The notes below the pieces were generated by a model that ran no database searches, had not been told where the DNA came from, and was given only the letters and a program-made list of their open reading frames with translations. Below, piece by piece: positions 1 through 64,000 of a DNA stretch of 64,000 bases. The stretch is from Bradyrhizobium roseum (GTDB lineage: Bacteria; Pseudomonadota; Alphaproteobacteria; Rhizobiales; Xanthobacteraceae), in assembly GCF_030413175.1 (NCBI RefSeq), contig NZ_CP129212.1, positions 2,170,001 to 2,234,000 of the forward strand. The letters are read 5' to 3'. Every line of letters begins with the position of its first letter. Position 1 is the first letter of the stretch. A program made the translations under genes and the position numbers.

Positions 1-294
1 TATGCCAAGTTCAAGAGCCAGGCATCGCGCTACGCGCTGGTTGGCGTCTTCGTGGCGCGGTTCGGCGGCGCCGTACGCGTCGCGATTACCGGGGCCGGGC
101 CGGTGGTCTTTCGATCCGGGGATATCGAGGATGCGCTGGCGGCCAATTTTTCACCCGATGCTCTGGCGCGGATTTCGATCGCGCCCTCGGGGTTGAATTC
201 CGACATCCATGCCGACAGCGAGTATCGCGCCCATCTGGTGGTGGTGATGGCGCGCCGAGCTGTCGGGCAGGCACTGGGCCACAAGCCGGTATGA
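1..294 (+). CDS. CoxM-like FAD-binding subunit of a molybdenum hydroxylase, C-terminal part (partial)
   Basis: The reading frame is open from the first base and ends in TGA at 292-294, leaving 97 visible residues of a gene that starts outside the window. The fragment matches the C-terminal domain of the medium (FAD) subunit of CO dehydrogenase/xanthine dehydrogenase-type enzymes: the KFKSQASRYALVGVFVAR segment, then the GAVRVAITGAG turn, then a closing SEYRAHLVVVMARRAV helix. In the family this subunit passes electrons from the molybdopterin and iron-sulfur subunits to FAD. The other subunits are not visible, so the substrate cannot be named. A LysR gene lies downstream on the opposite strand. 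Confidence 0.8.
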   Translation, partial: YAKFKSQASRYALVGVFVARFGGAVRVAITGAGPVVFRSGDIEDALAANFSPDALARISIAPSGLNSDIHADSEYRAHLVVVMARRAVGQALGHKPV

Positions 295-346
295 CGCGGT
301 AACGGGCGGGATGGTGCACAACGAGGCGGCAGGCGGAGATGGTGCT

Positions 347-1279
347 TTATTCGGCCGCCGCCGGAAGCGCGGGCCGCGTCGCGGCTTTTGCCGTTTCTGC
401 GGCGAACTCAAGGCGGCTGGAGTCCGAACCTAGATAGCTCTCGAGATAATTATACAGCGCATCGATGGCCGCGAGGTTGCGGCCTGCTGCCCGGTACAGC
501 AGCAGATCGACCGGTGGCAAGGCGGGAAACCCCTCATTTGCGCCGATTTCGCGCAGGCCGGGGGTCAATGCGCTACGGCCGAGCACGGTCACTGCCATGC
601 CTGCGAGCGCGGCCGCCTGCAATCCGACGGCGCTGGCGCTGACACAGGTGATCTTCCAGTTGCGCCCGATCCGCTCCAGCTTGTCGATCGCATGTTCCCG
701 GTAGATGTTGCCGGCCGGCAGCAATGCCAACGGCACCGGATCGACCCAATGCGCGTCGGAATCAGCGCCGACCATCCAGATCAACTGCTCCTGGCCGACC
801 ACTTTGCCGCCGGAGAAGCCCTCCATCTTGGTGACCAGTGCAAGATCGATCTCGCCGCGACGGACCAGTCCCACCAGCGGCGTCGACAATTCGCAGCGCA
901 GCTCGACCTGCACTTTTGGAAACGCCTTGCGAAATCGGCTTAGAATCGCCGGCAAAACGAAGGCGGCGTAGAGATCCGGCGTGCCCAGGACCACCGTCCC
1001 CTCGACATCCGCCGCGGCCAGCCGTTGCAGCATCTCGTCGTGGAGCCGGAGTATGGATTTTGCGTAGGAAAGCACGAGGTCGCCGTCGTCGGTGAGAAGC
1101 TGGCGGCGGCCTTCGTGGCGCAACAGCGTCGTGTCGATCAGTTCTTCCAGCCGCTGCAACTGCAGCGTGATCGCGGGCTGGGTTCGCCCAAGCTGCCGGG
1201 CGGTAACGGTGATGCTGCCGGTCTGAACCACCGACACGAATGACCTCAGCATACGAATATCGAGGCTTATCAATGGCAT
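347..1279 (-). CDS. LysR family transcriptional regulator
   Basis: A 310-residue protein with an N-terminal winged helix-turn-helix (about residues 8-66; FVSVVQTGSITVTARQLGR is the recognition region) followed by a LysR substrate-binding domain (VVLGTPDLYAAFVLPAIL onward). The ATG at 1279 is chosen over an upstream start at 1324 because a strong Shine-Dalgarno, AGGGAGG, lies 9 bases before it and residue 10 onward is the canonical LysR start. It converges on the CoxM fragment and lies downstream of the flavin monooxygenase gene on the same strand. Its target is unknown. Confidence 0.9.
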   Translation of the reverse strand: MPLISLDIRMLRSFVSVVQTGSITVTARQLGRTQPAITLQLQRLEELIDTTLLRHEGRRQLLTDDGDLVLSYAKSILRLHDEMLQRLAAADVEGTVVLGTPDLYAAFVLPAILSRFRKAFPKVQVELRCELSTPLVGLVRRGEIDLALVTKMEGFSGGKVVGQEQLIWMVGADSDAHWVDPVPLALLPAGNIYREHAIDKLERIGRNWKITCVSASAVGLQAAALAGMAVTVLGRSALTPGLREIGANEGFPALPPVDLLLYRAAGRNLAAIDALYNYLESYLGSDSSRLEFAAETAKAATRPALPAAAE

Positions 1280-1369
1280 ATCCAAGCGCCTCCCTAGCTG
1301 GAGGCAATGCAGTTCTTGTGCCATTGGAATCAGGTCGCGGCGTTCGGGTGCCGGCGTGGATAGAAACCC

Positions 1370-3136
1370 TCAGTCCGCGCGATACACGTCGAGGGGAATC
1401 CCTTCCATCCGCGCCTTGATCTGTAGCGATGTGTACAGCGAAAAATGTCGCGCCTGCTGCAGATTGCCGCCCTGGAACCAGAGCGCTTCCTGCTTCGTCG
1501 GCTTCCACATGTTGCGCAACTCGCCTTCCCAGGGCCCGGGGTCCTTTGCGGTATCGGAGCCGAGGCCCCAGCACAGACCGACCTTTTCGGCGACATCAGG
1601 CGAGATCAACTGCGCCGCCCAGTCGTTCATCGGTCCGTAGCCCGTCGCATAGACGATGAGGTCCGCGGGCAGGGTGGTGCCGTCGGCCATGACTACGGAG
1701 TCTTCAGTGAGATGACTGATCTGCACGCCGGACTTTAGCTTGATGTGGCCCTCGATGATCAGGTCGGAGGCGCCGACATCGATGTAGTAGCCGGCCCCGC
1801 GCCGCGCATACATCAAACCGATGCCGCTTTCGTCTTCGCCGAACGTCAGCATGAACCCTGTCGCGCGGAGCCGCTCGTAGAACGCGGCGTCCTCCTGCCT
1901 GATGCGATCGAATACAGCTTTCGCGAATTGTGGGAGGATGCGGTAGGGGATCGAGGCTGCGATCAGGTCCGCGCGGTCGGCGTCGATGCCGGCAGCCAAC
2001 GCCGCTTCCGAATACAGCGGCCTTCCGTGACGCTCCAGCGCTTCGGCCTTCACCACCAGTGTCGGCGAACGCTGGATCATCGTCACGTCAGCGCCGTGCT
2101 CCCAGAGATCAGCCGCGATGTCGTGCGCGGAATTGTTGGCGCCGATGACGACGCATCGCTTGCCGGCATAGGGCGCACCGTCCCGATGCTCGCTCGAATG
2201 ATGCGCCATGCCACGGAAGCGATTTTGCCCCTCGAATACCGGCCGGTTCGGAACTCCCGACATGCCGGTGGCCAGAACCAGTTGCGAGGGATTCAGCGTG
2301 ATGGTCTGGCCTTCGCGTTCGACCTCGACGGTCCAGCGCTTTGAGGCGTCGTCGAATGCAGCCCGCTTGCAGGTCGTCGCGCTCCAGATGTCCAGCTCCA
2401 TGATGGAGGCGTAGGCTTCCAGCCAGTCGCCCATCTTGTCCTTGGGCGTGTAGATCGGCCAGTGTTCCGGAAACGGCAGATACGGCATGTGGTCGTACCA
2501 GACGGGATCGTGCAGGCAGAGCGACTTGTAGCGCCGTCGCCAGCCGTCGCCCGGCCGCTGCAAAGCGTCGACGATCAAGGTCGGCACGTTCAACTGCTTC
2601 AATCGTGCCGCCAGCGCGAGGCCGCCCTGGCCGCCGCCGACGATCAGGCAATAGGGCTGCCGTGACACGCCGAGTTCGGCCTTCTCATCGTTGCGTCCGT
2701 CAAGCCAGCTTCGCCGTCCTCCTTTCACGACGTTGTGCGTGGTGCCGGCGATCCGTGTCGGCCCGCGCTTCGGCTCGTAGCCCTTCAATTCGCGCAGCGT
2801 GGTGAAGAACGTCCAGCAGCGTCCATCCTTCAGTCGCAAATGACCTTTGCCGCGCCCGACCGCGGTCTCGAAGCTGAACCAGGCGCCGGCGGTGTCGCCC
2901 GGCTGATCGACCTGCTCGATATGCCATTTGTCCGGCCTCACGTCGTCCAGACGCTCCGACAGCATATTCCAGATGCGCTCGCGGCCTTCCAGCGTGACGA
3001 TATTCCAGGTGAAGGCCAGAAAATCCCGCCAGTAGCATTCATCCGCGAACAGCGCCTGAAGCCGGGCCTTGTCGCGCGCGGCAAGCGCCGCGTGGAAATC
3101 CGCGAGCCAGAGCGCGGTTTGTTGATCTGACGGCAT
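1370..3136 (-). CDS. Flavin-containing monooxygenase (YUCCA/BVMO-like) with N-terminal NTF2-like domain
   Basis: A 588-residue protein. Residues 1 to about 130 look like a SnoaL/NTF2-like domain. The rest is a class B flavoprotein monooxygenase with an FAD motif GGGQGG at about 167-172 and a second Rossmann motif GANNSAHD at about 332 for NADPH. The family inserts one oxygen atom into a heteroatom or carbonyl substrate, and YUCCA-like members act on indole-3-pyruvate; the substrate here is not known. I chose the ATG at 3136; upstream in-frame codons up to 3232 would run through the promoter. The 15-bp AT palindrome at 3161-3175 lies just upstream, so the divergent GntR protein probably controls it. 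Confidence 0.85.
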   Translation of the reverse strand: MPSDQQTALWLADFHAALAARDKARLQALFADECYWRDFLAFTWNIVTLEGRERIWNMLSERLDDVRPDKWHIEQVDQPGDTAGAWFSFETAVGRGKGHLRLKDGRCWTFFTTLRELKGYEPKRGPTRIAGTTHNVVKGGRRSWLDGRNDEKAELGVSRQPYCLIVGGGQGGLALAARLKQLNVPTLIVDALQRPGDGWRRRYKSLCLHDPVWYDHMPYLPFPEHWPIYTPKDKMGDWLEAYASIMELDIWSATTCKRAAFDDASKRWTVEVEREGQTITLNPSQLVLATGMSGVPNRPVFEGQNRFRGMAHHSSEHRDGAPYAGKRCVVIGANNSAHDIAADLWEHGADVTMIQRSPTLVVKAEALERHGRPLYSEAALAAGIDADRADLIAASIPYRILPQFAKAVFDRIRQEDAAFYERLRATGFMLTFGEDESGIGLMYARRGAGYYIDVGASDLIIEGHIKLKSGVQISHLTEDSVVMADGTTLPADLIVYATGYGPMNDWAAQLISPDVAEKVGLCWGLGSDTAKDPGPWEGELRNMWKPTKQEALWFQGGNLQQARHFSLYTSLQIKARMEGIPLDVYRAD

Positions 3137-3160
3137 GACCTGCTTCACTTTCTCAACTGG

Positions 3161-3175
3161 AATATATGATATATG
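3161..3175. promoter_or_regulatory. Putative GntR operator, copy 1 (monooxygenase promoter)
   Basis: The sequence AATATATGATATATG is a near-perfect odd palindrome with 7-base arms around a central G. It is centred 32 bases upstream of the monooxygenase ATG at 3136, in the intergenic space shared with the divergent GntR gene at 3310. Two more copies of the same palindrome occur at 4106-4120 and 6568-6582, each in front of a gene of this locus. Spacing and symmetry fit a dimeric GntR/FCD repressor site; binding itself is inference. Confidence 0.65.
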
Positions 3176-3309
3176 ACAAAACGAAAGGCCGCGACAAGTG
3201 TCGTGCGCCGCGACCGCGTATTGAGTAGACAACGATTGTTATCGCGCGGGCTTCGGGCCCGCTCAACCACCGGCTCGCGCGGGGCGACGGCAGCATTCGG
3301 GATCGGCAG

Positions 3310-4053
3310 ATGGCTTTGAAGGGTTTTGTTTCGAGCAGTCGCGAGAATCTGGCGTCGCGTACCTATGGCCAGCTGCGCGAGGCCTTGATGGCCGGTCGGT
3401 TCTGGCCCGGCCAGCGCTTGCGCATCCGGGAGCTTTCCGAGGCGATGGGCGTGAGCGATACGCCGGTGCGCGAAGCCATCATGCAGCTGGTTCGCGAGGG
3501 CGGGCTCGAGATGCGCTCGGGGCAGTCCATCACCGTGACGCGGCTGTCGTTGACGCGCTACCGCGAACTGCGCGAGATCCGCCTGCTGCTCGAGGGACTG
3601 GCGACGGAAAAAGCCGTGCCGCTGTTGACCAGCGCCGACCTCAAACAGCTCAAAAAACTGCATGATGCGCTGGTCAAGGCCGAAAAGGATGGCGACTCCG
3701 AGTCCGCCACGCTGACCAATTTCAATTTCCATTTTCTGATCTATCGCGCCTCGCAAGCCGAGGATCTGGTCTCCATCCTGGAAACGATCTGGCTTCGCAA
3801 CGGCCCCCTGCTGAAATTCCTCTATCCGCACGCCCGACCGACCTATCCGGGGCGTCATCAGCATCTGGTGCTGATGGACGCGCTGCAGGAGCGCAATGCC
3901 GTCGCGGCGCGCCAGGCGATCCAGGATGACATTCTCGAAGGCGGCGCGCTGCTCGTAAAATTGCTGTTGCAGATCGAGAAGGGGCAGGCCGTCGTCAAGG
4001 AGGATGCCGACGGCAACATGCGCCTGGAATTTCTGACGACGGCGGCAGGATAG
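3310..4053 (+). CDS. GntR family regulator, FCD subfamily
   Basis: A 247-residue protein with an N-terminal winged helix (about 12-78, with LRIRELSEAMGVSDTPVREA as the typical GntR recognition stretch) and an all-helical FCD effector domain (about 90-215). The FCD domain keeps likely metal or carboxylate-ligand histidines in NFNFHFLIY and PGRHQHLVLMDAL. FadR/FCD regulators usually repress catabolic genes and respond to an organic acid. It lies between the monooxygenase (divergent) and the acylase (downstream, same strand). Three copies of a 15-bp palindrome flank these genes and are its likely operators. Confidence 0.93.
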   Translation: MALKGFVSSSRENLASRTYGQLREALMAGRFWPGQRLRIRELSEAMGVSDTPVREAIMQLVREGGLEMRSGQSITVTRLSLTRYRELREIRLLLEGLATEKAVPLLTSADLKQLKKLHDALVKAEKDGDSESATLTNFNFHFLIYRASQAEDLVSILETIWLRNGPLLKFLYPHARPTYPGRHQHLVLMDALQERNAVAARQAIQDDILEGGALLVKLLLQIEKGQAVVKEDADGNMRLEFLTTAAG

Positions 4054-4105
4054 GGGCCATGCAGGGCCGCCTTGCCGGCATTCGCTGATTTCCGGTGACA
4101 TTCAT

Positions 4106-4120
4106 GATATATGATATATC
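4106..4120. promoter_or_regulatory. Putative GntR operator, copy 2 (acylase promoter)
   Basis: GATATATGATATATC is a perfect palindrome apart from its central base. It lies in the gap between the GntR stop (4053) and the acylase start (4225). This is the most symmetrical of the three copies and probably the closest to the consensus RATATATSATATATS. Confidence 0.7.
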
Positions 4121-4224
4121 CTGGTAGCTGATACCGGCTTTTGGCTGGGGCGTGGATCCCCTTCGCCGTGAAAGCCGGAATGTGTCGCAAGGATTCGCTG
4201 CAAGCCTTATTCCGGGATAACGTC

Positions 4225-6528
4225 ATGACCACAGGCACCATTGATCCAGCCTCGAAGACCTATCTGCCGGACCTTAACAGCGCGGCGATGGTGCCCGGAC
4301 TGTCCGGCAAGGTCGACCTGCGACGCGATAGCTGGGGTATCCCGCATGTCCGCGCGGCCTCACATCTCGATGCCTTCACCGGGCTCGGCTTTGCCCATGC
4401 GCAGGACCGGCTCTGGCAGATGGAAGCGCTGTTGCGCCGTGGCACCGGGCGCTACGCGCAATGGGTTGGAAAATCGGCGTTGGCCGGCGATGTGCTGGCC
4501 CGGCAGCTCGACACCGCGGGCGCCTCGCAACGCGATTTCGCGCTGCTCCACAACGACACCCGGGCGATGCTCGAAGCCTATGCGCGCGGCGTCAACGCCT
4601 TTATCGGGCAGGGCGCATGGCCGGCGGAATACGCCATTCTCGGCACCAGGCCGGCAGCCTGGGAGCCTTGGCATTCGATCGCAGTGATGCGCCAGATCGG
4701 ATTCCTGATGGGGTCGGTGTGGTGGAAGCTGTGGCGCGCGGCAGCGCTGCCCATCGTCGGCGCAGAGCAGGTATCGAAGCTGCGTTTCGATGATGGCGGC
4801 GACGATATGCTGTGCATTCCGCCGGGCGCCGAGGGCACGCGCTATCTCGCAGCACTCGCCGATCTGAAGCCGGGTCTCGAAGCGCTGCTCGGCAGCCAGG
4901 ACCAACAGGAAGCCGAAGTCGCCGGCGGCAGCAACAACTGGGCGCTCGGACCGCAGCGAACCGCAACGGGGCGGCCGCTGCTGGCCGGCGACCCGCACCG
5001 CGTCCTGGAAATGCCGAGCATGTACGCGCAGGCCCATCTCGCCTGCGACGATTTTGACGTCATCGGTCTCACTGTTCCCGGCGCGCCCGGGTTTCCGAAT
5101 TTCGGTCATAACGGCAAGGTGGCGTGGTGCGTCACCCACGCCTTCGTCGACATTCATGACCTCTATATCGAGCGCTTCGACGCAGCGGTCGAGAACACCA
5201 GCTTCAAGGGCGGCTGGAAGCCGGTCAAACACCGCGCGGAAACCATTGCGGTGCGCGGCGAAAATGCAGTCAGCATCGACGTCGTCGAAACCATGCACGG
5301 TCCGGTCATCGCGGGCGATCCCGCTGGTGGCACTGGCCTCGTGCTGCGCTCGATGCAGTTCGCCGAGCCGGACACGTCGTTCGACTGCACGCTGCCGGTG
5401 TTGCGGTCCTCAACGGTCGAGGAATTGTACGATGCCGGCCGCGAATGGGGCCTGATGGATCACAACCTCGTCGCCGTCGATACGACCGGCCGTATCGGCA
5501 ACCGCGTGCGCGCAAAGGTGCCGGTCCGCCCGCGCTCCAATGGCTGGCTGCCGGTGCCGGGCTGGACCGGCGAGCATGAATGGAGCGGCCTGATCCCGTT
5601 CGAGAAAATGCCGTGCACCATCGATCCAGCCGAGCAGGCCATCGTCACCGCCAACAACCGCGTGATGGAAAACGGCGAAATCTATTTTGGCACCGACAGC
5701 ATGCCGCCGCATCGCGCGCGCCGCATCTGGCAGCGCCTCGCCAGACTGTCGAAGGCGACGGTGGAGGACATGGCGTCGATCCACCGCGATACCGTCAGCG
5801 TTATCGCGCTCGAATTCCGCGACCGGATTCGCCATGTTGCGGTTGATGGCGCGGCCGCGACGTTGCGCGACCGCATCGTCGACTGGAACGGCGACATGAA
5901 TGCGGGGTCCAAGGCAGCGGTTGCCTATGTCGCGTTGCGCACCGCGCTGACCAAGCTTGTTGCGGACAAGAGCGGCGTGCGTGCGGTGGCCGACAGTCCC
6001 TACACCAAAATTCCGCCCGGCATTTTCGGCGAGAGCCAGATCTGGTGGACAGTACCGCAACTGCTGCGCGCCGGCGACACCGCCTTGGTGGCGGGTGCCA
6101 CCTGGGACGAATTGCTCGCGCAGGCGCTGGCCGAGGCCGCCAGGGATTGTCCGTCGGAAGACTGGGCCACCGTGCACCGGCCAGTCCTGCGCCATCCGCT
6201 ATCGTCGGCCTTTCCGGAGTATGCACCGCTGCTCGACAAGCCTTGCGGACCGCTCGGTGGCGACAATGATACGCCGTTCGCCACCGGCTACATCGCGCGG
6301 CTCGGCATGCGCGCCACCTATGCCGCCCTGTCGCGCTACGTGTTCGACGTCGGCGCCTGGGAGAATTGCCAGTGGATCGTGTTTCACGGCGCGTCCGGCC
6401 ACACCGGCAGCCCGACCTATGACAACCAGAATGCGACCTGGGCCGCCGGCAAGATGGTGCCGATGCTGTATGCGTGGGACAAGATCGAGGCTTCCACCAC
6501 TTCGCATCAGCAGTTGCTGCCGTCGTGA
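4225..6528 (+). CDS. Penicillin acylase family N-terminal-nucleophile amidohydrolase
   Basis: A 767-residue protein of the penicillin G acylase/AHL acylase/cephalosporin acylase family, made as a precursor and self-cleaved before a nucleophilic serine. The cleavage site is visible as GGSNNWALG with Ser at residue 236, preceded by an alpha-chain segment (RDSWGIPHVRA, GFAHAQDRLWQME) typical of the family. These enzymes hydrolyse N-acyl amides. No signal peptide is evident at the chosen ATG (4225); an in-frame TTG at 4141 would add 28 residues and also gives no signal peptide. That is unusual for a mostly periplasmic family and suggests the substrate is imported first. The palindromic operator at 4106-4120 lies upstream, and an aminotransferase and peptide-type ABC importer follow. 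Confidence 0.9.
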   Translation: MTTGTIDPASKTYLPDLNSAAMVPGLSGKVDLRRDSWGIPHVRAASHLDAFTGLGFAHAQDRLWQMEALLRRGTGRYAQWVGKSALAGDVLARQLDTAGASQRDFALLHNDTRAMLEAYARGVNAFIGQGAWPAEYAILGTRPAAWEPWHSIAVMRQIGFLMGSVWWKLWRAAALPIVGAEQVSKLRFDDGGDDMLCIPPGAEGTRYLAALADLKPGLEALLGSQDQQEAEVAGGSNNWALGPQRTATGRPLLAGDPHRVLEMPSMYAQAHLACDDFDVIGLTVPGAPGFPNFGHNGKVAWCVTHAFVDIHDLYIERFDAAVENTSFKGGWKPVKHRAETIAVRGENAVSIDVVETMHGPVIAGDPAGGTGLVLRSMQFAEPDTSFDCTLPVLRSSTVEELYDAGREWGLMDHNLVAVDTTGRIGNRVRAKVPVRPRSNGWLPVPGWTGEHEWSGLIPFEKMPCTIDPAEQAIVTANNRVMENGEIYFGTDSMPPHRARRIWQRLARLSKATVEDMASIHRDTVSVIALEFRDRIRHVAVDGAAATLRDRIVDWNGDMNAGSKAAVAYVALRTALTKLVADKSGVRAVADSPYTKIPPGIFGESQIWWTVPQLLRAGDTALVAGATWDELLAQALAEAARDCPSEDWATVHRPVLRHPLSSAFPEYAPLLDKPCGPLGGDNDTPFATGYIARLGMRATYAALSRYVFDVGAWENCQWIVFHGASGHTGSPTYDNQNATWAAGKMVPMLYAWDKIEASTTSHQQLLPS

Positions 6529-6567
6529 TCGCGGCGGAAGGCCGCGAAGTCGGCGCTTGTTATCCAT

Positions 6568-6582
6568 AATATATCATATATC
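6568..6582. promoter_or_regulatory. Putative GntR operator, copy 3 (aminotransferase/ABC promoter)
   Basis: AATATATCATATATC, the same palindrome as at 3161 and 4106 read on the other strand. It is centred 42 bases before the aminotransferase ATG at 6617, in the 88-base gap after the acylase stop. It suggests a separate promoter for the aminotransferase and ABC genes under the same regulator. Confidence 0.65.
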
Positions 6583-6616
6583 CTTCGCACCAAGCGGCCC
6601 TTGAACGGGAGAGTTG

Positions 6617-7843
6617 ATGACCACTGTGCTTGGCCCCATCGATCAAAGCCTGCGTGATCGCGCCAATCTGGTCGTGCCCGGCGGCATGTATGGCCACATG
6701 CGGGCCGGCGGCCTGCCTGAGGGATATCCGCAGTTCTTCGAGCGCGGCCAAGGGTGTCACGTCTGGGATGTCGACGGGCGCAAATATCTCGACTTCATGT
6801 GCAGCTGGGGACCTGTCGTGCTCGGCCATCGCCATCCCGCCGTCGACGCGGCGGCGCGGCGGCAGATGGAGCAGGGCGACTGTCTGAACGGCCCCTCCGA
6901 ACGCATGGTCGAACTGGCCGAGCGCCTCGTCGGCCTGGTGACACATGCCGACTGGGCGCTGTTCTCCAAGAACGGCACCGATGCGACCACGACCTGCGTG
7001 ACGCTGGCGCGGGGCGCCACCGGCAAGCGCAAGGTGCTGCTGGCGAATGGCGCCTATCACGGCGCTGTTCCGTGGTGCTCGCCGTATCCCTATGGCGTGA
7101 TGTCCGAGGATCGCGCGCATATCCTGTATTTCGATTACAATGATGTCGCGAGCCTTGAAGCCGCCGTGGATCGCGCCGGCAACGACCTGGCGGCGATCGT
7201 CGTGTCGGCGTTCCGCCATGACTATGGCAAGCACCAGGAATTACCGGACCCGGCGTTCGCGGCGCGTGCCCGCGCGCTGTGCGACGCCAATGATGCTGCG
7301 CTAATTCTCGATGACGTCCGCGCCGGCTTTCGGCTCACGCTGCATGGCAGCTGGGACCAGATCGGTGTGCAGCCCGACCTCAGCGCCTGGAGCAAGGCCA
7401 TCGCCAACGGTTACGCGCTGGCGGCCGTGATGGGCAACAACCGGTTTCGCGATGCCGCGGCGCAGCTTTACGCCACCGGCTCGTTCTGGTGCGGCGCGAC
7501 CTCCATGGCGGCCGCGCTTGCGACCATTGACGTGCTGCAGGCCGAGAACGGCCCGGAGCAGATGCGGCGGATGGGCCAGCGGCTGCGCGACGGCATCGCC
7601 GAGCAGGCGCGGCGCTATAACCTCGGTGTGCGGCAAAGCGGCCCGCCGCAGATGCCCACGATCCTGTTTGAGGATGACGCTGACTATGCCCGCGGCTCGC
7701 GCTTCGTGCAGGAGACATTGAGCCGCGGCGTCTACATGCATCCAAAACACAACATGTTTCTCTCCCTCGCCCACACCGCGGCCGATATCGATTTCGCGCT
7801 TTCGGTGACGGACGAGGCTTTCAAGATTGTTGCGAGGCTTTGA
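6617..7843 (+). CDS. Class III PLP-dependent aminotransferase (glutamate-1-semialdehyde aminomutase-like)
   Basis: A 408-residue fold type I PLP enzyme. The glycine-rich phosphate segment SKNGTDATTTCV, the cofactor Asp in ALILDDVRAGFR and the Schiff-base lysine in AWSKAIANGYALAA (Lys260) are all present. It resembles HemL-like class III enzymes, but the genomic context points to catabolic transamination of an amine released by the acylase rather than to tetrapyrrole synthesis. The ATG at 6617 follows GGGAGAG closely. It begins an apparent operon with the ABC importer genes (50-base gap to the next start). Confidence 0.88.
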   Translation: MTTVLGPIDQSLRDRANLVVPGGMYGHMRAGGLPEGYPQFFERGQGCHVWDVDGRKYLDFMCSWGPVVLGHRHPAVDAAARRQMEQGDCLNGPSERMVELAERLVGLVTHADWALFSKNGTDATTTCVTLARGATGKRKVLLANGAYHGAVPWCSPYPYGVMSEDRAHILYFDYNDVASLEAAVDRAGNDLAAIVVSAFRHDYGKHQELPDPAFAARARALCDANDAALILDDVRAGFRLTLHGSWDQIGVQPDLSAWSKAIANGYALAAVMGNNRFRDAAAQLYATGSFWCGATSMAAALATIDVLQAENGPEQMRRMGQRLRDGIAEQARRYNLGVRQSGPPQMPTILFEDDADYARGSRFVQETLSRGVYMHPKHNMFLSLAHTAADIDFALSVTDEAFKIVARL

Positions 7844-7892
7844 CATTCAGGCGCCGCGCTTATTTGGCGGCGAACCAGTAGGAGTACAGCGA

Positions 7893-9458
7893 ATGAGCCG
7901 GTGCGTTGCAAGACGGGGCGTTGTCCTGGCGCTGAGCCTGATCATCGGATTGTCATTCGCCGCAAACGGCAGCGTTGAGGCGCAGCAGCCCAGGAAGGGT
8001 GGCACGCTGGTCTATGCCAGCGTGTCCGGGCCGGGCACGCTCGATCCCTACATGGCATCGAGCGCCGTCGAACTCGAGGTGATCCACAATCTGTTCGAAA
8101 GCCTCGTCACGCTCGACGCCAGGAACGCCACCCGTCCGATGCTGGCGGCGAAGGCCGCAGCTTCGGAGGATTTCAAGACCTATACGTTCGAGCTGCGCAA
8201 GGGCGTCAAATTCCACAACGGCCAGGAAATGACGTCGGCTGACGTCAAGGCCTCGTTCGAGCGCTACCGGCGCATCAGCCCCGCCGCCAAGAATTATGAA
8301 GCAATCGATCATTTCGAGACGCCAGATCCCTACAGCTTCGTCATCGCGCTCAAAGAGCCCAATGTCGTGCTGCTCGACACCCTGAAGTCGCCGATCTATC
8401 CGCTGATGATCCTGCCGGCGTCACAGAAGGACAAGCCGGCCCGCGATATCGAGGTGATCGGCACCGGCCCCTACAAATTCGGCGAATGGGTCAAGGACAG
8501 CCATCTCGTCATCGTCAGGTTCGACGATTACGTGGCCGATACCGGCGCGCCGGGCCGCGACGGCTATGGCGGCCGTAAAACCGTGTATCTCGACGCCGTC
8601 CGCTATCGCTTCATGCCGGAGGCGACGACCCGGATCGCGGCGCTGCAGAACGGCGAGGCACAGCTGATTTCCTCCATTCCCAGCGAGCTCAGCGCCCGCG
8701 TCACCCAGCGCAAGGACCTTGCCATCCGTGAAGTGTTTCCGGTGCTCGGCAGCTACATCATCGTCAATTCGCAGAAGGGGCTGACCGCCAATGTGCTGAT
8801 CCGGCAGGCCATCGCCGCGGCGATCAACGTCGATGAGATCATCGAAGGTGCCGGTGGCCTCAACAAACGTAATCCGTGGATGTCGTTTCCCGGCACGCCG
8901 TATTATCTCGGCGAGACCGCGCCGACGCCCTGGTACGACATCAAGGATCCGGCCAGGGCCAAGGAACTCCTGAAGCAGGCCGGCTACAAGAACGAGAAGA
9001 TTATCATTGAGACCAACAGCAATTATCAGTGGATGCGCTCCACCATGCTGATCGTCGCCGAGCAGCTCAAGGCGGCCGGCATGGCCGTCGATGTCCAGAT
9101 CACCGACTGGACCACCAACGCAGCGCATATGCAGCAAGGCACCGGCGACTGGAACCTTTCCACGACCGCATTCGGGCCCGATCACATTCTGGGGCCGCAG
9201 CAGTGGCGGCCGATGATCTACACTTTCCCGCACATCGTCGGAAACGAGGCGCTCGACAAGGCCTACGGCGAGTTCTTCGTAGCCCCAACGCTGGAGGCGC
9301 GCCGGGCCAGCTGGCTCAAGATCCAGAAGGAAGTGCTCGGCGGCGCCTATCTGATCAAGATAGCCGACACCGGCCGGCTCAGCGGCTATTCCAAGAAGCT
9401 TCAGGGCCAGAACGACTATGCCGGCGTGCTGCAGCTGTGGGACTTGTGGCTTGAGTGA
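7893..9458 (+). CDS. ABC transporter periplasmic substrate-binding protein, family 5 (peptide type)
   Basis: A 521-residue extracellular solute-binding protein of the DppA/OppA type. It has an N-terminal signal peptide (residues 1 to about 30, basic start then LALSLIIGLSFAANG) and family signatures KGGTLVYASVSGPGTLDPY, YTFELRKGVKFHNGQEM and IGTGPYKFGEW. I chose the ATG at 7893 because AGGAG lies 8 bases upstream; an earlier in-frame codon at 7827 would overlap the aminotransferase. It would bind the ligand in the periplasm and deliver it to the two permeases encoded next. Confidence 0.93.
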   Translation: MSRCVARRGVVLALSLIIGLSFAANGSVEAQQPRKGGTLVYASVSGPGTLDPYMASSAVELEVIHNLFESLVTLDARNATRPMLAAKAAASEDFKTYTFELRKGVKFHNGQEMTSADVKASFERYRRISPAAKNYEAIDHFETPDPYSFVIALKEPNVVLLDTLKSPIYPLMILPASQKDKPARDIEVIGTGPYKFGEWVKDSHLVIVRFDDYVADTGAPGRDGYGGRKTVYLDAVRYRFMPEATTRIAALQNGEAQLISSIPSELSARVTQRKDLAIREVFPVLGSYIIVNSQKGLTANVLIRQAIAAAINVDEIIEGAGGLNKRNPWMSFPGTPYYLGETAPTPWYDIKDPARAKELLKQAGYKNEKIIIETNSNYQWMRSTMLIVAEQLKAAGMAVDVQITDWTTNAAHMQQGTGDWNLSTTAFGPDHILGPQQWRPMIYTFPHIVGNEALDKAYGEFFVAPTLEARRASWLKIQKEVLGGAYLIKIADTGRLSGYSKKLQGQNDYAGVLQLWDLWLE

Positions 9459-9500
9459 TCGACACATTGCCGTGCAGAGGAGGCAGCTCTGATACGCATC

Positions 9501-10433
9501 GTGGCCGTGAAGTTCCTGCAGGCGGTGCCGGTGGTCGTGATCATCTCGATCTTGGCATTCCTGCTGCTCAGCCTGCTGCCTGGCGATCCGGCCGTCATCA
9601 TCGCCGGCGAGCAGGCATCGCCCGCCGCGATCGAACAGGTGCGCAAGCAGCTCGGCCTGGATCGTCCGTTTCTCGAACAGCTCACGATCTGGCTGCTCAA
9701 TCTGGCGCAGGGCAATTTCGGCTCGTCGCTGATCCTGCACCAGAGCGTGCTTTCGGCGGTGGTGGAACGGCTGCCGGTGACGCTGTCGCTTGCCGCGCTG
9801 TCGATCTCCTTCACGATACCCGTCGGCGTGCTGCTGGGATCGGTCGCCGCCTATTTCCGGCGAACCTGGATCGACTCACTTGTCATGACGACGGCGCTGC
9901 TCGGGGTGTCGATCCCGGCATTCTGGATCGCCATCCTCGGCGTGATCCTGTTCAGCGTGCAGCTCGGCTGGGTGCCGTCGAGCGGCTTTGTGCCGATTTC
10001 GCAAGGCGCCGGGCCGTGGTTCGCCTCGATCGCGCTGCCGGCGCTGATCCTGTCGCTGTTCCAGATCGGCTTCCTGTCCCGCATGACCCGCTCGGCGATG
10101 CTCGACGTGCTCGGCCAGGATTACATCCGGACCGCGCGCGCCAAGGGCCTCAGCGAGTGGCGGACCGTCGGCAAGCACGCCCTGCGCAACGCGCTGATCC
10201 TGATCATCACCGCGACAGGCATTTTGCTGAGCGCCGCGATCGGCGGCTCTGTGATCATCGAGCAGGTGTTCGCGTTGCCCGGGATTGGGCGCATGGTGGT
10301 GCAGGCGATCCTGGCGCGCGATTATCCGCTGGTGCAGGGGACGATGCTGATCCTCGGCTTCACCTTCGTGATGATCAACCTGACCGTCGATATCCTTTAC
10401 ACCCTGGCCGATCCGCGGGTGCGTCATGACTGA
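9501..10433 (+). CDS. ABC transporter permease, DppB type
   Basis: A membrane protein of about 310 residues with the binding-protein-dependent transport fold: an N-terminal membrane segment ([22 protein letters not shown]), conserved [10 protein letters not shown], and the EAA-loop region in [11 protein letters not shown]. The first ATG/GTG codon in frame is GTG 9501, but the strong Shine-Dalgarno AGAGGAGG (9476-9483) is 17 bases away from it. An in-frame CTG at 9489 sits 5 bases after the Shine-Dalgarno and gives the familiar DppB beginning, so the true start may be CTG 9489. Its stop overlaps the next permease by 8 bases. Confidence 0.93.
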
Positions 10434-11316
10434 TGTCGGACTGGGATCGCTGGCGACGGCTTCTGCGATCGTGGCTCCGCGCGGCCACAATACGCTGCGC
10501 CGCCTGTTGCGCCATCGCTCCTTCATGATCGGCTTCTCGGTGATCCTGCTGTTGACGCTGGCCGCCGTGCTGGCGCCGCTGATCTCGCCGGTCGATCCCT
10601 CCGCAATGCGGGTACGCTTGCGTTTCCGGCCGCCGTCGTCGCAATTTTTCTTCGGCACCGACATGTTCGGCCGCGACATTTTTACCCGCGTGCTCTACGG
10701 CGCACGGGTATCGCTGTTCGTCGGCATCTCGGTCTGCGTGATCTCCGGACTGTGTAGCGCCATCATCGGCGTGATCGCCGCGCAATTTCGCAGGCTCGAC
10801 GGCGCGATCATGCGGCTGATGGACGCGCTGATGTCATTTCCTGCCATCCTGCTCGCGCTGGGCATCGCCGCCGCGCTGGGGCCCCGCGTGTCCAGCGTCA
10901 TCATTGCGCTGACGGTTGCTTACATCCCCGCAGGCGTCCGCATCGTCCGCGCGGCGGCGCTGACGGTGCGTGAGATGGATTTCGTGCATGCCGCGCAGGT
11001 TTCGGGCGCGTCCTCGCTGCGGATCGTGGTGCGGCACATCCTGCCGAATTGTTTTGCTCCGCTGCTGGTGCATCTGACCTTCATCTTTGCCTATGCGATG
11101 CTGGCGGAAGCGGCGCTCAGCTTTCTCGGCGTCGGCATTCAGCCTCCGATCGCGAGCTGGGGCAATATCATCGCCGAGGGCCGCGACTACGCCACGGAAG
11201 CCTGGTGGGTGATGTTGTTTCCGGGCGTCGCCATCAGCCTTGCCGCATTGAGCCTCAATCTGCTCGGCGACGCGCTGGGCGACCTGCTCGACCCGCGCCA
11301 GAAGGGGGGCGATTGA
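10426..11316 (+). CDS. ABC transporter permease, DppC type
   Basis: A 296-residue permease. An N-terminal helix ([20 protein letters not shown]) is followed by the DppC signature [21 protein letters not shown], several membrane segments and the EAA loop ([20 protein letters not shown]). It pairs with the DppB-type permease. It overlaps that gene by 8 bases and the following ATPase gene by a single base (TGATG), so translation is probably coupled. Confidence 0.93.
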
Positions 11317-12311
11317 TGTTGACCGCGCCGCTTCTCGCTATCAGCAATTTGACCGTTCAGTTCCGCGTGGATAGCGGCTGGGTGACGGCGATCGATGATG
11401 TCTCGCTGGACGTGGATGCAGGCGATTGTGTCGGCGTTGTCGGCGAATCCGGCAGCGGCAAGAGTGTCACGGCGCTCTCGATTCTGGGACTGCACGCGCG
11501 CGCCACCACGCGGATATCGAGCGGGACGATCCTGTATCAGGGGCAGGACCTGCTGCGTGCGCGCGCGTCGGCGATGCGGCGGATTCGCGGCAGCGAGATC
11601 GCCATGATCTTCCAGGACCCGATGTCGTCGCTCAATCCGGTGCTGACCATCGCCGACCAGATTTCGGAGACGTTGCGCCAGCACCAGGGCCTCACAGGAG
11701 AGGCCGCGCGAAAACGTGTGGTCGAATTGCTCGGCCTGGTGCGGATTCCCGACGCCTCGCGCCGCGCCGACGACTATCCGCATCGGCTGTCCGGCGGCAT
11801 GCGGCAGCGGGTGATGATCGCGATGGCGATCGCCTGCAAGCCGCGGCTCTTGATTGCCGACGAGCCGACCACCGCGCTCGACGTCACCATTCAGGCGCAG
11901 ATCCTCGAACTGCTGCGCGACCTCCGCAAGGAGCTGAGCATGTCCGTCATGCTGATCTCCCACGATCTCGGTGTGATCGCCGAATTCGCCCAGCGCGTCG
12001 TCGTGATGTATGCCGGTCGGGTGGTCGAGGATGCGCCGGTGGCGCAGCTGTTCCGGCGCCCTGTGCATCCGTACACCATGGGGCTGATATCAGCGGTGCC
12101 GAAGCTGGACAGCGATGCGCCGCGGCTTGCCACCATTCCCGGCCGAATCCCGTCGCCGCAGGAGGTCATCCCGGGCTGCCGATTCAGCCCGCGCTGCGCG
12201 CTGGTGCAGGACAGCTGCCTGGACCAGCAACCATCGATGCAACTGGCCGGCGATCGCCAGTCGGCCCGCTGTCCGCCGCGTCTTCTCGCACTGGGCGCGC
12301 GCCATGGTTGA
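11316..12311 (+). CDS. ABC transporter ATP-binding protein, DppD type
   Basis: A 331-residue ATPase with Walker A GESGSGKS at 43-50, Q-loop [11 protein letters not shown], signature LSGGMRQR, Walker [13 protein letters not shown] and switch His in LISHDLG. The C-terminal oligopeptide-transporter extension has the cysteine-containing [14 protein letters not shown] region that binds an iron-sulfur cluster in some DppD proteins. The ATG at 11316 overlaps the stop of the upstream permease; longer in-frame extensions are not credible. Confidence 0.95.
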
Positions 12312-13275
12312 CCAGCCCCAGCCCATCGTCGAAGTCCGCGACCTCTGCAAGACCTTCGCCGTCAAGCATGCCGGCGGCGTCTCGACGCTTCACGCCCTGA
12401 GCGGCGTCAATTTCGATATCATGCGCGGCGAAACGCTGGGGTTGGTCGGCGAGTCCGGTTCGGGAAAGACAACGGCAGGACGGATTCTGGTCGGGTTGAT
12501 CCCGGCGACAAGCGGGGCGGTCAGCCTGTTCGGTCACAGCATCACCGGACCGGATGGCAAAGCTCAACTCGCTTCCGTGCGGTCGCGGCTGCAGTTCGTG
12601 TTTCAGGATCCTTATGCGTCGCTCAACCCTCGAATGCGGATCGGCAACGCCATAGCCGAGCCGCTCGACATCGCCGGCACGCATTCGCGCAAGGATCGCA
12701 ACGATCGGGTCGCGGAATTGCTCGAACTGGTGGGGCTGCCGAGGAACAGCGTCGAGCGTTATCCGCATGAATTCTCCGGTGGCCAGCGGCAGCGTATCGT
12801 GATTGCGCGGGCGCTAGCGCTTAATCCGGATTTCGTCGTGTGCGACGAGCCGGTATCGGCACTGGACGTCTCGATGCAGGCGCAGATCGTCAATCTGCTG
12901 CTCGACCTGCAGGACCGGATCGGGCTGAGCTATCTGTTCATCGCGCACGACCTGGCGGTGGTGCGCGCGGTCTCAACCCGCGTGGCCGTGATGTATGCCG
13001 GCGCCATCGTCGAGACAGCGCCGAAGTCACAGATCTATTCCGACCCGCAGCATCCTTACTCGAGGGCCCTGCTCGATGCCGTGCCGCGCGCCGATCCGGA
13101 TTTTGTTCGTCATTCCGTCGTGGCGGGCGAAGTGCCGAGCCTGCTCGATCCGCCGCGGGGCTGCCGTTTCCACCCGCGCTGCGCGTTCGCGATGGACCGA
13201 TGCCGGGTTGATGTGCCGGAGCTGAAAGCGTCCGGCACGGATCGCCAGGTCGCCTGTCATCTATTCGCGGGGTAA
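12304..13275 (+). CDS. ABC transporter ATP-binding protein, DppF type
   Basis: A 323-residue ATPase with Walker A GESGSGKT at 49-56, Q-loop FVFQDPYASLNPRMRIG, signature FSGGQRQR, Walker B FVVCDEPVSALD and switch His in FIAHDLAVV. The C-terminal oligopeptide domain carries CRFHPRCAFAMDRC. It overlaps the DppD-type gene by 8 bases and closes the importer operon. Together the five genes form a complete importer (binding protein, two permeases, two ATPases). Confidence 0.95.
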   Translation: MVDQPQPIVEVRDLCKTFAVKHAGGVSTLHALSGVNFDIMRGETLGLVGESGSGKTTAGRILVGLIPATSGAVSLFGHSITGPDGKAQLASVRSRLQFVFQDPYASLNPRMRIGNAIAEPLDIAGTHSRKDRNDRVAELLELVGLPRNSVERYPHEFSGGQRQRIVIARALALNPDFVVCDEPVSALDVSMQAQIVNLLLDLQDRIGLSYLFIAHDLAVVRAVSTRVAVMYAGAIVETAPKSQIYSDPQHPYSRALLDAVPRADPDFVRHSVVAGEVPSLLDPPRGCRFHPRCAFAMDRCRVDVPELKASGTDRQVACHLFAG

Positions 13276-13362
13276 AGAAGCCAATTATCGCAAAACCGTT
13301 CGAAACCCTCCACCGTGTTGCGCGTACCACTACGGGTAGCCGCGAACCGGAAGTATTCGAGC

Positions 13363-13584
13363 GTGAACAAAGCGTCCAACGTCGATCGCTTGCGCGACAA
13401 GATCAGAACCCTTCGTGGGAAAGCCGGCGAACTTCCCGACGGCGACGAGCGGGACGACCTGCTGCGCAAGGCAGAAGAGGACGAAATTTCACTGCGCTTG
13501 ATCGAGTGGATCACTTCCCCGGGGGAAATTTCTCCCCCTGAAGGCCTTATTCCCATCAAAAAACATCGGCTGCGCCGGGAGTAA
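13363..13584 (+). CDS. Small hypothetical protein
   Basis: A 73-residue protein, charged and mostly helical at its N-terminal half (NVDRLRDKIRTLRGKAGELP), with a proline-rich end. I do not recognise a domain. The GTG at 13363 has GGAAG 9 bases upstream; a TTG at 13315 would add 16 residues. It lies between the importer operon and a convergent HAD gene, with no clear functional link. Confidence 0.55.
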   Translation: MNKASNVDRLRDKIRTLRGKAGELPDGDERDDLLRKAEEDEISLRLIEWITSPGEISPPEGLIPIKKHRLRRE

Positions 13585-13590
13585 GCTGGC

Positions 13591-14250
13591 TCACTCGTTC
13601 ATGACGGAACGAATACAGTTGCGCAGTTCGTCGACCGCCGTGGCAATGCGATGCGCGCCGGCCGCCATCAATCGATCCGTTTCGTGGTAACCCCAGGCGA
13701 CGCCGATCGAACGGAGGCCGGCGGCCCGCGCCATCTCCATGTCAAACGTCGTGTCGCCGATGAAGATCGTATCGCTGGGCGTTGCCCCGATCGCCGCCAT
13801 CGCCTGGAGGAGCATGCCGGGGTGCGGCTTTGAGGGCGCCGTGTCGGCGGCCTGAATAGTTCGAAAATGGCCATCCCATCGCAGCTCTTCCAGAGCAGGA
13901 GCCACTGTGTCGGTCCTGTGTCCGGTCGCAAGACCCAAAACGGTATCCGGACTGGAACTCAGCTCGAGTAAGAGATCGCCTACGCCATCGAACGGCCGTT
14001 CGGCAAAGCCAGCGTCGGCTCGCAATCGCGGCAGCAGCAGATCGTAGGCCCTGACCATCTCTGATATCGGCGCCGTCGGGCCGGCCAGCTCCGTCAGGAT
14101 GACGTTAAGTGATTTCCCGACCAGCGCCAGACTGGTGGCCGGCGGCGGGGCGGGCAACTGGAATTCGGCAAAGACGATACGATGGCTCTCCAGGATGAGG
14201 GAGCGGCTGTCGACCAACGTGCCGTCGAAATCAAAGATGATCAGCTTCAA
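13591..14250 (-). CDS. HAD-superfamily phosphatase (phosphoglycolate phosphatase-like)
   Basis: A 219-residue HAD hydrolase. Motif I FDFDGTLVDS is at residues 6-15 with both catalytic aspartates, motif II is LATGHRT, motif III Lys is in APSKPHPGMLLQA, and motif IV is FIGDTTFDMEMA. The cap region (SLNVILTELAGP onward) is like Gph/YjjG. The family hydrolyses small phosphate esters; the substrate cannot be read from sequence. I chose TTG 14250, directly before KLIIFDFDGT, with GAGAG upstream; starting at 14328 would overlap the preceding gene. It lies 19 bases after that gene, so the two probably share a transcript. Confidence 0.88.
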   Translation of the reverse strand: MKLIIFDFDGTLVDSRSLILESHRIVFAEFQLPAPPPATSLALVGKSLNVILTELAGPTAPISEMVRAYDLLLPRLRADAGFAERPFDGVGDLLLELSSSPDTVLGLATGHRTDTVAPALEELRWDGHFRTIQAADTAPSKPHPGMLLQAMAAIGATPSDTIFIGDTTFDMEMARAAGLRSIGVAWGYHETDRLMAAGAHRIATAVDELRNCIRSVMNE

Positions 14251-14269
14251 GGGTTCTCTCGGCGTGATG

Positions 14270-15709
14270 TTATCGGTGCAGGCACGAATATATCCGTACC
14301 AGTTCGCGCGCCTGCACCGGAACGGCAAGCGCGGAATCCCTGCTTTTCGTTGCTGTCTCGCACGATAGCCAGAAGTAATTCCCGGCGGGATCGATGACGA
14401 GCCGGTTCGGCGCGAAGTTTGAAAGAATGATCGATAGATAAGGAACGGTCGAAAACCACGACAGCGCGGCGAGCGCTGGCCGGATCCGTTCGGCCGAGAC
14501 GAAACGAGGATCGCCGAGCCTGGGATCAGATTGATCGCTCATCGCCAGACCGGCCACGGCATCGCGATAATCGACCCAGGAGGCGACGAACTTCCCGGTC
14601 TCAACCAGATGAATCGTGGTCACCACCATAAACATCGAGGCGAGGGCGCATAACGCACGCTCACGTCGCGAGATCAGGCTGTGCCCAAGGCTCGCCAGCT
14701 CAAGGTCAATTTCTTCCCTGATCATGGCGGTGATTGCCGCCATAGCGCCGAGCAGCGGAATGGCAAGGACCAGCGCGGTTCGCAGATAATAGCGGCTGTC
14801 CGCATGCAGCGAATGATCAAAATGCAGCCAGTAGATGGTCAGTGCCCCGAGCAGGAGCCCAAGCGCGACAATGCACGCCTGTCGTGGAAGCCATTTTGAG
14901 ATAAGCATGAAGCTCGCGCCGTAGGCGATCACAGCTGCCAGCAGGACCAGAACGATCCTCACCTCGAAAATCGCGGGATCGAAGAAATTCAGGGCGGCCC
15001 GCAGGAATGCGTCGGCGTAATAGTCATCGGGAGGAGCGAAAATCTTCGCCGCCGCAGCCAGTGCCACGATGACCATCAGGCTGGCGACCGCGCGAACAAA
15101 AGCTGCACTCCGTAACCCGCGCAGCGCCAGCGTAGCCGTAATGGTCGCGAGCAACACCAGGCCTCCTTCGTGGGTGAAGGCCAGCAGGAGCGATGTAGCA
15201 AATACCAGCAAGGCACCGGCGACGGTCGGCTTCGCATAATGGCTCAGCGCCAGCGCCGGCCAGAATATCGCGTGCGCGAGCCACATTTCTGTTGGAAAGC
15301 CGAAGATCAGCGGGCAGAGCAGGGCTGTCGATCCGCACGCATAGACAAAGATGATGCGGCCGGGGGAACGGTCGGCCGCGTAAGTTGCAGCCAACCCGAT
15401 CAATGGCGAGATATAGAACAGAAGACCGTATGCGATGATTCCGGCCGAGGGATTGCCCGTCATCCAAACGAGCGCCTCCGCCGGCAGCAGCGTCAACAGG
15501 AACACCGACATTCGGCCGGAGACATTGTGCCAATGAAAGGCCCAGACATCCCGGACTGCGACCGCGTACGAAAACATCGCGCCGTCGCCATAGAGCTGGA
15601 GCCGGAACAGCAGCGCGGCGACAGGAAACGCTACGGCCCAGCCGAGGCCTCCGCCAATGACCAGAAGCCGGAACGAATGGTCATCGAGACGCAGCGCCTG
15701 GTCGGCCAT
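14270..15709 (-). CDS. Polytopic membrane protein of unknown function
   Basis: A 479-residue protein with about ten hydrophobic segments, including LGWAVAFPVAALLFRL near the N-terminus and VLVLLAAVIAYGASFML in the middle. The periplasmic-looking early loop (YGDGAMFSYAVAVRDVWAFHW) and overall layout resemble bacterial integral membrane sugar-metabolism proteins, but I see no assignable motif. It lies upstream of the HAD gene in the same direction and close to the cluster of glycosyl and pteridine genes. Confidence 0.75.
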   Translation of the reverse strand: MADQALRLDDHSFRLLVIGGGLGWAVAFPVAALLFRLQLYGDGAMFSYAVAVRDVWAFHWHNVSGRMSVFLLTLLPAEALVWMTGNPSAGIIAYGLLFYISPLIGLAATYAADRSPGRIIFVYACGSTALLCPLIFGFPTEMWLAHAIFWPALALSHYAKPTVAGALLVFATSLLLAFTHEGGLVLLATITATLALRGLRSAAFVRAVASLMVIVALAAAAKIFAPPDDYYADAFLRAALNFFDPAIFEVRIVLVLLAAVIAYGASFMLISKWLPRQACIVALGLLLGALTIYWLHFDHSLHADSRYYLRTALVLAIPLLGAMAAITAMIREEIDLELASLGHSLISRRERALCALASMFMVVTTIHLVETGKFVASWVDYRDAVAGLAMSDQSDPRLGDPRFVSAERIRPALAALSWFSTVPYLSIILSNFAPNRLVIDPAGNYFWLSCETATKSRDSALAVPVQARELVRIYSCLHR

Positions 15710-15768
15710 CTCAATGACTCTTCATACCGGGCGTGATGCCGTTCAGCATCGGCGGAGAGATCGCAGTT

Positions 15769-16908
15769 TCATGACGTCTCGCCTGCAGGAGATTTCAGGG
15801 TGGCGAATTTATGTCCGGAGCGTGCGGCCTTCGTCGTCAGATAGTGCCTGTTGTGGGAATTCACCGCCGTTTCCAGCGGAACGCGGGCGAGGATTTCGAT
15901 ACCGCCTTTCTTGAGACCATCGAGTTTTGCCGGATTGTTGGTCATCAGGAGGATCCGGGTGCATTCGAGGGTTCGGAGCATCGTCGCAGCGATCTGGTAG
16001 TTGCGCTCATCGTCTTCGAAACCCAGCATCGTGTTGGCGTCGCGCGTATCGAGTCCGGTGTCCTGCAATCGATAGGCCCGCATCTTGTTCGCAAGACCGA
16101 TGCCGCGCCCTTCCTGGGCGAGGTACAGGACGATGCCGCCACCGAGGCTCTCCAGTCGTGTCAGCGCGAGCCGGAGCTGGTCGCCACAGTCGCACCGCTG
16201 CGAGCCGAACACGTCGCCCGTCAGGCATGCCGAATGCAGACGAACCGGGACCGGTTCGGCGAAGTCAGGCTTGCCGACGATGATGGCGACCTGGTCGATA
16301 CCGAGCGCGTCGCGGAACACGACAAAGCGGGCCGCCGAGCCCGACACAAGGGGAATCGTGGCGTCGCTCGCAACCACTAATGCGTCCCCGTGACGTGCCG
16401 CGAAGCGATCGACCGCGTCGGCTTCGACGCTGACTATCGTTCGCGTCACTTGTTCGGGAACGGTTTTCAGATTGGCCGCCACAACCGCCGGCAGGCCGCG
16501 GCTGAGCTTGACGAGCCGGATCGCTGCCCGAGCGGCACGGCCGGCGGCCACGGCTTTCAGGGCAGCGTGGGTCTTGCGGTCGTCACCGGCGGCGGCAAGT
16601 GCGAAGATTTCGCTCGCACGGGTCTCTGCGGAGAGCGGCAATGCGATCGGAGCGGCTGCCTCAATTCCGATGGCGCACGCCCGCTGCTGTGTTAGTATCA
16701 GGTGCAGAGCGTTCGGGCCGCACAGCCCTGCAAATTCGCGCAGCCGCTGGTCGTCGAGGTCCTCCACCGGCAAAGCGAACAGGATCTCACCGGGGGCGTC
16801 GAAGCGAACCGGTCTCCGCGTGTGGAGTTCGTTAAGGGCACGGCTGACCGCGAGGTATTCCTCGTTGCCGAACAACGCGGAACTTGCTTGGGAATGCGCG
16901 GCGCTCAT
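15769..16908 (-). CDS. ribA: GTP cyclohydrolase II with long N-terminal extension
   Basis: A 379-residue protein. The C-terminal half (about 190-379) is a complete RibA domain. The zinc ligands are in HSACLTGDVFGSQRCDCGDQL (Cys-X10-Cys-X-Cys), and the catalytic stretch LAQEGRGIGLANKMRAY and the DDERNY and TNNPAKLDGL segments match E. coli RibA. The enzyme opens GTP to 2,5-diamino-6-ribosylamino-pyrimidinone phosphate, formate and pyrophosphate. The N-terminal ~180 residues are alanine-rich with no motif I recognise and are not the DHBP synthase (RibB) domain. The gene is divergent from a RibD-type reductase, 99 bases away, and there is no room for an FMN riboswitch in the gap. It may serve the adjacent specialised cluster rather than general riboflavin synthesis. 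Confidence 0.9.
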   Translation of the reverse strand: MSAAHSQASSALFGNEEYLAVSRALNELHTRRPVRFDAPGEILFALPVEDLDDQRLREFAGLCGPNALHLILTQQRACAIGIEAAAPIALPLSAETRASEIFALAAAGDDRKTHAALKAVAAGRAARAAIRLVKLSRGLPAVVAANLKTVPEQVTRTIVSVEADAVDRFAARHGDALVVASDATIPLVSGSAARFVVFRDALGIDQVAIIVGKPDFAEPVPVRLHSACLTGDVFGSQRCDCGDQLRLALTRLESLGGGIVLYLAQEGRGIGLANKMRAYRLQDTGLDTRDANTMLGFEDDERNYQIAATMLRTLECTRILLMTNNPAKLDGLKKGGIEILARVPLETAVNSHNRHYLTTKAARSGHKFATLKSPAGETS

Positions 16909-17007
16909 TTACAGGATTCTCCAATACCGGGCGCGTTCGTGGAACACCGAAGGTCCGCAATCATTCCGTCATAAATCATATGGATTTTTAGGATCGAGTG
17001 ACCGATA

Positions 17008-17859
17008 GTGGCATCAATAACGTGCGAGAACCGTATTTTGAATCCTGCTGTACAGCTTGGCAATTTCCTCACCTGTGAATTTGCGTCTTCCGATGAGTGG
17101 GAGAGCTTTGTCGATCGTTTTCGTAAAGGACAGCAACCTCTGCCGCAAGCCTGGGCCGATCTATTCGGCCCGTTGTGCGGCGGGATGGTGGACGATCTCG
17201 TGGTCATCGGGCAGATCGGCCAGTCGCTCGACGGCCGGGTCGCGACCGCGACGGGTCATTCGAAATACATCAACTGCCCGGCCGGCATTGAGCATCTGCA
17301 CCGGCTGCGTGCGCTGGTCGACGTCGTCGTCGTCGGCGTTGGAACGGCGCTGGCCGACGATCCGCAACTGACAGTCAGGCAAGTCGCCGGCCCACAGCCC
17401 GCGCGTGCCGTGATCGATCCGAAGGGGCGCCTGGGAGCGGATGCAAAGCTGTTCGCCGACGATGGTGTTCGCCGCCTGCTGATCACGGTGGAAGGCTCCG
17501 CGGCTGCGCCGCCGCCGGGGGTCGAGGTCATCATTTTGACCGAAGAAGACGGAAACTTTGCACCTTCCGCCATCGTCGCGGCGCTGGCCCGCGCGGGGAT
17601 GCGCCGGATTCTGGTCGAGGGCGGCGCCGATACCGTGTCCCGCTTTATCGCGGCGCGATGTCTCGATCGGTTGCACGTCACCGTCGCGCCCGTCATGCTT
17701 GGCGCAGGAGGTCCCGGTATCGCGCTGCCGCCACTCGATCGGGCCGATGAGGCCCGCCGTATGCAGGTCCGCGTGCACAAGATCGAGGACGATGTTTTGT
17801 TCGATTGTGATCTGTCCGATCAGCGGATCGTCATCGGCACTGCAAAAAAGTCGACATGA
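17008..17859 (+). CDS. RibD C-terminal-type pyrimidine reductase, stand-alone (no deaminase domain)
   Basis: A 283-residue protein starting at GTG 17008. After about 65 residues of unassigned sequence it has the RibD_C reductase fold: GQIGQSLDGRVATATGHSKYI (substrate-binding start), LVDVVVVGVGTALADDPQLTVR (NADPH region), and ILVEGGADTVSRFI near the C-terminus. In riboflavin synthesis this domain reduces the ribosylamino side chain to ribitylamino. The zinc deaminase domain normally fused in front (HAE and PCxxxxxxPPC motifs) is absent. It is divergent from ribA and its 3' end overlaps the convergent methyltransferase by 40 bases. Confidence 0.85.
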   Translation: MASITCENRILNPAVQLGNFLTCEFASSDEWESFVDRFRKGQQPLPQAWADLFGPLCGGMVDDLVVIGQIGQSLDGRVATATGHSKYINCPAGIEHLHRLRALVDVVVVGVGTALADDPQLTVRQVAGPQPARAVIDPKGRLGADAKLFADDGVRRLLITVEGSAAAPPPGVEVIILTEEDGNFAPSAIVAALARAGMRRILVEGGADTVSRFIAARCLDRLHVTVAPVMLGAGGPGIALPPLDRADEARRMQVRVHKIEDDVLFDCDLSDQRIVIGTAKKST

Positions 17860-18629
17860 CCGACGCGCATCGTTGAAGCGCTCAAATCGACGTTCTCGTT
17901 ACGTCTAGCCAGCCAATCGTCAATGTCGCGATGCGGCAGCGCTTCGATCTCTCTTGCGGCTTGAGCCCATCCGGACAGCAATGCGCGCTGCATCTCGTGA
18001 TCGGCCGTTCCGATCTGCCAATCCGAGCGGCCCTGGATGACCGAATAGCCGGCCGCCTCGAACCTGGAAATGGCCGCGGCGGCGGCCGAGGGGCCGAGCG
18101 CTGGTCCAAAGCCCTTGTCGGTACGCTGGTGCGCATTGACCGCCGAAATGATGATTTCGTCGAGCGGGTCGGATGGGAAGAAGTCGGTGCGTCCGTCGTA
18201 AGTCAAGGCTGCGTAAAACGGCAGCGCGCGCGAGGCGATGTGGCGGACAAGGCGATCCAACCATGTTTCGGAGACCAGATCGAGCAGTGCAGAGGTCGTC
18301 ACCAGGTGCTTTGTGCTGTCGAGCACCGCTTCGAAATTGCCGCCAAGATCGAGCGACACGGCATTCAGCCTGACATCGCTGTCGTCATTTCCGCCGCATG
18401 CCAACGCCAGCAGATGTGGATCGTTGTCGACGAGATCCCAGTGCTGTCGTGCCTGCAGATGCGGGCCAATGGCACGGACGGTAGAGCCTGCACCGCAGGC
18501 CAGATCGACCACGTTGAGGGAGTCGCGCGACCTGAACCGATCGGCCACCGCGCCGAGCACCACCGGATTGCGCGCCCGCAGATCATGACTTTCCCGCAAG
18601 GCCAGCCATTCGGGAGAGAAGCCGCTCAT
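17820..18629 (-). CDS. Class I SAM-dependent methyltransferase
   Basis: A 269-residue protein with motif I VVDLACGAGSTVRAIGPHL, an acidic strand-2 end (WDLVDNDPHLL) and a later SALLDLVSETWL segment, typical of a Rossmann-fold methyltransferase. The ATG at 18629 overlaps the stop of the upstream glycosyltransferase (ATGA), so the pair is probably translationally coupled. It is the last gene of a four-gene run (dehydrogenase, PTPS homologue, glycosyltransferase, methyltransferase). The acceptor is unknown; in this context it could be a pteridine or pyrimidine product or the attached sugar. Confidence 0.82.
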   Translation of the reverse strand: MSGFSPEWLALRESHDLRARNPVVLGAVADRFRSRDSLNVVDLACGAGSTVRAIGPHLQARQHWDLVDNDPHLLALACGGNDDSDVRLNAVSLDLGGNFEAVLDSTKHLVTTSALLDLVSETWLDRLVRHIASRALPFYAALTYDGRTDFFPSDPLDEIIISAVNAHQRTDKGFGPALGPSAAAAAISRFEAAGYSVIQGRSDWQIGTADHEMQRALLSGWAQAAREIEALPHRDIDDWLARRNENVDLSASTMRVGHVDFFAVPMTIR

Positions 18630-19678
18630 GACAGTTTCTCCAGTGCGGCGGCGAAGATCGCCGCGGACTGCCGCCAGGTGGGTAACGTCCCCGCCGATGC
18701 CCACGCGCCGTCCGCGAACCTCCGCCGCAACTCGGCGTCAGCGATCAATTGACGCAGGGCCGCGCTCAGTTCAGCTGCGTCTCCGGGGGAAACCAGCAGG
18801 CCCGCCGCTGGCGGGACCGTATCGGGAATGGCTCCAGCCTTGGTCCCGATCACGGGCAAGCCGCGAGACAGTGCCTCGCTGTAAGCCATGCCATATCCCT
18901 CGAAACGGGAAGCGAGGACGAACACGTCCGCCTCGTCATAGAGCGCCGTGAGGCGTTCGGAGGACACCTCGCCAACCACCGCGATGCGGCCCGAAAGCCC
19001 ATATTCCGATATGCAGGCCAAAAGCCGTGCCGCTTCGCTCGGATCGCGGGTGAGATCGCCGGCAATCGTCAGCCGCCACGGAAGTTCAGCCAATGTCGCC
19101 AGCGCGGCAACGAGCACGTCGAATCCTTTCCGGGGCGTGACGGCGCCGACGGCGAGCAAATGCGGCGTGCCGTCCCGGCTTCCCCGCGCGCGCGGCGCCG
19201 GATCGCTGCCGGGCCTGGCGACGGTGATGCGCCCGGCCGGTACTTCATAACCAGAAGCGACGAGTTTTGCCGTCGCAGGGCTGGTCACCACGACTGCGCG
19301 CACCGACGCGAGCGCTGCCCGCTCGCTGCGATGCAAGGCGTCGGCGCGTTCGGCCGACAGCCCCCATTCCAGCGCGAGCGGATGATGCACCAGCCCGAGC
19401 AACGGATGGCGGCCTGCAACGTCCGCCGCGACATCCGGCAACACTCCCAAAGCCAGGCCGTCGATCACGATCGGCTGGCCGTCAGGTATCTTCAGCAGGA
19501 GCGATCGCGCAGCGGATCGCGTTGCCTCGTCAGGCGAAGGAAATCCGTCGCCGATGTCGAGGCATTCGACGTCCCAGCCCAGTTGCCGGAGTTCGGCCAT
19601 GATCCTCTTGTCATACGCATAGCCGCCGGTCGGCGTATCGAGGCTGCCCGGCACCGCGAAGACGACGCGCTTCACCAC
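18626..19678 (-). CDS. Family 4 (GT-B) glycosyltransferase
   Basis: A 350-residue GT-B glycosyltransferase. The N-terminal glycine-rich loop is DTPTGGYAYDKRIM; the C-terminal nucleotide-sugar domain starts at HLLAVGAVTPRKGFDVLVAAL and carries the E-X7-E motif in FEGYGMAYSEALSRG. It would transfer a sugar from a nucleotide donor to an unknown acceptor in the cytoplasm. It overlaps the PTPS homologue upstream by 7 bases and the methyltransferase downstream by 4, so all are likely in one operon. The pairing of a glycosyltransferase with GTP-cyclohydrolase-type genes is reminiscent of glycosylated pterins. Confidence 0.88.
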   Translation of the reverse strand: MVKRVVFAVPGSLDTPTGGYAYDKRIMAELRQLGWDVECLDIGDGFPSPDEATRSAARSLLLKIPDGQPIVIDGLALGVLPDVAADVAGRHPLLGLVHHPLALEWGLSAERADALHRSERAALASVRAVVVTSPATAKLVASGYEVPAGRITVARPGSDPAPRARGSRDGTPHLLAVGAVTPRKGFDVLVAALATLAELPWRLTIAGDLTRDPSEAARLLACISEYGLSGRIAVVGEVSSERLTALYDEADVFVLASRFEGYGMAYSEALSRGLPVIGTKAGAIPDTVPPAAGLLVSPGDAAELSAALRQLIADAELRRRFADGAWASAGTLPTWRQSAAIFAAALEKLS

Positions 19679-20073
19679 AAGGGCGCTTCGTACTGTGCGC
19701 GCGCGACGTGCGATTCGGACAGCGTGATGCGCAGCGCCTTGAGTTCGCGGCCGGGACGGCCAAGTTCGCCGGCGCGCGCGGGCTTCGCCAGGCCGTCGAA
19801 GATGTATTTGGACAGGAATTCCGTCGTCGTGTTCTTGCCCTTGAATTCCGGCACTTCGTCGAGATTTTGATAATTGAGCGGCCCAAGCACCGCCTTGAGC
19901 GCCTCATGCGCGCGGCCGATATCGATCACGATCGCATTGTCGTCGAGGGTCTCGGCGATGAAGGCGGCATCGATCACGAATGTGGCGCCATGCATCTTCT
20001 GTGCGGGTCCAAAGACGGCGCCCTTGAAGGAATGGGCGATCATGATGTGATCGCGAACTTCTACGGTGAACAC
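19672..20073 (-). CDS. 6-pyruvoyl-tetrahydropterin synthase/QueD-family protein with altered active site
   Basis: A 133-residue T-fold protein, normal length for the family. Alignment by eye to E. coli QueD shows that key residues are replaced. Zinc ligands His14 and His28 are present, but the third (HGH) is HGA, with Ala30. The catalytic cysteine four residues before His28 is Ala24, and the catalytic Asp-His pair is Asn67-Tyr68 (LNYQNLDEVPEF against LDHHYLNDIPGL). The conserved Glu after the PT/TT segment (Glu85) and the C-terminal ESH remain. It therefore should not carry out the usual PTPS or QueD reaction. The GTG start at 20073 has AGGAG upstream. It lies 9 bases after the dehydrogenase stop. 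Confidence 0.85.
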   Translation of the reverse strand: MFTVEVRDHIMIAHSFKGAVFGPAQKMHGATFVIDAAFIAETLDDNAIVIDIGRAHEALKAVLGPLNYQNLDEVPEFKGKNTTTEFLSKYIFDGLAKPARAGELGRPGRELKALRITLSESHVARAQYEAPLW

Positions 20074-20082
20074 GGCGGCTCC

Positions 20083-21072
20083 TTAAGGGTAGGTGATGGG
20101 TTGGCAGAGTACACCGCTGCCGGCCTCGAGAACATTCGGCAAGCGCGCGGGCAGATCGCGAAAGGCAACAGGGGGCGCCAGCAAGGCATCGAGCCTGGGA
20201 TCGCCCAGCAGCGCGATTGCGGCGGCAAGCCGGCGGCCGTATGTCCAGCGCGGACGATGCGATGGCGCGATGCGTCCGACCTGGCTCGATATCAGCCGAA
20301 GCCGGCGGCTGTGGAACGGCCCGCCAAGCATTGCCGTCACCGGCGCATCGCCATACCAGCTCATTTCCAACACCGTCGCTTCGTCGCCGGCCAGTTCGAG
20401 CGCCGTCCGCAATCCATCGGGCGATCCGCTGGCGTGAACGACGAGATCGCAGTCGGCTTTGGCGTTTGCGGGCTCTGCAAAGCCAACCCCGAGTTGGCCT
20501 GCTAATTCCGCCCGGCTGCCGTTGATGTCGATGAGCGTGACATCCGTTCCGGGAATCCGCCCGCACAGATAGGCGACGAGGGCGCCGACCACGCCGGCTC
20601 CGACCACCGCGATGCGGTCGGCCGGACCTGGCGCGGCGTCCCACACGCCGTTCAGCGCCGTTTCCATGTTGGCCGCCAGCACCGCACGCAATGGCGGAAC
20701 AGCCTCCGGGAGCACAACGACCGCGTCGGAAGGGATGTTGAACGCGGTCTGGTGCGGATGGAGCGCAAAGACGGTCTTGCCGCGCAAGACATCGCTGCCG
20801 TTCTCGATCTGTCCGACCGCGGCGTAGCCATATTTGACCGGAAACGGGAAATCGCCGGCCATGAACGGCGCGCGCATCCGCTGGAATTCGCCCGGGGGGA
20901 TGCGGCCGTCAAAGACCAGCGATTCCGTGCCGCGGCTGATGGCGCTGAAAAGGGCTTTTACACGCACTTCGCCGGCACCGGGCGGCGGGGTCAGTTCCTC
21001 GCGGAGTTCGACCTGTCTGGGACCACGATACCACAAAGCCGAGGTCGTCGTAGCGCCGGCGCTGACAGCCAT
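20083..21072 (-). CDS. MDR-superfamily (zinc-type alcohol dehydrogenase-like) oxidoreductase lacking catalytic-zinc cysteine
   Basis: A 329-residue medium-chain dehydrogenase: a GroES-like half (GAGEVRVKALFSAISRGTES), then a Rossmann half with IAVVGAGVVGALVAYLCG and an acidic strand end LIDINGSRAEL. The usual catalytic-zinc Cys-X2-Asp near the GroES start is replaced by SRGTE, the ISxGTE pattern seen in BchC-like proteins, and no structural-zinc four-cysteine lobe is visible. NAD(P)H-dependent reduction or oxidation is likely; the substrate is unknown. The start could also be the ATG at 21099. It is the first gene of the leftward pteridine-cluster operon. Confidence 0.82.
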   Translation of the reverse strand: MAVSAGATTTSALWYRGPRQVELREELTPPPGAGEVRVKALFSAISRGTESLVFDGRIPPGEFQRMRAPFMAGDFPFPVKYGYAAVGQIENGSDVLRGKTVFALHPHQTAFNIPSDAVVVLPEAVPPLRAVLAANMETALNGVWDAAPGPADRIAVVGAGVVGALVAYLCGRIPGTDVTLIDINGSRAELAGQLGVGFAEPANAKADCDLVVHASGSPDGLRTALELAGDEATVLEMSWYGDAPVTAMLGGPFHSRRLRLISSQVGRIAPSHRPRWTYGRRLAAAIALLGDPRLDALLAPPVAFRDLPARLPNVLEAGSGVLCQPITYP

Positions 21073-21190
21073 TTTCTTCGATCTCGGACTGGAATTCATG
21101 ACGGCAGGACGTGTTATAGACAATACTCTGCACCGCCCGTGGGCGAATGAGAAGCCGTAACCTGATCTGCTGCCGGTAGCCCGCCCCGCC

Positions 21191-22972
21191 ATGATTCAAG
21201 CCAACGCCGCCGACAACAGAATGTTCGCCAGGCGGGCGGTTTTTGCCGCCCTGTTCTCGATTACCATCGCTGCATCGCTATGGCTTGCTGCGGTCGCCTT
21301 GGCGCCCGGTGGATTTGGCGTCCTTGATCTTGCCGCGCTTGTCCTGTTTGCCATCACCTTGCCCTGGATGGCCGCCGGGTTCGCGAATGCCGTGATCGGT
21401 TTCATCATCATGCGCTTTTCCGCCGATCCGGTCGCGGCAGTTCTGCCTGCGGCCGGAATGATCGGCGATGAACAGCCCGTGACGGCGTCGACGGCCATCC
21501 TGCTGTGTATGCGCAACGAATTGCCGCGGCGTATCATCCGCAATCTCGAGACGATGCTCGAGGGACTCCACGATTCCGGCTATGGAGAGCAGTTCCATCT
21601 CTACCTCCTCAGCGATACCAGCGATGCCCATCTTGCGGCGAGCGAAGAGGCGCTGTTTTCGGAGCTGATTGGGCGCTGGCGCGACCGGATCGCGATCGAC
21701 TACCGCCGCCGCACGGTGAATACCGGCTTCAAGGCCGGCAATGTCCGCGAGTTTTGCGAACGCTGGGGCAGCCGCCACGAATTCGCCGTCACGCTCGATG
21801 CTGACAGTTTTATGTCGGCGGACGCCATCATCCGCCTGGTGCGGATCATGCAGGTCGATCCCAGGCTCGGCATTTTGCAGGGCCTGATCGTGGGGCTGCC
21901 GTCGACGAGCCTGTTCGCCCGAATCTTCCAGTTCGGCATGCGGCTCGGCATGCGCTCCTACACCATCGGAAGCGCGTGGTGGCAGTCCGATTGCGGGCCC
22001 TATTGGGGACACAACGCCATCCTGCGGCTCGAGCCGTTCATGAAGCACTGCCAGCTCCCGGTGCTGTCCGGGAGCGGCGAGGCGGAGCGGCATATCCTCA
22101 GCCACGACCAGATCGAGGCCGCGCTGATGCGCGCGGCAGGCTATCATGTGCGCGTCCTGCCGCGCGAGGATCTCGGCTGGGAGGAAAATCCGCCGACGCT
22201 GCTGGAGTTCATGCGCCGCGACCTGCGCTGGTGCCAGGGCAACATGCAGTACTGGCGGTTTCTGTTGCTGCCAACACTCCGGCCGGTTAGCCGCTATCAG
22301 CTCGTGCTCGCGATCCTGATGTTCATCGGTTCGCCGGCCTGGATCGGCTTGCTGGTCCTCGCCACGATCGCGCTCGCAACGAGTGATGATCCCGCCACGA
22401 TCATGCGCGCCGATGCCGGCGGCGCGTTGCTGATCTGGGTGCTCGTGATGTGGTTCTCGCCGAAGATTGCGGGCGCGCTCGACGTCCTGCTGGCGCGGCA
22501 GGAGCGGCGCGCGTTCGGCGGCGCGGGCAGATTCTCCGTCAACTTCGTCATCGAGACGATCTACTCCATCATCCTGTGCCCGATCCTCTGGATCAGTCAC
22601 ACGATCTTTCTGTTCGGACTGCTGTTCAATCGCGAGATTGGCTGGATGGGCCAGGTTCGTGACGATCATGCGGTGCCGTTACCCCTGGCATTGCAGGATC
22701 TCTGGCCGCAGACATTGGTCGGATGCGCATCGCTCGGCCTTGTACTCGCGAATCAGCCATGGGCGCTGCCGTACGTTCTGCTGCTTGCCGGCGGCCCGGC
22801 TTTGTCGGTCCCCTTCGCGATGGTGACCGCCTGGCCTGCGATCGGCGAACTGGCCGCGCGTGTCGGCATCGGCCGGATTCCGGAGGAGACGGTCACACCT
22901 GAGGATCTGCTTGAACTGGCGTTGCCCGCGATCAAGTCGGAGAGCCCGCCGCCTCTGACCAACTCGGTCTAG
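21191..22972 (+). CDS. OpgH/MdoH-like membrane glucosyltransferase
   Basis: A 593-residue GT2-family membrane enzyme: two N-terminal membrane segments, a cytoplasmic catalytic domain and several C-terminal membrane segments. Catalytic signs are LDADSF (DXD), GHNAILR, SHDQIEAA and RRDLRWCQGN (equivalent of QXXRW). OpgH polymerises beta-1,2-glucan backbones of osmoregulated periplasmic glucans at the inner membrane. It is shorter than E. coli OpgH, which has extra N-terminal sequence, and no opgG lies nearby. It begins a three-gene rightward run with an FkbM methyltransferase and a membrane glycosyltransferase-like protein. Confidence 0.9.
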   Translation: MIQANAADNRMFARRAVFAALFSITIAASLWLAAVALAPGGFGVLDLAALVLFAITLPWMAAGFANAVIGFIIMRFSADPVAAVLPAAGMIGDEQPVTASTAILLCMRNELPRRIIRNLETMLEGLHDSGYGEQFHLYLLSDTSDAHLAASEEALFSELIGRWRDRIAIDYRRRTVNTGFKAGNVREFCERWGSRHEFAVTLDADSFMSADAIIRLVRIMQVDPRLGILQGLIVGLPSTSLFARIFQFGMRLGMRSYTIGSAWWQSDCGPYWGHNAILRLEPFMKHCQLPVLSGSGEAERHILSHDQIEAALMRAAGYHVRVLPREDLGWEENPPTLLEFMRRDLRWCQGNMQYWRFLLLPTLRPVSRYQLVLAILMFIGSPAWIGLLVLATIALATSDDPATIMRADAGGALLIWVLVMWFSPKIAGALDVLLARQERRAFGGAGRFSVNFVIETIYSIILCPILWISHTIFLFGLLFNREIGWMGQVRDDHAVPLPLALQDLWPQTLVGCASLGLVLANQPWALPYVLLLAGGPALSVPFAMVTAWPAIGELAARVGIGRIPEETVTPEDLLELALPAIKSESPPPLTNSV

Positions 22973-22975
22973 CCG

Positions 22976-23719
22976 ATGTTCGGCGCCATCAGGACCGCGC
23001 GAGCCACCTTCCGGTCATTTCGCATTTATTACGGAGACCGGAAGCGGGCAGCGGCGATGGACCGGTTCTATCGCCAGTTCGTCCGCCCCGGCGATCTCGT
23101 ATTCGACGTCGGCGCACATGTCGGCGATCGCGTTGCCTCGTTCCAGCGGATCGGCGCGCGCGTCCTCGCGGTTGAGCCGCAGCCGGCCATGGTGCGGGCG
23201 CTCCGGCTGCTCTATGGCCGCAGCAGATCGGTGACCATCGAGGCGCTGGCGGTGGGCCGTGAGCCGGGCAGGGCGCGCATGCTGATCAACGTCGATAACC
23301 CGACGGTGTCGTCGATTTCTCCGGCTTTCGTCAAAGCCGCCGATGGCGCGCCGGGCTGGGAAACCCAGCGCTGGAGCGAGACCGCGGAGATCGAAGTCAC
23401 CACGCTGGATGCCTTGGTCGCCGGGCATGGCGTTCCCGCCTTCATCAAGCTCGACGTGGAAGGCTTTGAGGCGGAGGCCTTGTCGGGCCTGTCGCAGCCA
23501 GTGCCTGCGCTGTCGTTTGAATTCACCACCATCCAGCGCGACGTCGGGCTTGCCTGCATCGAGCGATGTGCGGCATTGGGCTACGCGCGTTTCAACGCGG
23601 CGCTTGGCGAGAGCCAGGCGCTGATCGGCGACTGGATGAGTGCGCCGGACGTCGCCCGTTGGCTGACTGAGCTGCCGCAGACGGCGAATTCCGGAGACAT
23701 CTATGCCGTCGCGGACTGA
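22976..23719 (+). CDS. FkbM family methyltransferase
   Basis: A 247-residue protein starting 3 bases after the OpgH-like stop. It shows the FkbM pattern: SAM motif LVFDVGAHVGDRVASF, acidic strand end VLAVEPQPAMV, and the characteristic IKLDVEGFEAEALSGL. FkbM enzymes O-methylate sugars, polyketides and other small molecules. Its position suggests it methylates a glycan or the product of a neighbouring glycosyltransferase. It overlaps the next gene by 17 bases. Confidence 0.9.
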   Translation: MFGAIRTARATFRSFRIYYGDRKRAAAMDRFYRQFVRPGDLVFDVGAHVGDRVASFQRIGARVLAVEPQPAMVRALRLLYGRSRSVTIEALAVGREPGRARMLINVDNPTVSSISPAFVKAADGAPGWETQRWSETAEIEVTTLDALVAGHGVPAFIKLDVEGFEAEALSGLSQPVPALSFEFTTIQRDVGLACIERCAALGYARFNAALGESQALIGDWMSAPDVARWLTELPQTANSGDIYAVAD

Positions 23720-25046
23720 ACGACCATCGCTACAGCCCCGCGCTGTGATGATCTCCGTCGCCGTGCTGCTCGCCGCGGGCTTCGGCCTGACGCTGCTGAT
23801 CTTCTATCCCGGTGTCATGACTTACGACGCCAAGTTCGTGTACGAGGACATCGCCAAGGGCACGATGGGCGACTGGCAGTCGCCGGTCATGGTCTGGCTG
23901 TGGGGCGTGATCGATCCGATCGCTCCCGGTCCCGGCAGCATGTTCCTTCTCATTGCGACGACCTACTGGGCGGGCTTTGGCATGCTGTCGCTCGCGCTCG
24001 CTTCCCGCGGCAAGACCGTCGCGCTGCTGCTGCCGCTGCTGGCGATGACGCCGCCGGCTCTTGCCTTTGCCGGCATCATCTGGCGGGACGTTCTGCTGGC
24101 GACGTGCTGGCTGCTCGCCGCAACAGTCGCCTTCGCGGTATCTGAACGCCAGTCCCCGATCAGGCCGGCCGGGCAAGGGCTGGCGCTGGTGTTGTTGATA
24201 TCAGGGGTGCTGCTGAGGCCGAACGCGCTGCTGGCTGCGCCGATCCTCGCGGCCTACATCGTCTGGCTGTCGCGTGTGTCACTGCGCAGGACTGCCATCC
24301 TCTATGTCCCCGCCATGATTGGCCTGTTCGGTACCGTGCAACTTGCCTACTACGGCATGCTGGACGCCAAGCGACAGCATCCGCTGCAAACGATCATGAT
24401 CTTCGATCTCGGCGGTATCAGCCACTTTGCGAAGCAGAACCAGTTCCCCGTCGCGTGGAGCGAGTCCGAGAGCGCGATGCTGCTCAACGGCTGCTATCAG
24501 CCGACGATGTGGGATATTTATTGGCGGCTCAAGCCGTGTGATTTCGTCATGCGCAAGGTCGAGCGCGAAACGGGCTTGTTCGGCACACCGGCGATACCGA
24601 GCGCTTGGCTAACGGCGGTGCTCCATCATCCGGTCGCCTACCTGCAGCATCGCTCGGCCTTCATGTGGAACTTTCTCGCCGCCGACAATCTGGGAATGTG
24701 GACGGCCGACGTTGAACACCCGATGGAGAGGGTCTACGCCGATCGCGCGGCCTTTAACGCCCTGGTCGCGGCGCACGATGCCATCAAGCCGACGCCCTTT
24801 CTCCGCGCGGGATTCTGGCTTCTGGCCTGTATCGTCATCTGTGGCTGGAGCTGGAGGCGAAGCGGCCCGCGCGAAGCGTCCTTTGCGCTGGCCGTCTGCG
24901 GTTCGGCGACGGTCTATGTCGCGAGCTTCTATGCCCTCGGCGTGGCGTCCGACTTCCGCTATGGCTATTGGGCGGTGCTGGCCGCGATCGCGGGCGGCAT
25001 CGTCGCGTCGTCCGGCGAAGCGAGGACAAACGAGCCAGAGGGTTAA
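23703..25046 (+). CDS. Polytopic membrane protein, GT39/ArnT-like glycosyltransferase candidate
   Basis: A 447-residue protein with about ten membrane segments. After the first helix it has FYPGVMTYDAKFVYEDI and MGDWQSPVMVWLWGVI, the acidic-loop pattern of lipid-linked-sugar (GT-C) transferases, and a second loop IIWRDVLLATCW. GT-C enzymes use polyprenyl-phosphate sugars on the periplasmic side. It overlaps the FkbM gene by 17 bases and converges on the cytochrome c gene with 6 bases between stops. Substrate and reaction are inferred only from topology. Confidence 0.7.
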   Translation: MPSRTERPSLQPRAVMISVAVLLAAGFGLTLLIFYPGVMTYDAKFVYEDIAKGTMGDWQSPVMVWLWGVIDPIAPGPGSMFLLIATTYWAGFGMLSLALASRGKTVALLLPLLAMTPPALAFAGIIWRDVLLATCWLLAATVAFAVSERQSPIRPAGQGLALVLLISGVLLRPNALLAAPILAAYIVWLSRVSLRRTAILYVPAMIGLFGTVQLAYYGMLDAKRQHPLQTIMIFDLGGISHFAKQNQFPVAWSESESAMLLNGCYQPTMWDIYWRLKPCDFVMRKVERETGLFGTPAIPSAWLTAVLHHPVAYLQHRSAFMWNFLAADNLGMWTADVEHPMERVYADRAAFNALVAAHDAIKPTPFLRAGFWLLACIVICGWSWRRSGPREASFALAVCGSATVYVASFYALGVASDFRYGYWAVLAAIAGGIVASSGEARTNEPEG

Positions 25047-25052
25047 AGCCGC

Positions 25053-25574
25053 CTATTTCTTCGGTTCAGCCGACGCGCTCCAGGCCTTGTAGTCGCCGTC
25101 GGAAACGTCAGACAGTTTCTTGACGAACGCCGCGATCGACCAGATCTCATCGTCCTTGGCGCCGGCCTGCTCAAAGCTCGGCATTCCCGTCATGTTGATG
25201 CCGTTCTTGATCACCCAGAACAGTTGCGCGGGCGAAAGATCCCCCGCGACCTTCTTCAGGTCCGGCGGGTAGGGATGCAGCCCTTCCGAATATTTTTGCC
25301 ACATGACGCCCGGCGCGCCGTGGCAGTTCGCGCAGCCGAAACTGGCGTAAGCCTTGGCGCCGGCCTGGACCATGGCGGCGTCGCCAAATGACGCCGGTGG
25401 GCTGTCATTGGCGTGGCGATTGATCGACGCGGTCCGCACCCGCGTCAGGGCCCATGTGACGGCGGCCGGGTCTTCGTTGGTTCCCGCCACACTGTAGTAC
25501 CCGCCGAAGAAGAAAACCCCCATTCCGATGCCGGCCACGATCGCCAGGGCACCGATTGCCGCAAGGAAACGCAT
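25053..25574 (-). CDS. Membrane-anchored class I cytochrome c
   Basis: A 173-residue protein with an N-terminal hydrophobic segment (LAAIGALAIVAGIGMGVFFF) that is either a signal anchor or a signal peptide. A single haem c site CANCH is at residues 81-85, with a likely distal Met in MTGMPSFEQAG. It would carry electrons in the periplasm. The partner is not evident: the gene is alone between a convergent membrane protein and a divergent sulfatase-fold gene, and I saw no FNR box in its promoter. Confidence 0.9.
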   Translation of the reverse strand: MRFLAAIGALAIVAGIGMGVFFFGGYYSVAGTNEDPAAVTWALTRVRTASINRHANDSPPASFGDAAMVQAGAKAYASFGCANCHGAPGVMWQKYSEGLHPYPPDLKKVAGDLSPAQLFWVIKNGINMTGMPSFEQAGAKDDEIWSIAAFVKKLSDVSDGDYKAWSASAEPKK

Positions 25575-25706
25575 GCAAGTCTCCGCTCGTGTTTGGCGCC
25601 CGAAGCCTAATGGTGGCCCAGTTCGGGAATAACCAACCGCTCGAAAGGTTGCATAGGATAGGATGACACAAGCAAATTTTACCCGGCGCTTTGCGATCGA
25701 ACTTCA

Positions 25707-27431
25707 ATGATGGACGATACCAAGGGCGATAATCATCAGGTGCGCGGAACCGGGGTCGTGCGCATGCTCAGCATGCTCCGTTACAGCAGGGCCGCGGCAT
25801 TCTGCCTCGTGCTGTCGCTGCATGCGGGCGCGGTGATCCTCATGCTCATGACCGAAATCAGCATCTTGGGCATGGCCGTTTTCCTCATCGTCTGGACCAT
25901 GCTCAACGGCTTTTGGCTGATGCTGCTGCGACGGCCGGTCGTGGCGGCGCTGATCTCGCTCGAAGTCCTGATCGTGCTGACACTGCTGTCGCGCTTCAAG
26001 TTCGACAAACTCTGGATGACGATCGACTTCCTCGATGTGATGATCGTGGATCGCGACACGACGGCATTTTTGTTCGAGGTGTTTCCCGCTCTGCGCTGGT
26101 GGATTGTTCTCGCGGCGATAGCGACGGCCGTTGCTATTGTCATTGGCTGGCGGCTCGACCGGCATCGCGTGAGTCTCCAGCCCGGTCTTGCCGCGTTCGC
26201 TGTATCGAGCGCGATGCTGGTTGCGGTGTCGCTGTTCTGGCCGACCGGCCTCAACGAAGATTTCGAGGGCCGAAGCTACGTCTCGAAATTTGCCCGCACA
26301 GGCGTAGAGACGATTCACGAACTCTCTTTGCGCGGATATCTTGCGGCGGCTGCGCGCGCGAGCGAGCAGGTGCTGCCAGACGAGTCCGCCTGTCAGCCGG
26401 CACGCAAGCCCCCACACATCATTCTGCTGCATGATGAATCCAGTTTTGACATCACCATCGCGACCGGCGTCAACGTGCCGGCCGGGTATCAGGAACATTT
26501 CCGCTCTTTCGACGGCAGGATGCGCAAGCTTCTCGTGGAGGGTGTCGGAGGACCGAGCTGGTTTACCGAATTCAACGTGCTTACAGGCCTCTCGGTTCGA
26601 TCATTCGGCCGGTTTGCGACAGCTGTCACGCGGATGGCCCCCGGGCACGTCTATCGAGGTTTGCCCCGCGTACTGCAGCAATGCGGATATGAGACTTTTA
26701 GTCTCTACCCGTTCTACGGTTCGTTTCTGGGCTCCCGCGCGTTTCAGACGACAACCGGCATCGCGCACTATCTCGACATGAAGGATCTGGGGACGCGCGC
26801 CTTCGAGGCCGACAGTTTCTACTATGATCGTGCAATCGATCTTGTCAGGCGGGCGCGCGGCGAGGCGCCGCTGTTTCTGTATGTGTATACGGTGGCCAAT
26901 CATTTTCCGTGGGACGAGCGGCTGCGCGCCAACCTCACGCCGGATTGGCACGACCTCGGCAACGCGCCCGACGTGGAAGAGTATGTCCGTCGGCAGGCGA
27001 TATCAGCGGAGGAATATCGGGCCTTCCTGAAAAGGCTTGCGCTGGAATTTCCAGCAGAAGCCTTCCTCATCCTCCGCTACGGCGATCATCAGCCTCAGTT
27101 CGGCCCGCGCCTGATCGATCCGTCGCTCGGCAAGGCAGAACTTGCGAAGCGAGCGAAGGCTCTGGATCAGCGCTATCTGACGACATACTATGCGCTCGAC
27201 ACGGTGAACTTTACGCCGGTCGATATCGGGCCGGCGCTCGATCTGCTTGATGCGCCGTACCTGCCCTTGGTCGCGCTGCAGGCGGCTGGAATTCCGCTTC
27301 GCGCAGATTTCGCGGAACAGAAGGTGATCCTGCAACGGTGCGGCGGGCTGTTTTACGGTTGTGAAGGAGGGGAACAGGCCCGCCGCCTGAACCGGCTTTT
27401 GATCGATGCCGGACTGATCAAGGGGCTGTAA
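25707..27431 (+). CDS. Sulfatase-fold membrane transferase (phosphoethanolamine/phosphoglycerol transferase-like)
   Basis: A 574-residue protein with about five N-terminal membrane segments (residues 20-190) and a periplasmic alkaline-phosphatase/sulfatase-fold domain (about 215-570). Metal-site elements are HIILLHDESSFD (Glu and Asp region), a likely Thr nucleophile in FNVLTGLSVRSFG, and LRYGDHQPQFG (Asp-His). Relatives transfer phosphoethanolamine or phosphoglycerol to lipid A, glycans or lipoteichoic acid. Conserved cysteines in the final 60 residues could form a disulfide. The gene stands alone; the acceptor is unknown. Confidence 0.82.
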   Translation: MMDDTKGDNHQVRGTGVVRMLSMLRYSRAAAFCLVLSLHAGAVILMLMTEISILGMAVFLIVWTMLNGFWLMLLRRPVVAALISLEVLIVLTLLSRFKFDKLWMTIDFLDVMIVDRDTTAFLFEVFPALRWWIVLAAIATAVAIVIGWRLDRHRVSLQPGLAAFAVSSAMLVAVSLFWPTGLNEDFEGRSYVSKFARTGVETIHELSLRGYLAAAARASEQVLPDESACQPARKPPHIILLHDESSFDITIATGVNVPAGYQEHFRSFDGRMRKLLVEGVGGPSWFTEFNVLTGLSVRSFGRFATAVTRMAPGHVYRGLPRVLQQCGYETFSLYPFYGSFLGSRAFQTTTGIAHYLDMKDLGTRAFEADSFYYDRAIDLVRRARGEAPLFLYVYTVANHFPWDERLRANLTPDWHDLGNAPDVEEYVRRQAISAEEYRAFLKRLALEFPAEAFLILRYGDHQPQFGPRLIDPSLGKAELAKRAKALDQRYLTTYYALDTVNFTPVDIGPALDLLDAPYLPLVALQAAGIPLRADFAEQKVILQRCGGLFYGCEGGEQARRLNRLLIDAGLIKGL

Positions 27432-27612
27432 GGGAGCCTGTGCTTACGGGCGCCTGCAACGCGGAAACACCGGCAAAGAACAAAGCCGCTCCATCATCGC
27501 TCCTTGCGGAAATAGGCTTCCATTCGCTGGGTTGAAAAAGCAAATCGCTTCCATTGCTCCGGCGGCCGGAAACGACGACATTTGTCCTGCAAGTCAACAG
27601 ATTGGCCGCGCA

Positions 27613-27831
27613 ATGGACCGCTTGAGATACGAGCCGTTTGGCGAGCGCCTGGCGCCCGAAGGGGACGCGGGACCGCGCTCCCGCACGTCAAGATATCTGT
27701 TGTGGACCGGCACGGGCCTGTTCTGGTCGCTGGTGGCGGCCATTGTGCTCGCCCGCGCGGCCTTCTTCGAGCCGGGCGTCTTTGACGAGTTCACCCGCGT
27801 CGCGTCGCTCGTCAAGGCAGCGATCTTTTAG
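27613..27831 (+). CDS. Small single-pass membrane protein, hypothetical
   Basis: A 72-residue protein with one C-terminal membrane helix (LLWTGTGLFWSLVAAIVLARA). The ATG at 27613 begins MDRLRYEPFGERLAPEG; an in-frame start at 27532 would add 27 unlikely residues. Its last four bases overlap the end of the convergent LysR gene. No known domain. Confidence 0.55.
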   Translation: MDRLRYEPFGERLAPEGDAGPRSRTSRYLLWTGTGLFWSLVAAIVLARAAFFEPGVFDEFTRVASLVKAAIF

Positions 27832-28736
27832 GCCAACTCCGCAACGCGCTTGTCCTGCCAGATCAGCCGCTCGAACGCGGTGGCCGCTGGAATCTCCATT
27901 CGGCCCGGCGCCGTCAATTGCCACAGCGTGCGTTCGATCTGCAGGTCGCGGATCGGCACCACCTTGAGCCGGCCGAGCGTCACTTGATCGGCAATCGTGG
28001 CGCTGGAGACGATCGCGACGCCGAGGCCGGCGGCTACCGCCTGCTTGATCGCCTCGGTGCTGCCGATTTCCAGCGTGCGATGGGGTTCGATGCCTGCGGC
28101 AAGCAGCGCCTGCGCCACCACCTCGCGCGATCCTGACCCGGGCTCGCGCACGATCAGGACCTCATCGCACAGCGCCGCGCTTGTGATCCCGCGCTCCGCC
28201 GCCGCAAACCGATGCTGCGGATCGACGATCAGGCTCATCGCGTCGGCTCGCCAGGCATGACTTTCGAGTTCGTCGTCCTCGACCGGTCCCTCGACCAGTG
28301 CGACCTCGATATCATGCGCCAGCATCAGGTCGGCGATGTCCCTGGTGTTGGCGATGACGAGGTGGAGGTCGATCCCGGGATAGTTTCGATGAAACGTCCC
28401 GAGATAGTCCGATATCATGTAGGTCGCGATCGTGGTGGATGCGCCGATGCGCAGCGATCCGCTGTCGAGACTGCGCAAGGACAATAACTCGTCCTCCGCC
28501 GCGCGCTCCGCTGCGAACAGCGTCTCTGCGTGCCGCACCAGCGCTTTTCCCTCTCGCGTCGGGCGCACGCCTTTCGGCGACCGGTCGAGCAGGCGGCAGC
28601 CGACCTGAAGCTCGAAATCCCGGACCCCCTTGGAGATCGCGGGCTGGCTGATATGGAGCGCCTCGGCTGCGCGCGAAAAGCTCCCGGTTCTCACCACGGT
28701 CGTGAACAGGCGCAGCAGATGCAGGTTTAAGGACAT
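27828..28736 (-). CDS. LysR family regulator next to YeiH-type transporter
   Basis: A 302-residue LysR protein. The N-terminal winged helix (about 4-62, VVRTGSFSRAAEALHISQPA) is canonical, and the effector domain begins at SGSLRIGASTTIATYMIS, the pattern of CysB/CbbR/YeiE-like members. It is divergent from a YeiH-family transporter, the arrangement seen in E. coli for yeiE and yeiH, so it probably controls that gene in response to a sulfur compound or another anion. The intergenic region holds an inverted repeat TAAC-N6-GTTA at 28775-28788. Confidence 0.92.
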   Translation of the reverse strand: MSLNLHLLRLFTTVVRTGSFSRAAEALHISQPAISKGVRDFELQVGCRLLDRSPKGVRPTREGKALVRHAETLFAAERAAEDELLSLRSLDSGSLRIGASTTIATYMISDYLGTFHRNYPGIDLHLVIANTRDIADLMLAHDIEVALVEGPVEDDELESHAWRADAMSLIVDPQHRFAAAERGITSAALCDEVLIVREPGSGSREVVAQALLAAGIEPHRTLEIGSTEAIKQAVAAGLGVAIVSSATIADQVTLGRLKVVPIRDLQIERTLWQLTAPGRMEIPAATAFERLIWQDKRVAELA

Positions 28737-28774
28737 AACTTCCCTTTATCGGGCCAGATCGAAAACATATTACC

Positions 28775-28788
28775 TAACTATCGCGTTA
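28775..28788. promoter_or_regulatory. Inverted repeat in lysR-yeiH intergenic region
   Basis: TAACTATCGCGTTA, with 4-base arms around 6 bases, is the kind of short dyad bound by LysR proteins. It overlaps the ATG at 28788, which supports the GTG at 28824 as the real start of the transporter. Confidence 0.35.
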
Positions 28789-28823
28789 TGGCGCATAAAT
28801 CGTTCTATCTGCAGGGGGATTTT

Positions 28824-29885
28824 GTGCCGTCAGACGAAGAATCTTCCGCATCCGGCCGCGGACGGGCGCCTTGGGCGGCCCGTCTCGCGTCGCTCATTCC
28901 CGGAGTCCTGCTCTGCATCATGGTCGCCGGCGTCTCGGCCGGCTTCGAAGCCGCGGAACGGCGTCTGTTTGAACACCCCTATGTGGAAGCGCTGGTGCTG
29001 GCGATCCTGCTCGGCATGGCCGTGCGCAGCTTCTGGAATCCCCCCGAGCGCTGGCAGGCCGGCATCGCCTTCAGTGCCAAGCAACTGCTTGAAGTCGCAG
29101 TGATGCTGCTCGGGGCATCGATCAGCTTTGCCGCGGTCGCGGCGTCCGGCGCGGCCCTGCTTGGCGCGATTGCCGCGACCGTCATCGCAACCCTGGCACT
29201 CAGCTTCGGCATCAGCCGCATGCTCGGCCTGCCGACACGGCTGTCGATCCTGATCGCCTGCGGCAACTCCATCTGCGGCAATTCGGCGATTGCCGCGGTA
29301 GCACCTGTCATCGGCGCCAGCCGCGATGAAATCGCGTCCTCGATCTCGTTTACGGCGATTCTCGGCGTGGTGATGGTGCTGGGGTTGCCGCTGCTCATCC
29401 CGCTGTTGCAGCTGTCCGCGACGCAATACGGCATTCTTGCGGGACTAACCGTCTACGCCGTCCCGCAGGTGCTTGCCGCCACCGTGCCGGCGGGATTGGT
29501 GAGTACGCAGATCGGCACGCTGGTGAAACTGATGCGCGTATTGATGCTGGGGCCGATCGTGGTGGGATTTTCCCTCTTGGCCCCGCGCCTGAATGGAGGC
29601 GCGCGGGGCACGCAAACGGCCGGTTTCTTCCGGCTCGTGCCATGGTTCATCCTCGGCTTTCTCGCGCTTTCAGCGCTGCGCTCGCTCGAGGTCGTGCCGG
29701 TCACGGTTGTCGGCCCGCTGACGGAAATCACCGGCTTTCTCACGGTGGTGTCGATGGCGGCGCTGGGGCTTGGCGTCGACGTGCGGGTTCTCGCCAATGT
29801 CGGCGGCAGGGTGACTGCGGCCGTGACGTTGTCGCTGATGCTCCTGCTTGCGATCAGCATTGGCCTGATACACCTGTTCCATTGA
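28824..29885 (+). CDS. YeiH/YadS family putative sulfate exporter
   Basis: A 353-residue membrane protein of the PSE (UPF0324, Cons_hypoth698) family with ten or so membrane segments. Signatures are VEALVLAILLGMAVRSFW, the polar loop ACGNSICGNSAIAAVAPVI and VYAVPQVLAATVPAG. I prefer GTG 28824 because AGGGGGA lies 4 bases before it; an ATG at 28788 would add 12 residues but has no Shine-Dalgarno and overlaps the dyad. The family is annotated as sulfate exporters with little direct proof. The divergent LysR gene is the likely regulator. Confidence 0.88.
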   Translation: MPSDEESSASGRGRAPWAARLASLIPGVLLCIMVAGVSAGFEAAERRLFEHPYVEALVLAILLGMAVRSFWNPPERWQAGIAFSAKQLLEVAVMLLGASISFAAVAASGAALLGAIAATVIATLALSFGISRMLGLPTRLSILIACGNSICGNSAIAAVAPVIGASRDEIASSISFTAILGVVMVLGLPLLIPLLQLSATQYGILAGLTVYAVPQVLAATVPAGLVSTQIGTLVKLMRVLMLGPIVVGFSLLAPRLNGGARGTQTAGFFRLVPWFILGFLALSALRSLEVVPVTVVGPLTEITGFLTVVSMAALGLGVDVRVLANVGGRVTAAVTLSLMLLLAISIGLIHLFH

Positions 29886-29911
29886 CGTCGGCGGATCACC
29901 GGACGACTTGG

Positions 29912-30754
29912 TCATTCCAGCTTGAAGCCGATCCGCCTCACGTAGGCGCCGAAATCCGCGCGCTCCGGCTGCGCATATTGCCGCGCCTTGTCCTCCGACC
30001 AGCCATAGGTTTCAGACAGGCCGAATTGTTTGACACCGCGTTGCGCCGCATAGGGCTGCGCTTCTTCGCGGCGCCTGTCATAGGCCGCGATGGCCTCATC
30101 GAGGCCGTCTTCCTGAAAGGCGTTTCGATGCACCGTCACCGACAGCGGCAGTCGCATGCTGATTGTCGGCGCCTCGGCCGGATATCCCACGGCGAGGCCG
30201 GCGACCGGGAAAACATAATCGGGCAGTTTCAGGAGTTGTGACAACTTGGCGGAATGATTGCGCACCGCGCTGATCGGACAGACCCCGAGACCTTCAGCCT
30301 CGGCAGCGATCACGAACGCGGACAGGGCGATCCCCGCATCGACGGCGGGGTTGAAGAAGGCGTCGAGGTGATCGTTAACGAAAGGTCTTTCGCGCAATGC
30401 GTGGATTCGGCGTTGCCTTCGATTGTTGCCGCAGAAGATGAGGAGGCTCGGAATGTCCGTCGTCCACTTCTGGCCCAGCGGCCCGTCCGCCAGCATCGCG
30501 CCGATCTCAGACTTGAGGCCGGGTGCGTCGACAATGATGATGTCGCGCTGTTGCAGGTCGCTCTTGGTCGGGGCGCTCAGCGCCAGCGCACATAGCCGCC
30601 GCAGGGTCGGATATGGAACGGCATCTGGCCGGAATTTTCGTACCGAGCCGCGCGCCGCCAGTTGCTTCAGGACGGACGGACCATCGTCGCCAAATTCCAC
30701 ATCCGCGGCATCGGGGCCGAAGCGATCGACAAACGGGGTTCTTGAATCGGACAT
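29912..30754 (-). CDS. Nitroreductase family FMN protein
   Basis: A 280-residue protein of the NADH:FMN nitroreductase fold. RGSVRKFRPDAVPYPTLRR holds the FMN-phosphate arginine and SAPTKSDLQQ the second FMN contact; the family end motif is LAVGYPAEAP. The ~40 residues before and ~60 after the core are longer than in NfsB-type enzymes. It could reduce nitro compounds, quinones or flavin. It ends 26 bases from the convergent YeiH gene and has its own promoter region shared with the divergent acyl-CoA dehydrogenase. Confidence 0.88.
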   Translation of the reverse strand: MSDSRTPFVDRFGPDAADVEFGDDGPSVLKQLAARGSVRKFRPDAVPYPTLRRLCALALSAPTKSDLQQRDIIIVDAPGLKSEIGAMLADGPLGQKWTTDIPSLLIFCGNNRRQRRIHALRERPFVNDHLDAFFNPAVDAGIALSAFVIAAEAEGLGVCPISAVRNHSAKLSQLLKLPDYVFPVAGLAVGYPAEAPTISMRLPLSVTVHRNAFQEDGLDEAIAAYDRRREEAQPYAAQRGVKQFGLSETYGWSEDKARQYAQPERADFGAYVRRIGFKLE

Positions 30755-30922
30755 CTCGAAAGTCTCCAGGGCGTTGCTGCTTCATGTCAGGTTCGCGCAA
30801 ACAAGCAAAGCTGGGAAGGGGTATGCTGCGCCGCAGACCTTGCAAAATATTCGGTTGCGTTTTGGTGCGCTTCGGAGCCGAATGATCGAAAACCACGATG
30901 CGTCCGTCGGGAGGATAATTCC

Positions 30923-32134
30923 ATGGATATGAACCTGTCGCCCGAGCAACAGAAGCTCCGCAGCGCCGCGCGCGAACTTGCTGAATCCCAATTCGCTGCC
31001 AAAGCCGCCGAGATCGACCGCACCGAAGCCTATCCTTTCGACAACGTCGCGGCGCTGAAGGCCGCGGGCTTCATGGGGTACACGATCCCGACATCCTATG
31101 GCGGCAGGGGAGGAAGCTATTTCGAGGCTGCCCTGATCATCGAGGAAATGGCGCGGGTATGCGGCGCAACGGGACGCATCACCGTCGAGGCCAACATGGG
31201 CGCGATCTCCGCGGTCATGCAGTACGGCACCGAGAAGCAGAAGCGGCTCGGTGCCGAACTCGTGCTTTCCGGAGACAAGCCTGCGATCTGCATCACCGAG
31301 CCGGAAGCGGGATCGGCGGCGACCGAGATGACGACGCGCGCCGACAAGCACGGCAACACCTATGTCATCCGCGGCAGGAAGCACTGGATCACGGGCGGCG
31401 GGGTCTCAAAACTCCATCTGATCTTCGCCCGCGTCTTCGACGAGCGCGGCCACGAGCAAGGGATCGGCGGCTTCCTCGCGGTCCGGGGTGCGCCCGGTCT
31501 GGTGATCGGAAAGCGCGAGCCTGCCATGGGCCTGCGCGGCATTCCCGAGACCGAGATCATCTTCGAGAACCTGGAAATATCAGAGGACATGCTGGTGCTG
31601 CCGCCGCGCGGCTTGCGGCGCGGTTTTGCCGACCTGATCGACGCCTATAACAGCCAGCGGGTGGGTGCCGGAACGGTCGCGCTCGGGCTGGCGCAGGGCG
31701 CTTACGAAAAGGCCCTGGCCTTCGTGAAGGAGCGAAAGCAGTTCGGGCGGCCGATCGCCGAATTCCAGGGCCTGCAATGGATGCTGGCCGACATGGCGGT
31801 GGCGCTCAACGCCGCGCGGCTGTCACTGCATCAAGCCGCGCTCAGCGCCAATCCGTTTCCGGATCCGCTTTTGGCGGCGCAGGCCAAGATCATCGCGTCC
31901 GAAACCGCCAACACGGTCACCAACCAGGCGCTCCAGCTGTTCGGCGCCAGGGGTTACTCGCGGGATTACCCGCTCGAACGCATGGTCCGGGATGCCCGCA
32001 TGTTCACGATTGCCGGCGGTACGGCACAGGTGCTGCGGACATTGGTGGCGTCGAGAATTCTCGACACCAAGATTCCGCAGACCCGCAACGGGTACATGGA
32101 GGCGGTCCAGGCGCCGTTGCTCGCGGCAAAGTAG
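30923..32134 (+). CDS. Acyl-CoA dehydrogenase
   Basis: A 403-residue flavoenzyme. The N-terminal helical domain (LSPEQQKLRSAARELAES) is followed by the FAD/substrate loop ICITEPEAGSAATEMTT, the middle beta domain and the C-terminal signature (QALQLFGARGYSRDYPLERMVRDARM), where an arginine-aspartate FAD contact is usual. It oxidises an acyl-CoA to the enoyl-CoA. The ATG at 30923 is 8 bases after GGGAGG. The gene stands alone, so its chain-length preference cannot be inferred. Confidence 0.92.
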   Translation: MDMNLSPEQQKLRSAARELAESQFAAKAAEIDRTEAYPFDNVAALKAAGFMGYTIPTSYGGRGGSYFEAALIIEEMARVCGATGRITVEANMGAISAVMQYGTEKQKRLGAELVLSGDKPAICITEPEAGSAATEMTTRADKHGNTYVIRGRKHWITGGGVSKLHLIFARVFDERGHEQGIGGFLAVRGAPGLVIGKREPAMGLRGIPETEIIFENLEISEDMLVLPPRGLRRGFADLIDAYNSQRVGAGTVALGLAQGAYEKALAFVKERKQFGRPIAEFQGLQWMLADMAVALNAARLSLHQAALSANPFPDPLLAAQAKIIASETANTVTNQALQLFGARGYSRDYPLERMVRDARMFTIAGGTAQVLRTLVASRILDTKIPQTRNGYMEAVQAPLLAAK

Positions 32135-32138
32135 CTTT

Positions 32139-32160
32139 GCCGCGGATCACACCGCGCGGC
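32139..32160. terminator. Possible shared hairpin between convergent genes
   Basis: GCCGCG and CGCGGC form a 6-base-pair stem around a 10-base loop, between the stop of the acyl-CoA dehydrogenase and the stop of hemN, running slightly into the hemN end. There is no U-tract, so intrinsic termination is doubtful. Confidence 0.25.
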
Positions 32161-33499
32161 TATGCGTGGCGGTGGAATGCGCGAGATGGGCATCGAATGC
32201 CGATGCGACACTGCGCACCAGGAATTCCGCGCCGTCGCGGATCGAAAGCCGGTCTTCGATCAGTGTCACCGCGCCGTCGGCGATCAGGCTGTCGATCCGC
32301 GTCCGGTCGACGATCGCGGAACGATGGTCCCGGCCGTGGGCGCGCGAAACCCCGGGCAGGTCGACAGCCAGATCGCACATGATCCGCTCGATGATATCGG
32401 CACGGAAGCGGTCCTCCGTCGTGAAGGCATATCCCTTGGCGGTGGCGAGCCGGTCCTCGGCGATGCGCGTGAGATAATCGCGCGTCGAAACCACGTTTTG
32501 CACGAATCCCTGCGGCATGCGGCCGATGGCGCTGGCGCCGAGGCCAATCAGCGCGTCGGCGGAATCGTCGGTATAGCCCTGAAAGTTACGCTTCAGCCGG
32601 CCGTCCTGCCGCGCAATCGCGAGGCTATCGCCGGGCAGAGCGAAATGATCGAGGCCGATGCGGACGTAGCCGGCGTCCACCAGGGCTTCTGCGATGGTCT
32701 CGGACTGCCGATGCCGCTCGATGCTGTGGGGCAGGGCGTCCTCGGTGATCTTGCGTTGGTGCTTCTTGAACGAGGGAACGTGGGCATAGCCGAACACCGA
32801 AAAGCGGTCCGGCCGGAGTTCGACGCATTTGGCGACGGTGTCGAGGCACGACTCCACCGTCTGCAGTGGCAGCCCGTAGAGCAGGTCGAAATTGATCCGG
32901 TTGACGCCCGCCCGGCGCAAACGTTCGACCGAAAGCGCGGTCTGTTCAAAACTCTGCATCCGGTTGATGGCGCGCTGCACGGCCGGGTCGAAACTCTGGA
33001 TGCCCAGGCTGGCGCGGTTGACGCCGCAATAGCCGAGCGCGTCGACCATCGGCTCCGTCAGCGTCCGCGGGTCGATCTCGACCGCGATTTCAGCATCGGG
33101 AATGACGAAGAACGAATAGCGCAGCGCGCCGACGAGGTCGACGAACGTCTCGGGTAGCATGACCGTCGGCGTCCCGCCGCCGAAGTGGACGTGAGAAACC
33201 GGCAGGCGCTGGCCAATCGTCTCGGCGACAAGACGTGCTTCGGTACGCAGGCCCGCCGCGTAGGTCGCGATCGGATCGTCGCGCTTGGTGATCGAGGTAT
33301 GACATCCGCAGTACCAGCACATCGACCGGCAGAACGGCACGTGCAAATAGATCGAGGCCGGCTGTTGTTTGGGCACCGCCTTCAGCCACTTCCGATACTG
33401 CTCTTCGCCGATGGCAGGCGAAAAATGCGGGGCCGTGGGATAGCTGGTATAGCGCGGCAGCCTGTCCTGCCCGTAGGATTGCGCCAGGTCCGATCGCAT
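32147..33499 (-). CDS. hemN: Oxygen-independent coproporphyrinogen III dehydrogenase
   Basis: A 450-residue radical-SAM enzyme. The cluster motif Cys-X3-Cys-X2-Cys-X-Cys is in PFCRSMCWYCGCHTS, followed by FGGGTPTVML and the GCVNRASLGIQSFD-type segment (here YCGVNRASLGIQSFD). It converts coproporphyrinogen III to protoporphyrinogen IX without oxygen, supplying haem under low oxygen. I chose ATG 33499 because AGGAG lies 8 bases upstream. A perfect TTGA-N6-TCAA box at 33554-33567 is 61 bases upstream (centre), placing hemN under FNR/FixK/NnrR-type control with the adjacent nitrite-reductase genes. Confidence 0.95.
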   Translation of the reverse strand: MRSDLAQSYGQDRLPRYTSYPTAPHFSPAIGEEQYRKWLKAVPKQQPASIYLHVPFCRSMCWYCGCHTSITKRDDPIATYAAGLRTEARLVAETIGQRLPVSHVHFGGGTPTVMLPETFVDLVGALRYSFFVIPDAEIAVEIDPRTLTEPMVDALGYCGVNRASLGIQSFDPAVQRAINRMQSFEQTALSVERLRRAGVNRINFDLLYGLPLQTVESCLDTVAKCVELRPDRFSVFGYAHVPSFKKHQRKITEDALPHSIERHRQSETIAEALVDAGYVRIGLDHFALPGDSLAIARQDGRLKRNFQGYTDDSADALIGLGASAIGRMPQGFVQNVVSTRDYLTRIAEDRLATAKGYAFTTEDRFRADIIERIMCDLAVDLPGVSRAHGRDHRSAIVDRTRIDSLIADGAVTLIEDRLSIRDGAEFLVRSVASAFDAHLAHSTATHSRAV

Positions 33500-33553
33500 C
33501 TGCTGTTCTCCTTCCACCTCCCGATTCAATACCGGACCCGGACGAAGGGAACT

Positions 33554-33567
33554 TTGAGCTGGCTCAA
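33554..33567. promoter_or_regulatory. FNR/FixK-type box upstream of hemN
   Basis: TTGAGCTGGCTCAA is a perfect TTGA-N6-TCAA palindrome centred 61 bases before the hemN ATG. If it acts at about -41.5, the transcript would start near 33519 with a 20-base leader. It matches the FixK/FNR consensus TTG-N8-CAA. Confidence 0.8.
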
Positions 33568-33590
33568 CCCGCCGGTAATCGCCGGCGCGG

Positions 33591-34454
33591 CTAGCTCCGC
33601 CGCAGCAGGTTTGTCACGTTCCGGAGGGCGGATGTAGCGACCGATCGGGCGGGGTCGGCGACGAGCCTGAAGCCCAGATTGGCCGGGGGGATGCCGGCCG
33701 CGCAGCCGCCGGAGCGCGGGTCGCGGATGAAGTCGGTCATGTAGGCACGGTGAGCGCCCTCCACGACGCGGACGCCGCAATTGGTGTTGGTGATCTGTTC
33801 GCGCTTGCCGTCGAGCGAAACGCGCAGGAAGCAGCTGTTCGTCCACTCCCAGACGTTGCCGGCGAGGTCATCCAGTCCGTTGCTGTTGGTGCCGAAGGTA
33901 CCGCCGGGCTGGGCGGCAACCGCGGCCGGCCGGGAGCGAGCGGATTCGACCTCGTAGCGGGCGATCCAGGCCTGCGCCGGATCGGAGGGGTCGACGAGCG
34001 GCAGCGCCTCGTCACGCGCCTTTTCAGCCGCCGCAAATATCCACTCCTCGTCGGTCGGCAGGCGATAGGCAATGCCCGTTTTACGCGACTGCCACGCAGC
34101 ATAGGCCGTGGCATCGTGCCAACTGACGCCGACGATGGGAACGTTCTGTGGGCCTGCGGCAGCCGCGACACGCGGGCAGGCGCCCTCGTCGATGCAGCGG
34201 ACGTATTCGGCGGCCGTGACCTGCCGCTTCATGACGAGGACATCGCCTGGAAGGCGCAGGTTGCGCAGCGGGCCTTCGACGGGTCGGCCATCTCGCGAGA
34301 AATCACCGGCGGTCCGATAGCTGAAGGAAGAGGACGCGCGGAGCAAGGCTCCATCCTGGTCGCGGGGAGGTGTGGGCGCCAGCGCTGTCGCCAGGATCGG
34401 GGCGGCGAGCGCGCCCGCGAGCATCGCGATCTTGATTTTTATCAGGACGAGCAC
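33591..34454 (-). CDS. nirV: NirV, formylglycine-generating-enzyme-like protein linked to nitrite reductase
   Basis: A 287-residue protein with an N-terminal signal or anchor (IKIKIAMLAGALAAPILATAL) and an FGE-sulfatase (SUMF1) domain: VPIVGVSWHDATAYAAWQS, AYRLPTDEEWIFAA, GLDDLAGNVWEWT and, at the end, ANLGFRLVADP. In denitrifiers, nirV follows nirK; its role in nitrite reductase maturation is not settled. The GTG at 34454 follows GAGGAGG with 6 bases spacing. It lies 64 bases after nirK and the intergenic region contains a strong hairpin (34476-34504). Confidence 0.9.
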   Translation of the reverse strand: MLVLIKIKIAMLAGALAAPILATALAPTPPRDQDGALLRASSSFSYRTAGDFSRDGRPVEGPLRNLRLPGDVLVMKRQVTAAEYVRCIDEGACPRVAAAAGPQNVPIVGVSWHDATAYAAWQSRKTGIAYRLPTDEEWIFAAAEKARDEALPLVDPSDPAQAWIARYEVESARSRPAAVAAQPGGTFGTNSNGLDDLAGNVWEWTNSCFLRVSLDGKREQITNTNCGVRVVEGAHRAYMTDFIRDPRSGGCAAGIPPANLGFRLVADPARSVATSALRNVTNLLRRS

Positions 34455-34475
34455 GGCTTGCCTCCTCTCGGTGCG

Positions 34476-34511
34476 ACGGCCCACCGGGATAAACCGTGGG
34501 CCGTCCTTTTT
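34476..34511 (+). terminator. Strong hairpin between nirK and nirV, U-tract on the + strand
   Basis: The 9-base arms ACGGCCCAC and GTGGGCCGT pair perfectly around an 11-base loop (34476-34504) and are followed on the + strand by CCTTTTT. As an intrinsic terminator it would stop rightward, antisense transcription. In the nirK-nirV (leftward) transcript it would form a stem without a following U-tract and might act in RNA processing or stability between the two genes. Confidence 0.6.
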
Positions 34512-34518
34512 GCTCCAC

Positions 34519-35646
34519 CTAGCGGGTGATGACCGCCGGTGGAACGGCGCCGACCTTATCAGGCGGGATCGGGCCGGGAGGGGTGACCTGTTTCATCAGA
34601 TCGTCGTTCCACTTGCCCTCTACCTTGATGTGGGCGGCGGCGCCCAGCTCGAGCGCCTCGATCAGGTTGTGGTTGACGTAGGCGTAGATGCCGGGTTCGC
34701 GGAAAGTGTAGAGGGCCGCACCGGCCGAACCGCCGCGAATGAACCAGGTCTCAAGGTCTTTCTGCGGCGGGTTGCTGAACTTGCCGGCCTCCCAAACGTA
34801 GTCGCCGTGCCCGCCGATCAGATGGGGCCGGGTGTCGCGGTTGGCCTGCGAATGCACCAGCATCACGGTCTCGCCGACCTTCGCGGTCATCGCGTTCTTG
34901 CCGGTGAGCGATCCGACGCTTCCGTTGAACACCACGTGCGTGGGAATCAGCTTGCGCATGACCTCGGTCGTGTCGGCAAAGGATTCGCCGACGGTTTCAT
35001 AGGTCTTGTACTTGCCGTTCTCGTCCTTCGGCACATAAAGGTCGTTCTCGCCGATGTAGTAGATCTTGTCGTAGTGCAGCGCCTTGCCTTCGGCATCCTT
35101 CAGGCCATCGCGCGGCAATACCATCACGGTGCCGTGCATGCCGGAGACGACGTGCCAGGCGATCATGCCCTCCGGCGCGCAGTGATAGACGAAGACGCCG
35201 GGCCGCGTGGCTTTCCAGCGCAGCACAACCTGTTCGCCGGGATTGACGTGGGTCAACGCGCCGCCACCGAGCGCGCCGGTCGCCGAATGCAGGTCGATGT
35301 TGTGCGGCATGCTGTTGGTCGCGGGGTTCACCAGCGTGAGCTCCATGTAGTCGCCCTCGTGGACTACCATCATCGGACCAGGCATCGATCCATCGAACGT
35401 CATCGCATGGAATTTCGTGCCCGCCGCATCGATGACGACTTCCTTCTCCTGGATCGTCAATTTGAATTCGACGATCTTCGGGCCGGACTTGGCCGCCTGC
35501 TCGTGGGCATGGACGAAGGGCGGGGCGACCAGTTCGACTTTCTGGCGCGGCAGTTTCAGATCGTCCGCTGCTCCCGCTACCGCCGGTGCGTTCATCATCA
35601 GCGCCGCGACGGCGGCACCCATTAAAGCAGTCCTTCTCGTCAGCAT
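34519..35646 (-). CDS. nirK: Copper-containing nitrite reductase
   Basis: A 375-residue periplasmic enzyme reducing nitrite to nitric oxide. The N-terminus has a twin-arginine-like signal ([17 protein letters not shown]). Copper ligands are readable: [10 protein letters not shown] (type 1 His and type 2 His), [20 protein letters not shown] (type 2 His, type 1 Cys, His and Met), and the third type 2 His in [12 protein letters not shown] chose ATG 35646 because GGAG lies 6 bases before it; an in-frame ATG at 35658 is possible. A TTG-N8-CAA box at 35716-35729 precedes it. nirV follows and a Crp/Fnr regulator gene lies upstream. Confidence 0.97.
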
Positions 35647-35715
35647 GATGCGCTCCATCGCTTCTTGTTTACCAATTCGATGGAGCAAGAATGCGCGATG
35701 TGGCGGCAAATCTCT

Positions 35716-35729
35716 TTGCGCTGGAACAA
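35716..35729. promoter_or_regulatory. TTG-N8-CAA (FNR/FixK/NnrR) box upstream of nirK
   Basis: TTGCGCTGGAACAA is centred 76 bases before the nirK ATG. At a class II distance it would place the transcript start near 35681. The half-site and centre (GCTGG) closely resemble the boxes at 33554 and 36625. Confidence 0.75.
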
Positions 35730-35813
35730 GGAAGGGCGCGTTATCAATCAGGCGGAGAGGTTCGGTAGTTTGCGCGAGCGCAAAGACAGGGCGAAGGCAT
35801 TGGCCTGGGGTGT

Positions 35814-36524
35814 CTACTTGCGTGCCTTCGCGGCTTCGCCTTCGGCGAGATCATAAAGCCGGTGCGCGTCGCGCAGCACGATTCGCTGCCGGCCTCCTTC
35901 CACCAGTCCCTGCTGCTCCCACGCGCTGAGAATCCGGCTGACGGTATGCAATGTCGTTCCCGTCATCTCGGCGACGTCCTGCCGGCTGATCGGAAAATCG
36001 ATCTCGACGCCGGCATCGACTTTCTTGCCGGCCTGCTTGGCCAGTCGCAGCAACGCATGCGCCACGCGTTGCTCGACCTGTTCGTTCGACATCTCCAGCA
36101 CGCGGGCCTGGGTGTCTTGCAGGCGGCTGCCGACGGTATGGAGCGCGCTCGAGGCCAGCGTCGGATATTTGGCGATCAGGCGATTCCAGGAAGACGACGG
36201 CCAAGCCAGTGCGACGCTATCGACGGCGGCGACTGCTGTTGCCGGATAATGCGCCAGGTTCATCGCTGGCGCGACGCCGAACAGTTCGCCGGCCGAAACG
36301 TAGCGGACCACGGATTGCTGCCCCTGCGACGTGGTCTTCTCGACGCGAAGATGGCCGTGCAGCAGAAGATAGAAGCGGTCGGCTTCCATGCCCTGATCGA
36401 AGACCGCGGTGCCCTTCGGGTATCGAATCGAGCGCGCTTCCCGCAAGAGTTCGTCCTGTTCGGCCGGCGCAAGGCCAGCGAACATCGGCAGGTTTGCGAC
36501 CAACGAACGGTCGACCGCGGCCAT
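35814..36524 (-). CDS. Crp/Fnr family regulator (NnrR/DNR-like)
   Basis: A 236-residue regulator with a cyclic-nucleotide-type sensor domain (about 15-130, [20 protein letters not shown]) and a C-terminal helix-turn-helix ([20 protein letters not shown]). The N-terminal cysteines of a [4Fe-4S] FNR protein are absent, which with its place between nirK and nnrS points to the NO-responsive NnrR/DNR type. ATG 36524 precedes the canonical family start; a start at 36842 would add 106 residues that lack domain character. A palindromic TTG-N8-CAA box at 36625-36638 suggests self-regulation or control by FixK/FNR. Confidence 0.87.
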
Positions 36525-36624
36525 CGATACACCCCGTTCCAATCTGCGGCGGATGATATCCGCGGCCGAAGCGGCCCTCAACGACCGTCCGGGACATCTC
36601 TTAGCCCAGATTTCTGGCGCGAGG

Positions 36625-36638
36625 TTGCGCTGGCGCAA
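36625..36638. promoter_or_regulatory. TTG-N8-CAA box upstream of the Crp/Fnr regulator
   Basis: TTGCGCTGGCGCAA, a near-perfect palindrome with the TTG-N8-CAA spacing, centred 107 bases before the regulator ATG at 36524. It shares the TTGCGCTGG half with the nirK box. Confidence 0.7.
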
Positions 36639-36735
36639 TACTTGACAGGATCGCCGGCGCCTTCGGTTCGCAGGTCGGCAAGGCCAAGCAGGTCGATGTT
36701 GTTCCGCATAATGCGGGTGCCAGGCAGGGCGATCA

Positions 36736-36749
36736 TTGTTTCGGATCAA
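36736..36749. promoter_or_regulatory. TTG-N8-CAA box upstream of nnrS
   Basis: TTGTTTCGGATCAA fits TTG-N8-CAA and is centred about 98 bases before the nnrS ATG (36841). The left half is less conserved than in the other three boxes. Confidence 0.6.
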
Positions 36750-36840
36750 ACACGCCGCCGAACCATGGTGCAGTTTGCGCCCCGACAAAGAGCGGCGGAC
36801 GGATCGGCCTAGGATTGCGACGAATGAACGAGGATCGCTC

Positions 36841-38016
36841 ATGGCGACGATGCAGAAATTGAGGGCCTATCGGGGACCGGCGCTGTTCTCCCACGGTTTT
36901 CGGCCGTTCTTCCTGTTCGGCGCCGTCTATGCCGGCGCCATGGTTCCGCTGTGGCTTGCGACATTCGCCGGCGATGTCTCGCTGCCGACCGCCTTCACGC
37001 CGCGAGACTGGCACGCGCACGAAATGCTGTTCGGCTATGTAGCCGCGGTGATCGCCGGCTTTCTTCTGACGGCGGTGCCGAACTGGACCGGCCGGCTTCC
37101 GATCCAGGGCGGCCCGCTCGCGGTCCTGTTCGCCGCCTGGCTTGCCGGGAGACTGGCCGTCACGTTCTCCGGCTCGATCGGCTGGCAGCTCGCGCTGGCG
37201 ATCGACGCCGCCTTTCTGTTGCTGCTGACCGCCGCGGCCGCGCGCGAAATCGTCGCCGGGCGCAAGTGGAACAACCTGACAGTGGTCGGCATCATCTCGC
37301 TGCTCGCCGCCACCAACATCGCGTTTCATGTCGAGGCGCATTTTGGCGGTGCGGACTATTCCACGCGTCTTGGCGTCGGCCTCGTGGTCACGCTGGTTTG
37401 TCTGATCGGCGGACGGATCGTGCCGAGCTTTACGCGAAACTGGCTGGCGCGCCGCGAACCTGGACGGCTGCCCGTTCCGTTCAACCGCTTCGATGCGGTC
37501 GCGATGGTCGCGGGCGTCTGCGCCATGATCGCATGGGCGATCGCGCCTTCAGGCCGTTGGGTCGCGGGCGCGCTTGGTGTTGGCGGTCTGCTCCATCTCG
37601 TCCGTCTGGCGCGCTGGGCCGGTTATCGGACCATGTCCGACCGGCTCGTGCTGATCCTTCATGTGGCGTACGCCTTCGTGCCGGCCGGCTTCCTGCTGGC
37701 GGCGCTGTCGGCGCTGGACCTTGTCGCCCCGAGCGCGGGGATCCATGCCTGGACCGGCGGCGCGGTCGGTTCGATGACGATCGCCGTAATGACCCGCGCC
37801 ACGCTAGGCCACAGCGGCCAGGCGCTCTCGGCGTCCATAGCCACGCAACTTGTCTACGCATCCATCGTCGTCGCCGCGCTGGCGCGGGTCTGCGCGGCGC
37901 TGGAGCCGGCTCATTCGATCCCGCTGCTGACGATCGCAGGCGCCGCATGGACGGGGGCGTTTCTGGGTTTCGCGCTCCTCTACGCGCCGCTGCTGTGCGG
38001 CGCGCGCAAGGTCTAA
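36841..38016 (+). CDS. nnrS: NnrS family haem-copper membrane protein
   Basis: A 391-residue protein with about twelve membrane segments and the NnrS opening: ALFSHGFRPFFLFGAVYAG, then RDWHAHEMLFGYVAAVIAGFLLTAVPNWTG, the most diagnostic stretch. NnrS is a haem- and copper-containing membrane protein that relieves nitrosative stress in denitrifiers. GAGGATC lies before the ATG. It is the first gene of a four-gene rightward operon with gaps of 9 and 22 bases and a 4-base overlap, and it is preceded by a TTG-N8-CAA box. Confidence 0.93.
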   Translation: MATMQKLRAYRGPALFSHGFRPFFLFGAVYAGAMVPLWLATFAGDVSLPTAFTPRDWHAHEMLFGYVAAVIAGFLLTAVPNWTGRLPIQGGPLAVLFAAWLAGRLAVTFSGSIGWQLALAIDAAFLLLLTAAAAREIVAGRKWNNLTVVGIISLLAATNIAFHVEAHFGGADYSTRLGVGLVVTLVCLIGGRIVPSFTRNWLARREPGRLPVPFNRFDAVAMVAGVCAMIAWAIAPSGRWVAGALGVGGLLHLVRLARWAGYRTMSDRLVLILHVAYAFVPAGFLLAALSALDLVAPSAGIHAWTGGAVGSMTIAVMTRATLGHSGQALSASIATQLVYASIVVAALARVCAALEPAHSIPLLTIAGAAWTGAFLGFALLYAPLLCGARKV

Positions 38017-38025
38017 GGGGGCAGA

Positions 38026-39363
38026 ATGATCGGCGCCAGCATATCGCGATGGACGATGAGCTACTTCGCGGCGGCGCTCGCGTGGTTGTTCGTCGCGCTG
38101 GCGCTGATGGTGGCGGGCCTCGGTTATCCGGTGGCGCATCTCGCTTCGCCAGATACGCTCGTGGTGGTCCACGTGGTCTGCATCGGCTGGCTCAGCATCG
38201 CGATGTGCGGCGCGCTGTTCCAGTTCGTACCGGTGCTGGTGGCAAAGCCGCTGTTTGCGGAGCAGTGGGCCCTGCCGGCGCTCGGCCTCTTGACCGCCGG
38301 GCTCGTCGCACTGCTCGCGGGCTTTCTCGGGTTGGGCGGCCGGCTTCCCGCCTGGCTCTGGCTGCTTCCGCTGGGCGCGGTGCTGCTCGTCGCCGGATTC
38401 GGGCTGGTCGTCGTCGATCTCGGCCTGACGGCATGGCTGCGGCCAGCGGGCCCGGTCCGCTTCGTCCTGGCAGGGCTTGCCTCGCTGTGCGCCACCGTAG
38501 CCTTCGGTGCGATATTTGCGTTGGCGCATGCGGGGTGGGGAGGATCGATCGGCGAAAAGCTCTTGGCGTCCGGCGTGCCGCTGCACGCGATCGCCGGGCT
38601 CGGCGGCTGGCTTACCTTGACGGCGATGGGGGTGAGCTACCGGCTGCTGTCCATGTTCATGCTCTCGCCCGATGTCGACGATCGCAAGAGCAACATGACA
38701 TTGGTGGCCGGCGCGCTCGCCATTGCGGTTGCGGTCGCCGGCGGCGTGTTCGCGATCTGGCTGACGGCCGGATTGAACGTCGTGTTGCCGGTCACGGGCG
38801 CTTTCGGCCTGGCGGCGATCGCTCTCTACGGACGCGACGTGATCGAGATCTTCGGCACCCGCCAGCGGCGGCAGCTCGAGCTCAACACGCGGATGGCGGT
38901 GCTGTCCTTTGCCAGCCTCGCAGGCGCGGCGCTGCTCGGCTTGGCGCTGATCCTGACCGGCGATTTCGTCGACCATCTCGGCGCCTTCGCCTTTCTCGCC
39001 ATCTTCGGCTGGCTGTCGGGCCTCGTGCTCGCGCAACTTTACAAGATCGTGGCATTCCTGACCTGGCTCGAAACCTATGGTCCCGTGATGGGGCGGGTTC
39101 CGACTCCTCGCGTTCAGGATCTCGTTTCCGAGACGCGGGCATCGAAGTGGTTCGTGATCTACCACGTCGCCGTCTGGTTCGGCACGGTGACGTTGCTGGC
39201 TGGCCATCCCTCGGCATTCCGCGCGGCCGCGGCGATGATGGTCGTCGGCCTCGTCGGCATCGCGCGGGAAGTGATCCGTATCAGGCGTCTTGCAGATGTC
39301 GCGCGCCCGCTGCGCTTTCCGGACGGCGCATGCGCGCCGCATCTGCTGTGTGCCAGGAACTGA
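38026..39363 (+). CDS. Polytopic membrane protein in the nnrS operon (haem-copper-oxidase/NnrS-like fold)
   Basis: A 445-residue protein with about twelve membrane helices. Two segments place a histidine and then a GWLxxxxxG pattern as in haem-copper oxidase subunit I relatives: VVVHVVCIGWLSIAMCGALFQ and PLHAIAGLGGWLTLTAMGVSYR. It starts 9 bases after nnrS, preceded by GGGGG, so it is co-transcribed. I infer a haem-binding membrane protein working with NnrS in NO handling; its biochemical role is unknown to me. Confidence 0.75.
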   Translation: MIGASISRWTMSYFAAALAWLFVALALMVAGLGYPVAHLASPDTLVVVHVVCIGWLSIAMCGALFQFVPVLVAKPLFAEQWALPALGLLTAGLVALLAGFLGLGGRLPAWLWLLPLGAVLLVAGFGLVVVDLGLTAWLRPAGPVRFVLAGLASLCATVAFGAIFALAHAGWGGSIGEKLLASGVPLHAIAGLGGWLTLTAMGVSYRLLSMFMLSPDVDDRKSNMTLVAGALAIAVAVAGGVFAIWLTAGLNVVLPVTGAFGLAAIALYGRDVIEIFGTRQRRQLELNTRMAVLSFASLAGAALLGLALILTGDFVDHLGAFAFLAIFGWLSGLVLAQLYKIVAFLTWLETYGPVMGRVPTPRVQDLVSETRASKWFVIYHVAVWFGTVTLLAGHPSAFRAAAAMMVVGLVGIAREVIRIRRLADVARPLRFPDGACAPHLLCARN

Positions 39364-39385
39364 ACGTGAAGCGGAAGGAAAAGGA

Positions 39386-39889
39386 ATGACCGAATACATC
39401 GATGTCGACGTGCGTCCCATCCTGCGCGCAGGTGGCGAGCCGTTCTCGGTCATCATGGCTGCGCTCGCACGGCTCGAAGCCGGGCAGGGGCTTCGGCTCT
39501 ACGTCCCCTTCAAGCCCGTTCCGCTGTTCGCCGTCATGGCGGATAGGGGATTTGCACATTCCGAGCAGGCGCTCGATGCCGGGGAATGGGAGGTGCTGTT
39601 CACCCCGACGGGAGCAAAACCGACTGCATCTGCCCCCGGCAAGGCGGCGTTCGACGCCTGGCCGGAACCGAGCGTCAGGCTCGACAACCGCGACCTCGAT
39701 CCTCCGGAGCCGATGGTGCGCATTCTCGGCGCCGCCGAAAAACTGGCGCCGGGCGCAACCCTGTCGGCCCTGCTGCGACGCGAGCCCGTCTTCCTGTTTC
39801 CGCAACTGGAAAAACGCGGCTATCGTTGGCTCGGCGGCTTCTCGCCGGACGGGGCCACTTACGAACTGACCGTCAGGGCGCCGTCATGA
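39386..39889 (+). CDS. Tandem DUF2249 protein
   Basis: A 167-residue protein with two DUF2249 (TusA-like) units: residues 1 to about 75 (DVDVRPILRAGGEPFSVIM, LRLYVPFKPVPLF) and about 85-165 (VRLDNRDLDPPEPMVRIL, ALLRREPVFLFPQL). DUF2249 proteins are small cytoplasmic proteins often near NO and haem genes; TusA-like folds carry sulfur, but the sulfur-binding cysteine is not visible here. GGAAAAGGA precedes the ATG. It overlaps the next gene by 4 bases. Confidence 0.85.
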   Translation: MTEYIDVDVRPILRAGGEPFSVIMAALARLEAGQGLRLYVPFKPVPLFAVMADRGFAHSEQALDAGEWEVLFTPTGAKPTASAPGKAAFDAWPEPSVRLDNRDLDPPEPMVRILGAAEKLAPGATLSALLRREPVFLFPQLEKRGYRWLGGFSPDGATYELTVRAPS

Positions 39890-40200
39890 CGGACACGCTC
39901 GTCGACCGCATCCGGAATGCGCTGCGCGTCGTGATCGATCCCGAGCTTGGTCACAACATCGTCGATCTCGGCTTCGTCTATCATATCTCGGTCGATGCTG
40001 GCGCCGCACGCATCATCATGACCGCGACCACCCCGGGATGCCCGGCCATCCGCTTCCTCAAGGAGGGCGTCGCGAATGCCGCGGCGCGGGTGCCGGGCGT
40101 CCGTGACGTCGACGTCGTGATGACGTTCGATCCGCCCTGGGCGCCGGCGCGCATCGAGCCGATCGTGCGGGCTTCGCTCGGCTTCGCCGCCGTCAACTAG
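39886..40200 (+). CDS. DUF59/MIP18-type iron-sulfur assembly protein
   Basis: A 104-residue protein with the whole family signature: LRVVIDPELGHNIVDLGFVY, TATTPGCPAIRFLKEGV and VMTFDPPWAPARI. Family members (SufT, PaaD, MIP18) help insert or mature Fe-S clusters. The ATG overlaps the stop of the DUF2249 gene (ATGA), so both are coupled. In this operon it may repair NO-damaged clusters; that is inference. Confidence 0.9.
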   Translation: MTDTLVDRIRNALRVVIDPELGHNIVDLGFVYHISVDAGAARIIMTATTPGCPAIRFLKEGVANAAARVPGVRDVDVVMTFDPPWAPARIEPIVRASLGFAAVN

Positions 40201-40315
40201 CAGGCTGTATGGCTGGCCCGCTGAACACGGCGTGCGGTCGCCTTTGCGCGAGTGCACCGGCAAGCGTATAAGCTATCCCATTCGCCGGGCGTCCGGCCAT
40301 TTCACGAGATCGTGC

Positions 40316-40759
40316 ATGAAGCTTCGCCAGGTTCTGTTCTTGTGTACGGGAAATTACTATCGAAGCCGCTTCGCGGAAGAGATGTTCAATCACGAAGCGC
40401 GCATTGCAGGGCTGAACTGGCGGGCGTCTTCACGGGGTCTCGCCACGGAGCCATCGCCTGATAACGTCGGTGCGATCTCGACATTTGCGCTCCAGGCACT
40501 GAACGACCGCAGCATCTCGCCAGCCGAGCGGTTTCCGGTCGTCTGCACGATCGACGATCTGGAGGCGGCCGATCGCGTCATTGCACTGAAGGAGGCCGAG
40601 CATCGCCTCTTTCTCGCGCAGAGGTTTCCAGAGTGGGAGAACAGAACGTCATATTGGCATGTCGACGACATCGATGTGGCCGAGCCGGCCGATGCGATCG
40701 CAAAGATCGATCAGCTCGTCCGTGAACTGATCAAAGACTGTCAGGACGACAATCGGTAA
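40316..40759 (+). CDS. Low-molecular-weight tyrosine phosphatase-like protein
   Basis: A 147-residue protein with the LMW-PTP loop at its N-terminus: VLFLCTGNYYRSRFAEEMF contains Cys-X5-Arg-Ser (CTGNYYRS). This is the family's catalytic pocket, but NYY replaces the usual NICRS-type filler, as in arsenate-reductase/PTP relatives. No clear general-acid Asp-Pro is visible late in the sequence. It may act on phosphotyrosine or be a divergent relative. Confidence 0.75.
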   Translation: MKLRQVLFLCTGNYYRSRFAEEMFNHEARIAGLNWRASSRGLATEPSPDNVGAISTFALQALNDRSISPAERFPVVCTIDDLEAADRVIALKEAEHRLFLAQRFPEWENRTSYWHVDDIDVAEPADAIAKIDQLVRELIKDCQDDNR

Positions 40760-40849
40760 AGCAGGTCGGCTGAGCTCGCCGGGCTTGGGGCTGGAACCTA
40801 TTCGCGCGCGAGCTGTTCTCAATGATTAGCGCGAGGAGACCCCCCGACC

Positions 40850-41176
40850 ATGCGTATCGTGACATCTGCGGCATTGCTGAGCCTGCTTCTGATCTCAAAC
40901 GTCTCGGCCCAAACTGTTGCGGCCCCTCCGTCCGATGCAAGGGTTTCCGCCGGCGGCGTCGCGCCCGAGCCCGGCAGCCCATTGAACCCGCAATCTTACG
41001 GTGGGGTGGCCAAAGAAGCCGCTGACGGCTCGACCAAAATGGTGCCTGCCGTGCCATGCAGCACCGCGGCTCGTGAGACCGACGGGACCAGCACCTGCAT
41101 CGGCCTCAGCGGTCCGGCGCATCGCAGCCGCGGACCCGACGCGCCCTCGGACACGACCGTCGGGCGAGCGCGCTGA
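40850..41176 (+). CDS. Small exported hypothetical protein
   Basis: A 108-residue protein with a clear signal peptide (MRIVTSAALLSLLLISNVSA, cleavage likely after Ser-Ala) and a Gly/Pro/Ser-rich mature part with two cysteines (VPCSTAARETDGTSTC) that could form one disulfide. GAGGAG lies upstream. No recognised domain; periplasmic location is inferred. Confidence 0.65.
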   Translation: MRIVTSAALLSLLLISNVSAQTVAAPPSDARVSAGGVAPEPGSPLNPQSYGGVAKEAADGSTKMVPAVPCSTAARETDGTSTCIGLSGPAHRSRGPDAPSDTTVGRAR

Positions 41177-41198
41177 GTTTGGCCTGCCGCGCGAACGC

Positions 41199-42224
41199 TC
41201 AGCCTTCGCGGGCAGTTGCATCGTCCTTTCGAAGAACGATCGCCGGCATCTGCCCGTAGCGTCCGCAGTAAGATGGCGCGATCTGTTGCAGCGCGTAGAC
41301 ACCTTCGAGGAAGAGCTTCCCGGTCCAGCGATCGCTGACATAGGAGCGCATGAAGGGATTGCCGATCACGCGAAATGGCTCGATCTGATAGCGAAACGGC
41401 CAGTCCTGCGTCTCGAACCATTGCAGCGAATGCGGAAAATGGCTCGGCGTCGAGACGACAGCAGACGGCTTGTCACTTTCATCGGGTTTGATTCGCCCGG
41501 CAAACATTCGGACCAACCGCTCCAGACGCCATTGCAGCGGCGTATCGCGCCACCAGTACACGATGACGGCAACCCCGCCGGGCTTCAGAACGCGCCAGAG
41601 TTCCTTGAAGACGGCGGCCTGCTGGTCCGCCGGGATCTGGTAAATCACGTGGTTGCAGGTGACGGCATCGACGGATCCTGTCTGGATCGGCAGGCTTGTG
41701 AGGTCCGCCTGAAGATACACCCCGCGCGTCCCCAGCTTGCTGCGCGCCACCCGCAGCGCATCGGCGGAGAGGTCGACACAGACTCGCTGGTCGAAATGCG
41801 TACCGAATTCCAGATATTCATCGTGCGCGATCGGTCCGCTACCCGCGTCGAGGAGAAAGCGTCCGCCGTGGCGGAAGTGGGTGTTGAGCCTTCGGATGCA
41901 TTTGCGGGAGAAAGCGAGCGGTACCTTCCGTGTGTCCATGAACGCGCGGGTGTCGCCAAACAGGCCGTCGGCGGCGCGCTTCCAGCCTTCCTTTTCATAG
42001 AAGCTGCGCGTTTGGCTTGGGTTCGATTGGTCGTCCAGGAAATGTGCGATATCGTCGATCACGGGATAGGACGAAGCCCCGTCCGCCGAGATGAGTTGCG
42101 CGCCGTCCCATTTCAGGGTGGACTTGGTCTGAGGACAGCGCAGGATTTCTATTGGAAACGGCAATCGTTTCTCCGGTGCGCGCCGCTTCTTGAGAGAAGC
42201 GCGCGGCGAATTCCTTCTGGTCAA
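41199..42224 (-). CDS. SAM-dependent methyltransferase with N-terminal Trm112-like domain
   Basis: A 341-residue protein. Residues about 20-65 resemble a Trm112/YcaR-type small domain (PIEILRCPQTKSTL ... YPVIDDIAHFL), then a class I methyltransferase: SAM motif RFLLDAGSGPIAHDEY, acidic strand end VCVDLSADALRVARSKLG, and CNHVIYQIPADQQAAVFKEL. The C-terminal third may form a substrate cap. Substrate unknown; the neighbouring acyltransferase and glycosyltransferase-like genes suggest a surface sugar, but that is weak. Confidence 0.8.
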   Translation of the reverse strand: MTRRNSPRASLKKRRAPEKRLPFPIEILRCPQTKSTLKWDGAQLISADGASSYPVIDDIAHFLDDQSNPSQTRSFYEKEGWKRAADGLFGDTRAFMDTRKVPLAFSRKCIRRLNTHFRHGGRFLLDAGSGPIAHDEYLEFGTHFDQRVCVDLSADALRVARSKLGTRGVYLQADLTSLPIQTGSVDAVTCNHVIYQIPADQQAAVFKELWRVLKPGGVAVIVYWWRDTPLQWRLERLVRMFAGRIKPDESDKPSAVVSTPSHFPHSLQWFETQDWPFRYQIEPFRVIGNPFMRSYVSDRWTGKLFLEGVYALQQIAPSYCGRYGQMPAIVLRKDDATAREG

Positions 42225-42326
42225 TGTCGCTTCAGCAAATATATGAATTCGTTTCAGTTTTTGAGGTTCGAGTCAAACGCGAGGCCCTGAGATTGATGTG
42301 CGATCTCGTGAGGCATTAAGACGCAT

Positions 42327-43427
42327 CTATCCGTTATTAACGACGCTGCAATTTCTTTGTTCCGATAGGGCCACCAGCCACTTCCGCACGGGTTGTTCGA
42401 GCATTCGCCACGAGGCGAGAGCTAGCACGATGGTCGCAGCAAGGTCGGCCAGCATGGTCCATGAGCGGTGAGAATGGACCGGGTAACCGAGATCATTTGC
42501 CAATTCCGACAGATTGATCAACGGATGAAAAAGGTATGCGGCATAGCTGATGATGCCCAATTGCCGGATGGGATAAAGATCAAGAAGCCTGGTGAAGCGC
42601 CCATTCTGCAGTTGATAGATTTGCACCAGCAGCAGCCCGTTGAGCACGCACGTCGATCGCGCGAAGTGAATCCAGGCCGCGGTCGAACTGAACAACACGG
42701 GCATCGCGAGGATGAGCGCCAGCGTGACCACGAGAGGTCCGTCTCCTCTCAGGAGCCGGGGCAGGGGGCGGTCTGCCCACAGCCCGGCCAGACCGCCGAT
42801 GGCCATCAAGCCGAAGTTGACGAGGGAGTCGGTGTCGAATCTCGCGTCTGAAGCCCCCGTGAACAGCAAGTAGGCATGTGCCGCCAGACTGGCGCCGATG
42901 ATCGACAAGCATACGACATGCAATCGGCGCAGCGGGCAGACCAGCGCGAGCGGAGCAAACAGAAGATAGAATTGCTCCTCGACGGCCAGACTCCACAAGT
43001 GTCCCAGCCGCGTCTCCCAGCCATGCAGCCCGATATAGATATTCGACAAGTATAGCCAGTTGGACAACTGGCGCGCGGCGCTGCCGGTTTCGACCAGATT
43101 CCAGAGGCCCGCCACCGTCACGACGGCGAGGAACACGTAGTATACCGGAAAAATTCGCGCGGTTCGCCTGGCGTAAAACCGGGCGAGGCTGGAGCGGAAA
43201 CTGCTTTCCCCGGCGTCGATTCCTCCGCGCGCGTCAGCCAATATCCGCGTGATCAGGAAGCCGCTGAGCACGAAGAATATCCAGACGCCGGCCGTCCCGT
43301 ATCGATCGCGGACCGGCGAGGGAGCTTTGTGGCTGATGAAGACGAGCAGAAACGCCAGAGCCCTGAGGCCATCGAAACCGCGGATGCGAGCGCTTTTCAC
43401 CGCGTACGGAACTGTACTGCTCGACAA
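42327..43427 (-). CDS. Acyltransferase family 3 (OafA/NodX-type) membrane protein
   Basis: A 366-residue membrane protein with the acyltransferase-3 signature: RGFDGLRALAFLLVFISHK (catalytic-type His in the first helix), then AGVWIFFVLSGFLITRIL and VEEQFYLLFAPLAL. These enzymes O-acetylate or otherwise acylate surface polysaccharides, lipopolysaccharide or Nod factors. About ten membrane segments. It lies 3 bases from the next gene on the same strand, but the two are not clearly related. Confidence 0.9.
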   Translation of the reverse strand: MSSSTVPYAVKSARIRGFDGLRALAFLLVFISHKAPSPVRDRYGTAGVWIFFVLSGFLITRILADARGGIDAGESSFRSSLARFYARRTARIFPVYYVFLAVVTVAGLWNLVETGSAARQLSNWLYLSNIYIGLHGWETRLGHLWSLAVEEQFYLLFAPLALVCPLRRLHVVCLSIIGASLAAHAYLLFTGASDARFDTDSLVNFGLMAIGGLAGLWADRPLPRLLRGDGPLVVTLALILAMPVLFSSTAAWIHFARSTCVLNGLLLVQIYQLQNGRFTRLLDLYPIRQLGIISYAAYLFHPLINLSELANDLGYPVHSHRSWTMLADLAATIVLALASWRMLEQPVRKWLVALSEQRNCSVVNNG

Positions 43428-43430
43428 GTC

Positions 43431-43988
43431 CTAGTTCCGCAACTGAGTATCAGCCAGGCGAAATTCCTTCTGCAATTGTTTAACGGTGCGGGAGAGTGTC
43501 TCTTCGACGATCCGCCTGTCGGCCTTTCCAAATTTCACGCCGCGAACGCCCCAGTTCGGATCGCGGTATTGTTTCGGCTTCTTGTGATGAACGATCACCC
43601 CGACAAAGCTGCCACATCCCGGCGCCGTCTTTCTGATCGTCTCGGTGATCGTCAATTCCAGTTCTGCAGAGGTGATCTGCGCGCGCTGGTCCCTGCGCCA
43701 CCACGTTTTCTTGGAAAGCTCTGCCTCCTGCGAGGGGACAGTTTCGAGGGCGATTTGTGCGGGAGCTTTGGAGGGGCTGGGCTCGGTGCTGGGCTTGGGG
43801 CTTGCCTTGAGAGAGGCCGTGTAACGCGTGAGCTTGCGCAGCCTCCTCCATACCTTCGCGGCAGTGAACAGGGCGTTTCGTGATGCAACCGAAACGGCAC
43901 TGTGACCAGCGGCGTCCTTGGTCACGTCATGCAAAATGAGCGAAAGCAACCCGGCCCAACACGCTGCAATCAAAATCCAGACTAACAT
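43431..43988 (-). CDS. Hypothetical membrane-anchored protein
   Basis: A 185-residue protein with one N-terminal hydrophobic segment (LVWILIAACWAGLLSLIL), a Lys/Ser/Pro-rich linker (KASPKPSTEPSPSKAPAQIA) and a C-terminal domain of about 90 residues (RAQITSAELELTITETIRK). The start may also be ATG 44015 or an in-frame start at 44021. I do not recognise the C-terminal domain. Confidence 0.6.
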   Translation of the reverse strand: MLVWILIAACWAGLLSLILHDVTKDAAGHSAVSVASRNALFTAAKVWRRLRKLTRYTASLKASPKPSTEPSPSKAPAQIALETVPSQEAELSKKTWWRRDQRAQITSAELELTITETIRKTAPGCGSFVGVIVHHKKPKQYRDPNWGVRGVKFGKADRRIVEETLSRTVKQLQKEFRLADTQLRN

Positions 43989-44021
43989 TGCACCACCGCA
44001 GGTGGAGAAAAACATCGGCAA

Positions 44022-44327
44022 TGGCTGATGTTTCCGTAACCTGACGACACGCGCAAGCGATTTTTGCCGTATCGCGGACCGGTCAGGTTAACCATTTCGC
44101 GAGCTGTTCCGGAGCGAAGTGGCTGTGTTCGAACTCATGCTCCCGGGCGGGGCAATCCGGACCGTCGTTCCCCGGCGCCCGATCGATCTTAACTGCGTTC
44201 GGATACTCCCGTTGCATACGCCCCCTGGCGCGCTAGAAGTGGCTGATTGGAAGATAGTCATATTGCGAACGCTCGCCCTTTGCCTCTGCAGGGGAACTTT
44301 TGGGAGTTTCCATTGGTAGAGAAAAGC
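44022..44327. other. Intergenic region, no gene seen
   Basis: 306 bases between a divergent hypothetical gene and the GT87-like gene. Small frames in it lack ribosome-binding sites and domain character. It must hold two divergent promoters; I see no clear operator. Confidence 0.4.
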
Positions 44328-45617
44328 ATGGGGGCGCGCGCGGTGTCGCTGCCGCGTTCGCGGGACGGCTGGTACCTGCCCATCGGGCTTTCGCTGATGG
44401 CGCTCGGAATTGCCCTGATGGGGCGGAAAATCTATCTGGACCCGACCTGGCCGGTGGGGACCGACATCTCCGTCTACCTTTCAGCGCTCAAGAATATCGC
44501 GGCTGGATTGCATCCATACGGCGATGTACATGCGCATCCGTTCGCTTATCCACCCTTGTTTGCCGAGCTTCTTACGCTGCTGTTTCCGTTCTTCTCCGAC
44601 GGAAAATGGTGGGCGGTGTGGTCGGCACTCACATTCGTTCAGCTCATCGCAACCCTCATCATCATGATGCGAGGTTTTGGCGAGAAGCTGTCCTGGGGTG
44701 CCGTCGCGCTGATTTGCGGCGTGATCTCGGTCAGTCATCTCACGCGGAGCGAGGTGTTTCACGGCCAGGCGGACTTCACCATCTTGCTTCTCCTCGTTCT
44801 CGGCCTGCGCTTCTCCACCTCGCAGCGGCCGTTTGCCACCGCCGTCGCGTGGTCGATCATGATGAACATCAAGCCGTTCCTCGGCATCGTGGTTGTCCAT
44901 CAGCTGGTGACGCGCAGATACAAGGAAGCGGTGTATACGCTGATCGCGGGCGGCTCGATCTTCGCGCTCAGTTTCGCTCTGTTCGGCACCGAGGCGATCG
45001 ATGCATTCCTGAAGTGGCGCGCGAGCGCCGCATGGTACACATCGGTTCCGGAGATTGCGCGGTTCGACAATCAGGCCTTCTATGCGTTCTTTGCGCGAGT
45101 TTGCAACGCGACCGAGTACGGCGTTCCCCTCGCCAATTGCCAGGGCGCGGTGCCGTTTCTTATGATCCCGGTTTTTGCCGTGGCATTGGTAGCGCTCGTT
45201 CTCACCGCCCGATCGGTGATCATGCTGTCGCGTGCAAATTGCCTCAAGCCGGTACATGAGATGCTGGCAGCCGGCATCGTGATCGCCGCGATCATGGCGT
45301 GCGGTCCGACATACTATGGCAACTACATCTATCTGCTACTTCCCGGGGCGCTGGGCGCGTACTTGATGGCGTCGAATGGCCGGGATCGAGCGGGATGGCT
45401 TGTCGCAACCGCGATCTGGTGTGTGGCGCTCTATTCGCTGGCGCTCCCGATCAGCATCCGTCTGACAGACACCTACCGCTGGTCGCAGCTGCACGGCCTC
45501 GGTCATCTGGCGGGCATTCAAAACGGAACCGTCGCCATGATTTGTGCCGTCGTTTCGAGCGCTTTGCTCTACAGGTCCGCCAGCCGCCAAGCCCGGCGCG
45601 GCGTCGCGACGGGCTAG
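44328..45617 (+). CDS. GT87/DUF2029 family membrane mannosyltransferase-like protein
   Basis: A 429-residue protein with about ten membrane segments. The first loop has GTDISVYLSALKNIAAGLHPYGDVHAHPFAYPPL (acidic residue plus HPFAYPP) and a later VAWSIMMNIKPFLGIVVVH, typical of DUF2029/GT87 polyprenyl-phosphate-mannose transferases. TTG 44313, with GGGAG 6 bases upstream, is an alternative start that adds five residues. The gene stands alone; its acceptor is unknown. Confidence 0.8.
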   Translation: MGARAVSLPRSRDGWYLPIGLSLMALGIALMGRKIYLDPTWPVGTDISVYLSALKNIAAGLHPYGDVHAHPFAYPPLFAELLTLLFPFFSDGKWWAVWSALTFVQLIATLIIMMRGFGEKLSWGAVALICGVISVSHLTRSEVFHGQADFTILLLLVLGLRFSTSQRPFATAVAWSIMMNIKPFLGIVVVHQLVTRRYKEAVYTLIAGGSIFALSFALFGTEAIDAFLKWRASAAWYTSVPEIARFDNQAFYAFFARVCNATEYGVPLANCQGAVPFLMIPVFAVALVALVLTARSVIMLSRANCLKPVHEMLAAGIVIAAIMACGPTYYGNYIYLLLPGALGAYLMASNGRDRAGWLVATAIWCVALYSLALPISIRLTDTYRWSQLHGLGHLAGIQNGTVAMICAVVSSALLYRSASRQARRGVATG

Positions 45618-46044
45618 GTTCTCGCGTGCGGGGGCAGGGCGATAGTCCTCTGCTGGCGCATCCTGATGGCCTCAAATGGCCCTGAAATGGCTTCCGGAAG
45701 TTGTGGGGACGGTTTTGCTTACAAGTGGCGGGCTCGCCGCCCGAGACCCTCGGCGGGCGCCGCCGCTTGTTCAAGCCGATTTTGGTATTTAGATACCATC
45801 GCTGGACTTGTCTGAACAGAGCGGGCGGCGGGCCGATGCTTCGAAGTGGGCGATCGGAACGCTGCGGCGAAGGGGGCGGCACGGACGAACCGGCATTTAC
45901 GTCAACCCCAGCCCGGTCGCGGGGGGCACCTTCCGTTCCTTGATCACGTCGGGTGGGTGGGCTACGATTTTATCAGTTTAGTTCCTGTGTTCGCTTGGCA
46001 AAACCGTTTTGCGTTTCTCAGATTTTGCAGGCGCGAGGTTGTTG
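45618..46044. other. Intergenic region, no gene seen
   Basis: 427 bases between the GT87-like gene and the small acidic protein gene. Frames here are short and lack ribosome-binding sites. There is GC-rich sequence with short GGCGGGC/GCCGCCC inverted segments near 45725-45765 that could fold, but no clear terminator. Confidence 0.4.
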
Positions 46045-46434
46045 ATGGCGTCGGAATCGGAAAATTCGGTGAGTGTGGAACTTGGTGAGTTGCTTAAGCT
46101 GCTCAATGCGCTTGATGCGCAAGACAGCCGTCCACTCGAGAACTTCGCGACACTGGAACGTCTTCTCGCTGCAGGAAAGGCCGGTTCCGCCGATCCGTCT
46201 TCCGATCATCATCAGTTCGATGACGATCAATCCGGTGTCGAAACTCAATCCCGTATCGAACCAGACGTCGATGGCGGGATCCCATATGCGGGCGAACCGT
46301 CCTCCAGCGAGGCGCTGATTGCACAACGCCCGGAGCAGCGAGAAGACGAAAGGCCCGAAGCCGAGATTGAAAACAGGCTTGCGGTGCACATTATCCAAGG
46401 CTTGCGTAAGAGCATAATGGATCGGACTTCCTAG
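46045..46434 (+). CDS. Small acidic hypothetical protein
   Basis: A 129-residue, very hydrophilic protein (MASESENSVSVELGELLKLL start). GCGAGG lies 6 bases before the ATG, a good ribosome-binding site. A 159-residue frame on the opposite strand covers the same DNA, but the + strand reading is preferred because of the Shine-Dalgarno and the natural composition. No domain recognised. Confidence 0.5.
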   Translation: MASESENSVSVELGELLKLLNALDAQDSRPLENFATLERLLAAGKAGSADPSSDHHQFDDDQSGVETQSRIEPDVDGGIPYAGEPSSSEALIAQRPEQREDERPEAEIENRLAVHIIQGLRKSIMDRTS

Positions 46435-46505
46435 GCGGGTCGTCCGAGTGGAATCTGGTTTTCCCTCGCGACAAGCGCGGAGATCATGCTCAAACACAAG
46501 ATGCG

Positions 46506-46530
46506 ATCATGACGCGAAGTGCATCACGAT
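46506..46530. repeat. Imperfect palindrome, relative of 53546-53571
   Basis: ATCATGACGC and GCATCACGAT form imperfect 10-base arms around GAAGT, followed by an AT-rich TTAAAAT. The arms are two-base variants of the perfect palindrome at 53546-53571, so these may be copies of a short palindromic element. Confidence 0.35.
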
Positions 46531-46586
46531 TTAAAATGAAAGTCGCTGGCCGTCTGTGAAGTCGTCACCCGCGCGCCGACCCCGGG

Positions 46587-46796
46587 CTACTTTTCCTTCC
46601 GGAGCAGACACGTCACGCGTCCCATCGTCGCCACGCGCTGCTGCCCGGCAACCGGAACCTCCATTTCGGCTTTGATGGCATCAGCCGCCTTCTTGCAAAG
46701 GTGCTCGGATGCGAAGGAATCGATGAGCAGAGTGTTGGGCGGAGTCGGGCTTCCTGACACCACCCATTGCAAGGAAACGAAGAGAACCCATTCCAT
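46587..46796 (-). CDS. Small hypothetical protein
   Basis: A 69-residue protein with a short hydrophobic start (MEWVLFVSLQWVVSGSPTPP) and two cysteines (CKKAADAIKAEM, TCLLRKEK). GGAG lies 7 bases upstream of the ATG. Similar short proteins are frequent in Bradyrhizobium genomes as unassigned genes; function unknown. Confidence 0.6.
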   Translation of the reverse strand: MEWVLFVSLQWVVSGSPTPPNTLLIDSFASEHLCKKAADAIKAEMEVPVAGQQRVATMGRVTCLLRKEK

Positions 46797-46938
46797 TCAG
46801 CGCTCCACATCCGGTGCTGGCCGCAGGTTAAGAGAGAGGGGCAGGCAGGTCCTCGCACGGGACTTAAAGTCGCGACAGGAACCGGTCGCGTCGGCCTCGC
46901 GATCCTGCTAATCTTGTGAACCTGACCTTGGGGTTATC

Positions 46939-47166
46939 ATGAAAACAACTATTGTCATTTTATTCCTGCTGGCCGGCGCCGGCTCGGCGCTGGGCCAATC
47001 CGGCGTTTCCACCCAACGAGACATGTACGGCAATCTGGTTCGCGACGGTGGCAGCTATTCGTCTCGTGGCGTCAACCAGGGACCGCAAAACATTGGTCAG
47101 GTGAGAAGCATGCCGACGCAACCTGCGACCGCAAACGTCGGCAGAGTCAGAGCACAGGGCAAATAG
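46939..47166 (+). CDS. Small exported hypothetical protein
   Basis: A 75-residue protein with a clear signal peptide (MKTTIVILFLLAGAGSALGQ) and a short Gly/Ser/Asn/Gln-rich mature chain (about 55 residues). GGGGTTATC precedes the ATG. Periplasmic or surface location is expected; no known domain. Confidence 0.65.
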   Translation: MKTTIVILFLLAGAGSALGQSGVSTQRDMYGNLVRDGGSYSSRGVNQGPQNIGQVRSMPTQPATANVGRVRAQGK

Positions 47167-47202
47167 CGTCGTCGTTGGTCCTTGAACGCCCGGGACGACG
47201 TC

Positions 47203-47490
47203 TCACCACCACCAGATCATCTCTCGCTCGGGCGCTCCGCAGACGATGGACTTGCGACGTTTCGGCCCCTGCGGCGTGTCGACAACGATCGTCTTGATGC
47301 AGCCGGGGTGGACAGCCAGGTCATAATGGAACGGCACATCGGCAAACTGACCACGCAACGGGCACAGATAAGCGAGATCCGGGCCGCAACGTGTGAGCGG
47401 GTATTGCCGACCCTGGGCCGGGGCGGGGGCAAATGCGCCCGCGAGCATTAAGGCGATTCCGGCGAGCGCGATCCTGGTTGCGTGCGGCAT
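47203..47490 (-). CDS. Small exported cysteine-containing hypothetical protein
   Basis: A 95-residue protein with a signal peptide (LAGIALMLAGAFAPAPAQG) and four cysteines in the mature chain (RCGPDLAYLCPL, HPGCIKTIV, SIVCGAP), which could form two disulfides. ATG 47490 with AGGACAGG upstream is preferred over a longer frame. It is convergent with the exported gene at 46939; function unknown. Confidence 0.65.
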   Translation of the reverse strand: MPHATRIALAGIALMLAGAFAPAPAQGRQYPLTRCGPDLAYLCPLRGQFADVPFHYDLAVHPGCIKTIVVDTPQGPKRRKSIVCGAPEREMIWWW

Positions 47491-47711
47491 ACCCTGTCCT
47501 TCTCCAAAAACGACGACTATTCTATCCGTGAATACAATAGACTGTAACTGAAGTTCTCGCCAAGCGGTTGAGGCAACCGAATGGAGCGGCTTCCCCAACA
47601 GCCTCCGTTCGCCTGTATCGGTCAAACAATACGCGGGCAATTTCGGGAACGGCTCTGTTGCTGAAGTAATTGCATTTGTTATTGTTTTTCGCGAAGGGCA
47701 GTTATGCGGTC

Positions 47712-48866
47712 ATGACGGGCGAGCTCCCGAAGGTCGAGCAGGACCAGGCGCCTGTGCCCTATGCGCAGGAGATCGAATACGCCCTGACGCTGCAGCGAAT
47801 GATCAATGCGGTGAATCAGGATCCCGCACAGATGCGAATGGCGATCTACGGTCTCGCCCGCGCCCGCATGGATGCCGATACGGCGCGGCTCGATACGTCC
47901 GAGCGCGAGCGCCTTCTGAATTCGCTCGAAACAGCCATAACGGGCGTCGAGAACTTCTCGCAGCGCCGCGGCGGCATCGAAAGGCTTTCACCACCATCCC
48001 CGGATTTCGACACAGGCCAGCCGCGCCACGGTCCCACGGCCGTGTCCCGCTTCGAACCGATCGATGCCAGATCGCGGGATTTTCTCGTTCCGAACGAGGC
48101 CTACCCGACCTCCGAGATTCAAGTTGTTGAGGTTCGCAGTTCCTCCCGGGTGCCCCTGGTTCTGTCCACGGTTGCGGTCCTGTTCACAGGCGCCGCGCTT
48201 GGCCTGAGCTATTACCACGAGCCGCTCGCTCGGCTGTCTGGACAGGCTGGACTTTCCGCGAGGCCCGGCGAGGTGCGCGATGTTGCGCCGCCCCCGGCGA
48301 GCGAAGCGCCGGCCCCCGCAGCACCCAAGCCCCCCGGTCTGCCGAAGCCAGGCAATTACGGTGTCTACGCCCTCAATGGCGACACGCTGAGTGAGCTTTC
48401 GCTGGTGATGGAGCGGGCACCGGATAAGCGGATTGCGATGTCGACGCCGATCGGCGAGCCGAGTCGCACCAGGATCGCCGACGGCAGGGTCAGATTTATT
48501 CTGTTCAGGCGTGACCTCGTCGGCAATGCGCCCGAACGAATCGATGTCAGGGTCGTCGCCCGCGTCGTCCGCGCTTTGAAATTCGATTCGAAGGGCAAGC
48601 CGAATTTCACATCGGTTCCGGACTCGTGGAACATTCGCAACATCTCGCACGAGTTGAGGGTGCGCCCCGTTCCGGAAAATCCCGAGATGCTGCTCGTTCA
48701 GTCCGAGAATCCTGATTTCGAACTGTCTCCCGGGCGCTACGTTCTCGTGTTGAAAGACCAGCCTTATGATTTCACGGTGGAAGGTAAAATAACCGACGCG
48801 GCGCAATGTCTCGAGCGGACGGATGCGATGAACGGCTCGTTCTATTCGGAGTGCCAAAAGCCCTGA
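47712..48866 (+). CDS. Hypothetical protein with a central membrane segment
   Basis: A 384-residue protein: an N-terminal helical region (about 1-90, QEIEYALTLQRMINAVNQDP), a membrane segment near 155-175 (VPLVLSTVAVLFTGAALGLSY), a proline/alanine-rich linker (APPPASEAPAPAAPKPPGLP) and a C-terminal domain of about 160 residues likely outside the inner membrane. Start taken as ATG 47712. I do not recognise a family. Confidence 0.65.
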   Translation: MTGELPKVEQDQAPVPYAQEIEYALTLQRMINAVNQDPAQMRMAIYGLARARMDADTARLDTSERERLLNSLETAITGVENFSQRRGGIERLSPPSPDFDTGQPRHGPTAVSRFEPIDARSRDFLVPNEAYPTSEIQVVEVRSSSRVPLVLSTVAVLFTGAALGLSYYHEPLARLSGQAGLSARPGEVRDVAPPPASEAPAPAAPKPPGLPKPGNYGVYALNGDTLSELSLVMERAPDKRIAMSTPIGEPSRTRIADGRVRFILFRRDLVGNAPERIDVRVVARVVRALKFDSKGKPNFTSVPDSWNIRNISHELRVRPVPENPEMLLVQSENPDFELSPGRYVLVLKDQPYDFTVEGKITDAAQCLERTDAMNGSFYSECQKP

Positions 48867-48878
48867 TCTCTCGGCGAA

Positions 48879-49133
48879 TCAGAGCGTGGACCACAGTCTA
48901 TTTCTCGAGAAATACGTACGCGCCGCCACCCCTGCGAAGTAGCCGACCTGCAGGAGGGCTTCTCCGGTCATGATGTTCAGGAGCGTGCCAAAAAAGCCGA
49001 AGCCCGCGTCGATCGAATAAACGATTGCCGCGATCAAAACCAGTCCCACCAGTAGCATCAGTGCTCTGAAACGGAGCGTCAGCCCAACCACAAATCCCAC
49101 TACGCAGAGACCGACGGCGGTATATCCAAGCAT
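48879..49133 (-). CDS. Small membrane protein, hypothetical
   Basis: An 84-residue protein with two or three hydrophobic helices (YTAVGLCVVGFVVGLTL, LMLLVGLVLIAAIVYSI). It ends 12 bases from the convergent 47712 gene. No domain recognised. Confidence 0.6.
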   Translation of the reverse strand: MLGYTAVGLCVVGFVVGLTLRFRALMLLVGLVLIAAIVYSIDAGFGFFGTLLNIMTGEALLQVGYFAGVAARTYFSRNRLWSTL

Positions 49134-49674
49134 ACCGGTGTCCTCTTCTCGACAGGTCGCTATTTTCGGGTCGCCGCGCGGAAGAAACGCCTAAAACTGT
49201 TCCCGCGAGTATCTTTTGCTCGCCTTCGTGCTCAAAACGCAGACCCAACAACACAACGAATCAGCAGGTAGAATCGATCATGCCACGTTTGCAAAATCGG
49301 CTGCCACATTGCATCGGGCATTTGCCGGCCCGCTCGATCCCGGACTGAAGGCGGCTCGGACTTGCGATCCGGCAAGGTTATTGGCGGCGAAAAAATGTCG
49401 CCCATACTTCGAAGAACATGTGTTTACCCAAGGGCGAACACGTGAAACTGAACCAGTTCATGGGGCTAAATTTTGCGCTTGGAGCCCTGTGGCTCAATTG
49501 CAACGGGTGTTGCAAAACGCCTGTTGGCAGGCCGTTGACCTCTTTGATGCAGGGAGGTCGCGCTATAGGGTTCCTGCGGATAGGGATGCGATTGCCGTTT
49601 CCGGCCGATTGGTGTCGGAAAAGCCGCCAACGGCGGCTCGAAGATTGCACAATAAAAGGCCGGATTAGAGCATC
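49134..49674. other. Upstream region of the exopolysaccharide locus, no gene seen
   Basis: 541 bases before the Wza-like gene. The small frames in it have poor composition and no Shine-Dalgarno, and I do not call them. It should contain the promoter of the locus; no recognised operator. Confidence 0.4.
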
Positions 49675-50967
49675 ATGACTACCGCGAATTTTGTTGAAGC
49701 GCTGGTCCGGTCCGCCGATCGCAGGCGATTCCTTCCGGCCACGCCGTCCGGCCGTTTGTCGTTTAGGGCGCTCCGTTCCGGCCTTGCCGTCATGGCCATT
49801 GGAGCCTTGTTGTCGGCCTGCGCGGCGTTGCCCGCCACCGGGCCCAAGAGCGACGCTATTCAAGCCTCTGCAACTGCAGGTTTGAGGTCGACCACCGCTT
49901 TGCCTTATGCACTGGTCGACGTCAGCGCGGATACGATCGGCTTCTTGTCCCAACCGAATCTGATCACCTTCCAGGGCCAATTTCCCGACAAGCGGCCCAA
50001 GCCGGAGCAGGTCGCTGGTGTTGGTGACGTGTTGAACGTCTCGATCTTCGAAGCCGCTCCCGGCGGTCTCTTCACGCCGGCGACCGCCGCAGGCGCGCGT
50101 CCCGGCAACTTCGTCGATCTGCCGGCGCAAGCGATTGATCAGAAGGGCAACATCTACGTTCCCTATGCCGGCGAGATTCCGTCTGCCGGTCGTACGCTGC
50201 CGGACATTCAGCAGGCTATCGTGGCGAGGCTGCGCAATCGCGCCATCGAGCCTCAGGTCGTCGTCAGCCTGAACCAGCAGCACTCCAGCGTGGTCAGCGT
50301 TCTGGGCGACGTCAACACGCCCGGCGTGCTTGCGCTCAACAGCGTTGGCGAGCGACTGCTCGCGCTCGTGGCGCGCGCCGGCGGTCCGAAATACGAAGCG
50401 ATCGAAAGCTACGTGACGCTGCAACGCGACGGCCGGAAGGTGAAGGTGAACCTCGCCCGCGTCGTGCACGATCCGCGCGAGAATATCTTCATCCGGCCGA
50501 ACGACGTCATTTTCCTTACCCGAGAATCGCCGTCATTCACGGCGCTCGGAGCGCTGAACCAGAACGTCTTCGGCTTCAACTCGGAAATCCCGTTCGACAC
50601 CGAGACCTTGACGCTGGCGCAGGCCATCGGAAAGGCGGGCGGATTGAACGACAACCAGTCCGATCCGGCCGAGGTGTTCGTCTATCGCTATCAGAGCAGG
50701 GATCTCCTGCAGAAGATGGGCGTCGACACCACCAGGTTCACCTACGATCGGATACCGACGATCTATCACATCAATCTGCGCGATCCCTCGGGCTACCTGC
50801 TGGCGGCCGGCTTCCAGATGCAGACCAAGGACGTGATGTTCGTGGCCAACGCCAAGGTGGTCGACTACTACAAGCTCCTGACGCTGATCAACAATACCGC
50901 GTCGACGGTAGGGAATACTGCGGCTACGGCCACCGCCGTGAATACGGCCGTCAAGACGAGGTGGTAG
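49675..50967 (+). CDS. Outer-membrane polysaccharide export protein (Wza/ExoF-like)
   Basis: A 430-residue lipoprotein: the signal region ends in the lipobox LLSAC with Cys49. The poly_export domain follows (VGDVLNVSIFEAAPGGLF onward), with SLBB-type beta-grasp repeats (VSVLGDVNTPGVLALN and later ALNQNVFGF). Wza-type proteins form an outer-membrane exit channel for polysaccharide and work with the Wzc-type kinase encoded at 55920-58178. The first gene of the locus and its probable promoter-proximal gene. Confidence 0.92.
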   Translation: MTTANFVEALVRSADRRRFLPATPSGRLSFRALRSGLAVMAIGALLSACAALPATGPKSDAIQASATAGLRSTTALPYALVDVSADTIGFLSQPNLITFQGQFPDKRPKPEQVAGVGDVLNVSIFEAAPGGLFTPATAAGARPGNFVDLPAQAIDQKGNIYVPYAGEIPSAGRTLPDIQQAIVARLRNRAIEPQVVVSLNQQHSSVVSVLGDVNTPGVLALNSVGERLLALVARAGGPKYEAIESYVTLQRDGRKVKVNLARVVHDPRENIFIRPNDVIFLTRESPSFTALGALNQNVFGFNSEIPFDTETLTLAQAIGKAGGLNDNQSDPAEVFVYRYQSRDLLQKMGVDTTRFTYDRIPTIYHINLRDPSGYLLAAGFQMQTKDVMFVANAKVVDYYKLLTLINNTASTVGNTAATATAVNTAVKTRW

Positions 50968-50995
50968 GCACAGGTCCTACCGCGCAAGCGGCGTG

Positions 50996-52453
50996 ATGAC
51001 GCGCATCCAGCGATTTGCGGGTGCGACTGAGAGGCTCAGGTCGATCCAGCTGTGGGCAACCGCCTCCGTGCTGGCCTTGGCGCCGTTGTTCTTCGGCTCG
51101 GTCGATCAATTCTGGGTTTCAGTCTGGATCGTCGTGCTGTCGATCACGACGATCCTCGGTGTGTCCGTCTCCCTCAATATTGTTCAGGCCCGGATCGTGT
51201 GGGCCTTCTTGAGCGTATGCCTGCTCTACGCAATCGTTGCGGCGATCCAGGTCGTTCCGCAGTCGCTTGCGAGCCTGGACGATCCGATCTGGCAGCGGGC
51301 AAACGGCGTCCTTGGCACGCATGTAGCGCCCCGAATCTCCAGCACGGCCGAAATTCCGTCCTTGGCGATCGGGCATTTCCTGCTGACGGTAACGGCTTTC
51401 CTGAGCGGCTTTTTCGTGGGTACCTCCCAACGCGGCGTCAGCCGCGTCATTTTCGCGGCCAGAACGGCCATACTGATCTATGCGCTGTATGGTTTGGCGG
51501 CGCTGGCTATCACGCCGAACCTGCTGTTGTGGGCCCCCAAGGTCGCGTATCGCGGCAGCCTCACCGGGACCTTCGTCAACAAGAACACCGCTGCAGCCTT
51601 CTTCGGCTGCGGGGCGATTCTCTGGTCGTGCTGGACTTACTCGGCCCTGCAATCGATCGAGAAGTCTTCATTTCGGGTATTGCTGCTCAACTCGCTCAAT
51701 GAGCGGGCCGCGATCAGCCTCATACTCCGGGCGTCCGCCGCGCTTACCTGTTTCTTTGCGCTGCTGCTGACCAACTCGCGCGGAGGCTTGATCTCGTCGT
51801 CGGTTGGTTTGCTGGTTGCGCTGGGCGTTCTGGAGATCAACAGGTTCAGGCGCCGAACCGGCTACGCAATTGTCCTGGGCATCGGCGCGCTGATTGCCGT
51901 TGCGCTCTGGCTCACGCAAATGGGCCGGATCGCAAGCGAAGGTGTCATCGACGACGGACGATGGCAGGTCTACGGACTTGTGGCCGAAGCGATCGGACGC
52001 CGACCCTGGCTTGGCACCGGGGCGGGCAGCTTCGAAATACTGTTTCCGTCGCTTCGCACCGCGGATCTCAGTAGCTGGGGTGTTTGGGATTACGCACATT
52101 CCACGATCTTGGAGATCGCCCTCGAGATGGGGCTCCCGGTTGCGGGAATCGTCGCGCTGGCCGCGCTGGCTTCGATTTTCGTTTTGGTGCGACGCGCGCC
52201 CAAGGCGGATCAGCGCCATCGGGTATCGCTTGCCGCGATCACCGGCATCGCCGTGTTGACGTACCTTCATTCGTTGATCGACTTTTCCCTCCAGATACCG
52301 GGCTACTCCATTCCCTTTGGTATTCTGATTGGCTGCGGTTTGGCAGATGCCGCGGCTGATCGTTCCAGCCGCAGGAGAAAGCCGTCCGCAGCAGCGGGGC
52401 AGGATGGCTCAACGGCCGTCGAGGCGGCAGGTGAGCTGAGCGCGAAAGTGTGA
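50996..52453 (+). CDS. O-antigen ligase/polymerase family membrane protein (Wzy/ExoQ-like)
   Basis: A 485-residue membrane protein with about ten helices and the Wzy_C-type central domain: LTGTFVNKNTAAAFFGCG (the GTFxNKNT motif), LLTNSRGGLISSSVGLL and a large periplasmic loop with RPWLGTGAGSFE. It polymerises or ligates polysaccharide repeat units at the periplasmic face. GTG 50993 precedes the ATG directly, and either may be used. Next after the exporter gene and probably in its operon. Confidence 0.88.
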   Translation: MTRIQRFAGATERLRSIQLWATASVLALAPLFFGSVDQFWVSVWIVVLSITTILGVSVSLNIVQARIVWAFLSVCLLYAIVAAIQVVPQSLASLDDPIWQRANGVLGTHVAPRISSTAEIPSLAIGHFLLTVTAFLSGFFVGTSQRGVSRVIFAARTAILIYALYGLAALAITPNLLLWAPKVAYRGSLTGTFVNKNTAAAFFGCGAILWSCWTYSALQSIEKSSFRVLLLNSLNERAAISLILRASAALTCFFALLLTNSRGGLISSSVGLLVALGVLEINRFRRRTGYAIVLGIGALIAVALWLTQMGRIASEGVIDDGRWQVYGLVAEAIGRRPWLGTGAGSFEILFPSLRTADLSSWGVWDYAHSTILEIALEMGLPVAGIVALAALASIFVLVRRAPKADQRHRVSLAAITGIAVLTYLHSLIDFSLQIPGYSIPFGILIGCGLADAAADRSSRRRKPSAAAGQDGSTAVEAAGELSAKV

Positions 52454-52475
52454 GTCTATCCAGCGCGCCAGAGCG

Positions 52476-53114
52476 CTATCTATCAGCCGAGCGGATCTTC
52501 CGATCGACCTGCGACAGCACCAGCGTACGCGGCATGATCTCGAACCAATATCGGGCGTCGCTGCTCGACTGTATTTTCACCCACTGATATTTGGTGAACT
52601 GCCACGGCACGATCGTCTCGGAGAGATTGTCGAGCACCAGATTGCCCTTGTTCGTGGCGACGACCAGGACGAGGTGGCCGATGCCCGACGAGGTTTTCAC
52701 GACGGCCAACCGCACCGCTTTGGTCGGAAAGCCCTTCTGCACCAGTTCGTGACGCTTGGTTACGGCGTAGTCATTGCAGTCGCCGGAGACGGGAGAAATC
52801 GTCCACCCTCCGTCGGCAATTGCGTCGTTCTTGGCTACGGGCATGATCGATAGGTTCACGTCGCGATTGACGCGATGCATCGTTTCGAGGGTCTCTGCCG
52901 TGAGTTCGACCGTCGTAATCTCGGTCGGGTCCGACTTGCAGTCGGCCGGGTAACGCAGACAAAACCGTACGTGCTGAAACGGCGAAAGCGTCGGCGATGC
53001 CTCGGTAATCGGCATCACGACGCTGGTTTCGATCAGCGAACGGCCTTGTGCAGGGGCGAGCAAGAGCAGCAAGACGATCGAGGAAAGCGAAATTGCGGAA
53101 GCGCTTCGCGCCAT
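52476..53114 (-). CDS. Bacterial transglutaminase-like cysteine peptidase (BTLCP)
   Basis: A 212-residue exported protein with a signal peptide (LSSIVLLLLLAPAQG). The catalytic triad of the family is visible: Cys in ISPVSGDCNDYAVTK, His in SSGIGHLVLVVAT and Asp in NLVLDNLSETIV. Proteins of this family are thought to be cysteine peptidases, some linked to processing of surface adhesins or polysaccharide-related proteins (LapG-like). It is convergent with the Wzy-like gene. Confidence 0.88.
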   Translation of the reverse strand: MARSASAISLSSIVLLLLLAPAQGRSLIETSVVMPITEASPTLSPFQHVRFCLRYPADCKSDPTEITTVELTAETLETMHRVNRDVNLSIMPVAKNDAIADGGWTISPVSGDCNDYAVTKRHELVQKGFPTKAVRLAVVKTSSGIGHLVLVVATNKGNLVLDNLSETIVPWQFTKYQWVKIQSSSDARYWFEIMPRTLVLSQVDRKIRSADR

Positions 53115-53724
53115 GATACAGCCACCCCAGAAAATGATGGTGCTGCACGGCGCCCCATCGACCGGTGAAGTGTGTCATCACGAGGTTAAGTCTTCATTCC
53201 CACGCAAAGTTAACGGCTATTTACGTTCTTTCGTAAAATGAACCCTGGAGCGACGGCGGAGTCATCTTGCGCCTGCGCCCAGCGGGCACGCTCTTCGACA
53301 GATCGCCGATAACGGCATCTTGCTCGCGATCGGCGCGGCGCACAAGGCGTTGCGTTGCCGTCCAAGCCGCGGCGGTGAGGCTCTAGAATGCCGACCAGAG
53401 ATGTTTGACGGAGCCGGCCAGCGATCGCAAGAACCCGATCACCTCCCATTCCGGCAGGCCGAACCAGACGGCCATCACGGGACACGATCAACGCGATGAG
53501 AAGCCCGATTCGGCCTTGCTGATGACCGTTCATTGGCTCGACCAGTCATGATGCTTCAAAATGCATCATGATCTAGCCGCCGTCACCTAGCCTAGCAATC
53601 TCAAGCCCGGAGGAGCGTAAACGACATCGGTCGCTTCACGGGTAAATGCCTGGGAGCCATTGGCTGGATCGCCATGGTTGCTTCCGCCGAGGGGATCCGA
53701 GCCCGCGCGGCATCGTTGCACTGG
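53115..53724. other. Intergenic region, no gene called
   Basis: 610 bases between the peptidase gene and the ExoY-like gene. Frames at 53210-53533 and 53674-53913 are probably not genes. It holds a perfect 9-base palindrome at 53546-53571. Confidence 0.4.
53546..53571. repeat. Perfect 9-bp palindrome with 8-base loop
   Basis: TCATGATGC and GCATCATGA pair exactly around TTCAAAAT. It resembles a weaker palindrome at 46506-46530 and could be a dispersed repeat, a protein-binding site or part of a terminator; no U-tract follows. Confidence 0.5.
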
Positions 53725-54393
53725 TTAAAAAGCCGTCTCGGACAACAACGAAGGCACTGTCACGATGAGGATCTTGACGTCGAGAGCAATCGACCAGTTC
53801 TGTGCGTAAAATGCATCGCAGGCCACGCGCTTGTCATATGTCGTCGTGCTTCGGCCGCTGACCTGCCACAAGCCGGTGATACCGGGTCGGCAAGCGAGAT
53901 AAGCACCCACTGAGGCTGCATAACGCTCCAGCTCTTCGTCCGTGATCGGGCGCGGTCCTACGATGCTCATGTCGCCCTTGAGGACGTTGAACAACTGCGG
54001 CAGCTCGTCCAGGCTGGACTTGCGAAGGATGGCGCCGATGGGGGTGATGCGAGGGTCCCGCCGCAGCTTCCGGGTTTCGGCCCACTCTCTGGCCGCCGCA
54101 GGATCGGACTCAAGCAGATGATGGAGGCGCTCCGGCGCATCGACCAGCATCGTGCGGAATTTCAGGCAATCGAAGTGCTTGTTGTTGAAGCCGACTCTGC
54201 GATGACGAAACAGCGCAGGCCCTGGCGACGTCATGACCGTCAGAAGGTAGCATATCACCAGCAGCGGAGCGAGGAGGATGATTCCCGACAATGCCAACAC
54301 GATGTCGACAATCCGCTTTGGCATATATCCAATAGGCTCGGACCGATCCCTTCGCGCGATCTCGAACTCATTGAGGTCAGCCAGCCCGCCCAT
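53725..54393 (-). CDS. Exopolysaccharide priming sugar transferase (ExoY/WcaJ-like)
   Basis: A 222-residue polyprenyl-phosphate hexose-1-phosphate transferase. One N-terminal membrane helix (IVDIVLALSGIILLAPLLVI), then the conserved FRHRRVGFNNKHFDCLKFRTM, RKSSLDELPQLFNVLKGDMS, VGPRPI and ACRPGITGLWQVSGR. It links the first sugar phosphate to the lipid carrier. The short form (no N-terminal multi-helix domain) matches ExoY. GGAG lies 7 bases before the ATG. Confidence 0.94.
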   Translation of the reverse strand: MGGLADLNEFEIARRDRSEPIGYMPKRIVDIVLALSGIILLAPLLVICYLLTVMTSPGPALFRHRRVGFNNKHFDCLKFRTMLVDAPERLHHLLESDPAAAREWAETRKLRRDPRITPIGAILRKSSLDELPQLFNVLKGDMSIVGPRPITDEELERYAASVGAYLACRPGITGLWQVSGRSTTTYDKRVACDAFYAQNWSIALDVKILIVTVPSLLSETAF

Positions 54394-54731
54394 CTCGGTA
54401 CTCCAAAAACTAACATTTAAAATGCGCCCGGCTTTTTCTTTTTTTTATTCCGCGGGATTTTTATTCTTCTTTAACCCACTTTATGGAGGAGCCGCGATCA
54501 AGGCAAGCTCGGTTTTTTGAAAAGCGCTCGTTAAGCTGAATTTCATGTGGTTAGGCGGCGGTTTGTAAGGTTTGGGAATATCGGCGCGCCGTTAACGCTA
54601 ACGCCGTCGGCGCTCGTAGAGCGCCGGCGGCGCTAGCGAGAAAACCCGACTAAGCCATTTAATGTATTGAAGTTTAAACAGGCGCGCGGGGCGCGACTTT
54701 GTCCGCGGGCGCAAATCCCGCCGCGTCGATT
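54394..54731. other. Intergenic region with AT-rich promoter-like part and a hairpin
   Basis: 338 bases upstream of the ExoY-like gene and downstream of the exported 54732 gene. An AT-rich segment (about 54400-54480) probably carries the leftward promoter. A strong hairpin is at 54603-54631. No gene. Confidence 0.5.
54603..54631 (-). terminator. Strong GC-rich hairpin downstream of the exported-protein gene
   Basis: GCCGTCGGCGCTC and GAGCGCCGGCGGC form a 13-base-pair stem with one mismatch (a wobble pair) and a 3-base loop, between the stop of the gene at 54732 and the ExoY promoter. No clear U-tract follows on the minus strand, so it may be a weak terminator or another RNA structure. Confidence 0.45.
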
Positions 54732-55076
54732 CTATTTCGAGCCTTGCACAGCGACGAAATCGCCGGGCTGACGGTACTCCTCGTTACCCACAAACATTTC
54801 GAAGCCGCGATCGGTTGCCACGATATCCCCTTGGCGCAAGGTGGGGTCGCGCCTGGCGCGGTCGATCGCTTCCTTCTTCAGATCGTCCGCCGAGAAAGAG
54901 TCTGCCTTCCGGCTGCGCGCGGTTGCGACGAAGTCATCGGTCCGACGACGCGCCTGGTCTACCCGCTGGCGCCACTCTTCTTGCGAGAGGTTCGAGTCAG
55001 CCGACTCCTGTGCCGGGCAACGGGCAGGGGCTGCGAGAAGGCAGATGAGAAGCAGAGCTGCGACAGGAGCATTCAT
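54732..55076 (-). CDS. Small exported hypothetical protein of the exopolysaccharide locus
   Basis: A 114-residue protein with a signal peptide (APVAALLLICLLAAPARC). The mature chain is helical and charged (EEWRQRVDQARRRTDDFVA), then LRQGDIVATDRGFEMFVGN. Downstream of the hypothetical gene at 55162 and the Wzc-like gene on the same strand, probably co-transcribed. Function unknown; periplasmic. Confidence 0.65.
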   Translation of the reverse strand: MNAPVAALLLICLLAAPARCPAQESADSNLSQEEWRQRVDQARRRTDDFVATARSRKADSFSADDLKKEAIDRARRDPTLRQGDIVATDRGFEMFVGNEEYRQPGDFVAVQGSK

Positions 55077-55161
55077 CGTTCGCCACCATGACAGGCCAAG
55101 TCGCCCGCCCCATCGGAGCCAGCAATAGACGCACCGGATTGACCAGGCAAGACCGGGAAAA

Positions 55162-55908
55162 TTATGAAAATTTCTTCAGGGCGGCCGCGAAGGCTTCTTT
55201 TTCCTTGGCGCTGAGCTGATCGATGCTGGCTTGCAGTAAGGTTCGCACGGCCGGCGGCGCGCTGAGATAGGCGCGCACCGGCATTTCCGTAAAACGCTTG
55301 CGCACCAGATGTTGAAACTCCGCCAGGATGCGCTCTCGCAACGGTTCCGGGGCGGACAGGATCACCGGGACCGCGGCGGTCAAACGGCGGCCGGCGATCC
55401 ATGCTTCGTACGGCGAGGTCTCGTAGGACATGTTCAAGAGATCGAACGCGTTCTCGTCGACCTGTCCGCGACCTGTGTGCAGGCCAAACAGCACCAGCCA
55501 GACAAGCGAATCGCGCGGGTTGCAGCTGAGCGCCTGCCGGGCGCGGTCTTCGAGCGAGCGGCCACGCCGGTCAAATTCCTGAACGGCGCCCGATTGCAGG
55601 GCGGCATACGCCAGCGGAATTTCCAGCAGCAGGAGCGCGCGCTGGGCATGCACGTCGCAGCCGCGCAGGTGCTGCGCCGCTATTCCATCCAGCGTGGCGG
55701 CCGAGGTCGCCGGGCTGAACGTTTCGAATTTCAGGAGGTGGGTCCCGATATCCCGAAACATGTCGGAGGCCGCGCCACGCTTGGCGTTCAGACCTGCCCA
55801 GGCCAGCCCCGCGCAGCTGACGACGACGATCAGGCCGATGCGGGCGAGCTTGCCGAAAAAGGGTTCGGGCTTCGAGCGTGTTGGGACGCGAAGGCTAGAG
55901 CCCGGCAT
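55162..55908 (-). CDS. Hypothetical membrane-anchored protein next to the Wzc-like kinase
   Basis: A 248-residue protein with one N-terminal membrane segment (LARIGLIVVVSCAGLAWAGL) and a helical rest with an LVWLVLFGLHTGRG segment. ATG 55908 is used here, but GTG 55923 overlaps the stop of the kinase gene (GTGTGA) and would give translational coupling. No recognised family; position suggests a role in polysaccharide assembly. Confidence 0.65.
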   Translation of the reverse strand: MPGSSLRVPTRSKPEPFFGKLARIGLIVVVSCAGLAWAGLNAKRGAASDMFRDIGTHLLKFETFSPATSAATLDGIAAQHLRGCDVHAQRALLLLEIPLAYAALQSGAVQEFDRRGRSLEDRARQALSCNPRDSLVWLVLFGLHTGRGQVDENAFDLLNMSYETSPYEAWIAGRRLTAAVPVILSAPEPLRERILAEFQHLVRKRFTEMPVRAYLSAPPAVRTLLQASIDQLSAKEKEAFAAALKKFS

Positions 55909-55919
55909 GGCCGACCGGA

Positions 55920-58178
55920 TCACACCGTTTCGCTGTGCGGCTTCTCGTCGCTGTAGTAGCCGTAGCTGCGATCCGAATAGCCCTCGAAGCGCCGCATGAC
56001 AGCTTCGTCCGCCTTGTTGAGAACGGCGCCGAGCAGACGCTCCGACACGATCGACGAGGTGCCGATGGCCTTGACCACTTCGTCGGTGGAAGTTGCGCCC
56101 CATTCGACGACCAGCAGGAACGCCTCGAACAGGTGCGCGGTGGCCTTGACGTCCACGACCGGCAGGATGGGCGGCAGGTCGATCAGGACATAGTCATAAG
56201 AGCTCTTCGCCGACTTCAACAGCGCCTTCATCGCCGGCGAACTCAGGATATCCGAGCTGTTGGACGGCTTGATGCGCGTTGCCGACGGCAGGAAATCGAA
56301 CTTGTGTTTCGAGTCGGTGATGACCAGGTCGTCAAACGGCGTCTGATTGGCCACCACGTCGAGCAGGCCCGGCGCATCCGCGTAGCCGAGCATCTTGCTC
56401 AAGGACGGATTTCGCAGGTCGGCGTCGATCAGCAGCGTACGATTGCCGCTCCGTGCCAGGAAATCGGCGAGGCTTGCGGCAACCGTCGTCTTTCCTTCGC
56501 CGGGAAGCGCCGAGATCATGCCGACGATCTTGCCGCCCTTGGGATGCAGATCGACGGCCACCTTCAGGTAGCGCAACGCTTCGGCGGTCGCAGAGAAGGG
56601 GGGCGCTCCCGAAATCTGCCGGAACGCGGCAGCGCTGGCTATGGATGCGCCCTTTCCGAGCTGCGGCCGCTTCTTGGAAAGCGCCGGGAAGACGGCCAGG
56701 CAGCTGGTCCCAAGCAGCTCTTCCAGCTGCGCACGGGTGTGAATCTGCCGGCTCATCCGTTCACGGGCGATCGCCAGCGCAATACCCAGGCTCAGACCGC
56801 AGAGCGTAGACAGCGCCAGGGTGAAGCTCTTCTTGGGCGAACTCGCCCCGGAGGGCGCCGAGGCGTAGGTGACGACGCGCGCCTCGGTGGACGGGAACGA
56901 CTGCTGCTGGACCGACTGGGTGAACCGCGACAGGAACGTTTCATAGATGTTGCGGTAGGTGTTCGATGCCGTTTCGAGTTCGCGCAACCGCACCTGCGAC
57001 TGCCGCGTCGAACCGGACTGCTGGAACACTTCGTTCATGCGCCGTTCGATCGCTTCTTCCTGCGCCTTCGCAATCTGGACCTCGCTCTTGTAGCTTTCGG
57101 CGATGCGGGTGATTTCGTCCCAGATCGCGCGCTGCAGGGCGGCCATTTCGGCTCGGAGATTTCGGGCGGCCTGGTGATCCGCCCCGTAACGGGCGCGCCA
57201 CTCCGACTCCTTGTTCTGGTCCTCGAGGAATTGCTGGCGAAGTTTTGTGATGACCGGATTGCTCAGCGCGTCGGTAACGACCGGGTCGGGGATGTTGAGG
57301 CTTTCCTTGCTGGGATCCGGCCGCAAGGCGAGCACGTGGGTAATACGATCCAGCTTGGCCTTGGCCTGGCTGGTTTCCGCCCGCGCCTTGGCCAACGCTA
57401 TGCCGAGCTGATCCAGTTCCACTTCACTGGCCAGTTTGCCGTCGACGCCGATGATGATGCCGTTCTGCGATTTGAAGTCCTGCACTTCCTTGAAGGCGTC
57501 GCTGGCCTGTTTGCGCAGTTCGCCGATCCGCTGCTCGAGCCAGATGCTGGCGCGGCGGGTGGCTTCGAACTTCGCCTCCAACTGATCCTCGATATAGGCA
57601 TCGGCGAAGGCGTTGGCGATTCTCGCGGCCTTCTGGGGGTCGAGGGAGGTGTAGGAAATCTGCTCGATGTAGCTGCGCCCGAGGCGGGTGACCCTCAGGT
57701 TGGCCCTGAGCTGGGCAATCACACCGCGCAAGATTTCCTCGCTCGAAGGCTCAGGGGTCGGAGCGGCTGACCAGATCAACGAAAAGATGCGCTGTTTGAG
57801 GCTCTCGCCGGAGCCGACGAATTCGGGATCTGAAACCAGCTGCAGCCGCTTGGCGACGACGCCCGCGACCTTTTCCGACTTGGTCGTTTCGATTTCACTT
57901 TCGACCGACGCATCCTCGACGATGCGGTTCTCCGTCGCGAGCTCCGACTGCGAGAAGCTCACCCGCTTGGTATCGATGATCATGTCGGTCTGGGCGGTAT
58001 ACTTGCGCGGCGTGAGCGCGAGGTAGGCTATTCCCATGATGACGGCCAGAGCCGTGACCAGCGCGACCAGCCGCCATTGCCGGGTTACAAAATCGCGAAT
58101 CTGCAGGAGCGAAAGCCCCGCGGCATGGGGCGGGGCAATCGAGGCGGCATAACGCGGAAATTGGCCAGACACGTTCAT
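55920..58178 (-). CDS. Wzz/Wzc-type BY-kinase (ExoP-like polysaccharide co-polymerase)
   Basis: A 752-residue inner-membrane protein: a Wzz domain with TM1 at about 38-58 and TM2 at about 452-470, a long coiled-coil periplasmic part between them (repeated KARAETSQAKAKLDR and LRAEMAALQRAIW segments), then a cytoplasmic BY-kinase with Walker A LPGEGKTT (about 556-564), A' LLIDADLRNPS and Walker B YDYVLIDLPPILPVVD. The tyrosine-rich tail (EGYSDRSYGYYSD) is the autophosphorylation site expected for Wzc/ExoP. It controls chain length and export with the Wza-like protein. Confidence 0.95.
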   Translation of the reverse strand: MNVSGQFPRYAASIAPPHAAGLSLLQIRDFVTRQWRLVALVTALAVIMGIAYLALTPRKYTAQTDMIIDTKRVSFSQSELATENRIVEDASVESEIETTKSEKVAGVVAKRLQLVSDPEFVGSGESLKQRIFSLIWSAAPTPEPSSEEILRGVIAQLRANLRVTRLGRSYIEQISYTSLDPQKAARIANAFADAYIEDQLEAKFEATRRASIWLEQRIGELRKQASDAFKEVQDFKSQNGIIIGVDGKLASEVELDQLGIALAKARAETSQAKAKLDRITHVLALRPDPSKESLNIPDPVVTDALSNPVITKLRQQFLEDQNKESEWRARYGADHQAARNLRAEMAALQRAIWDEITRIAESYKSEVQIAKAQEEAIERRMNEVFQQSGSTRQSQVRLRELETASNTYRNIYETFLSRFTQSVQQQSFPSTEARVVTYASAPSGASSPKKSFTLALSTLCGLSLGIALAIARERMSRQIHTRAQLEELLGTSCLAVFPALSKKRPQLGKGASIASAAAFRQISGAPPFSATAEALRYLKVAVDLHPKGGKIVGMISALPGEGKTTVAASLADFLARSGNRTLLIDADLRNPSLSKMLGYADAPGLLDVVANQTPFDDLVITDSKHKFDFLPSATRIKPSNSSDILSSPAMKALLKSAKSSYDYVLIDLPPILPVVDVKATAHLFEAFLLVVEWGATSTDEVVKAIGTSSIVSERLLGAVLNKADEAVMRRFEGYSDRSYGYYSDEKPHSETV

Positions 58179-58207
58179 CGGTGGTCCTTGAACTCGATCC
58201 GCGATAC

Positions 58208-58834
58208 TTAACGTGTCGGACTGACCGGATCAGCCGCAGTCGTGGTGCCGGCGTCAGGTGTATCCGCCGTGATGATGATGGTGCCCGACGTGATCTGGAC
58301 CACGGCCGACCTGCCGCCACCGCCCGGATTGAATGTCCTGCTCGCGGCCCTGTTCGGATTGACGATGACGACGCTGCCCGCGTTGCCGGTGGCCGTATTC
58401 GCCGCCGCGATGGTGGCCGACGTCGACATGTCGCCCGCCACTGCGGCAAAAGAAGACTGGAACTGGCTGTTCTCGAAGCTCGCCACGGCCTGCTGGATCT
58501 GCAGCGCGGCCTGTTGGTCGATGGTGCTGCACGCGACGGCGGCCTGAGCGAGGCCGGCGGCAATCGCCGTACGGAAGCGGGGTGTCGTGCCCTGAGCCAG
58601 ATTGACCAGGTCGGGCGCTAGGTCCGCAGACGTTCCTGCGAGTTCGCGCACGCGGGCCTCGATCGCGCGGGTATCGGAGTTCGGCGCGACAAGCGCACCC
58701 GGATTTGCCTTGAATTCCGCAATCGACTCGGGCGTGGCCGGCGGAGCAACGCAGGGCGCGGCCCATGCAAAGCTGACGCAAGACGCCAGGACAATCTGCG
58801 AGAACAGGACCTTCGCTACACAACCATGACGCAT
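58208..58834 (-). CDS. Exported hypothetical protein upstream of the Wzc-like gene
   Basis: A 208-residue protein with a signal peptide (VLFSQIVLASCVSFAWA), a helical Ala/Gln-rich middle (IDQQAALQIQQAVASFE) and a Gly/Asn/Ser/Thr-rich C-terminal part (NPNRAASRTFNPGGGGRSA). Only 29 bases separate it from the Wzc-like gene, so they are probably co-transcribed. Unknown function. Confidence 0.65.
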   Translation of the reverse strand: MRHGCVAKVLFSQIVLASCVSFAWAAPCVAPPATPESIAEFKANPGALVAPNSDTRAIEARVRELAGTSADLAPDLVNLAQGTTPRFRTAIAAGLAQAAVACSTIDQQAALQIQQAVASFENSQFQSSFAAVAGDMSTSATIAAANTATGNAGSVVIVNPNRAASRTFNPGGGGRSAVVQITSGTIIITADTPDAGTTTAADPVSPTR

Positions 58835-59133
58835 TTTACACCCCAGCCTGAACAGCCATTAATATTCTAGAGAAATCCATCTCTTAGGGTATCGCATGGC
58901 CGTAATAGGTTCAACTGAACAGGATTGGTAAGGTTGACGGTTAAGTCCTTGTCCGAGTGATAACCTAAGTCAATCGATTGAAAATGCTTGGATTTACGGT
59001 CGAGCATTAAATATCTGTCGAATTTGTCGTTATCTTCTCGGCGAATGCGACCGGATGGCACAGGTTCTAAGGCAGGTCATGTCTATATGTGCTTGGTAAC
59101 TTTCCCATTTATCCTCACGAAGGTGCGTTAGGA
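58835..59133. other. Intergenic region between divergent genes, no gene called
   Basis: 299 bases of lower GC than the genes. A 64-residue minus-strand frame (58867-59061) is not credible as a gene. It must hold divergent promoters for the 58834 and 59134 genes. Confidence 0.4.
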
Positions 59134-59892
59134 ATGCGAGCCTCCCTGGAGGGCGCCGAACAACTGATGGTACAGGGGCGTCGTCCTTTGCTACCGGCCG
59201 GAGTGCGGATCTACGCGTTCGGGGACGTCCACGGGCGGCTCGACCTGCTCGATGAACTGCTGGGCAAGGTCGACGCCGATCTGGCCGGCCATCCCGTGGC
59301 CAGGGCCATTTTCGTGTTTCTTGGCGACTACATCGACCGCGGCAATCATTCGCGCGAGACGATCGATCGATTGATCGAACGCCACGAGATGGGCGAGCAT
59401 GTTTTCCTGAAAGGAAACCATGAGCAGATCGCGCTCAAATGTTTGAGCGATCCCGGCCTGTTCGATCGATGGCTGCGTCTCGGCGGGACCGAAACGCTGG
59501 CCTCCTATGGGATCGAAGTGGGCAGCAAGATCAGAATCGCCGAATTACAGGCCGCTTTTCACAGGGCGTTGCCGCAAACCCACATCAAGTTCTTCCGCGC
59601 CCTGCGGCCGTCATTTGAATGTGGAGATTTTTTCTTCGCCCATGCCGGCGTAAAGCCGCGCGTCGCGCTGGCGCGCCAGGCGGAAAAGGACCTGCTTTGG
59701 ATTCGCGAGGCATTTCTGACGTCGAACGCGGATTTCGGCAAGACGATCATCCATGGTCATACGCCCGGTTACGAAATCGAGGTTAGGCCAAACCGCATCA
59801 ATATCGACACAGGCGCCTATGCAACGGGCAGATTGACGTGCCTCGTGATGGAAGGCTCGTCACTGTCTTTCATCGATACGCTGCCGTCCTGA
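59134..59892 (+). CDS. Calcineurin-like Ser/Thr metallophosphatase
   Basis: A 252-residue PPP-family phosphoesterase with the full set of metal-ligand motifs: IYAFGDVHGRLDLLDE (GDxHG), FVFLGDYIDRGNHS (GDxxDRG), VFLKGNHEQIA (GNHE) and IIHGHTPGYE (HGHT). It may act on phosphoproteins or small phosphates, and one idea is that it counters the BY-kinase in this locus. Start taken as ATG 59134 (GAAGG upstream). Confidence 0.9.
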   Translation: MRASLEGAEQLMVQGRRPLLPAGVRIYAFGDVHGRLDLLDELLGKVDADLAGHPVARAIFVFLGDYIDRGNHSRETIDRLIERHEMGEHVFLKGNHEQIALKCLSDPGLFDRWLRLGGTETLASYGIEVGSKIRIAELQAAFHRALPQTHIKFFRALRPSFECGDFFFAHAGVKPRVALARQAEKDLLWIREAFLTSNADFGKTIIHGHTPGYEIEVRPNRINIDTGAYATGRLTCLVMEGSSLSFIDTLPS

Positions 59893-60152
59893 TCCGATCG
59901 GAAGCCCACATCGCCTCAGCCGGAATCCTTCGGGCGAAAGCAGGAAACGGTCCTCGCGGAATTCCTGGCAGGACCGTGCCGCTTGTTCCTGTCGCCTGTT
60001 TTACGCCGGCGTTTCCATTAGCGTTAACAAACTAAAGGTATCGAACGCGTGCGGCATCTATTCTATTTCTCGGTGGCTCACCACAACGGCGACGTGGCGA
60101 CCCACAGCGCATTGATTCGACACGCATTACATTTTTCAAATGGGGCAGATTC

Positions 60153-61298
60153 CTGAAGATCGCCTACCTCGTTCACGATCTTTCGGACCCTGCCGTTCAC
60201 CGACGCGTCAGGATGCTGAAGGCTGGCGGCGCGCAGGTCAAAATTGCCGGGTTTACCCGGGTTGCCGTGCCGCCGACGCACATTGAAGGATGCGAGGCCG
60301 CAAGCCTCGGCCGGACCAAGGACGGGCATCTGCTGGCGCGGGTAGGGTCGGTCGCGATGGCGGCGGCGCGGCTGAAGCGGCTGGGAGACGTCCTGGATGG
60401 CTGTCAGGTGGTGCTGGCGAGAAATCTCGAAATGCTGTTGTTGGCGAGCATGGCGCGGAAGCGATATGCCGCGAATGCCGCGCTGGTGTTCGAATGTCTC
60501 GACATTCATCGTCTGCTGTTGCGCGACAACTTGCCGGGCCGTCTTTTGCGCGCGATGGAAAGCAGCCTCGTCAACGGCGTTGATCTGATCGTGACGAGTT
60601 CGCCTCGCTTCGTCTCCGAATATTTCAAGCCGCGCAATCTGGCCGCGCCAATCAGGATCATCGAGAACAAGGTTCTGCTTCCGGATTTCGGCAACGTCGA
60701 TCCCGAGCGGTCCGCGCGCCGAAACGGCCCGCCCTGGAAAATCGGCTGGTTCGGAATGCTGAGGTGCCAGCGAAGCTTTGACATCCTGGCCTCGGTGGCC
60801 CGCCAGTGCGGCGGCAACCTGGAAGTCGTGATCGCCGGTCGTCCTTCCCCGAACGAGTTTCCCGACTTCGAGGGGCTCGTGGCCCGCGCGCCCCACGTCA
60901 CCTTTGCCGGGCCGTATCGTTTCGACGAGTTGCCTGCACTCTATCACCGTGTGCATTTTTGCTGGGCCGTCGACTATTTCGAAAAAGGTTTGAACTCGTC
61001 GTGGCTGCTGCCCAACCGGATCTACGAGAGCGCGTTTTTTGGCGCCGTGCCGATTGCGGCTGAAGGCGTCGAAACCGCACGCTGGCTGGCGGACAAGCAT
61101 ATCGGCCTCACCTTGAACGGCGATCCCGAAGCGGCGCTCCGCGCCATTGTCACGTCCATGACCAGTGAATATCATCAACAATTGTCCGACGCGCTGAAGA
61201 GTATCCCGACGGCAGAACTGGCTGACACGGCGAGCAGTTGTCGTCAGTTGATCGAAGATCTCGCGAAGCTCAACATCTCCAGCCGACAGAGACCGTGA
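60153..61298 (+). CDS. GT-B glycosyltransferase of the exopolysaccharide locus, probable CTG start
   Basis: A 381-residue protein with a GT-B fold. The N-terminus KIAYLVHDLSDPAVHRRVRML is the conserved family start, encoded upstream of the first ATG/GTG/TTG codon of the frame (60213). The only suitable start in front of KIAY is CTG 60153, after GGGG at 60142-60145. The second domain starts at IGWFGMLRCQRSFDILAS and has the NSSWLLPNRIYESAFFG segment (donor-site Glu). It precedes the ExoA-like gene by 3 bases. Confidence 0.82.
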   Translation: MKIAYLVHDLSDPAVHRRVRMLKAGGAQVKIAGFTRVAVPPTHIEGCEAASLGRTKDGHLLARVGSVAMAAARLKRLGDVLDGCQVVLARNLEMLLLASMARKRYAANAALVFECLDIHRLLLRDNLPGRLLRAMESSLVNGVDLIVTSSPRFVSEYFKPRNLAAPIRIIENKVLLPDFGNVDPERSARRNGPPWKIGWFGMLRCQRSFDILASVARQCGGNLEVVIAGRPSPNEFPDFEGLVARAPHVTFAGPYRFDELPALYHRVHFCWAVDYFEKGLNSSWLLPNRIYESAFFGAVPIAAEGVETARWLADKHIGLTLNGDPEAALRAIVTSMTSEYHQQLSDALKSIPTAELADTASSCRQLIEDLAKLNISSRQRP

Positions 61299-61301
61299 CA
61301 C

Positions 61302-62342
61302 ATGCCGATCGCTTCTGAGGAACTCGCGAGCTTGCCGTCGTCTGCCGTCGTCGTCATTCCTTGTCTGAACGAGGAAGATTACATTCAAGGCGTGTTGGAT
61401 CATTTCGCGGGGGAGCCCGAGCATATTGTTCGAAAGATCGTGGTTGCGGATGGCGGAAGCGCCGATCGAACGATTGAAATTGTCGAGGCGTGTTCCCGGC
61501 GCGATGGCCGGATCGTTCTCCTCAACAATGTCAGGCGGATTCAGAGCAGCGGGATCAACAGGGCTGTCGAGCAGTATGGCGATCTGGCTCCGTTCATCAT
61601 CCGGGTCGATGCGCATGCCGATTATCCCGCAGGCTTTTGTGGAACATTGCTCGCTGCCCAGCAGATGACTGGCGCCGACTCGGTCGTTGTCAGCATGACC
61701 GCCAGGGGCGTGTCGTGTTTCCAGAAGGCCGCGGCCGCGGCGCAGAATTCCAGGCTGGGCAACGGAGGCTCGGCGCACCGCAGGTCCGCGGAAGGGCGGT
61801 TTGTGGATCATGGCCATCACGCCCTGATGAAGGTGAATGCCTTTCGCTCCGTTGGAGGGTACGACGAAGCCTTCTCGCATAACGAGGATGCCGAGCTCGA
61901 CTTCCGGCTGACCGCGGCCGGATATCGCATCTATCTGTGTCCTGGCGCCGACATCGGCTATTACCCGAGGACGAGCCTTGCCGCTCTGTTTCGCCAATAT
62001 CGAAATTTTGGCAGGGGGCGGGCCATGACCATTCTGAAGCACCGGATGAAACCCAAGCTGCGGCAGGCGATTCCCGTGATGGTCGGCCCGGCCGTTGCGC
62101 TTTCGGCTATGGGTTTTGTCGCACCGGTGCTTGCGATCCCCGCCGGGCTGTGGGCTGCCGCCAGTTTGTTCTATGGCGTGCTTCTGGGCTTCAGCAACAA
62201 GGATGGGTGTGAATGCGGCTCAGGGGTGGCCGCAATGGCCATGCATCTCGGGTTTTCGGTCGGGTTTATTTCCCACCTCGTCACTCGAAAAACTGCCGGC
62301 GCTCCTTCGGCACGACGCAGCGCGCACGCTGACATAGGCTGA
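61302..62342 (+). CDS. GT2 glycosyltransferase (ExoA-like)
   Basis: A 346-residue enzyme. The GT2 domain has VVVIPCLNEEDYIQGVL, VADGGSADRTIEIVEAC, a DXD-type FIIRVDAHADYPAGF, and an acceptor-side SHNEDAELDFRLTAAGY (ED). The C-terminal ~100 residues have two hydrophobic segments (VGPAVALSAMGFVAPVLAIP). In ExoA the protein adds a beta-1,3-linked glucose to the lipid-linked succinoglycan unit. The sugar here is not known. Confidence 0.88.
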   Translation: MPIASEELASLPSSAVVVIPCLNEEDYIQGVLDHFAGEPEHIVRKIVVADGGSADRTIEIVEACSRRDGRIVLLNNVRRIQSSGINRAVEQYGDLAPFIIRVDAHADYPAGFCGTLLAAQQMTGADSVVVSMTARGVSCFQKAAAAAQNSRLGNGGSAHRRSAEGRFVDHGHHALMKVNAFRSVGGYDEAFSHNEDAELDFRLTAAGYRIYLCPGADIGYYPRTSLAALFRQYRNFGRGRAMTILKHRMKPKLRQAIPVMVGPAVALSAMGFVAPVLAIPAGLWAAASLFYGVLLGFSNKDGCECGSGVAAMAMHLGFSVGFISHLVTRKTAGAPSARRSAHADIG

Positions 62343-62354
62343 AATGGACGCGGC

Positions 62355-64000
62355 ATGGCCGAGGTGAAAAGCGGCGGAGAGGCGATCGTCGAAGTCAGCG
62401 TGATTATCGCAAATCACAACGGCGAGAAGTTCATCGCCGATGCTGTTCGCTCCGCATGCCGTCAAACGCTTCGCAACATCGAGATCATCGTTTCGGACGA
62501 CGCGTCGACGGACACCAGCGTCAAAATCGTTGAAGGCCTGATGGCCGAGGATTGCCGCATTCGTCTCGTCAGGTCGGATGTCAACGGCGGGCCGGCGGCG
62601 GCGCGCAATCGGGCGCTCGATATTGCTCGAGGTGAGTGGATCAGCATCCTCGACGGCGACGACCTGATGCACCCGGGACGGCTTCAATCGATCATCGATC
62701 AAGCCAGCAAGAGTGGAGCGGACATCGCAGCCGACGACCTGCTTCTGTTCGACGCCGGCCGGCAGGCATCTCCGCAGACGTTGTTCTCGGGGCGGTGGGC
62801 CAAAAGCCCGCAATGGGTCTCACCCGAAGAATATGTGCGGACCAACAATCCATACGGCACGGGACCGGCACTGGGTTATCTCAAACCGGTAATCCGAAGC
62901 TCGGTCATCGCGCAGCACAAGCTCCGCTATGACGAGCGGCTGACCATCGCGGAAGACTACGACTTCATTTTTCGCTTGCTGATGGCCGGAGCGAAATTTC
63001 TCACGCTGCCGCAGATCGGCTATTTCTATCGCAGGCACAGCGGATCGGTATCGCACCGCCTGAGTTCCGACGCCCTGCAGCGGATCGCGGACGCCGAAGC
63101 GGGCTGGGAAAAGCGATGGCCGCAAGCCTCGTTGCAGGGCGCGCTTCGCGCCCGGGAGCGCTCCATCCGGCGGGCGATCACGTTCGACAGGCTGGTCTTG
63201 CAGATCAAGGCCGGGCAGATGGCGGCCGCGGTGCGGACCGCAATGGCCGATCCCGCGGCCGCATTGCTGCTCCATATGCCGGCCTGGCAGTTCATCAAGA
63301 GGCTGGGTCGAACGCGCGACAAAACGACGAGCGAAGGCCGCCGCCAAATCTGCATCCTCACCCGTCAACGCATCGTTGGGCGGACCAACGGAAGCTCCCG
63401 CTACCTGCTGGATATCGCCGCCTATCTGGCAGAGCAGGGGGCCGGCGTGCACCTCGTTGTTCCCTCACCAATCACCATGGGCCGATTGCCGTTCCTGAAG
63501 CTTTCCGATGACATGGCGTTCTTCAGCTCAATCAGGTTTCGCGGCACGGTTCGTGTCGGCCGCTACATCGTCGCCTGCGATCCCCGGATCGGGGTGAAAA
63601 GCGCGCTGGGGGTCGTGGATCGGCTGTTGTATCGCAAAGGCGTGACGGCGCGCCTCATGTTCAGCCCGGCGCCCTACGCGATTTCACAGCCGCTAACCCG
63701 GAAAGACCAGCTGTTCATCGCGCAGGCCGCACCGTCCGTCGGCGACGTGCTGATCGCGGACTATTGCTTCCTGACCGACGCGTTTCCTTACGCCCTGAGG
63801 CCGGACGCGCGGCGACTGGTGATCATGCATGATCTGTTTTCGAGCCGCTCGTCCCAGTTCGACAGCCTGAATGCATCCGACTCGGTTGCATCGATTTTGC
63901 TGGCCGAGGAAGTGCAGATGCTGGCCGCAGCCGATACCATCGTGGCCATCCAGCGCGATGAGGCGGAGGTGCTCCGGGGAAAATTGCCTGGGCATGAAAT
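62355..64000 (+). CDS. Two-domain glycosyltransferase, GT2 then GT4-like (partial, runs off the window)
   Basis: Translated from ATG 62355, the frame stays open to the last base (about 548 residues) and is cut by the window end. Residues 1 to about 230 form a GT2 domain: VSVIIANHNGEKFI, VSDDASTDTS, LDGDDLMHPGR (DXD) and TIAEDYDFIFRLLMAG. From about residue 328 a second, GT-B-type domain begins (ICILTRQRIVGRTNGSSRYL) and continues past the end. A single protein would thus add two sugars. It follows the ExoA-like gene by 12 bases. Confidence 0.88.
   Translation, partial: MAEVKSGGEAIVEVSVIIANHNGEKFIADAVRSACRQTLRNIEIIVSDDASTDTSVKIVEGLMAEDCRIRLVRSDVNGGPAAARNRALDIARGEWISILDGDDLMHPGRLQSIIDQASKSGADIAADDLLLFDAGRQASPQTLFSGRWAKSPQWVSPEEYVRTNNPYGTGPALGYLKPVIRSSVIAQHKLRYDERLTIAEDYDFIFRLLMAGAKFLTLPQIGYFYRRHSGSVSHRLSSDALQRIADAEAGWEKRWPQASLQGALRARERSIRRAITFDRLVLQIKAGQMAAAVRTAMADPAAALLLHMPAWQFIKRLGRTRDKTTSEGRRQICILTRQRIVGRTNGSSRYLLDIAAYLAEQGAGVHLVVPSPITMGRLPFLKLSDDMAFFSSIRFRGTVRVGRYIVACDPRIGVKSALGVVDRLLYRKGVTARLMFSPAPYAISQPLTRKDQLFIAQAAPSVGDVLIADYCFLTDAFPYALRPDARRLVIMHDLFSSRSSQFDSLNASDSVASILLAEEVQMLAAADTIVAIQRDEAEVLRGKLPGHE

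Follow-up and report, generated by a model that had tools for sequence, protein, structure and literature searches.

Within the 64,000-nucleotide stretch of Bradyrhizobium roseum DNA analyzed here (the window), the six adjacent genes listed in a first-pass annotation were all confirmed in place, and four of the six assignments score above curated Pfam cut-offs. They encode a predicted GTP cyclohydrolase II (RibA) with an N-terminal extension (15769..16908, minus strand), a RibD_C-only reductase (17008..17859, plus strand; start codon uncertain), a class I SAM methyltransferase of a divergent family (17820..18704, minus), a GT4 glycosyltransferase (18626..19678, minus), a PTPS/QueD-fold protein (19672..20073, minus), and an MDR dehydrogenase (20083..21192, minus). 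The last four overlap or nearly touch, as previously described: a 9-nt gap separates the dehydrogenase and PTPS genes, the PTPS and GT4 ORFs overlap by 7 nt, and the GT4 and methyltransferase ORFs by 79 nt when measured from the first possible start. The RibD_C gene is convergent with the methyltransferase gene (40-nt overlap) and divergent from ribA. The cluster extends past these genes into 21191-23719, where genes for an MdoH/OpgH-like membrane glucosyltransferase (21191..22972, plus) and an FkbM-family methyltransferase (22976..23719, plus) are located, and cytochrome b561 is an added member in other genomes. The earlier list was sound for its six genes and overlooked MdoH, FkbM, cytochrome b561, a CDP-alcohol alternative to MdoH, and the PTPS-IV identity discussed below. 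On the other flank lie a HAD-family hydrolase (13591..14328, minus), a candidate phosphatase whose position is conserved only in L062 and L063, both close relatives, and a 479-aa protein lacking a Pfam match (14270..15709, minus), with counterparts near the cluster in L062, L063, L065, and L077. Riboswitch control was rejected, since an Rfam search of 13000-26000 returned two matches, both far below gathering scores. A plasmid megablast with 13500-25100 gave one short match.

The window RibA (GTP_cyclohydro2, 178 bits, above the curated cut-off) keeps the three-Cys zinc motif HSACLTGDVFGSQRCDCG and a Tyr aligned with the catalytic Tyr105 of E. coli, the combination expected of a GTP cyclohydrolase II (GCHII). 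Among three GCHII matches in the genome, it alone looks like a full GCHII; the second is a degenerate RibA fused to a separate RibB, and the third belongs to the PRK07198 family and lies beside DUF1688. The reductase has RibD_C at residues 66-241 (131 bits, above the curated cut-off) and no matched deaminase domain, in agreement with its earlier description, and the SLDG Asp and EGG Glu are conserved in 84 of 85 relatives. Of the concern that ribA and the reductase might be the sole riboflavin copies in the genome, the part on ribA stands to the extent just described, while the genome encodes two further RibD_C proteins besides the reductase. A match as strong as the window ribA occurs in only 5 of 31 genomes of the genus, so it is not the genus-wide riboflavin enzyme. 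Elsewhere the genome carries an nrdR-ribD-ribE-ribH-nusB block whose RibD bears the deaminase, and deaminase, lumazine synthase, and riboflavin synthase are all present at locus L146 of the same genome; none of the three was found among the ten window proteins scanned with Pfam. The cluster is therefore not a riboflavin operon, which agrees with the first-pass annotation.

The GT4 protein (Glycos_transf_1, 110 bits, above the curated cut-off) matches many generic GT4 enzymes in the PDB. For the methyltransferase, the Methyltransf_25 match is below threshold (20.5 bits versus 27) and a PDB sequence search returned nothing meaningful; 41 of 43 aligned homologs match this model at E ≤ 0.01, and the predicted structure (mean pLDDT 92) resembles generic class I methyltransferases in the PDB, where TM-scores reach about 0.6 at best and nothing points to a substrate. 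At E ≤ 0.001 no Pfam family matches the dehydrogenase, and in the PDB it gives only weak matches, to zinc alcohol dehydrogenases. Its true start probably lies near 21045-21095, because relatives align from 30-50 codons after the first ATG. Zinc alcohol dehydrogenases carry a catalytic Cys and GHE zinc-ligand motifs. The window protein lacks both; across 137 loci the Cys position is Arg in 128 proteins and the GHE region reads YGY, each column in 134 of 137, and that identity was rejected. BchC, which likewise lacks the zinc motif, is the nearest NCBIfam model, and BchC identity was rejected as well (49 bits versus a cut-off of 291). An OpgH/MdoH osmoregulated glucan synthase would be expected to resemble curated MdoH models closely and to have an OpgG partner. 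The window MdoH-like protein passes the cut-offs of some of these models (502 versus 419 and 435 versus 328) and fails those of others (661 versus 884), and this cluster-specific subfamily is separated from other OpgH homologs by a gap from 443 to 307 bits.

The PTPS-fold protein (PTPS, 76 bits, above the curated cut-off) carries FGPAQ, as do the proteins at 141 of 142 loci overall, a signature of the PTPS-IV subfamily (PMC5445326). Its third zinc His is replaced by Ala at all 142 loci (HGA in 142, HGH in none), and H14, Q25, H28, D72, and E120 are kept, which together with the invariant Ala argues that PTPS-IV is constrained rather than decaying. PTPS-I/QueD identity was rejected, as the CxxxHGH motif and the zinc triad are absent and the QueD model gives 35.8 bits against a cut-off of 89; PTPS-II (biopterin) identity was rejected for lack of CxxxxxHGH. 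A queuosine role was likewise rejected, given the missing HGH and a separate QueD-like protein with HGH in the genome. As to the earlier remark that queuosine and tetrahydrobiopterin would need a GTP cyclohydrolase I, this enzyme (FolE) and a canonical QueD are encoded elsewhere in the genome. The only PDB sequence match at E ≤ 0.001 is SCO6650 of Streptomyces coelicolor (3d7j; 156 bits, residues 1-131), deposited as uncharacterized and reportedly devoid of zinc and of PTPS activity. Openly licensed papers searched for SCO6650, SCO6655, or 3D7J held nothing relevant.

Together with FGPAQ, the PF00925 and RibD_C (PF01872) neighborhood identifies the window protein as a predicted PTPS-IV member; both domains have been reported beside PTPS-IV for cluster-node 62, comprising 561 sequences (AGeNNT 2017, PMC5445326). 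That paper labels PF00925, which is GTP cyclohydrolase II, as FolE2 (GTP cyclohydrolase I), and its available text names no glycosyltransferase, methyltransferase, BchC-like dehydrogenase, MdoH, cytochrome b561, or CDP-alcohol module. The wider cluster beyond this neighborhood was not found in the openly licensed literature searched. The PTPS-IV subfamily is very common, with matches at E ≤ 1e-10 in at least 7,999 clusters formed at 90% identity, and its members are annotated as 6-carboxytetrahydropterin synthase, wrongly so by the motifs tested here.

A search of related genomes, as the first-pass annotation had advised, found the neighborhood kept together in Rhizobiales and beyond, across several phyla, so the objection that it might not be conserved falls away. 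Among 199 genomes of the order, the PTPS-like gene occurs in 54 (a cut-off of E ≤ 1e-5 gives 56, including two weak matches), and the dehydrogenase is present at E < 1e-75 in exactly these 54, with matches between 1e-20 and 1e-46 in six further genomes. In genomes with versus without PTPS-IV, RibD_C occurs in 41/54 versus 1/145, the methyltransferase in 50/54 versus 3/145, cluster-type MdoH in 44/54 versus 2/145, and full-length RibA in 30/54 versus 5/145; the Fisher tests applied to these counts, and to the module exclusivity described below, ignore phylogeny. The dehydrogenase and PTPS genes lie on the same strand less than 600 bp apart at 134 of the 137 loci holding both (median gap, 11 bp), an adjacency that is more than chance. 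Distances correlate moderately from one core protein to another (0.44-0.69).

The partners vary more. Within 9 kb of PTPS are 29 of the 41 RibD_C genes, RibA in 22 of 54 genomes, and FkbM, a frequent neighbor of the MdoH-like gene, also in 22 of 54; five further RibD_C genes lie on the PTPS contig at distances of 58 kb to 4.4 Mb. Four detached RibD_C regions were examined, with adjacent RibA in three and cytochrome b561 in three. Thirteen of the 54 cluster genomes gave no RibD_C match at E ≤ 1e-25 and 20 gave no RibA match at E ≤ 1e-15, suggesting that other enzymes serve there or that the core uses another substrate. The methyltransferase is absent from 4 and cluster-type MdoH from 10 of the 54, while Rhodobacterales variants such as L041 have a displaced GT4 and in L196 none is annotated beside the core. 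In two congeners (G171 and G194) the set is rearranged and includes neither the methyltransferase nor cluster-type MdoH, and either RibA or the dehydrogenase is spread across two frames. G111 has cluster-type MdoH without PTPS-IV, yet fragments of the dehydrogenase and RibD_C are still clear there. Across the 142 loci, MdoH (103 loci) and a CDP-alcohol phosphatidyltransferase (16 loci), the latter often accompanied by a membrane protein of LPG-synthase type and a sulfatase-like protein, never occur together, and 23 loci have neither; the two membrane modules are mutually exclusive.

Creatininase-family genes lie near PTPS-IV at nine of 142 loci; their products gave weak ArfB model matches in three of three tested, with MftE and creatininase as the best NCBIfam matches, under cut-off. 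In each of the two actinobacterial clusters where RibA has another residue in place of the Tyr (Met in L037, Gln in L116), such a gene is present. The link rests on these two cases, since Tyr is kept in five of the seven clusters combining RibA with creatininase and four RibA proteins with Leu in its place have no creatininase at their loci. A relative of this family deformylates the GCHIII product, and BrbF yields the same diaminopyrimidine as proposed here (PMC9478397); unlike BrbF/ArfB, the creatininase genes described here adjoin a glycosylation and methylation cluster rather than riboflavin genes.

Taken together, the gene content tentatively suggests, with a confidence somewhat short of even, that the cluster is a dedicated route in which GTP becomes a reduced pterin-like compound that bears a sugar, usually also a methyl group, and is handled at the inner membrane or across it. 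The chemical steps beyond RibA, the glycosyl acceptor, the location, and the redox role we infer as follows. RibA would open GTP to 2,5-diamino-6-ribosylamino-4(3H)-pyrimidinone 5'-phosphate, an opening that a creatininase-family formamidase may complete where RibA lacks the Tyr105 counterpart. RibD_C would reduce the ribosyl C1' to a ribityl-type chain, with no prior deamination, and the phosphate would be removed by a phosphatase, of HAD type in this genus and of inositol-monophosphatase type in Rhodobacterales. The zinc-less, BchC-like dehydrogenase could then oxidize a side-chain hydroxyl, most simply the C2'-OH, to a ketone open to attack by the 5-amino group, with PTPS-IV (a pterin-type pocket with an altered metal site) assisting ring closure or rearrangement to a dihydropterin, such that reduction followed by re-oxidation would stand in for the Amadori step of GTP cyclohydrolase I. 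GT4 would add a sugar and the methyltransferase a methyl group, after which the MdoH-like synthase or the CDP-alcohol phosphatidyltransferase module would extend the product or anchor it in the envelope, and electron exchange with cytochrome b561 may occur there. This exact ring closure, taken alone, is doubtful. A still bolder version is decidedly unlikely: a second, GTP cyclohydrolase I-independent pterin route, with GTP cyclohydrolase II, a C1' reductase, and a C2' dehydrogenase in place of the Amadori step, whose dihydropterin, once glycosylated and methylated, is fixed in the envelope by the MdoH-like synthase or by transfer to phospholipid and acts as a periplasm-facing redox cofactor served by cytochrome b561. 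The expected product type, a sugar-bearing pterin, resembles cyanopterin, limipterin, and tepidopterin of cyanobacteria and green sulfur bacteria, and cyanopterin is in the tetrahydro form in vivo (PMC3546692). In the available text of the sources these pterin glycosides start from GTP cyclohydrolase I and are not described with GCHII, RibD_C, PTPS-IV, or MdoH.

Other readings of the gene set were weighed. The core might instead be a pterin from GTP cyclohydrolase I, with RibD_C making the tetrahydro form, PTPS-IV and the dehydrogenase trimming the side chain, GT4 glycosylating, and RibA only serving flavins or relieving GTP flux. RibD_C and dihydrofolate reductase have a common fold, and a PDB match of the reductase, Rv2671 (4xrb; 47 bits), is presumably a dihydrofolate-reductase-like protein; this match, the FolE elsewhere in the genome, and the cluster genomes in which RibA was not found are consistent with such a route. 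It is nevertheless unlikely: FolE was not seen among the recurrent neighbors while RibA is linked to PTPS-IV in the 22 genomes noted above, RibA accompanies RibD_C when the latter is detached, and the cluster RibD_C retains SLDG, DDPxLTVR, and EGG, common to riboflavin reductases. Toxoflavin clusters consist of GCHII, a RibD-type deaminase, a methyltransferase, and further tox genes. The first-pass annotation had envisaged a route from the GCHII product through a reduced ribityl-type pyrimidine to a methylated, glycosylated product with a toxoflavin-like comparison; that comparison is not supported, as no deaminase domain was matched in the window cluster, and on this ground toxoflavin cluster identity was rejected. 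A glycosylated pyrimidine similar to vicine, or an azapteridine similar to toxoflavin, rather than a bicyclic pterin would require no more than GCHII, a glycosyltransferase, and a methyltransferase, and VC1, a gene of RIBA type, reportedly initiates vicine synthesis in faba bean (PMC12202586). Such a product would give no role to the dehydrogenase or to the invariant PTPS-IV pocket, the cluster holds no RibD-type deaminase, and occurrence in several phyla is unlike that of a toxin cluster, making this reading distinctly unlikely too.

In known pathways RibA and RibD_C give ribityl-aminopyrimidines, and the pair would suit a lumazine- or flavin-like compound with an 8-ribityl group, its 2-amino group retained and its second ring taken from another carbon donor; such a product is improbable, given that no relative of lumazine synthase or riboflavin synthase is among the recurrent neighbors identified (not all were). 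F420 synthesis begins from ribityl-aminouracil, and a contribution to F420 or a related deazaflavin would be compatible with that origin. PTPS-IV has been assigned to archaeal F420 synthesis, with attribution to unpublished work (Zallot 2016, PMC5041015). The deaminase needed for the uracil is absent, and a radical-SAM-like CxxxCxxC ORF of at least 250 aa lies within 9 kb at only 3 of 142 loci, so the cluster does not include FO synthase, and this contribution is improbable as well. Since RibA and RibD_C are of riboflavin type and MdoH and FkbM of glycan type, a flavin-overproduction module might also have come to lie beside exopolysaccharide genes by chance; this is highly improbable in view of the co-occurrence and conserved order in 54 of 199 order genomes and other phyla, and of the rarity of cluster-type MdoH where PTPS-IV is lacking (2 of 145 genomes, one of them G111 with its core fragments).

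The proposed route from GTP to an envelope-associated, pterin-like glycoside would give the PTPS-IV subfamily a concrete pathway, with partners, a step order, and two alternative membrane endings, so that the role of this long-unassigned family becomes testable. The Tyr-type RibA proteins and the Met- or Gln-type RibA proteins accompanied by a putative formamidase offer a natural comparison for GTP cyclohydrolase II divergence. Pterins are being recognized as periplasmic signals (PMC13259868), and, if the proposal is right, a widespread small molecule, possibly an envelope pterin, would be added to bacterial physiology.

The six open reading frames proposed in the first-pass annotation are all present in the window, which spans positions 2,170,001-2,234,000 of the source genome, a single contig of 7.3 Mb. 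Pfam matches of the window proteins upheld the assignments of RibA (GTP cyclohydrolase II, GCHII), a RibD_C reductase without the deaminase domain, a GT4 glycosyltransferase, and a PTPS/QueD-fold protein of the FGPAQ type (PTPS-IV; 19672..20073, minus strand). The other two proteins are divergent: the methyltransferase call is backed by its relatives and by a predicted model, and the dehydrogenase call by a weak match to BchC. Upstream of the cluster (11049-13275), two open reading frames, read by eye, resemble oligopeptide-type ABC transporter ATPases. A 447-aa protein adjoining the FkbM gene (23703-25046) has no Pfam match at E ≤ 0.05.

The neighborhood that the earlier annotation had put forward for comparison across the order is conserved there, though not always complete. 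Of 199 genomes, 56 contain a PTPS-like protein at E ≤ 1e-5 (54 strong matches and two weak ones, ~29% identity). Dehydrogenase matches at E < 1e-75 fall in exactly the 54 genomes with a strong PTPS-like match; six further genomes match the dehydrogenase by the E ≤ 1e-20 limit, the match in genome G111 being a fragment. In the 54 loci compared (53 fetched, plus the window), the core within 9 kb of PTPS-IV comprises the dehydrogenase (53/54), GT4 (53/54), and the methyltransferase (49/54), accompanied by MdoH (43/54), RibD_C (29/54), cytochrome b561 (25/54), RibA (22/54), and FkbM (22/54), and more rarely by a CDP-alcohol phosphatidyltransferase (5/54), a sulfatase-like protein (3/54), an LPG-synthase-type membrane protein (3/54), or a creatininase (2/54). 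PTPS itself was scored in 53 of 54 loci, since one contig (G083) ends within it. Genome-wide, RibD_C was found in 41/54 cluster genomes versus 1/145 others (G123, 56% complete), the methyltransferase in 50/54 versus 3/145, cluster-type MdoH in 44/54 versus 2/145, full-length RibA in 30/54 versus 5/145, and any RibA-type match in 34/54 versus 27/145, with Fisher p-values of 7e-9 to 2e-38 from a test that ignores phylogeny. Within the genus, the distribution is patchy (three of six congeneric genomes of the order sample, source genome included). Two congeners (locus L044 in G171 and L045 in G194) carry a rearranged cluster with GT4 upstream of the dehydrogenase and with both the methyltransferase and cluster-type MdoH missing; one gene is split over two frames in each, namely RibA in G171 and the dehydrogenase in G194.

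RibD_C is antiparallel to PTPS-IV in 77 of 85 loci. In five genomes, the two share a contig but are separated by 58 kb to 4.4 Mb; in seven, RibD_C sits on another contig, some of these cases being contig breaks. Three of the four detached RibD_C regions inspected have an adjacent RibA, and three have an adjacent cytochrome b561. RibD_C, RibA, and cytochrome b561 are thus a unit, one that goes with the core even when unlinked. This co-travel is the strongest sign of a common function. In G111 (L191, 8782-12283), the MdoH gene and parts of the dehydrogenase and RibD_C remain while the genes between them are missing, as if the cluster had been lost through one deletion; in G076 (L192), an MdoH-like gene lies beside a RibD_C-matching stretch. 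Separately, Rhodobacterales-type variants (L041, L113, L126, L130, L133, and L138) have an inositol-monophosphatase-family gene near ribA, and a PfkB kinase annotated nearby in L041 is a candidate for a sugar or ribityl-phosphate step.

Housekeeping riboflavin genes lie elsewhere: the nrdR-nusB block of the source genome holds a deaminase-bearing RibD, riboflavin synthase, and lumazine synthase. The genome has three PF00925 matches, including the window RibA. The second is RibB fused to a RibA-like part (L002, 850-1956), in which no HSxCxTGD...CDCG zinc motif was seen by eye; the third is a PRK07198-family protein adjoining DUF1688 (L003, 132-2628), a pairing of GCHII-like gene and DUF1688 also known from the URC uracil-catabolism pathway. 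PF00925 matches above 180 bits occur in only 5 of the 31 genomes of the genus, and the remaining 26 reach at most 89 bits. The window RibA is therefore not the enzyme on which the genus generally relies for riboflavin, though in the source genome it could feed riboflavin as well. The creatininase-family formamidase BrbF, which Sinorhizobium meliloti needs for riboflavin according to PMC9478397, may explain how relatives manage without a RibA of the window type.

In PTPS-IV, H14, Q25, H28, D72, and E120 are kept in all 142 loci compared, FGPAQ is present in 141, and Ala30 (142/142) aligns with the second His of HGH in the QueD-like protein of the source genome. The SLDG Asp and EGG Glu of RibD_C are kept in 84 of 85 sequences. 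Zinc alcohol dehydrogenases are marked by a catalytic Cys and a GHE motif; the cluster dehydrogenase has Arg at the former position (128/137) and YGY at the latter, making the name "zinc-binding alcohol dehydrogenase" misleading. At the RibA position aligned with E. coli Tyr105 (63 sequences), Tyr occurs in 56, Leu in four, Met in one, and Gln in one, with one sequence cut off. A Tyr-to-Met change in a Streptomyces coelicolor GCHII reportedly halts the reaction at the formyl intermediate. The Met (Streptomyces, L037) and Gln proteins belong to the two actinobacterial clusters, both of which include a creatininase-family gene, as do five clusters with Tyr-type RibA.

The best explanation for this gene set is conversion of GTP to a glycosylated, usually methylated, pterin-like compound handled at the membrane. 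Judging from the anatomy of the cluster, RibA would yield 2,5-diamino-6-ribosylaminopyrimidinone phosphate, which RibD_C would reduce directly, with no deaminase step; archaeal and fungal enzymes act on the non-deaminated GCHII product in this way. The dehydrogenase would form a C2' ketone next to the free 5-amino group, and their condensation would give a 7,8-dihydropterin that has the carbon skeleton of neopterin; GTP cyclohydrolase I makes this same compound via an Amadori rearrangement. PTPS-IV would be a natural partner for this ring. Less probably, GTP cyclohydrolase I (FolE) supplies the pterin core, with RibD_C reducing the dihydropterin; FolE and the HGH-containing QueD-like protein are both encoded away from the cluster in the source genome. 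The proposed route is weakest for the 13 cluster genomes without RibD_C and the 20 without RibA, where the precursor must come from other enzymes unless the FolE-based alternative is right.

Part of this association is already in print. A 2017 paper (PMC5445326) reports PF00925 and RibD_C neighbors of PTPS-IV and terms PF00925 FolE2, a GTP cyclohydrolase I; the PF00925 protein of this cluster is instead a GTP cyclohydrolase II. A 2016 paper (PMC5041015) assigns PTPS-IV to F420 synthesis, citing unpublished work; FO synthase is not part of the cluster, judging by a radical-SAM-like CxxxCxxC motif in a reading frame within 9 kb in only 3 of 142 loci. The link of PTPS-IV to PF00925 and RibD_C is known, while its wider association with GT4, the methyltransferase, the dehydrogenase, cytochrome b561, and either membrane ending (MdoH or CDP-alcohol phosphatidyltransferase) was not met in the literature searched.

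The cluster extends beyond the order. Among the matches listed, the named organisms whose PTPS-like protein is closest to that of the window belong to Bradyrhizobium (98% and 89% identity), and the gene occurs in 27 of 398 genomes of a phylum-wide sample. A 20-member profile confirmed at least 586 stretches (one genome per species), of which 80 loci were retained; profile loci include Polynucleobacter, Xanthomonas, Marinobacter, Saccharopolyspora, and Nanopelagicales and Acidobacteria MAGs. Plasmid records carry the cluster in Methylosinus, Neorhizobium, Agrobacterium, Rhizobium, Palleronia, Thiodictyon, and Streptomyces fungicidicus. Non-pathogenic laboratory strains with the cluster include Xanthobacter autotrophicus DSM 432 (L102) and Roseibium aggregatum IAM 12614 (L079). 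On two Streptomyces plasmids (L039, ~8001-8399; L195, ~7001-7426), a PTPS-IV gene without other cluster genes neighbors cupin, MEKHLA, and BTAD-regulator genes, possibly a second context of the subfamily.

The cluster MdoH-like subfamily is set apart from other MdoH homologs by a score gap (443 versus 307 bits). MdoH occurs in 103 of the 142 loci, a CDP-alcohol phosphatidyltransferase in 16, neither in 23, and both together in none; 139 loci have distinct PTPS-IV ends, and relatedness among the 142 is still present in these counts. We interpret the two endings as alternatives that each deal with the same product at the membrane.
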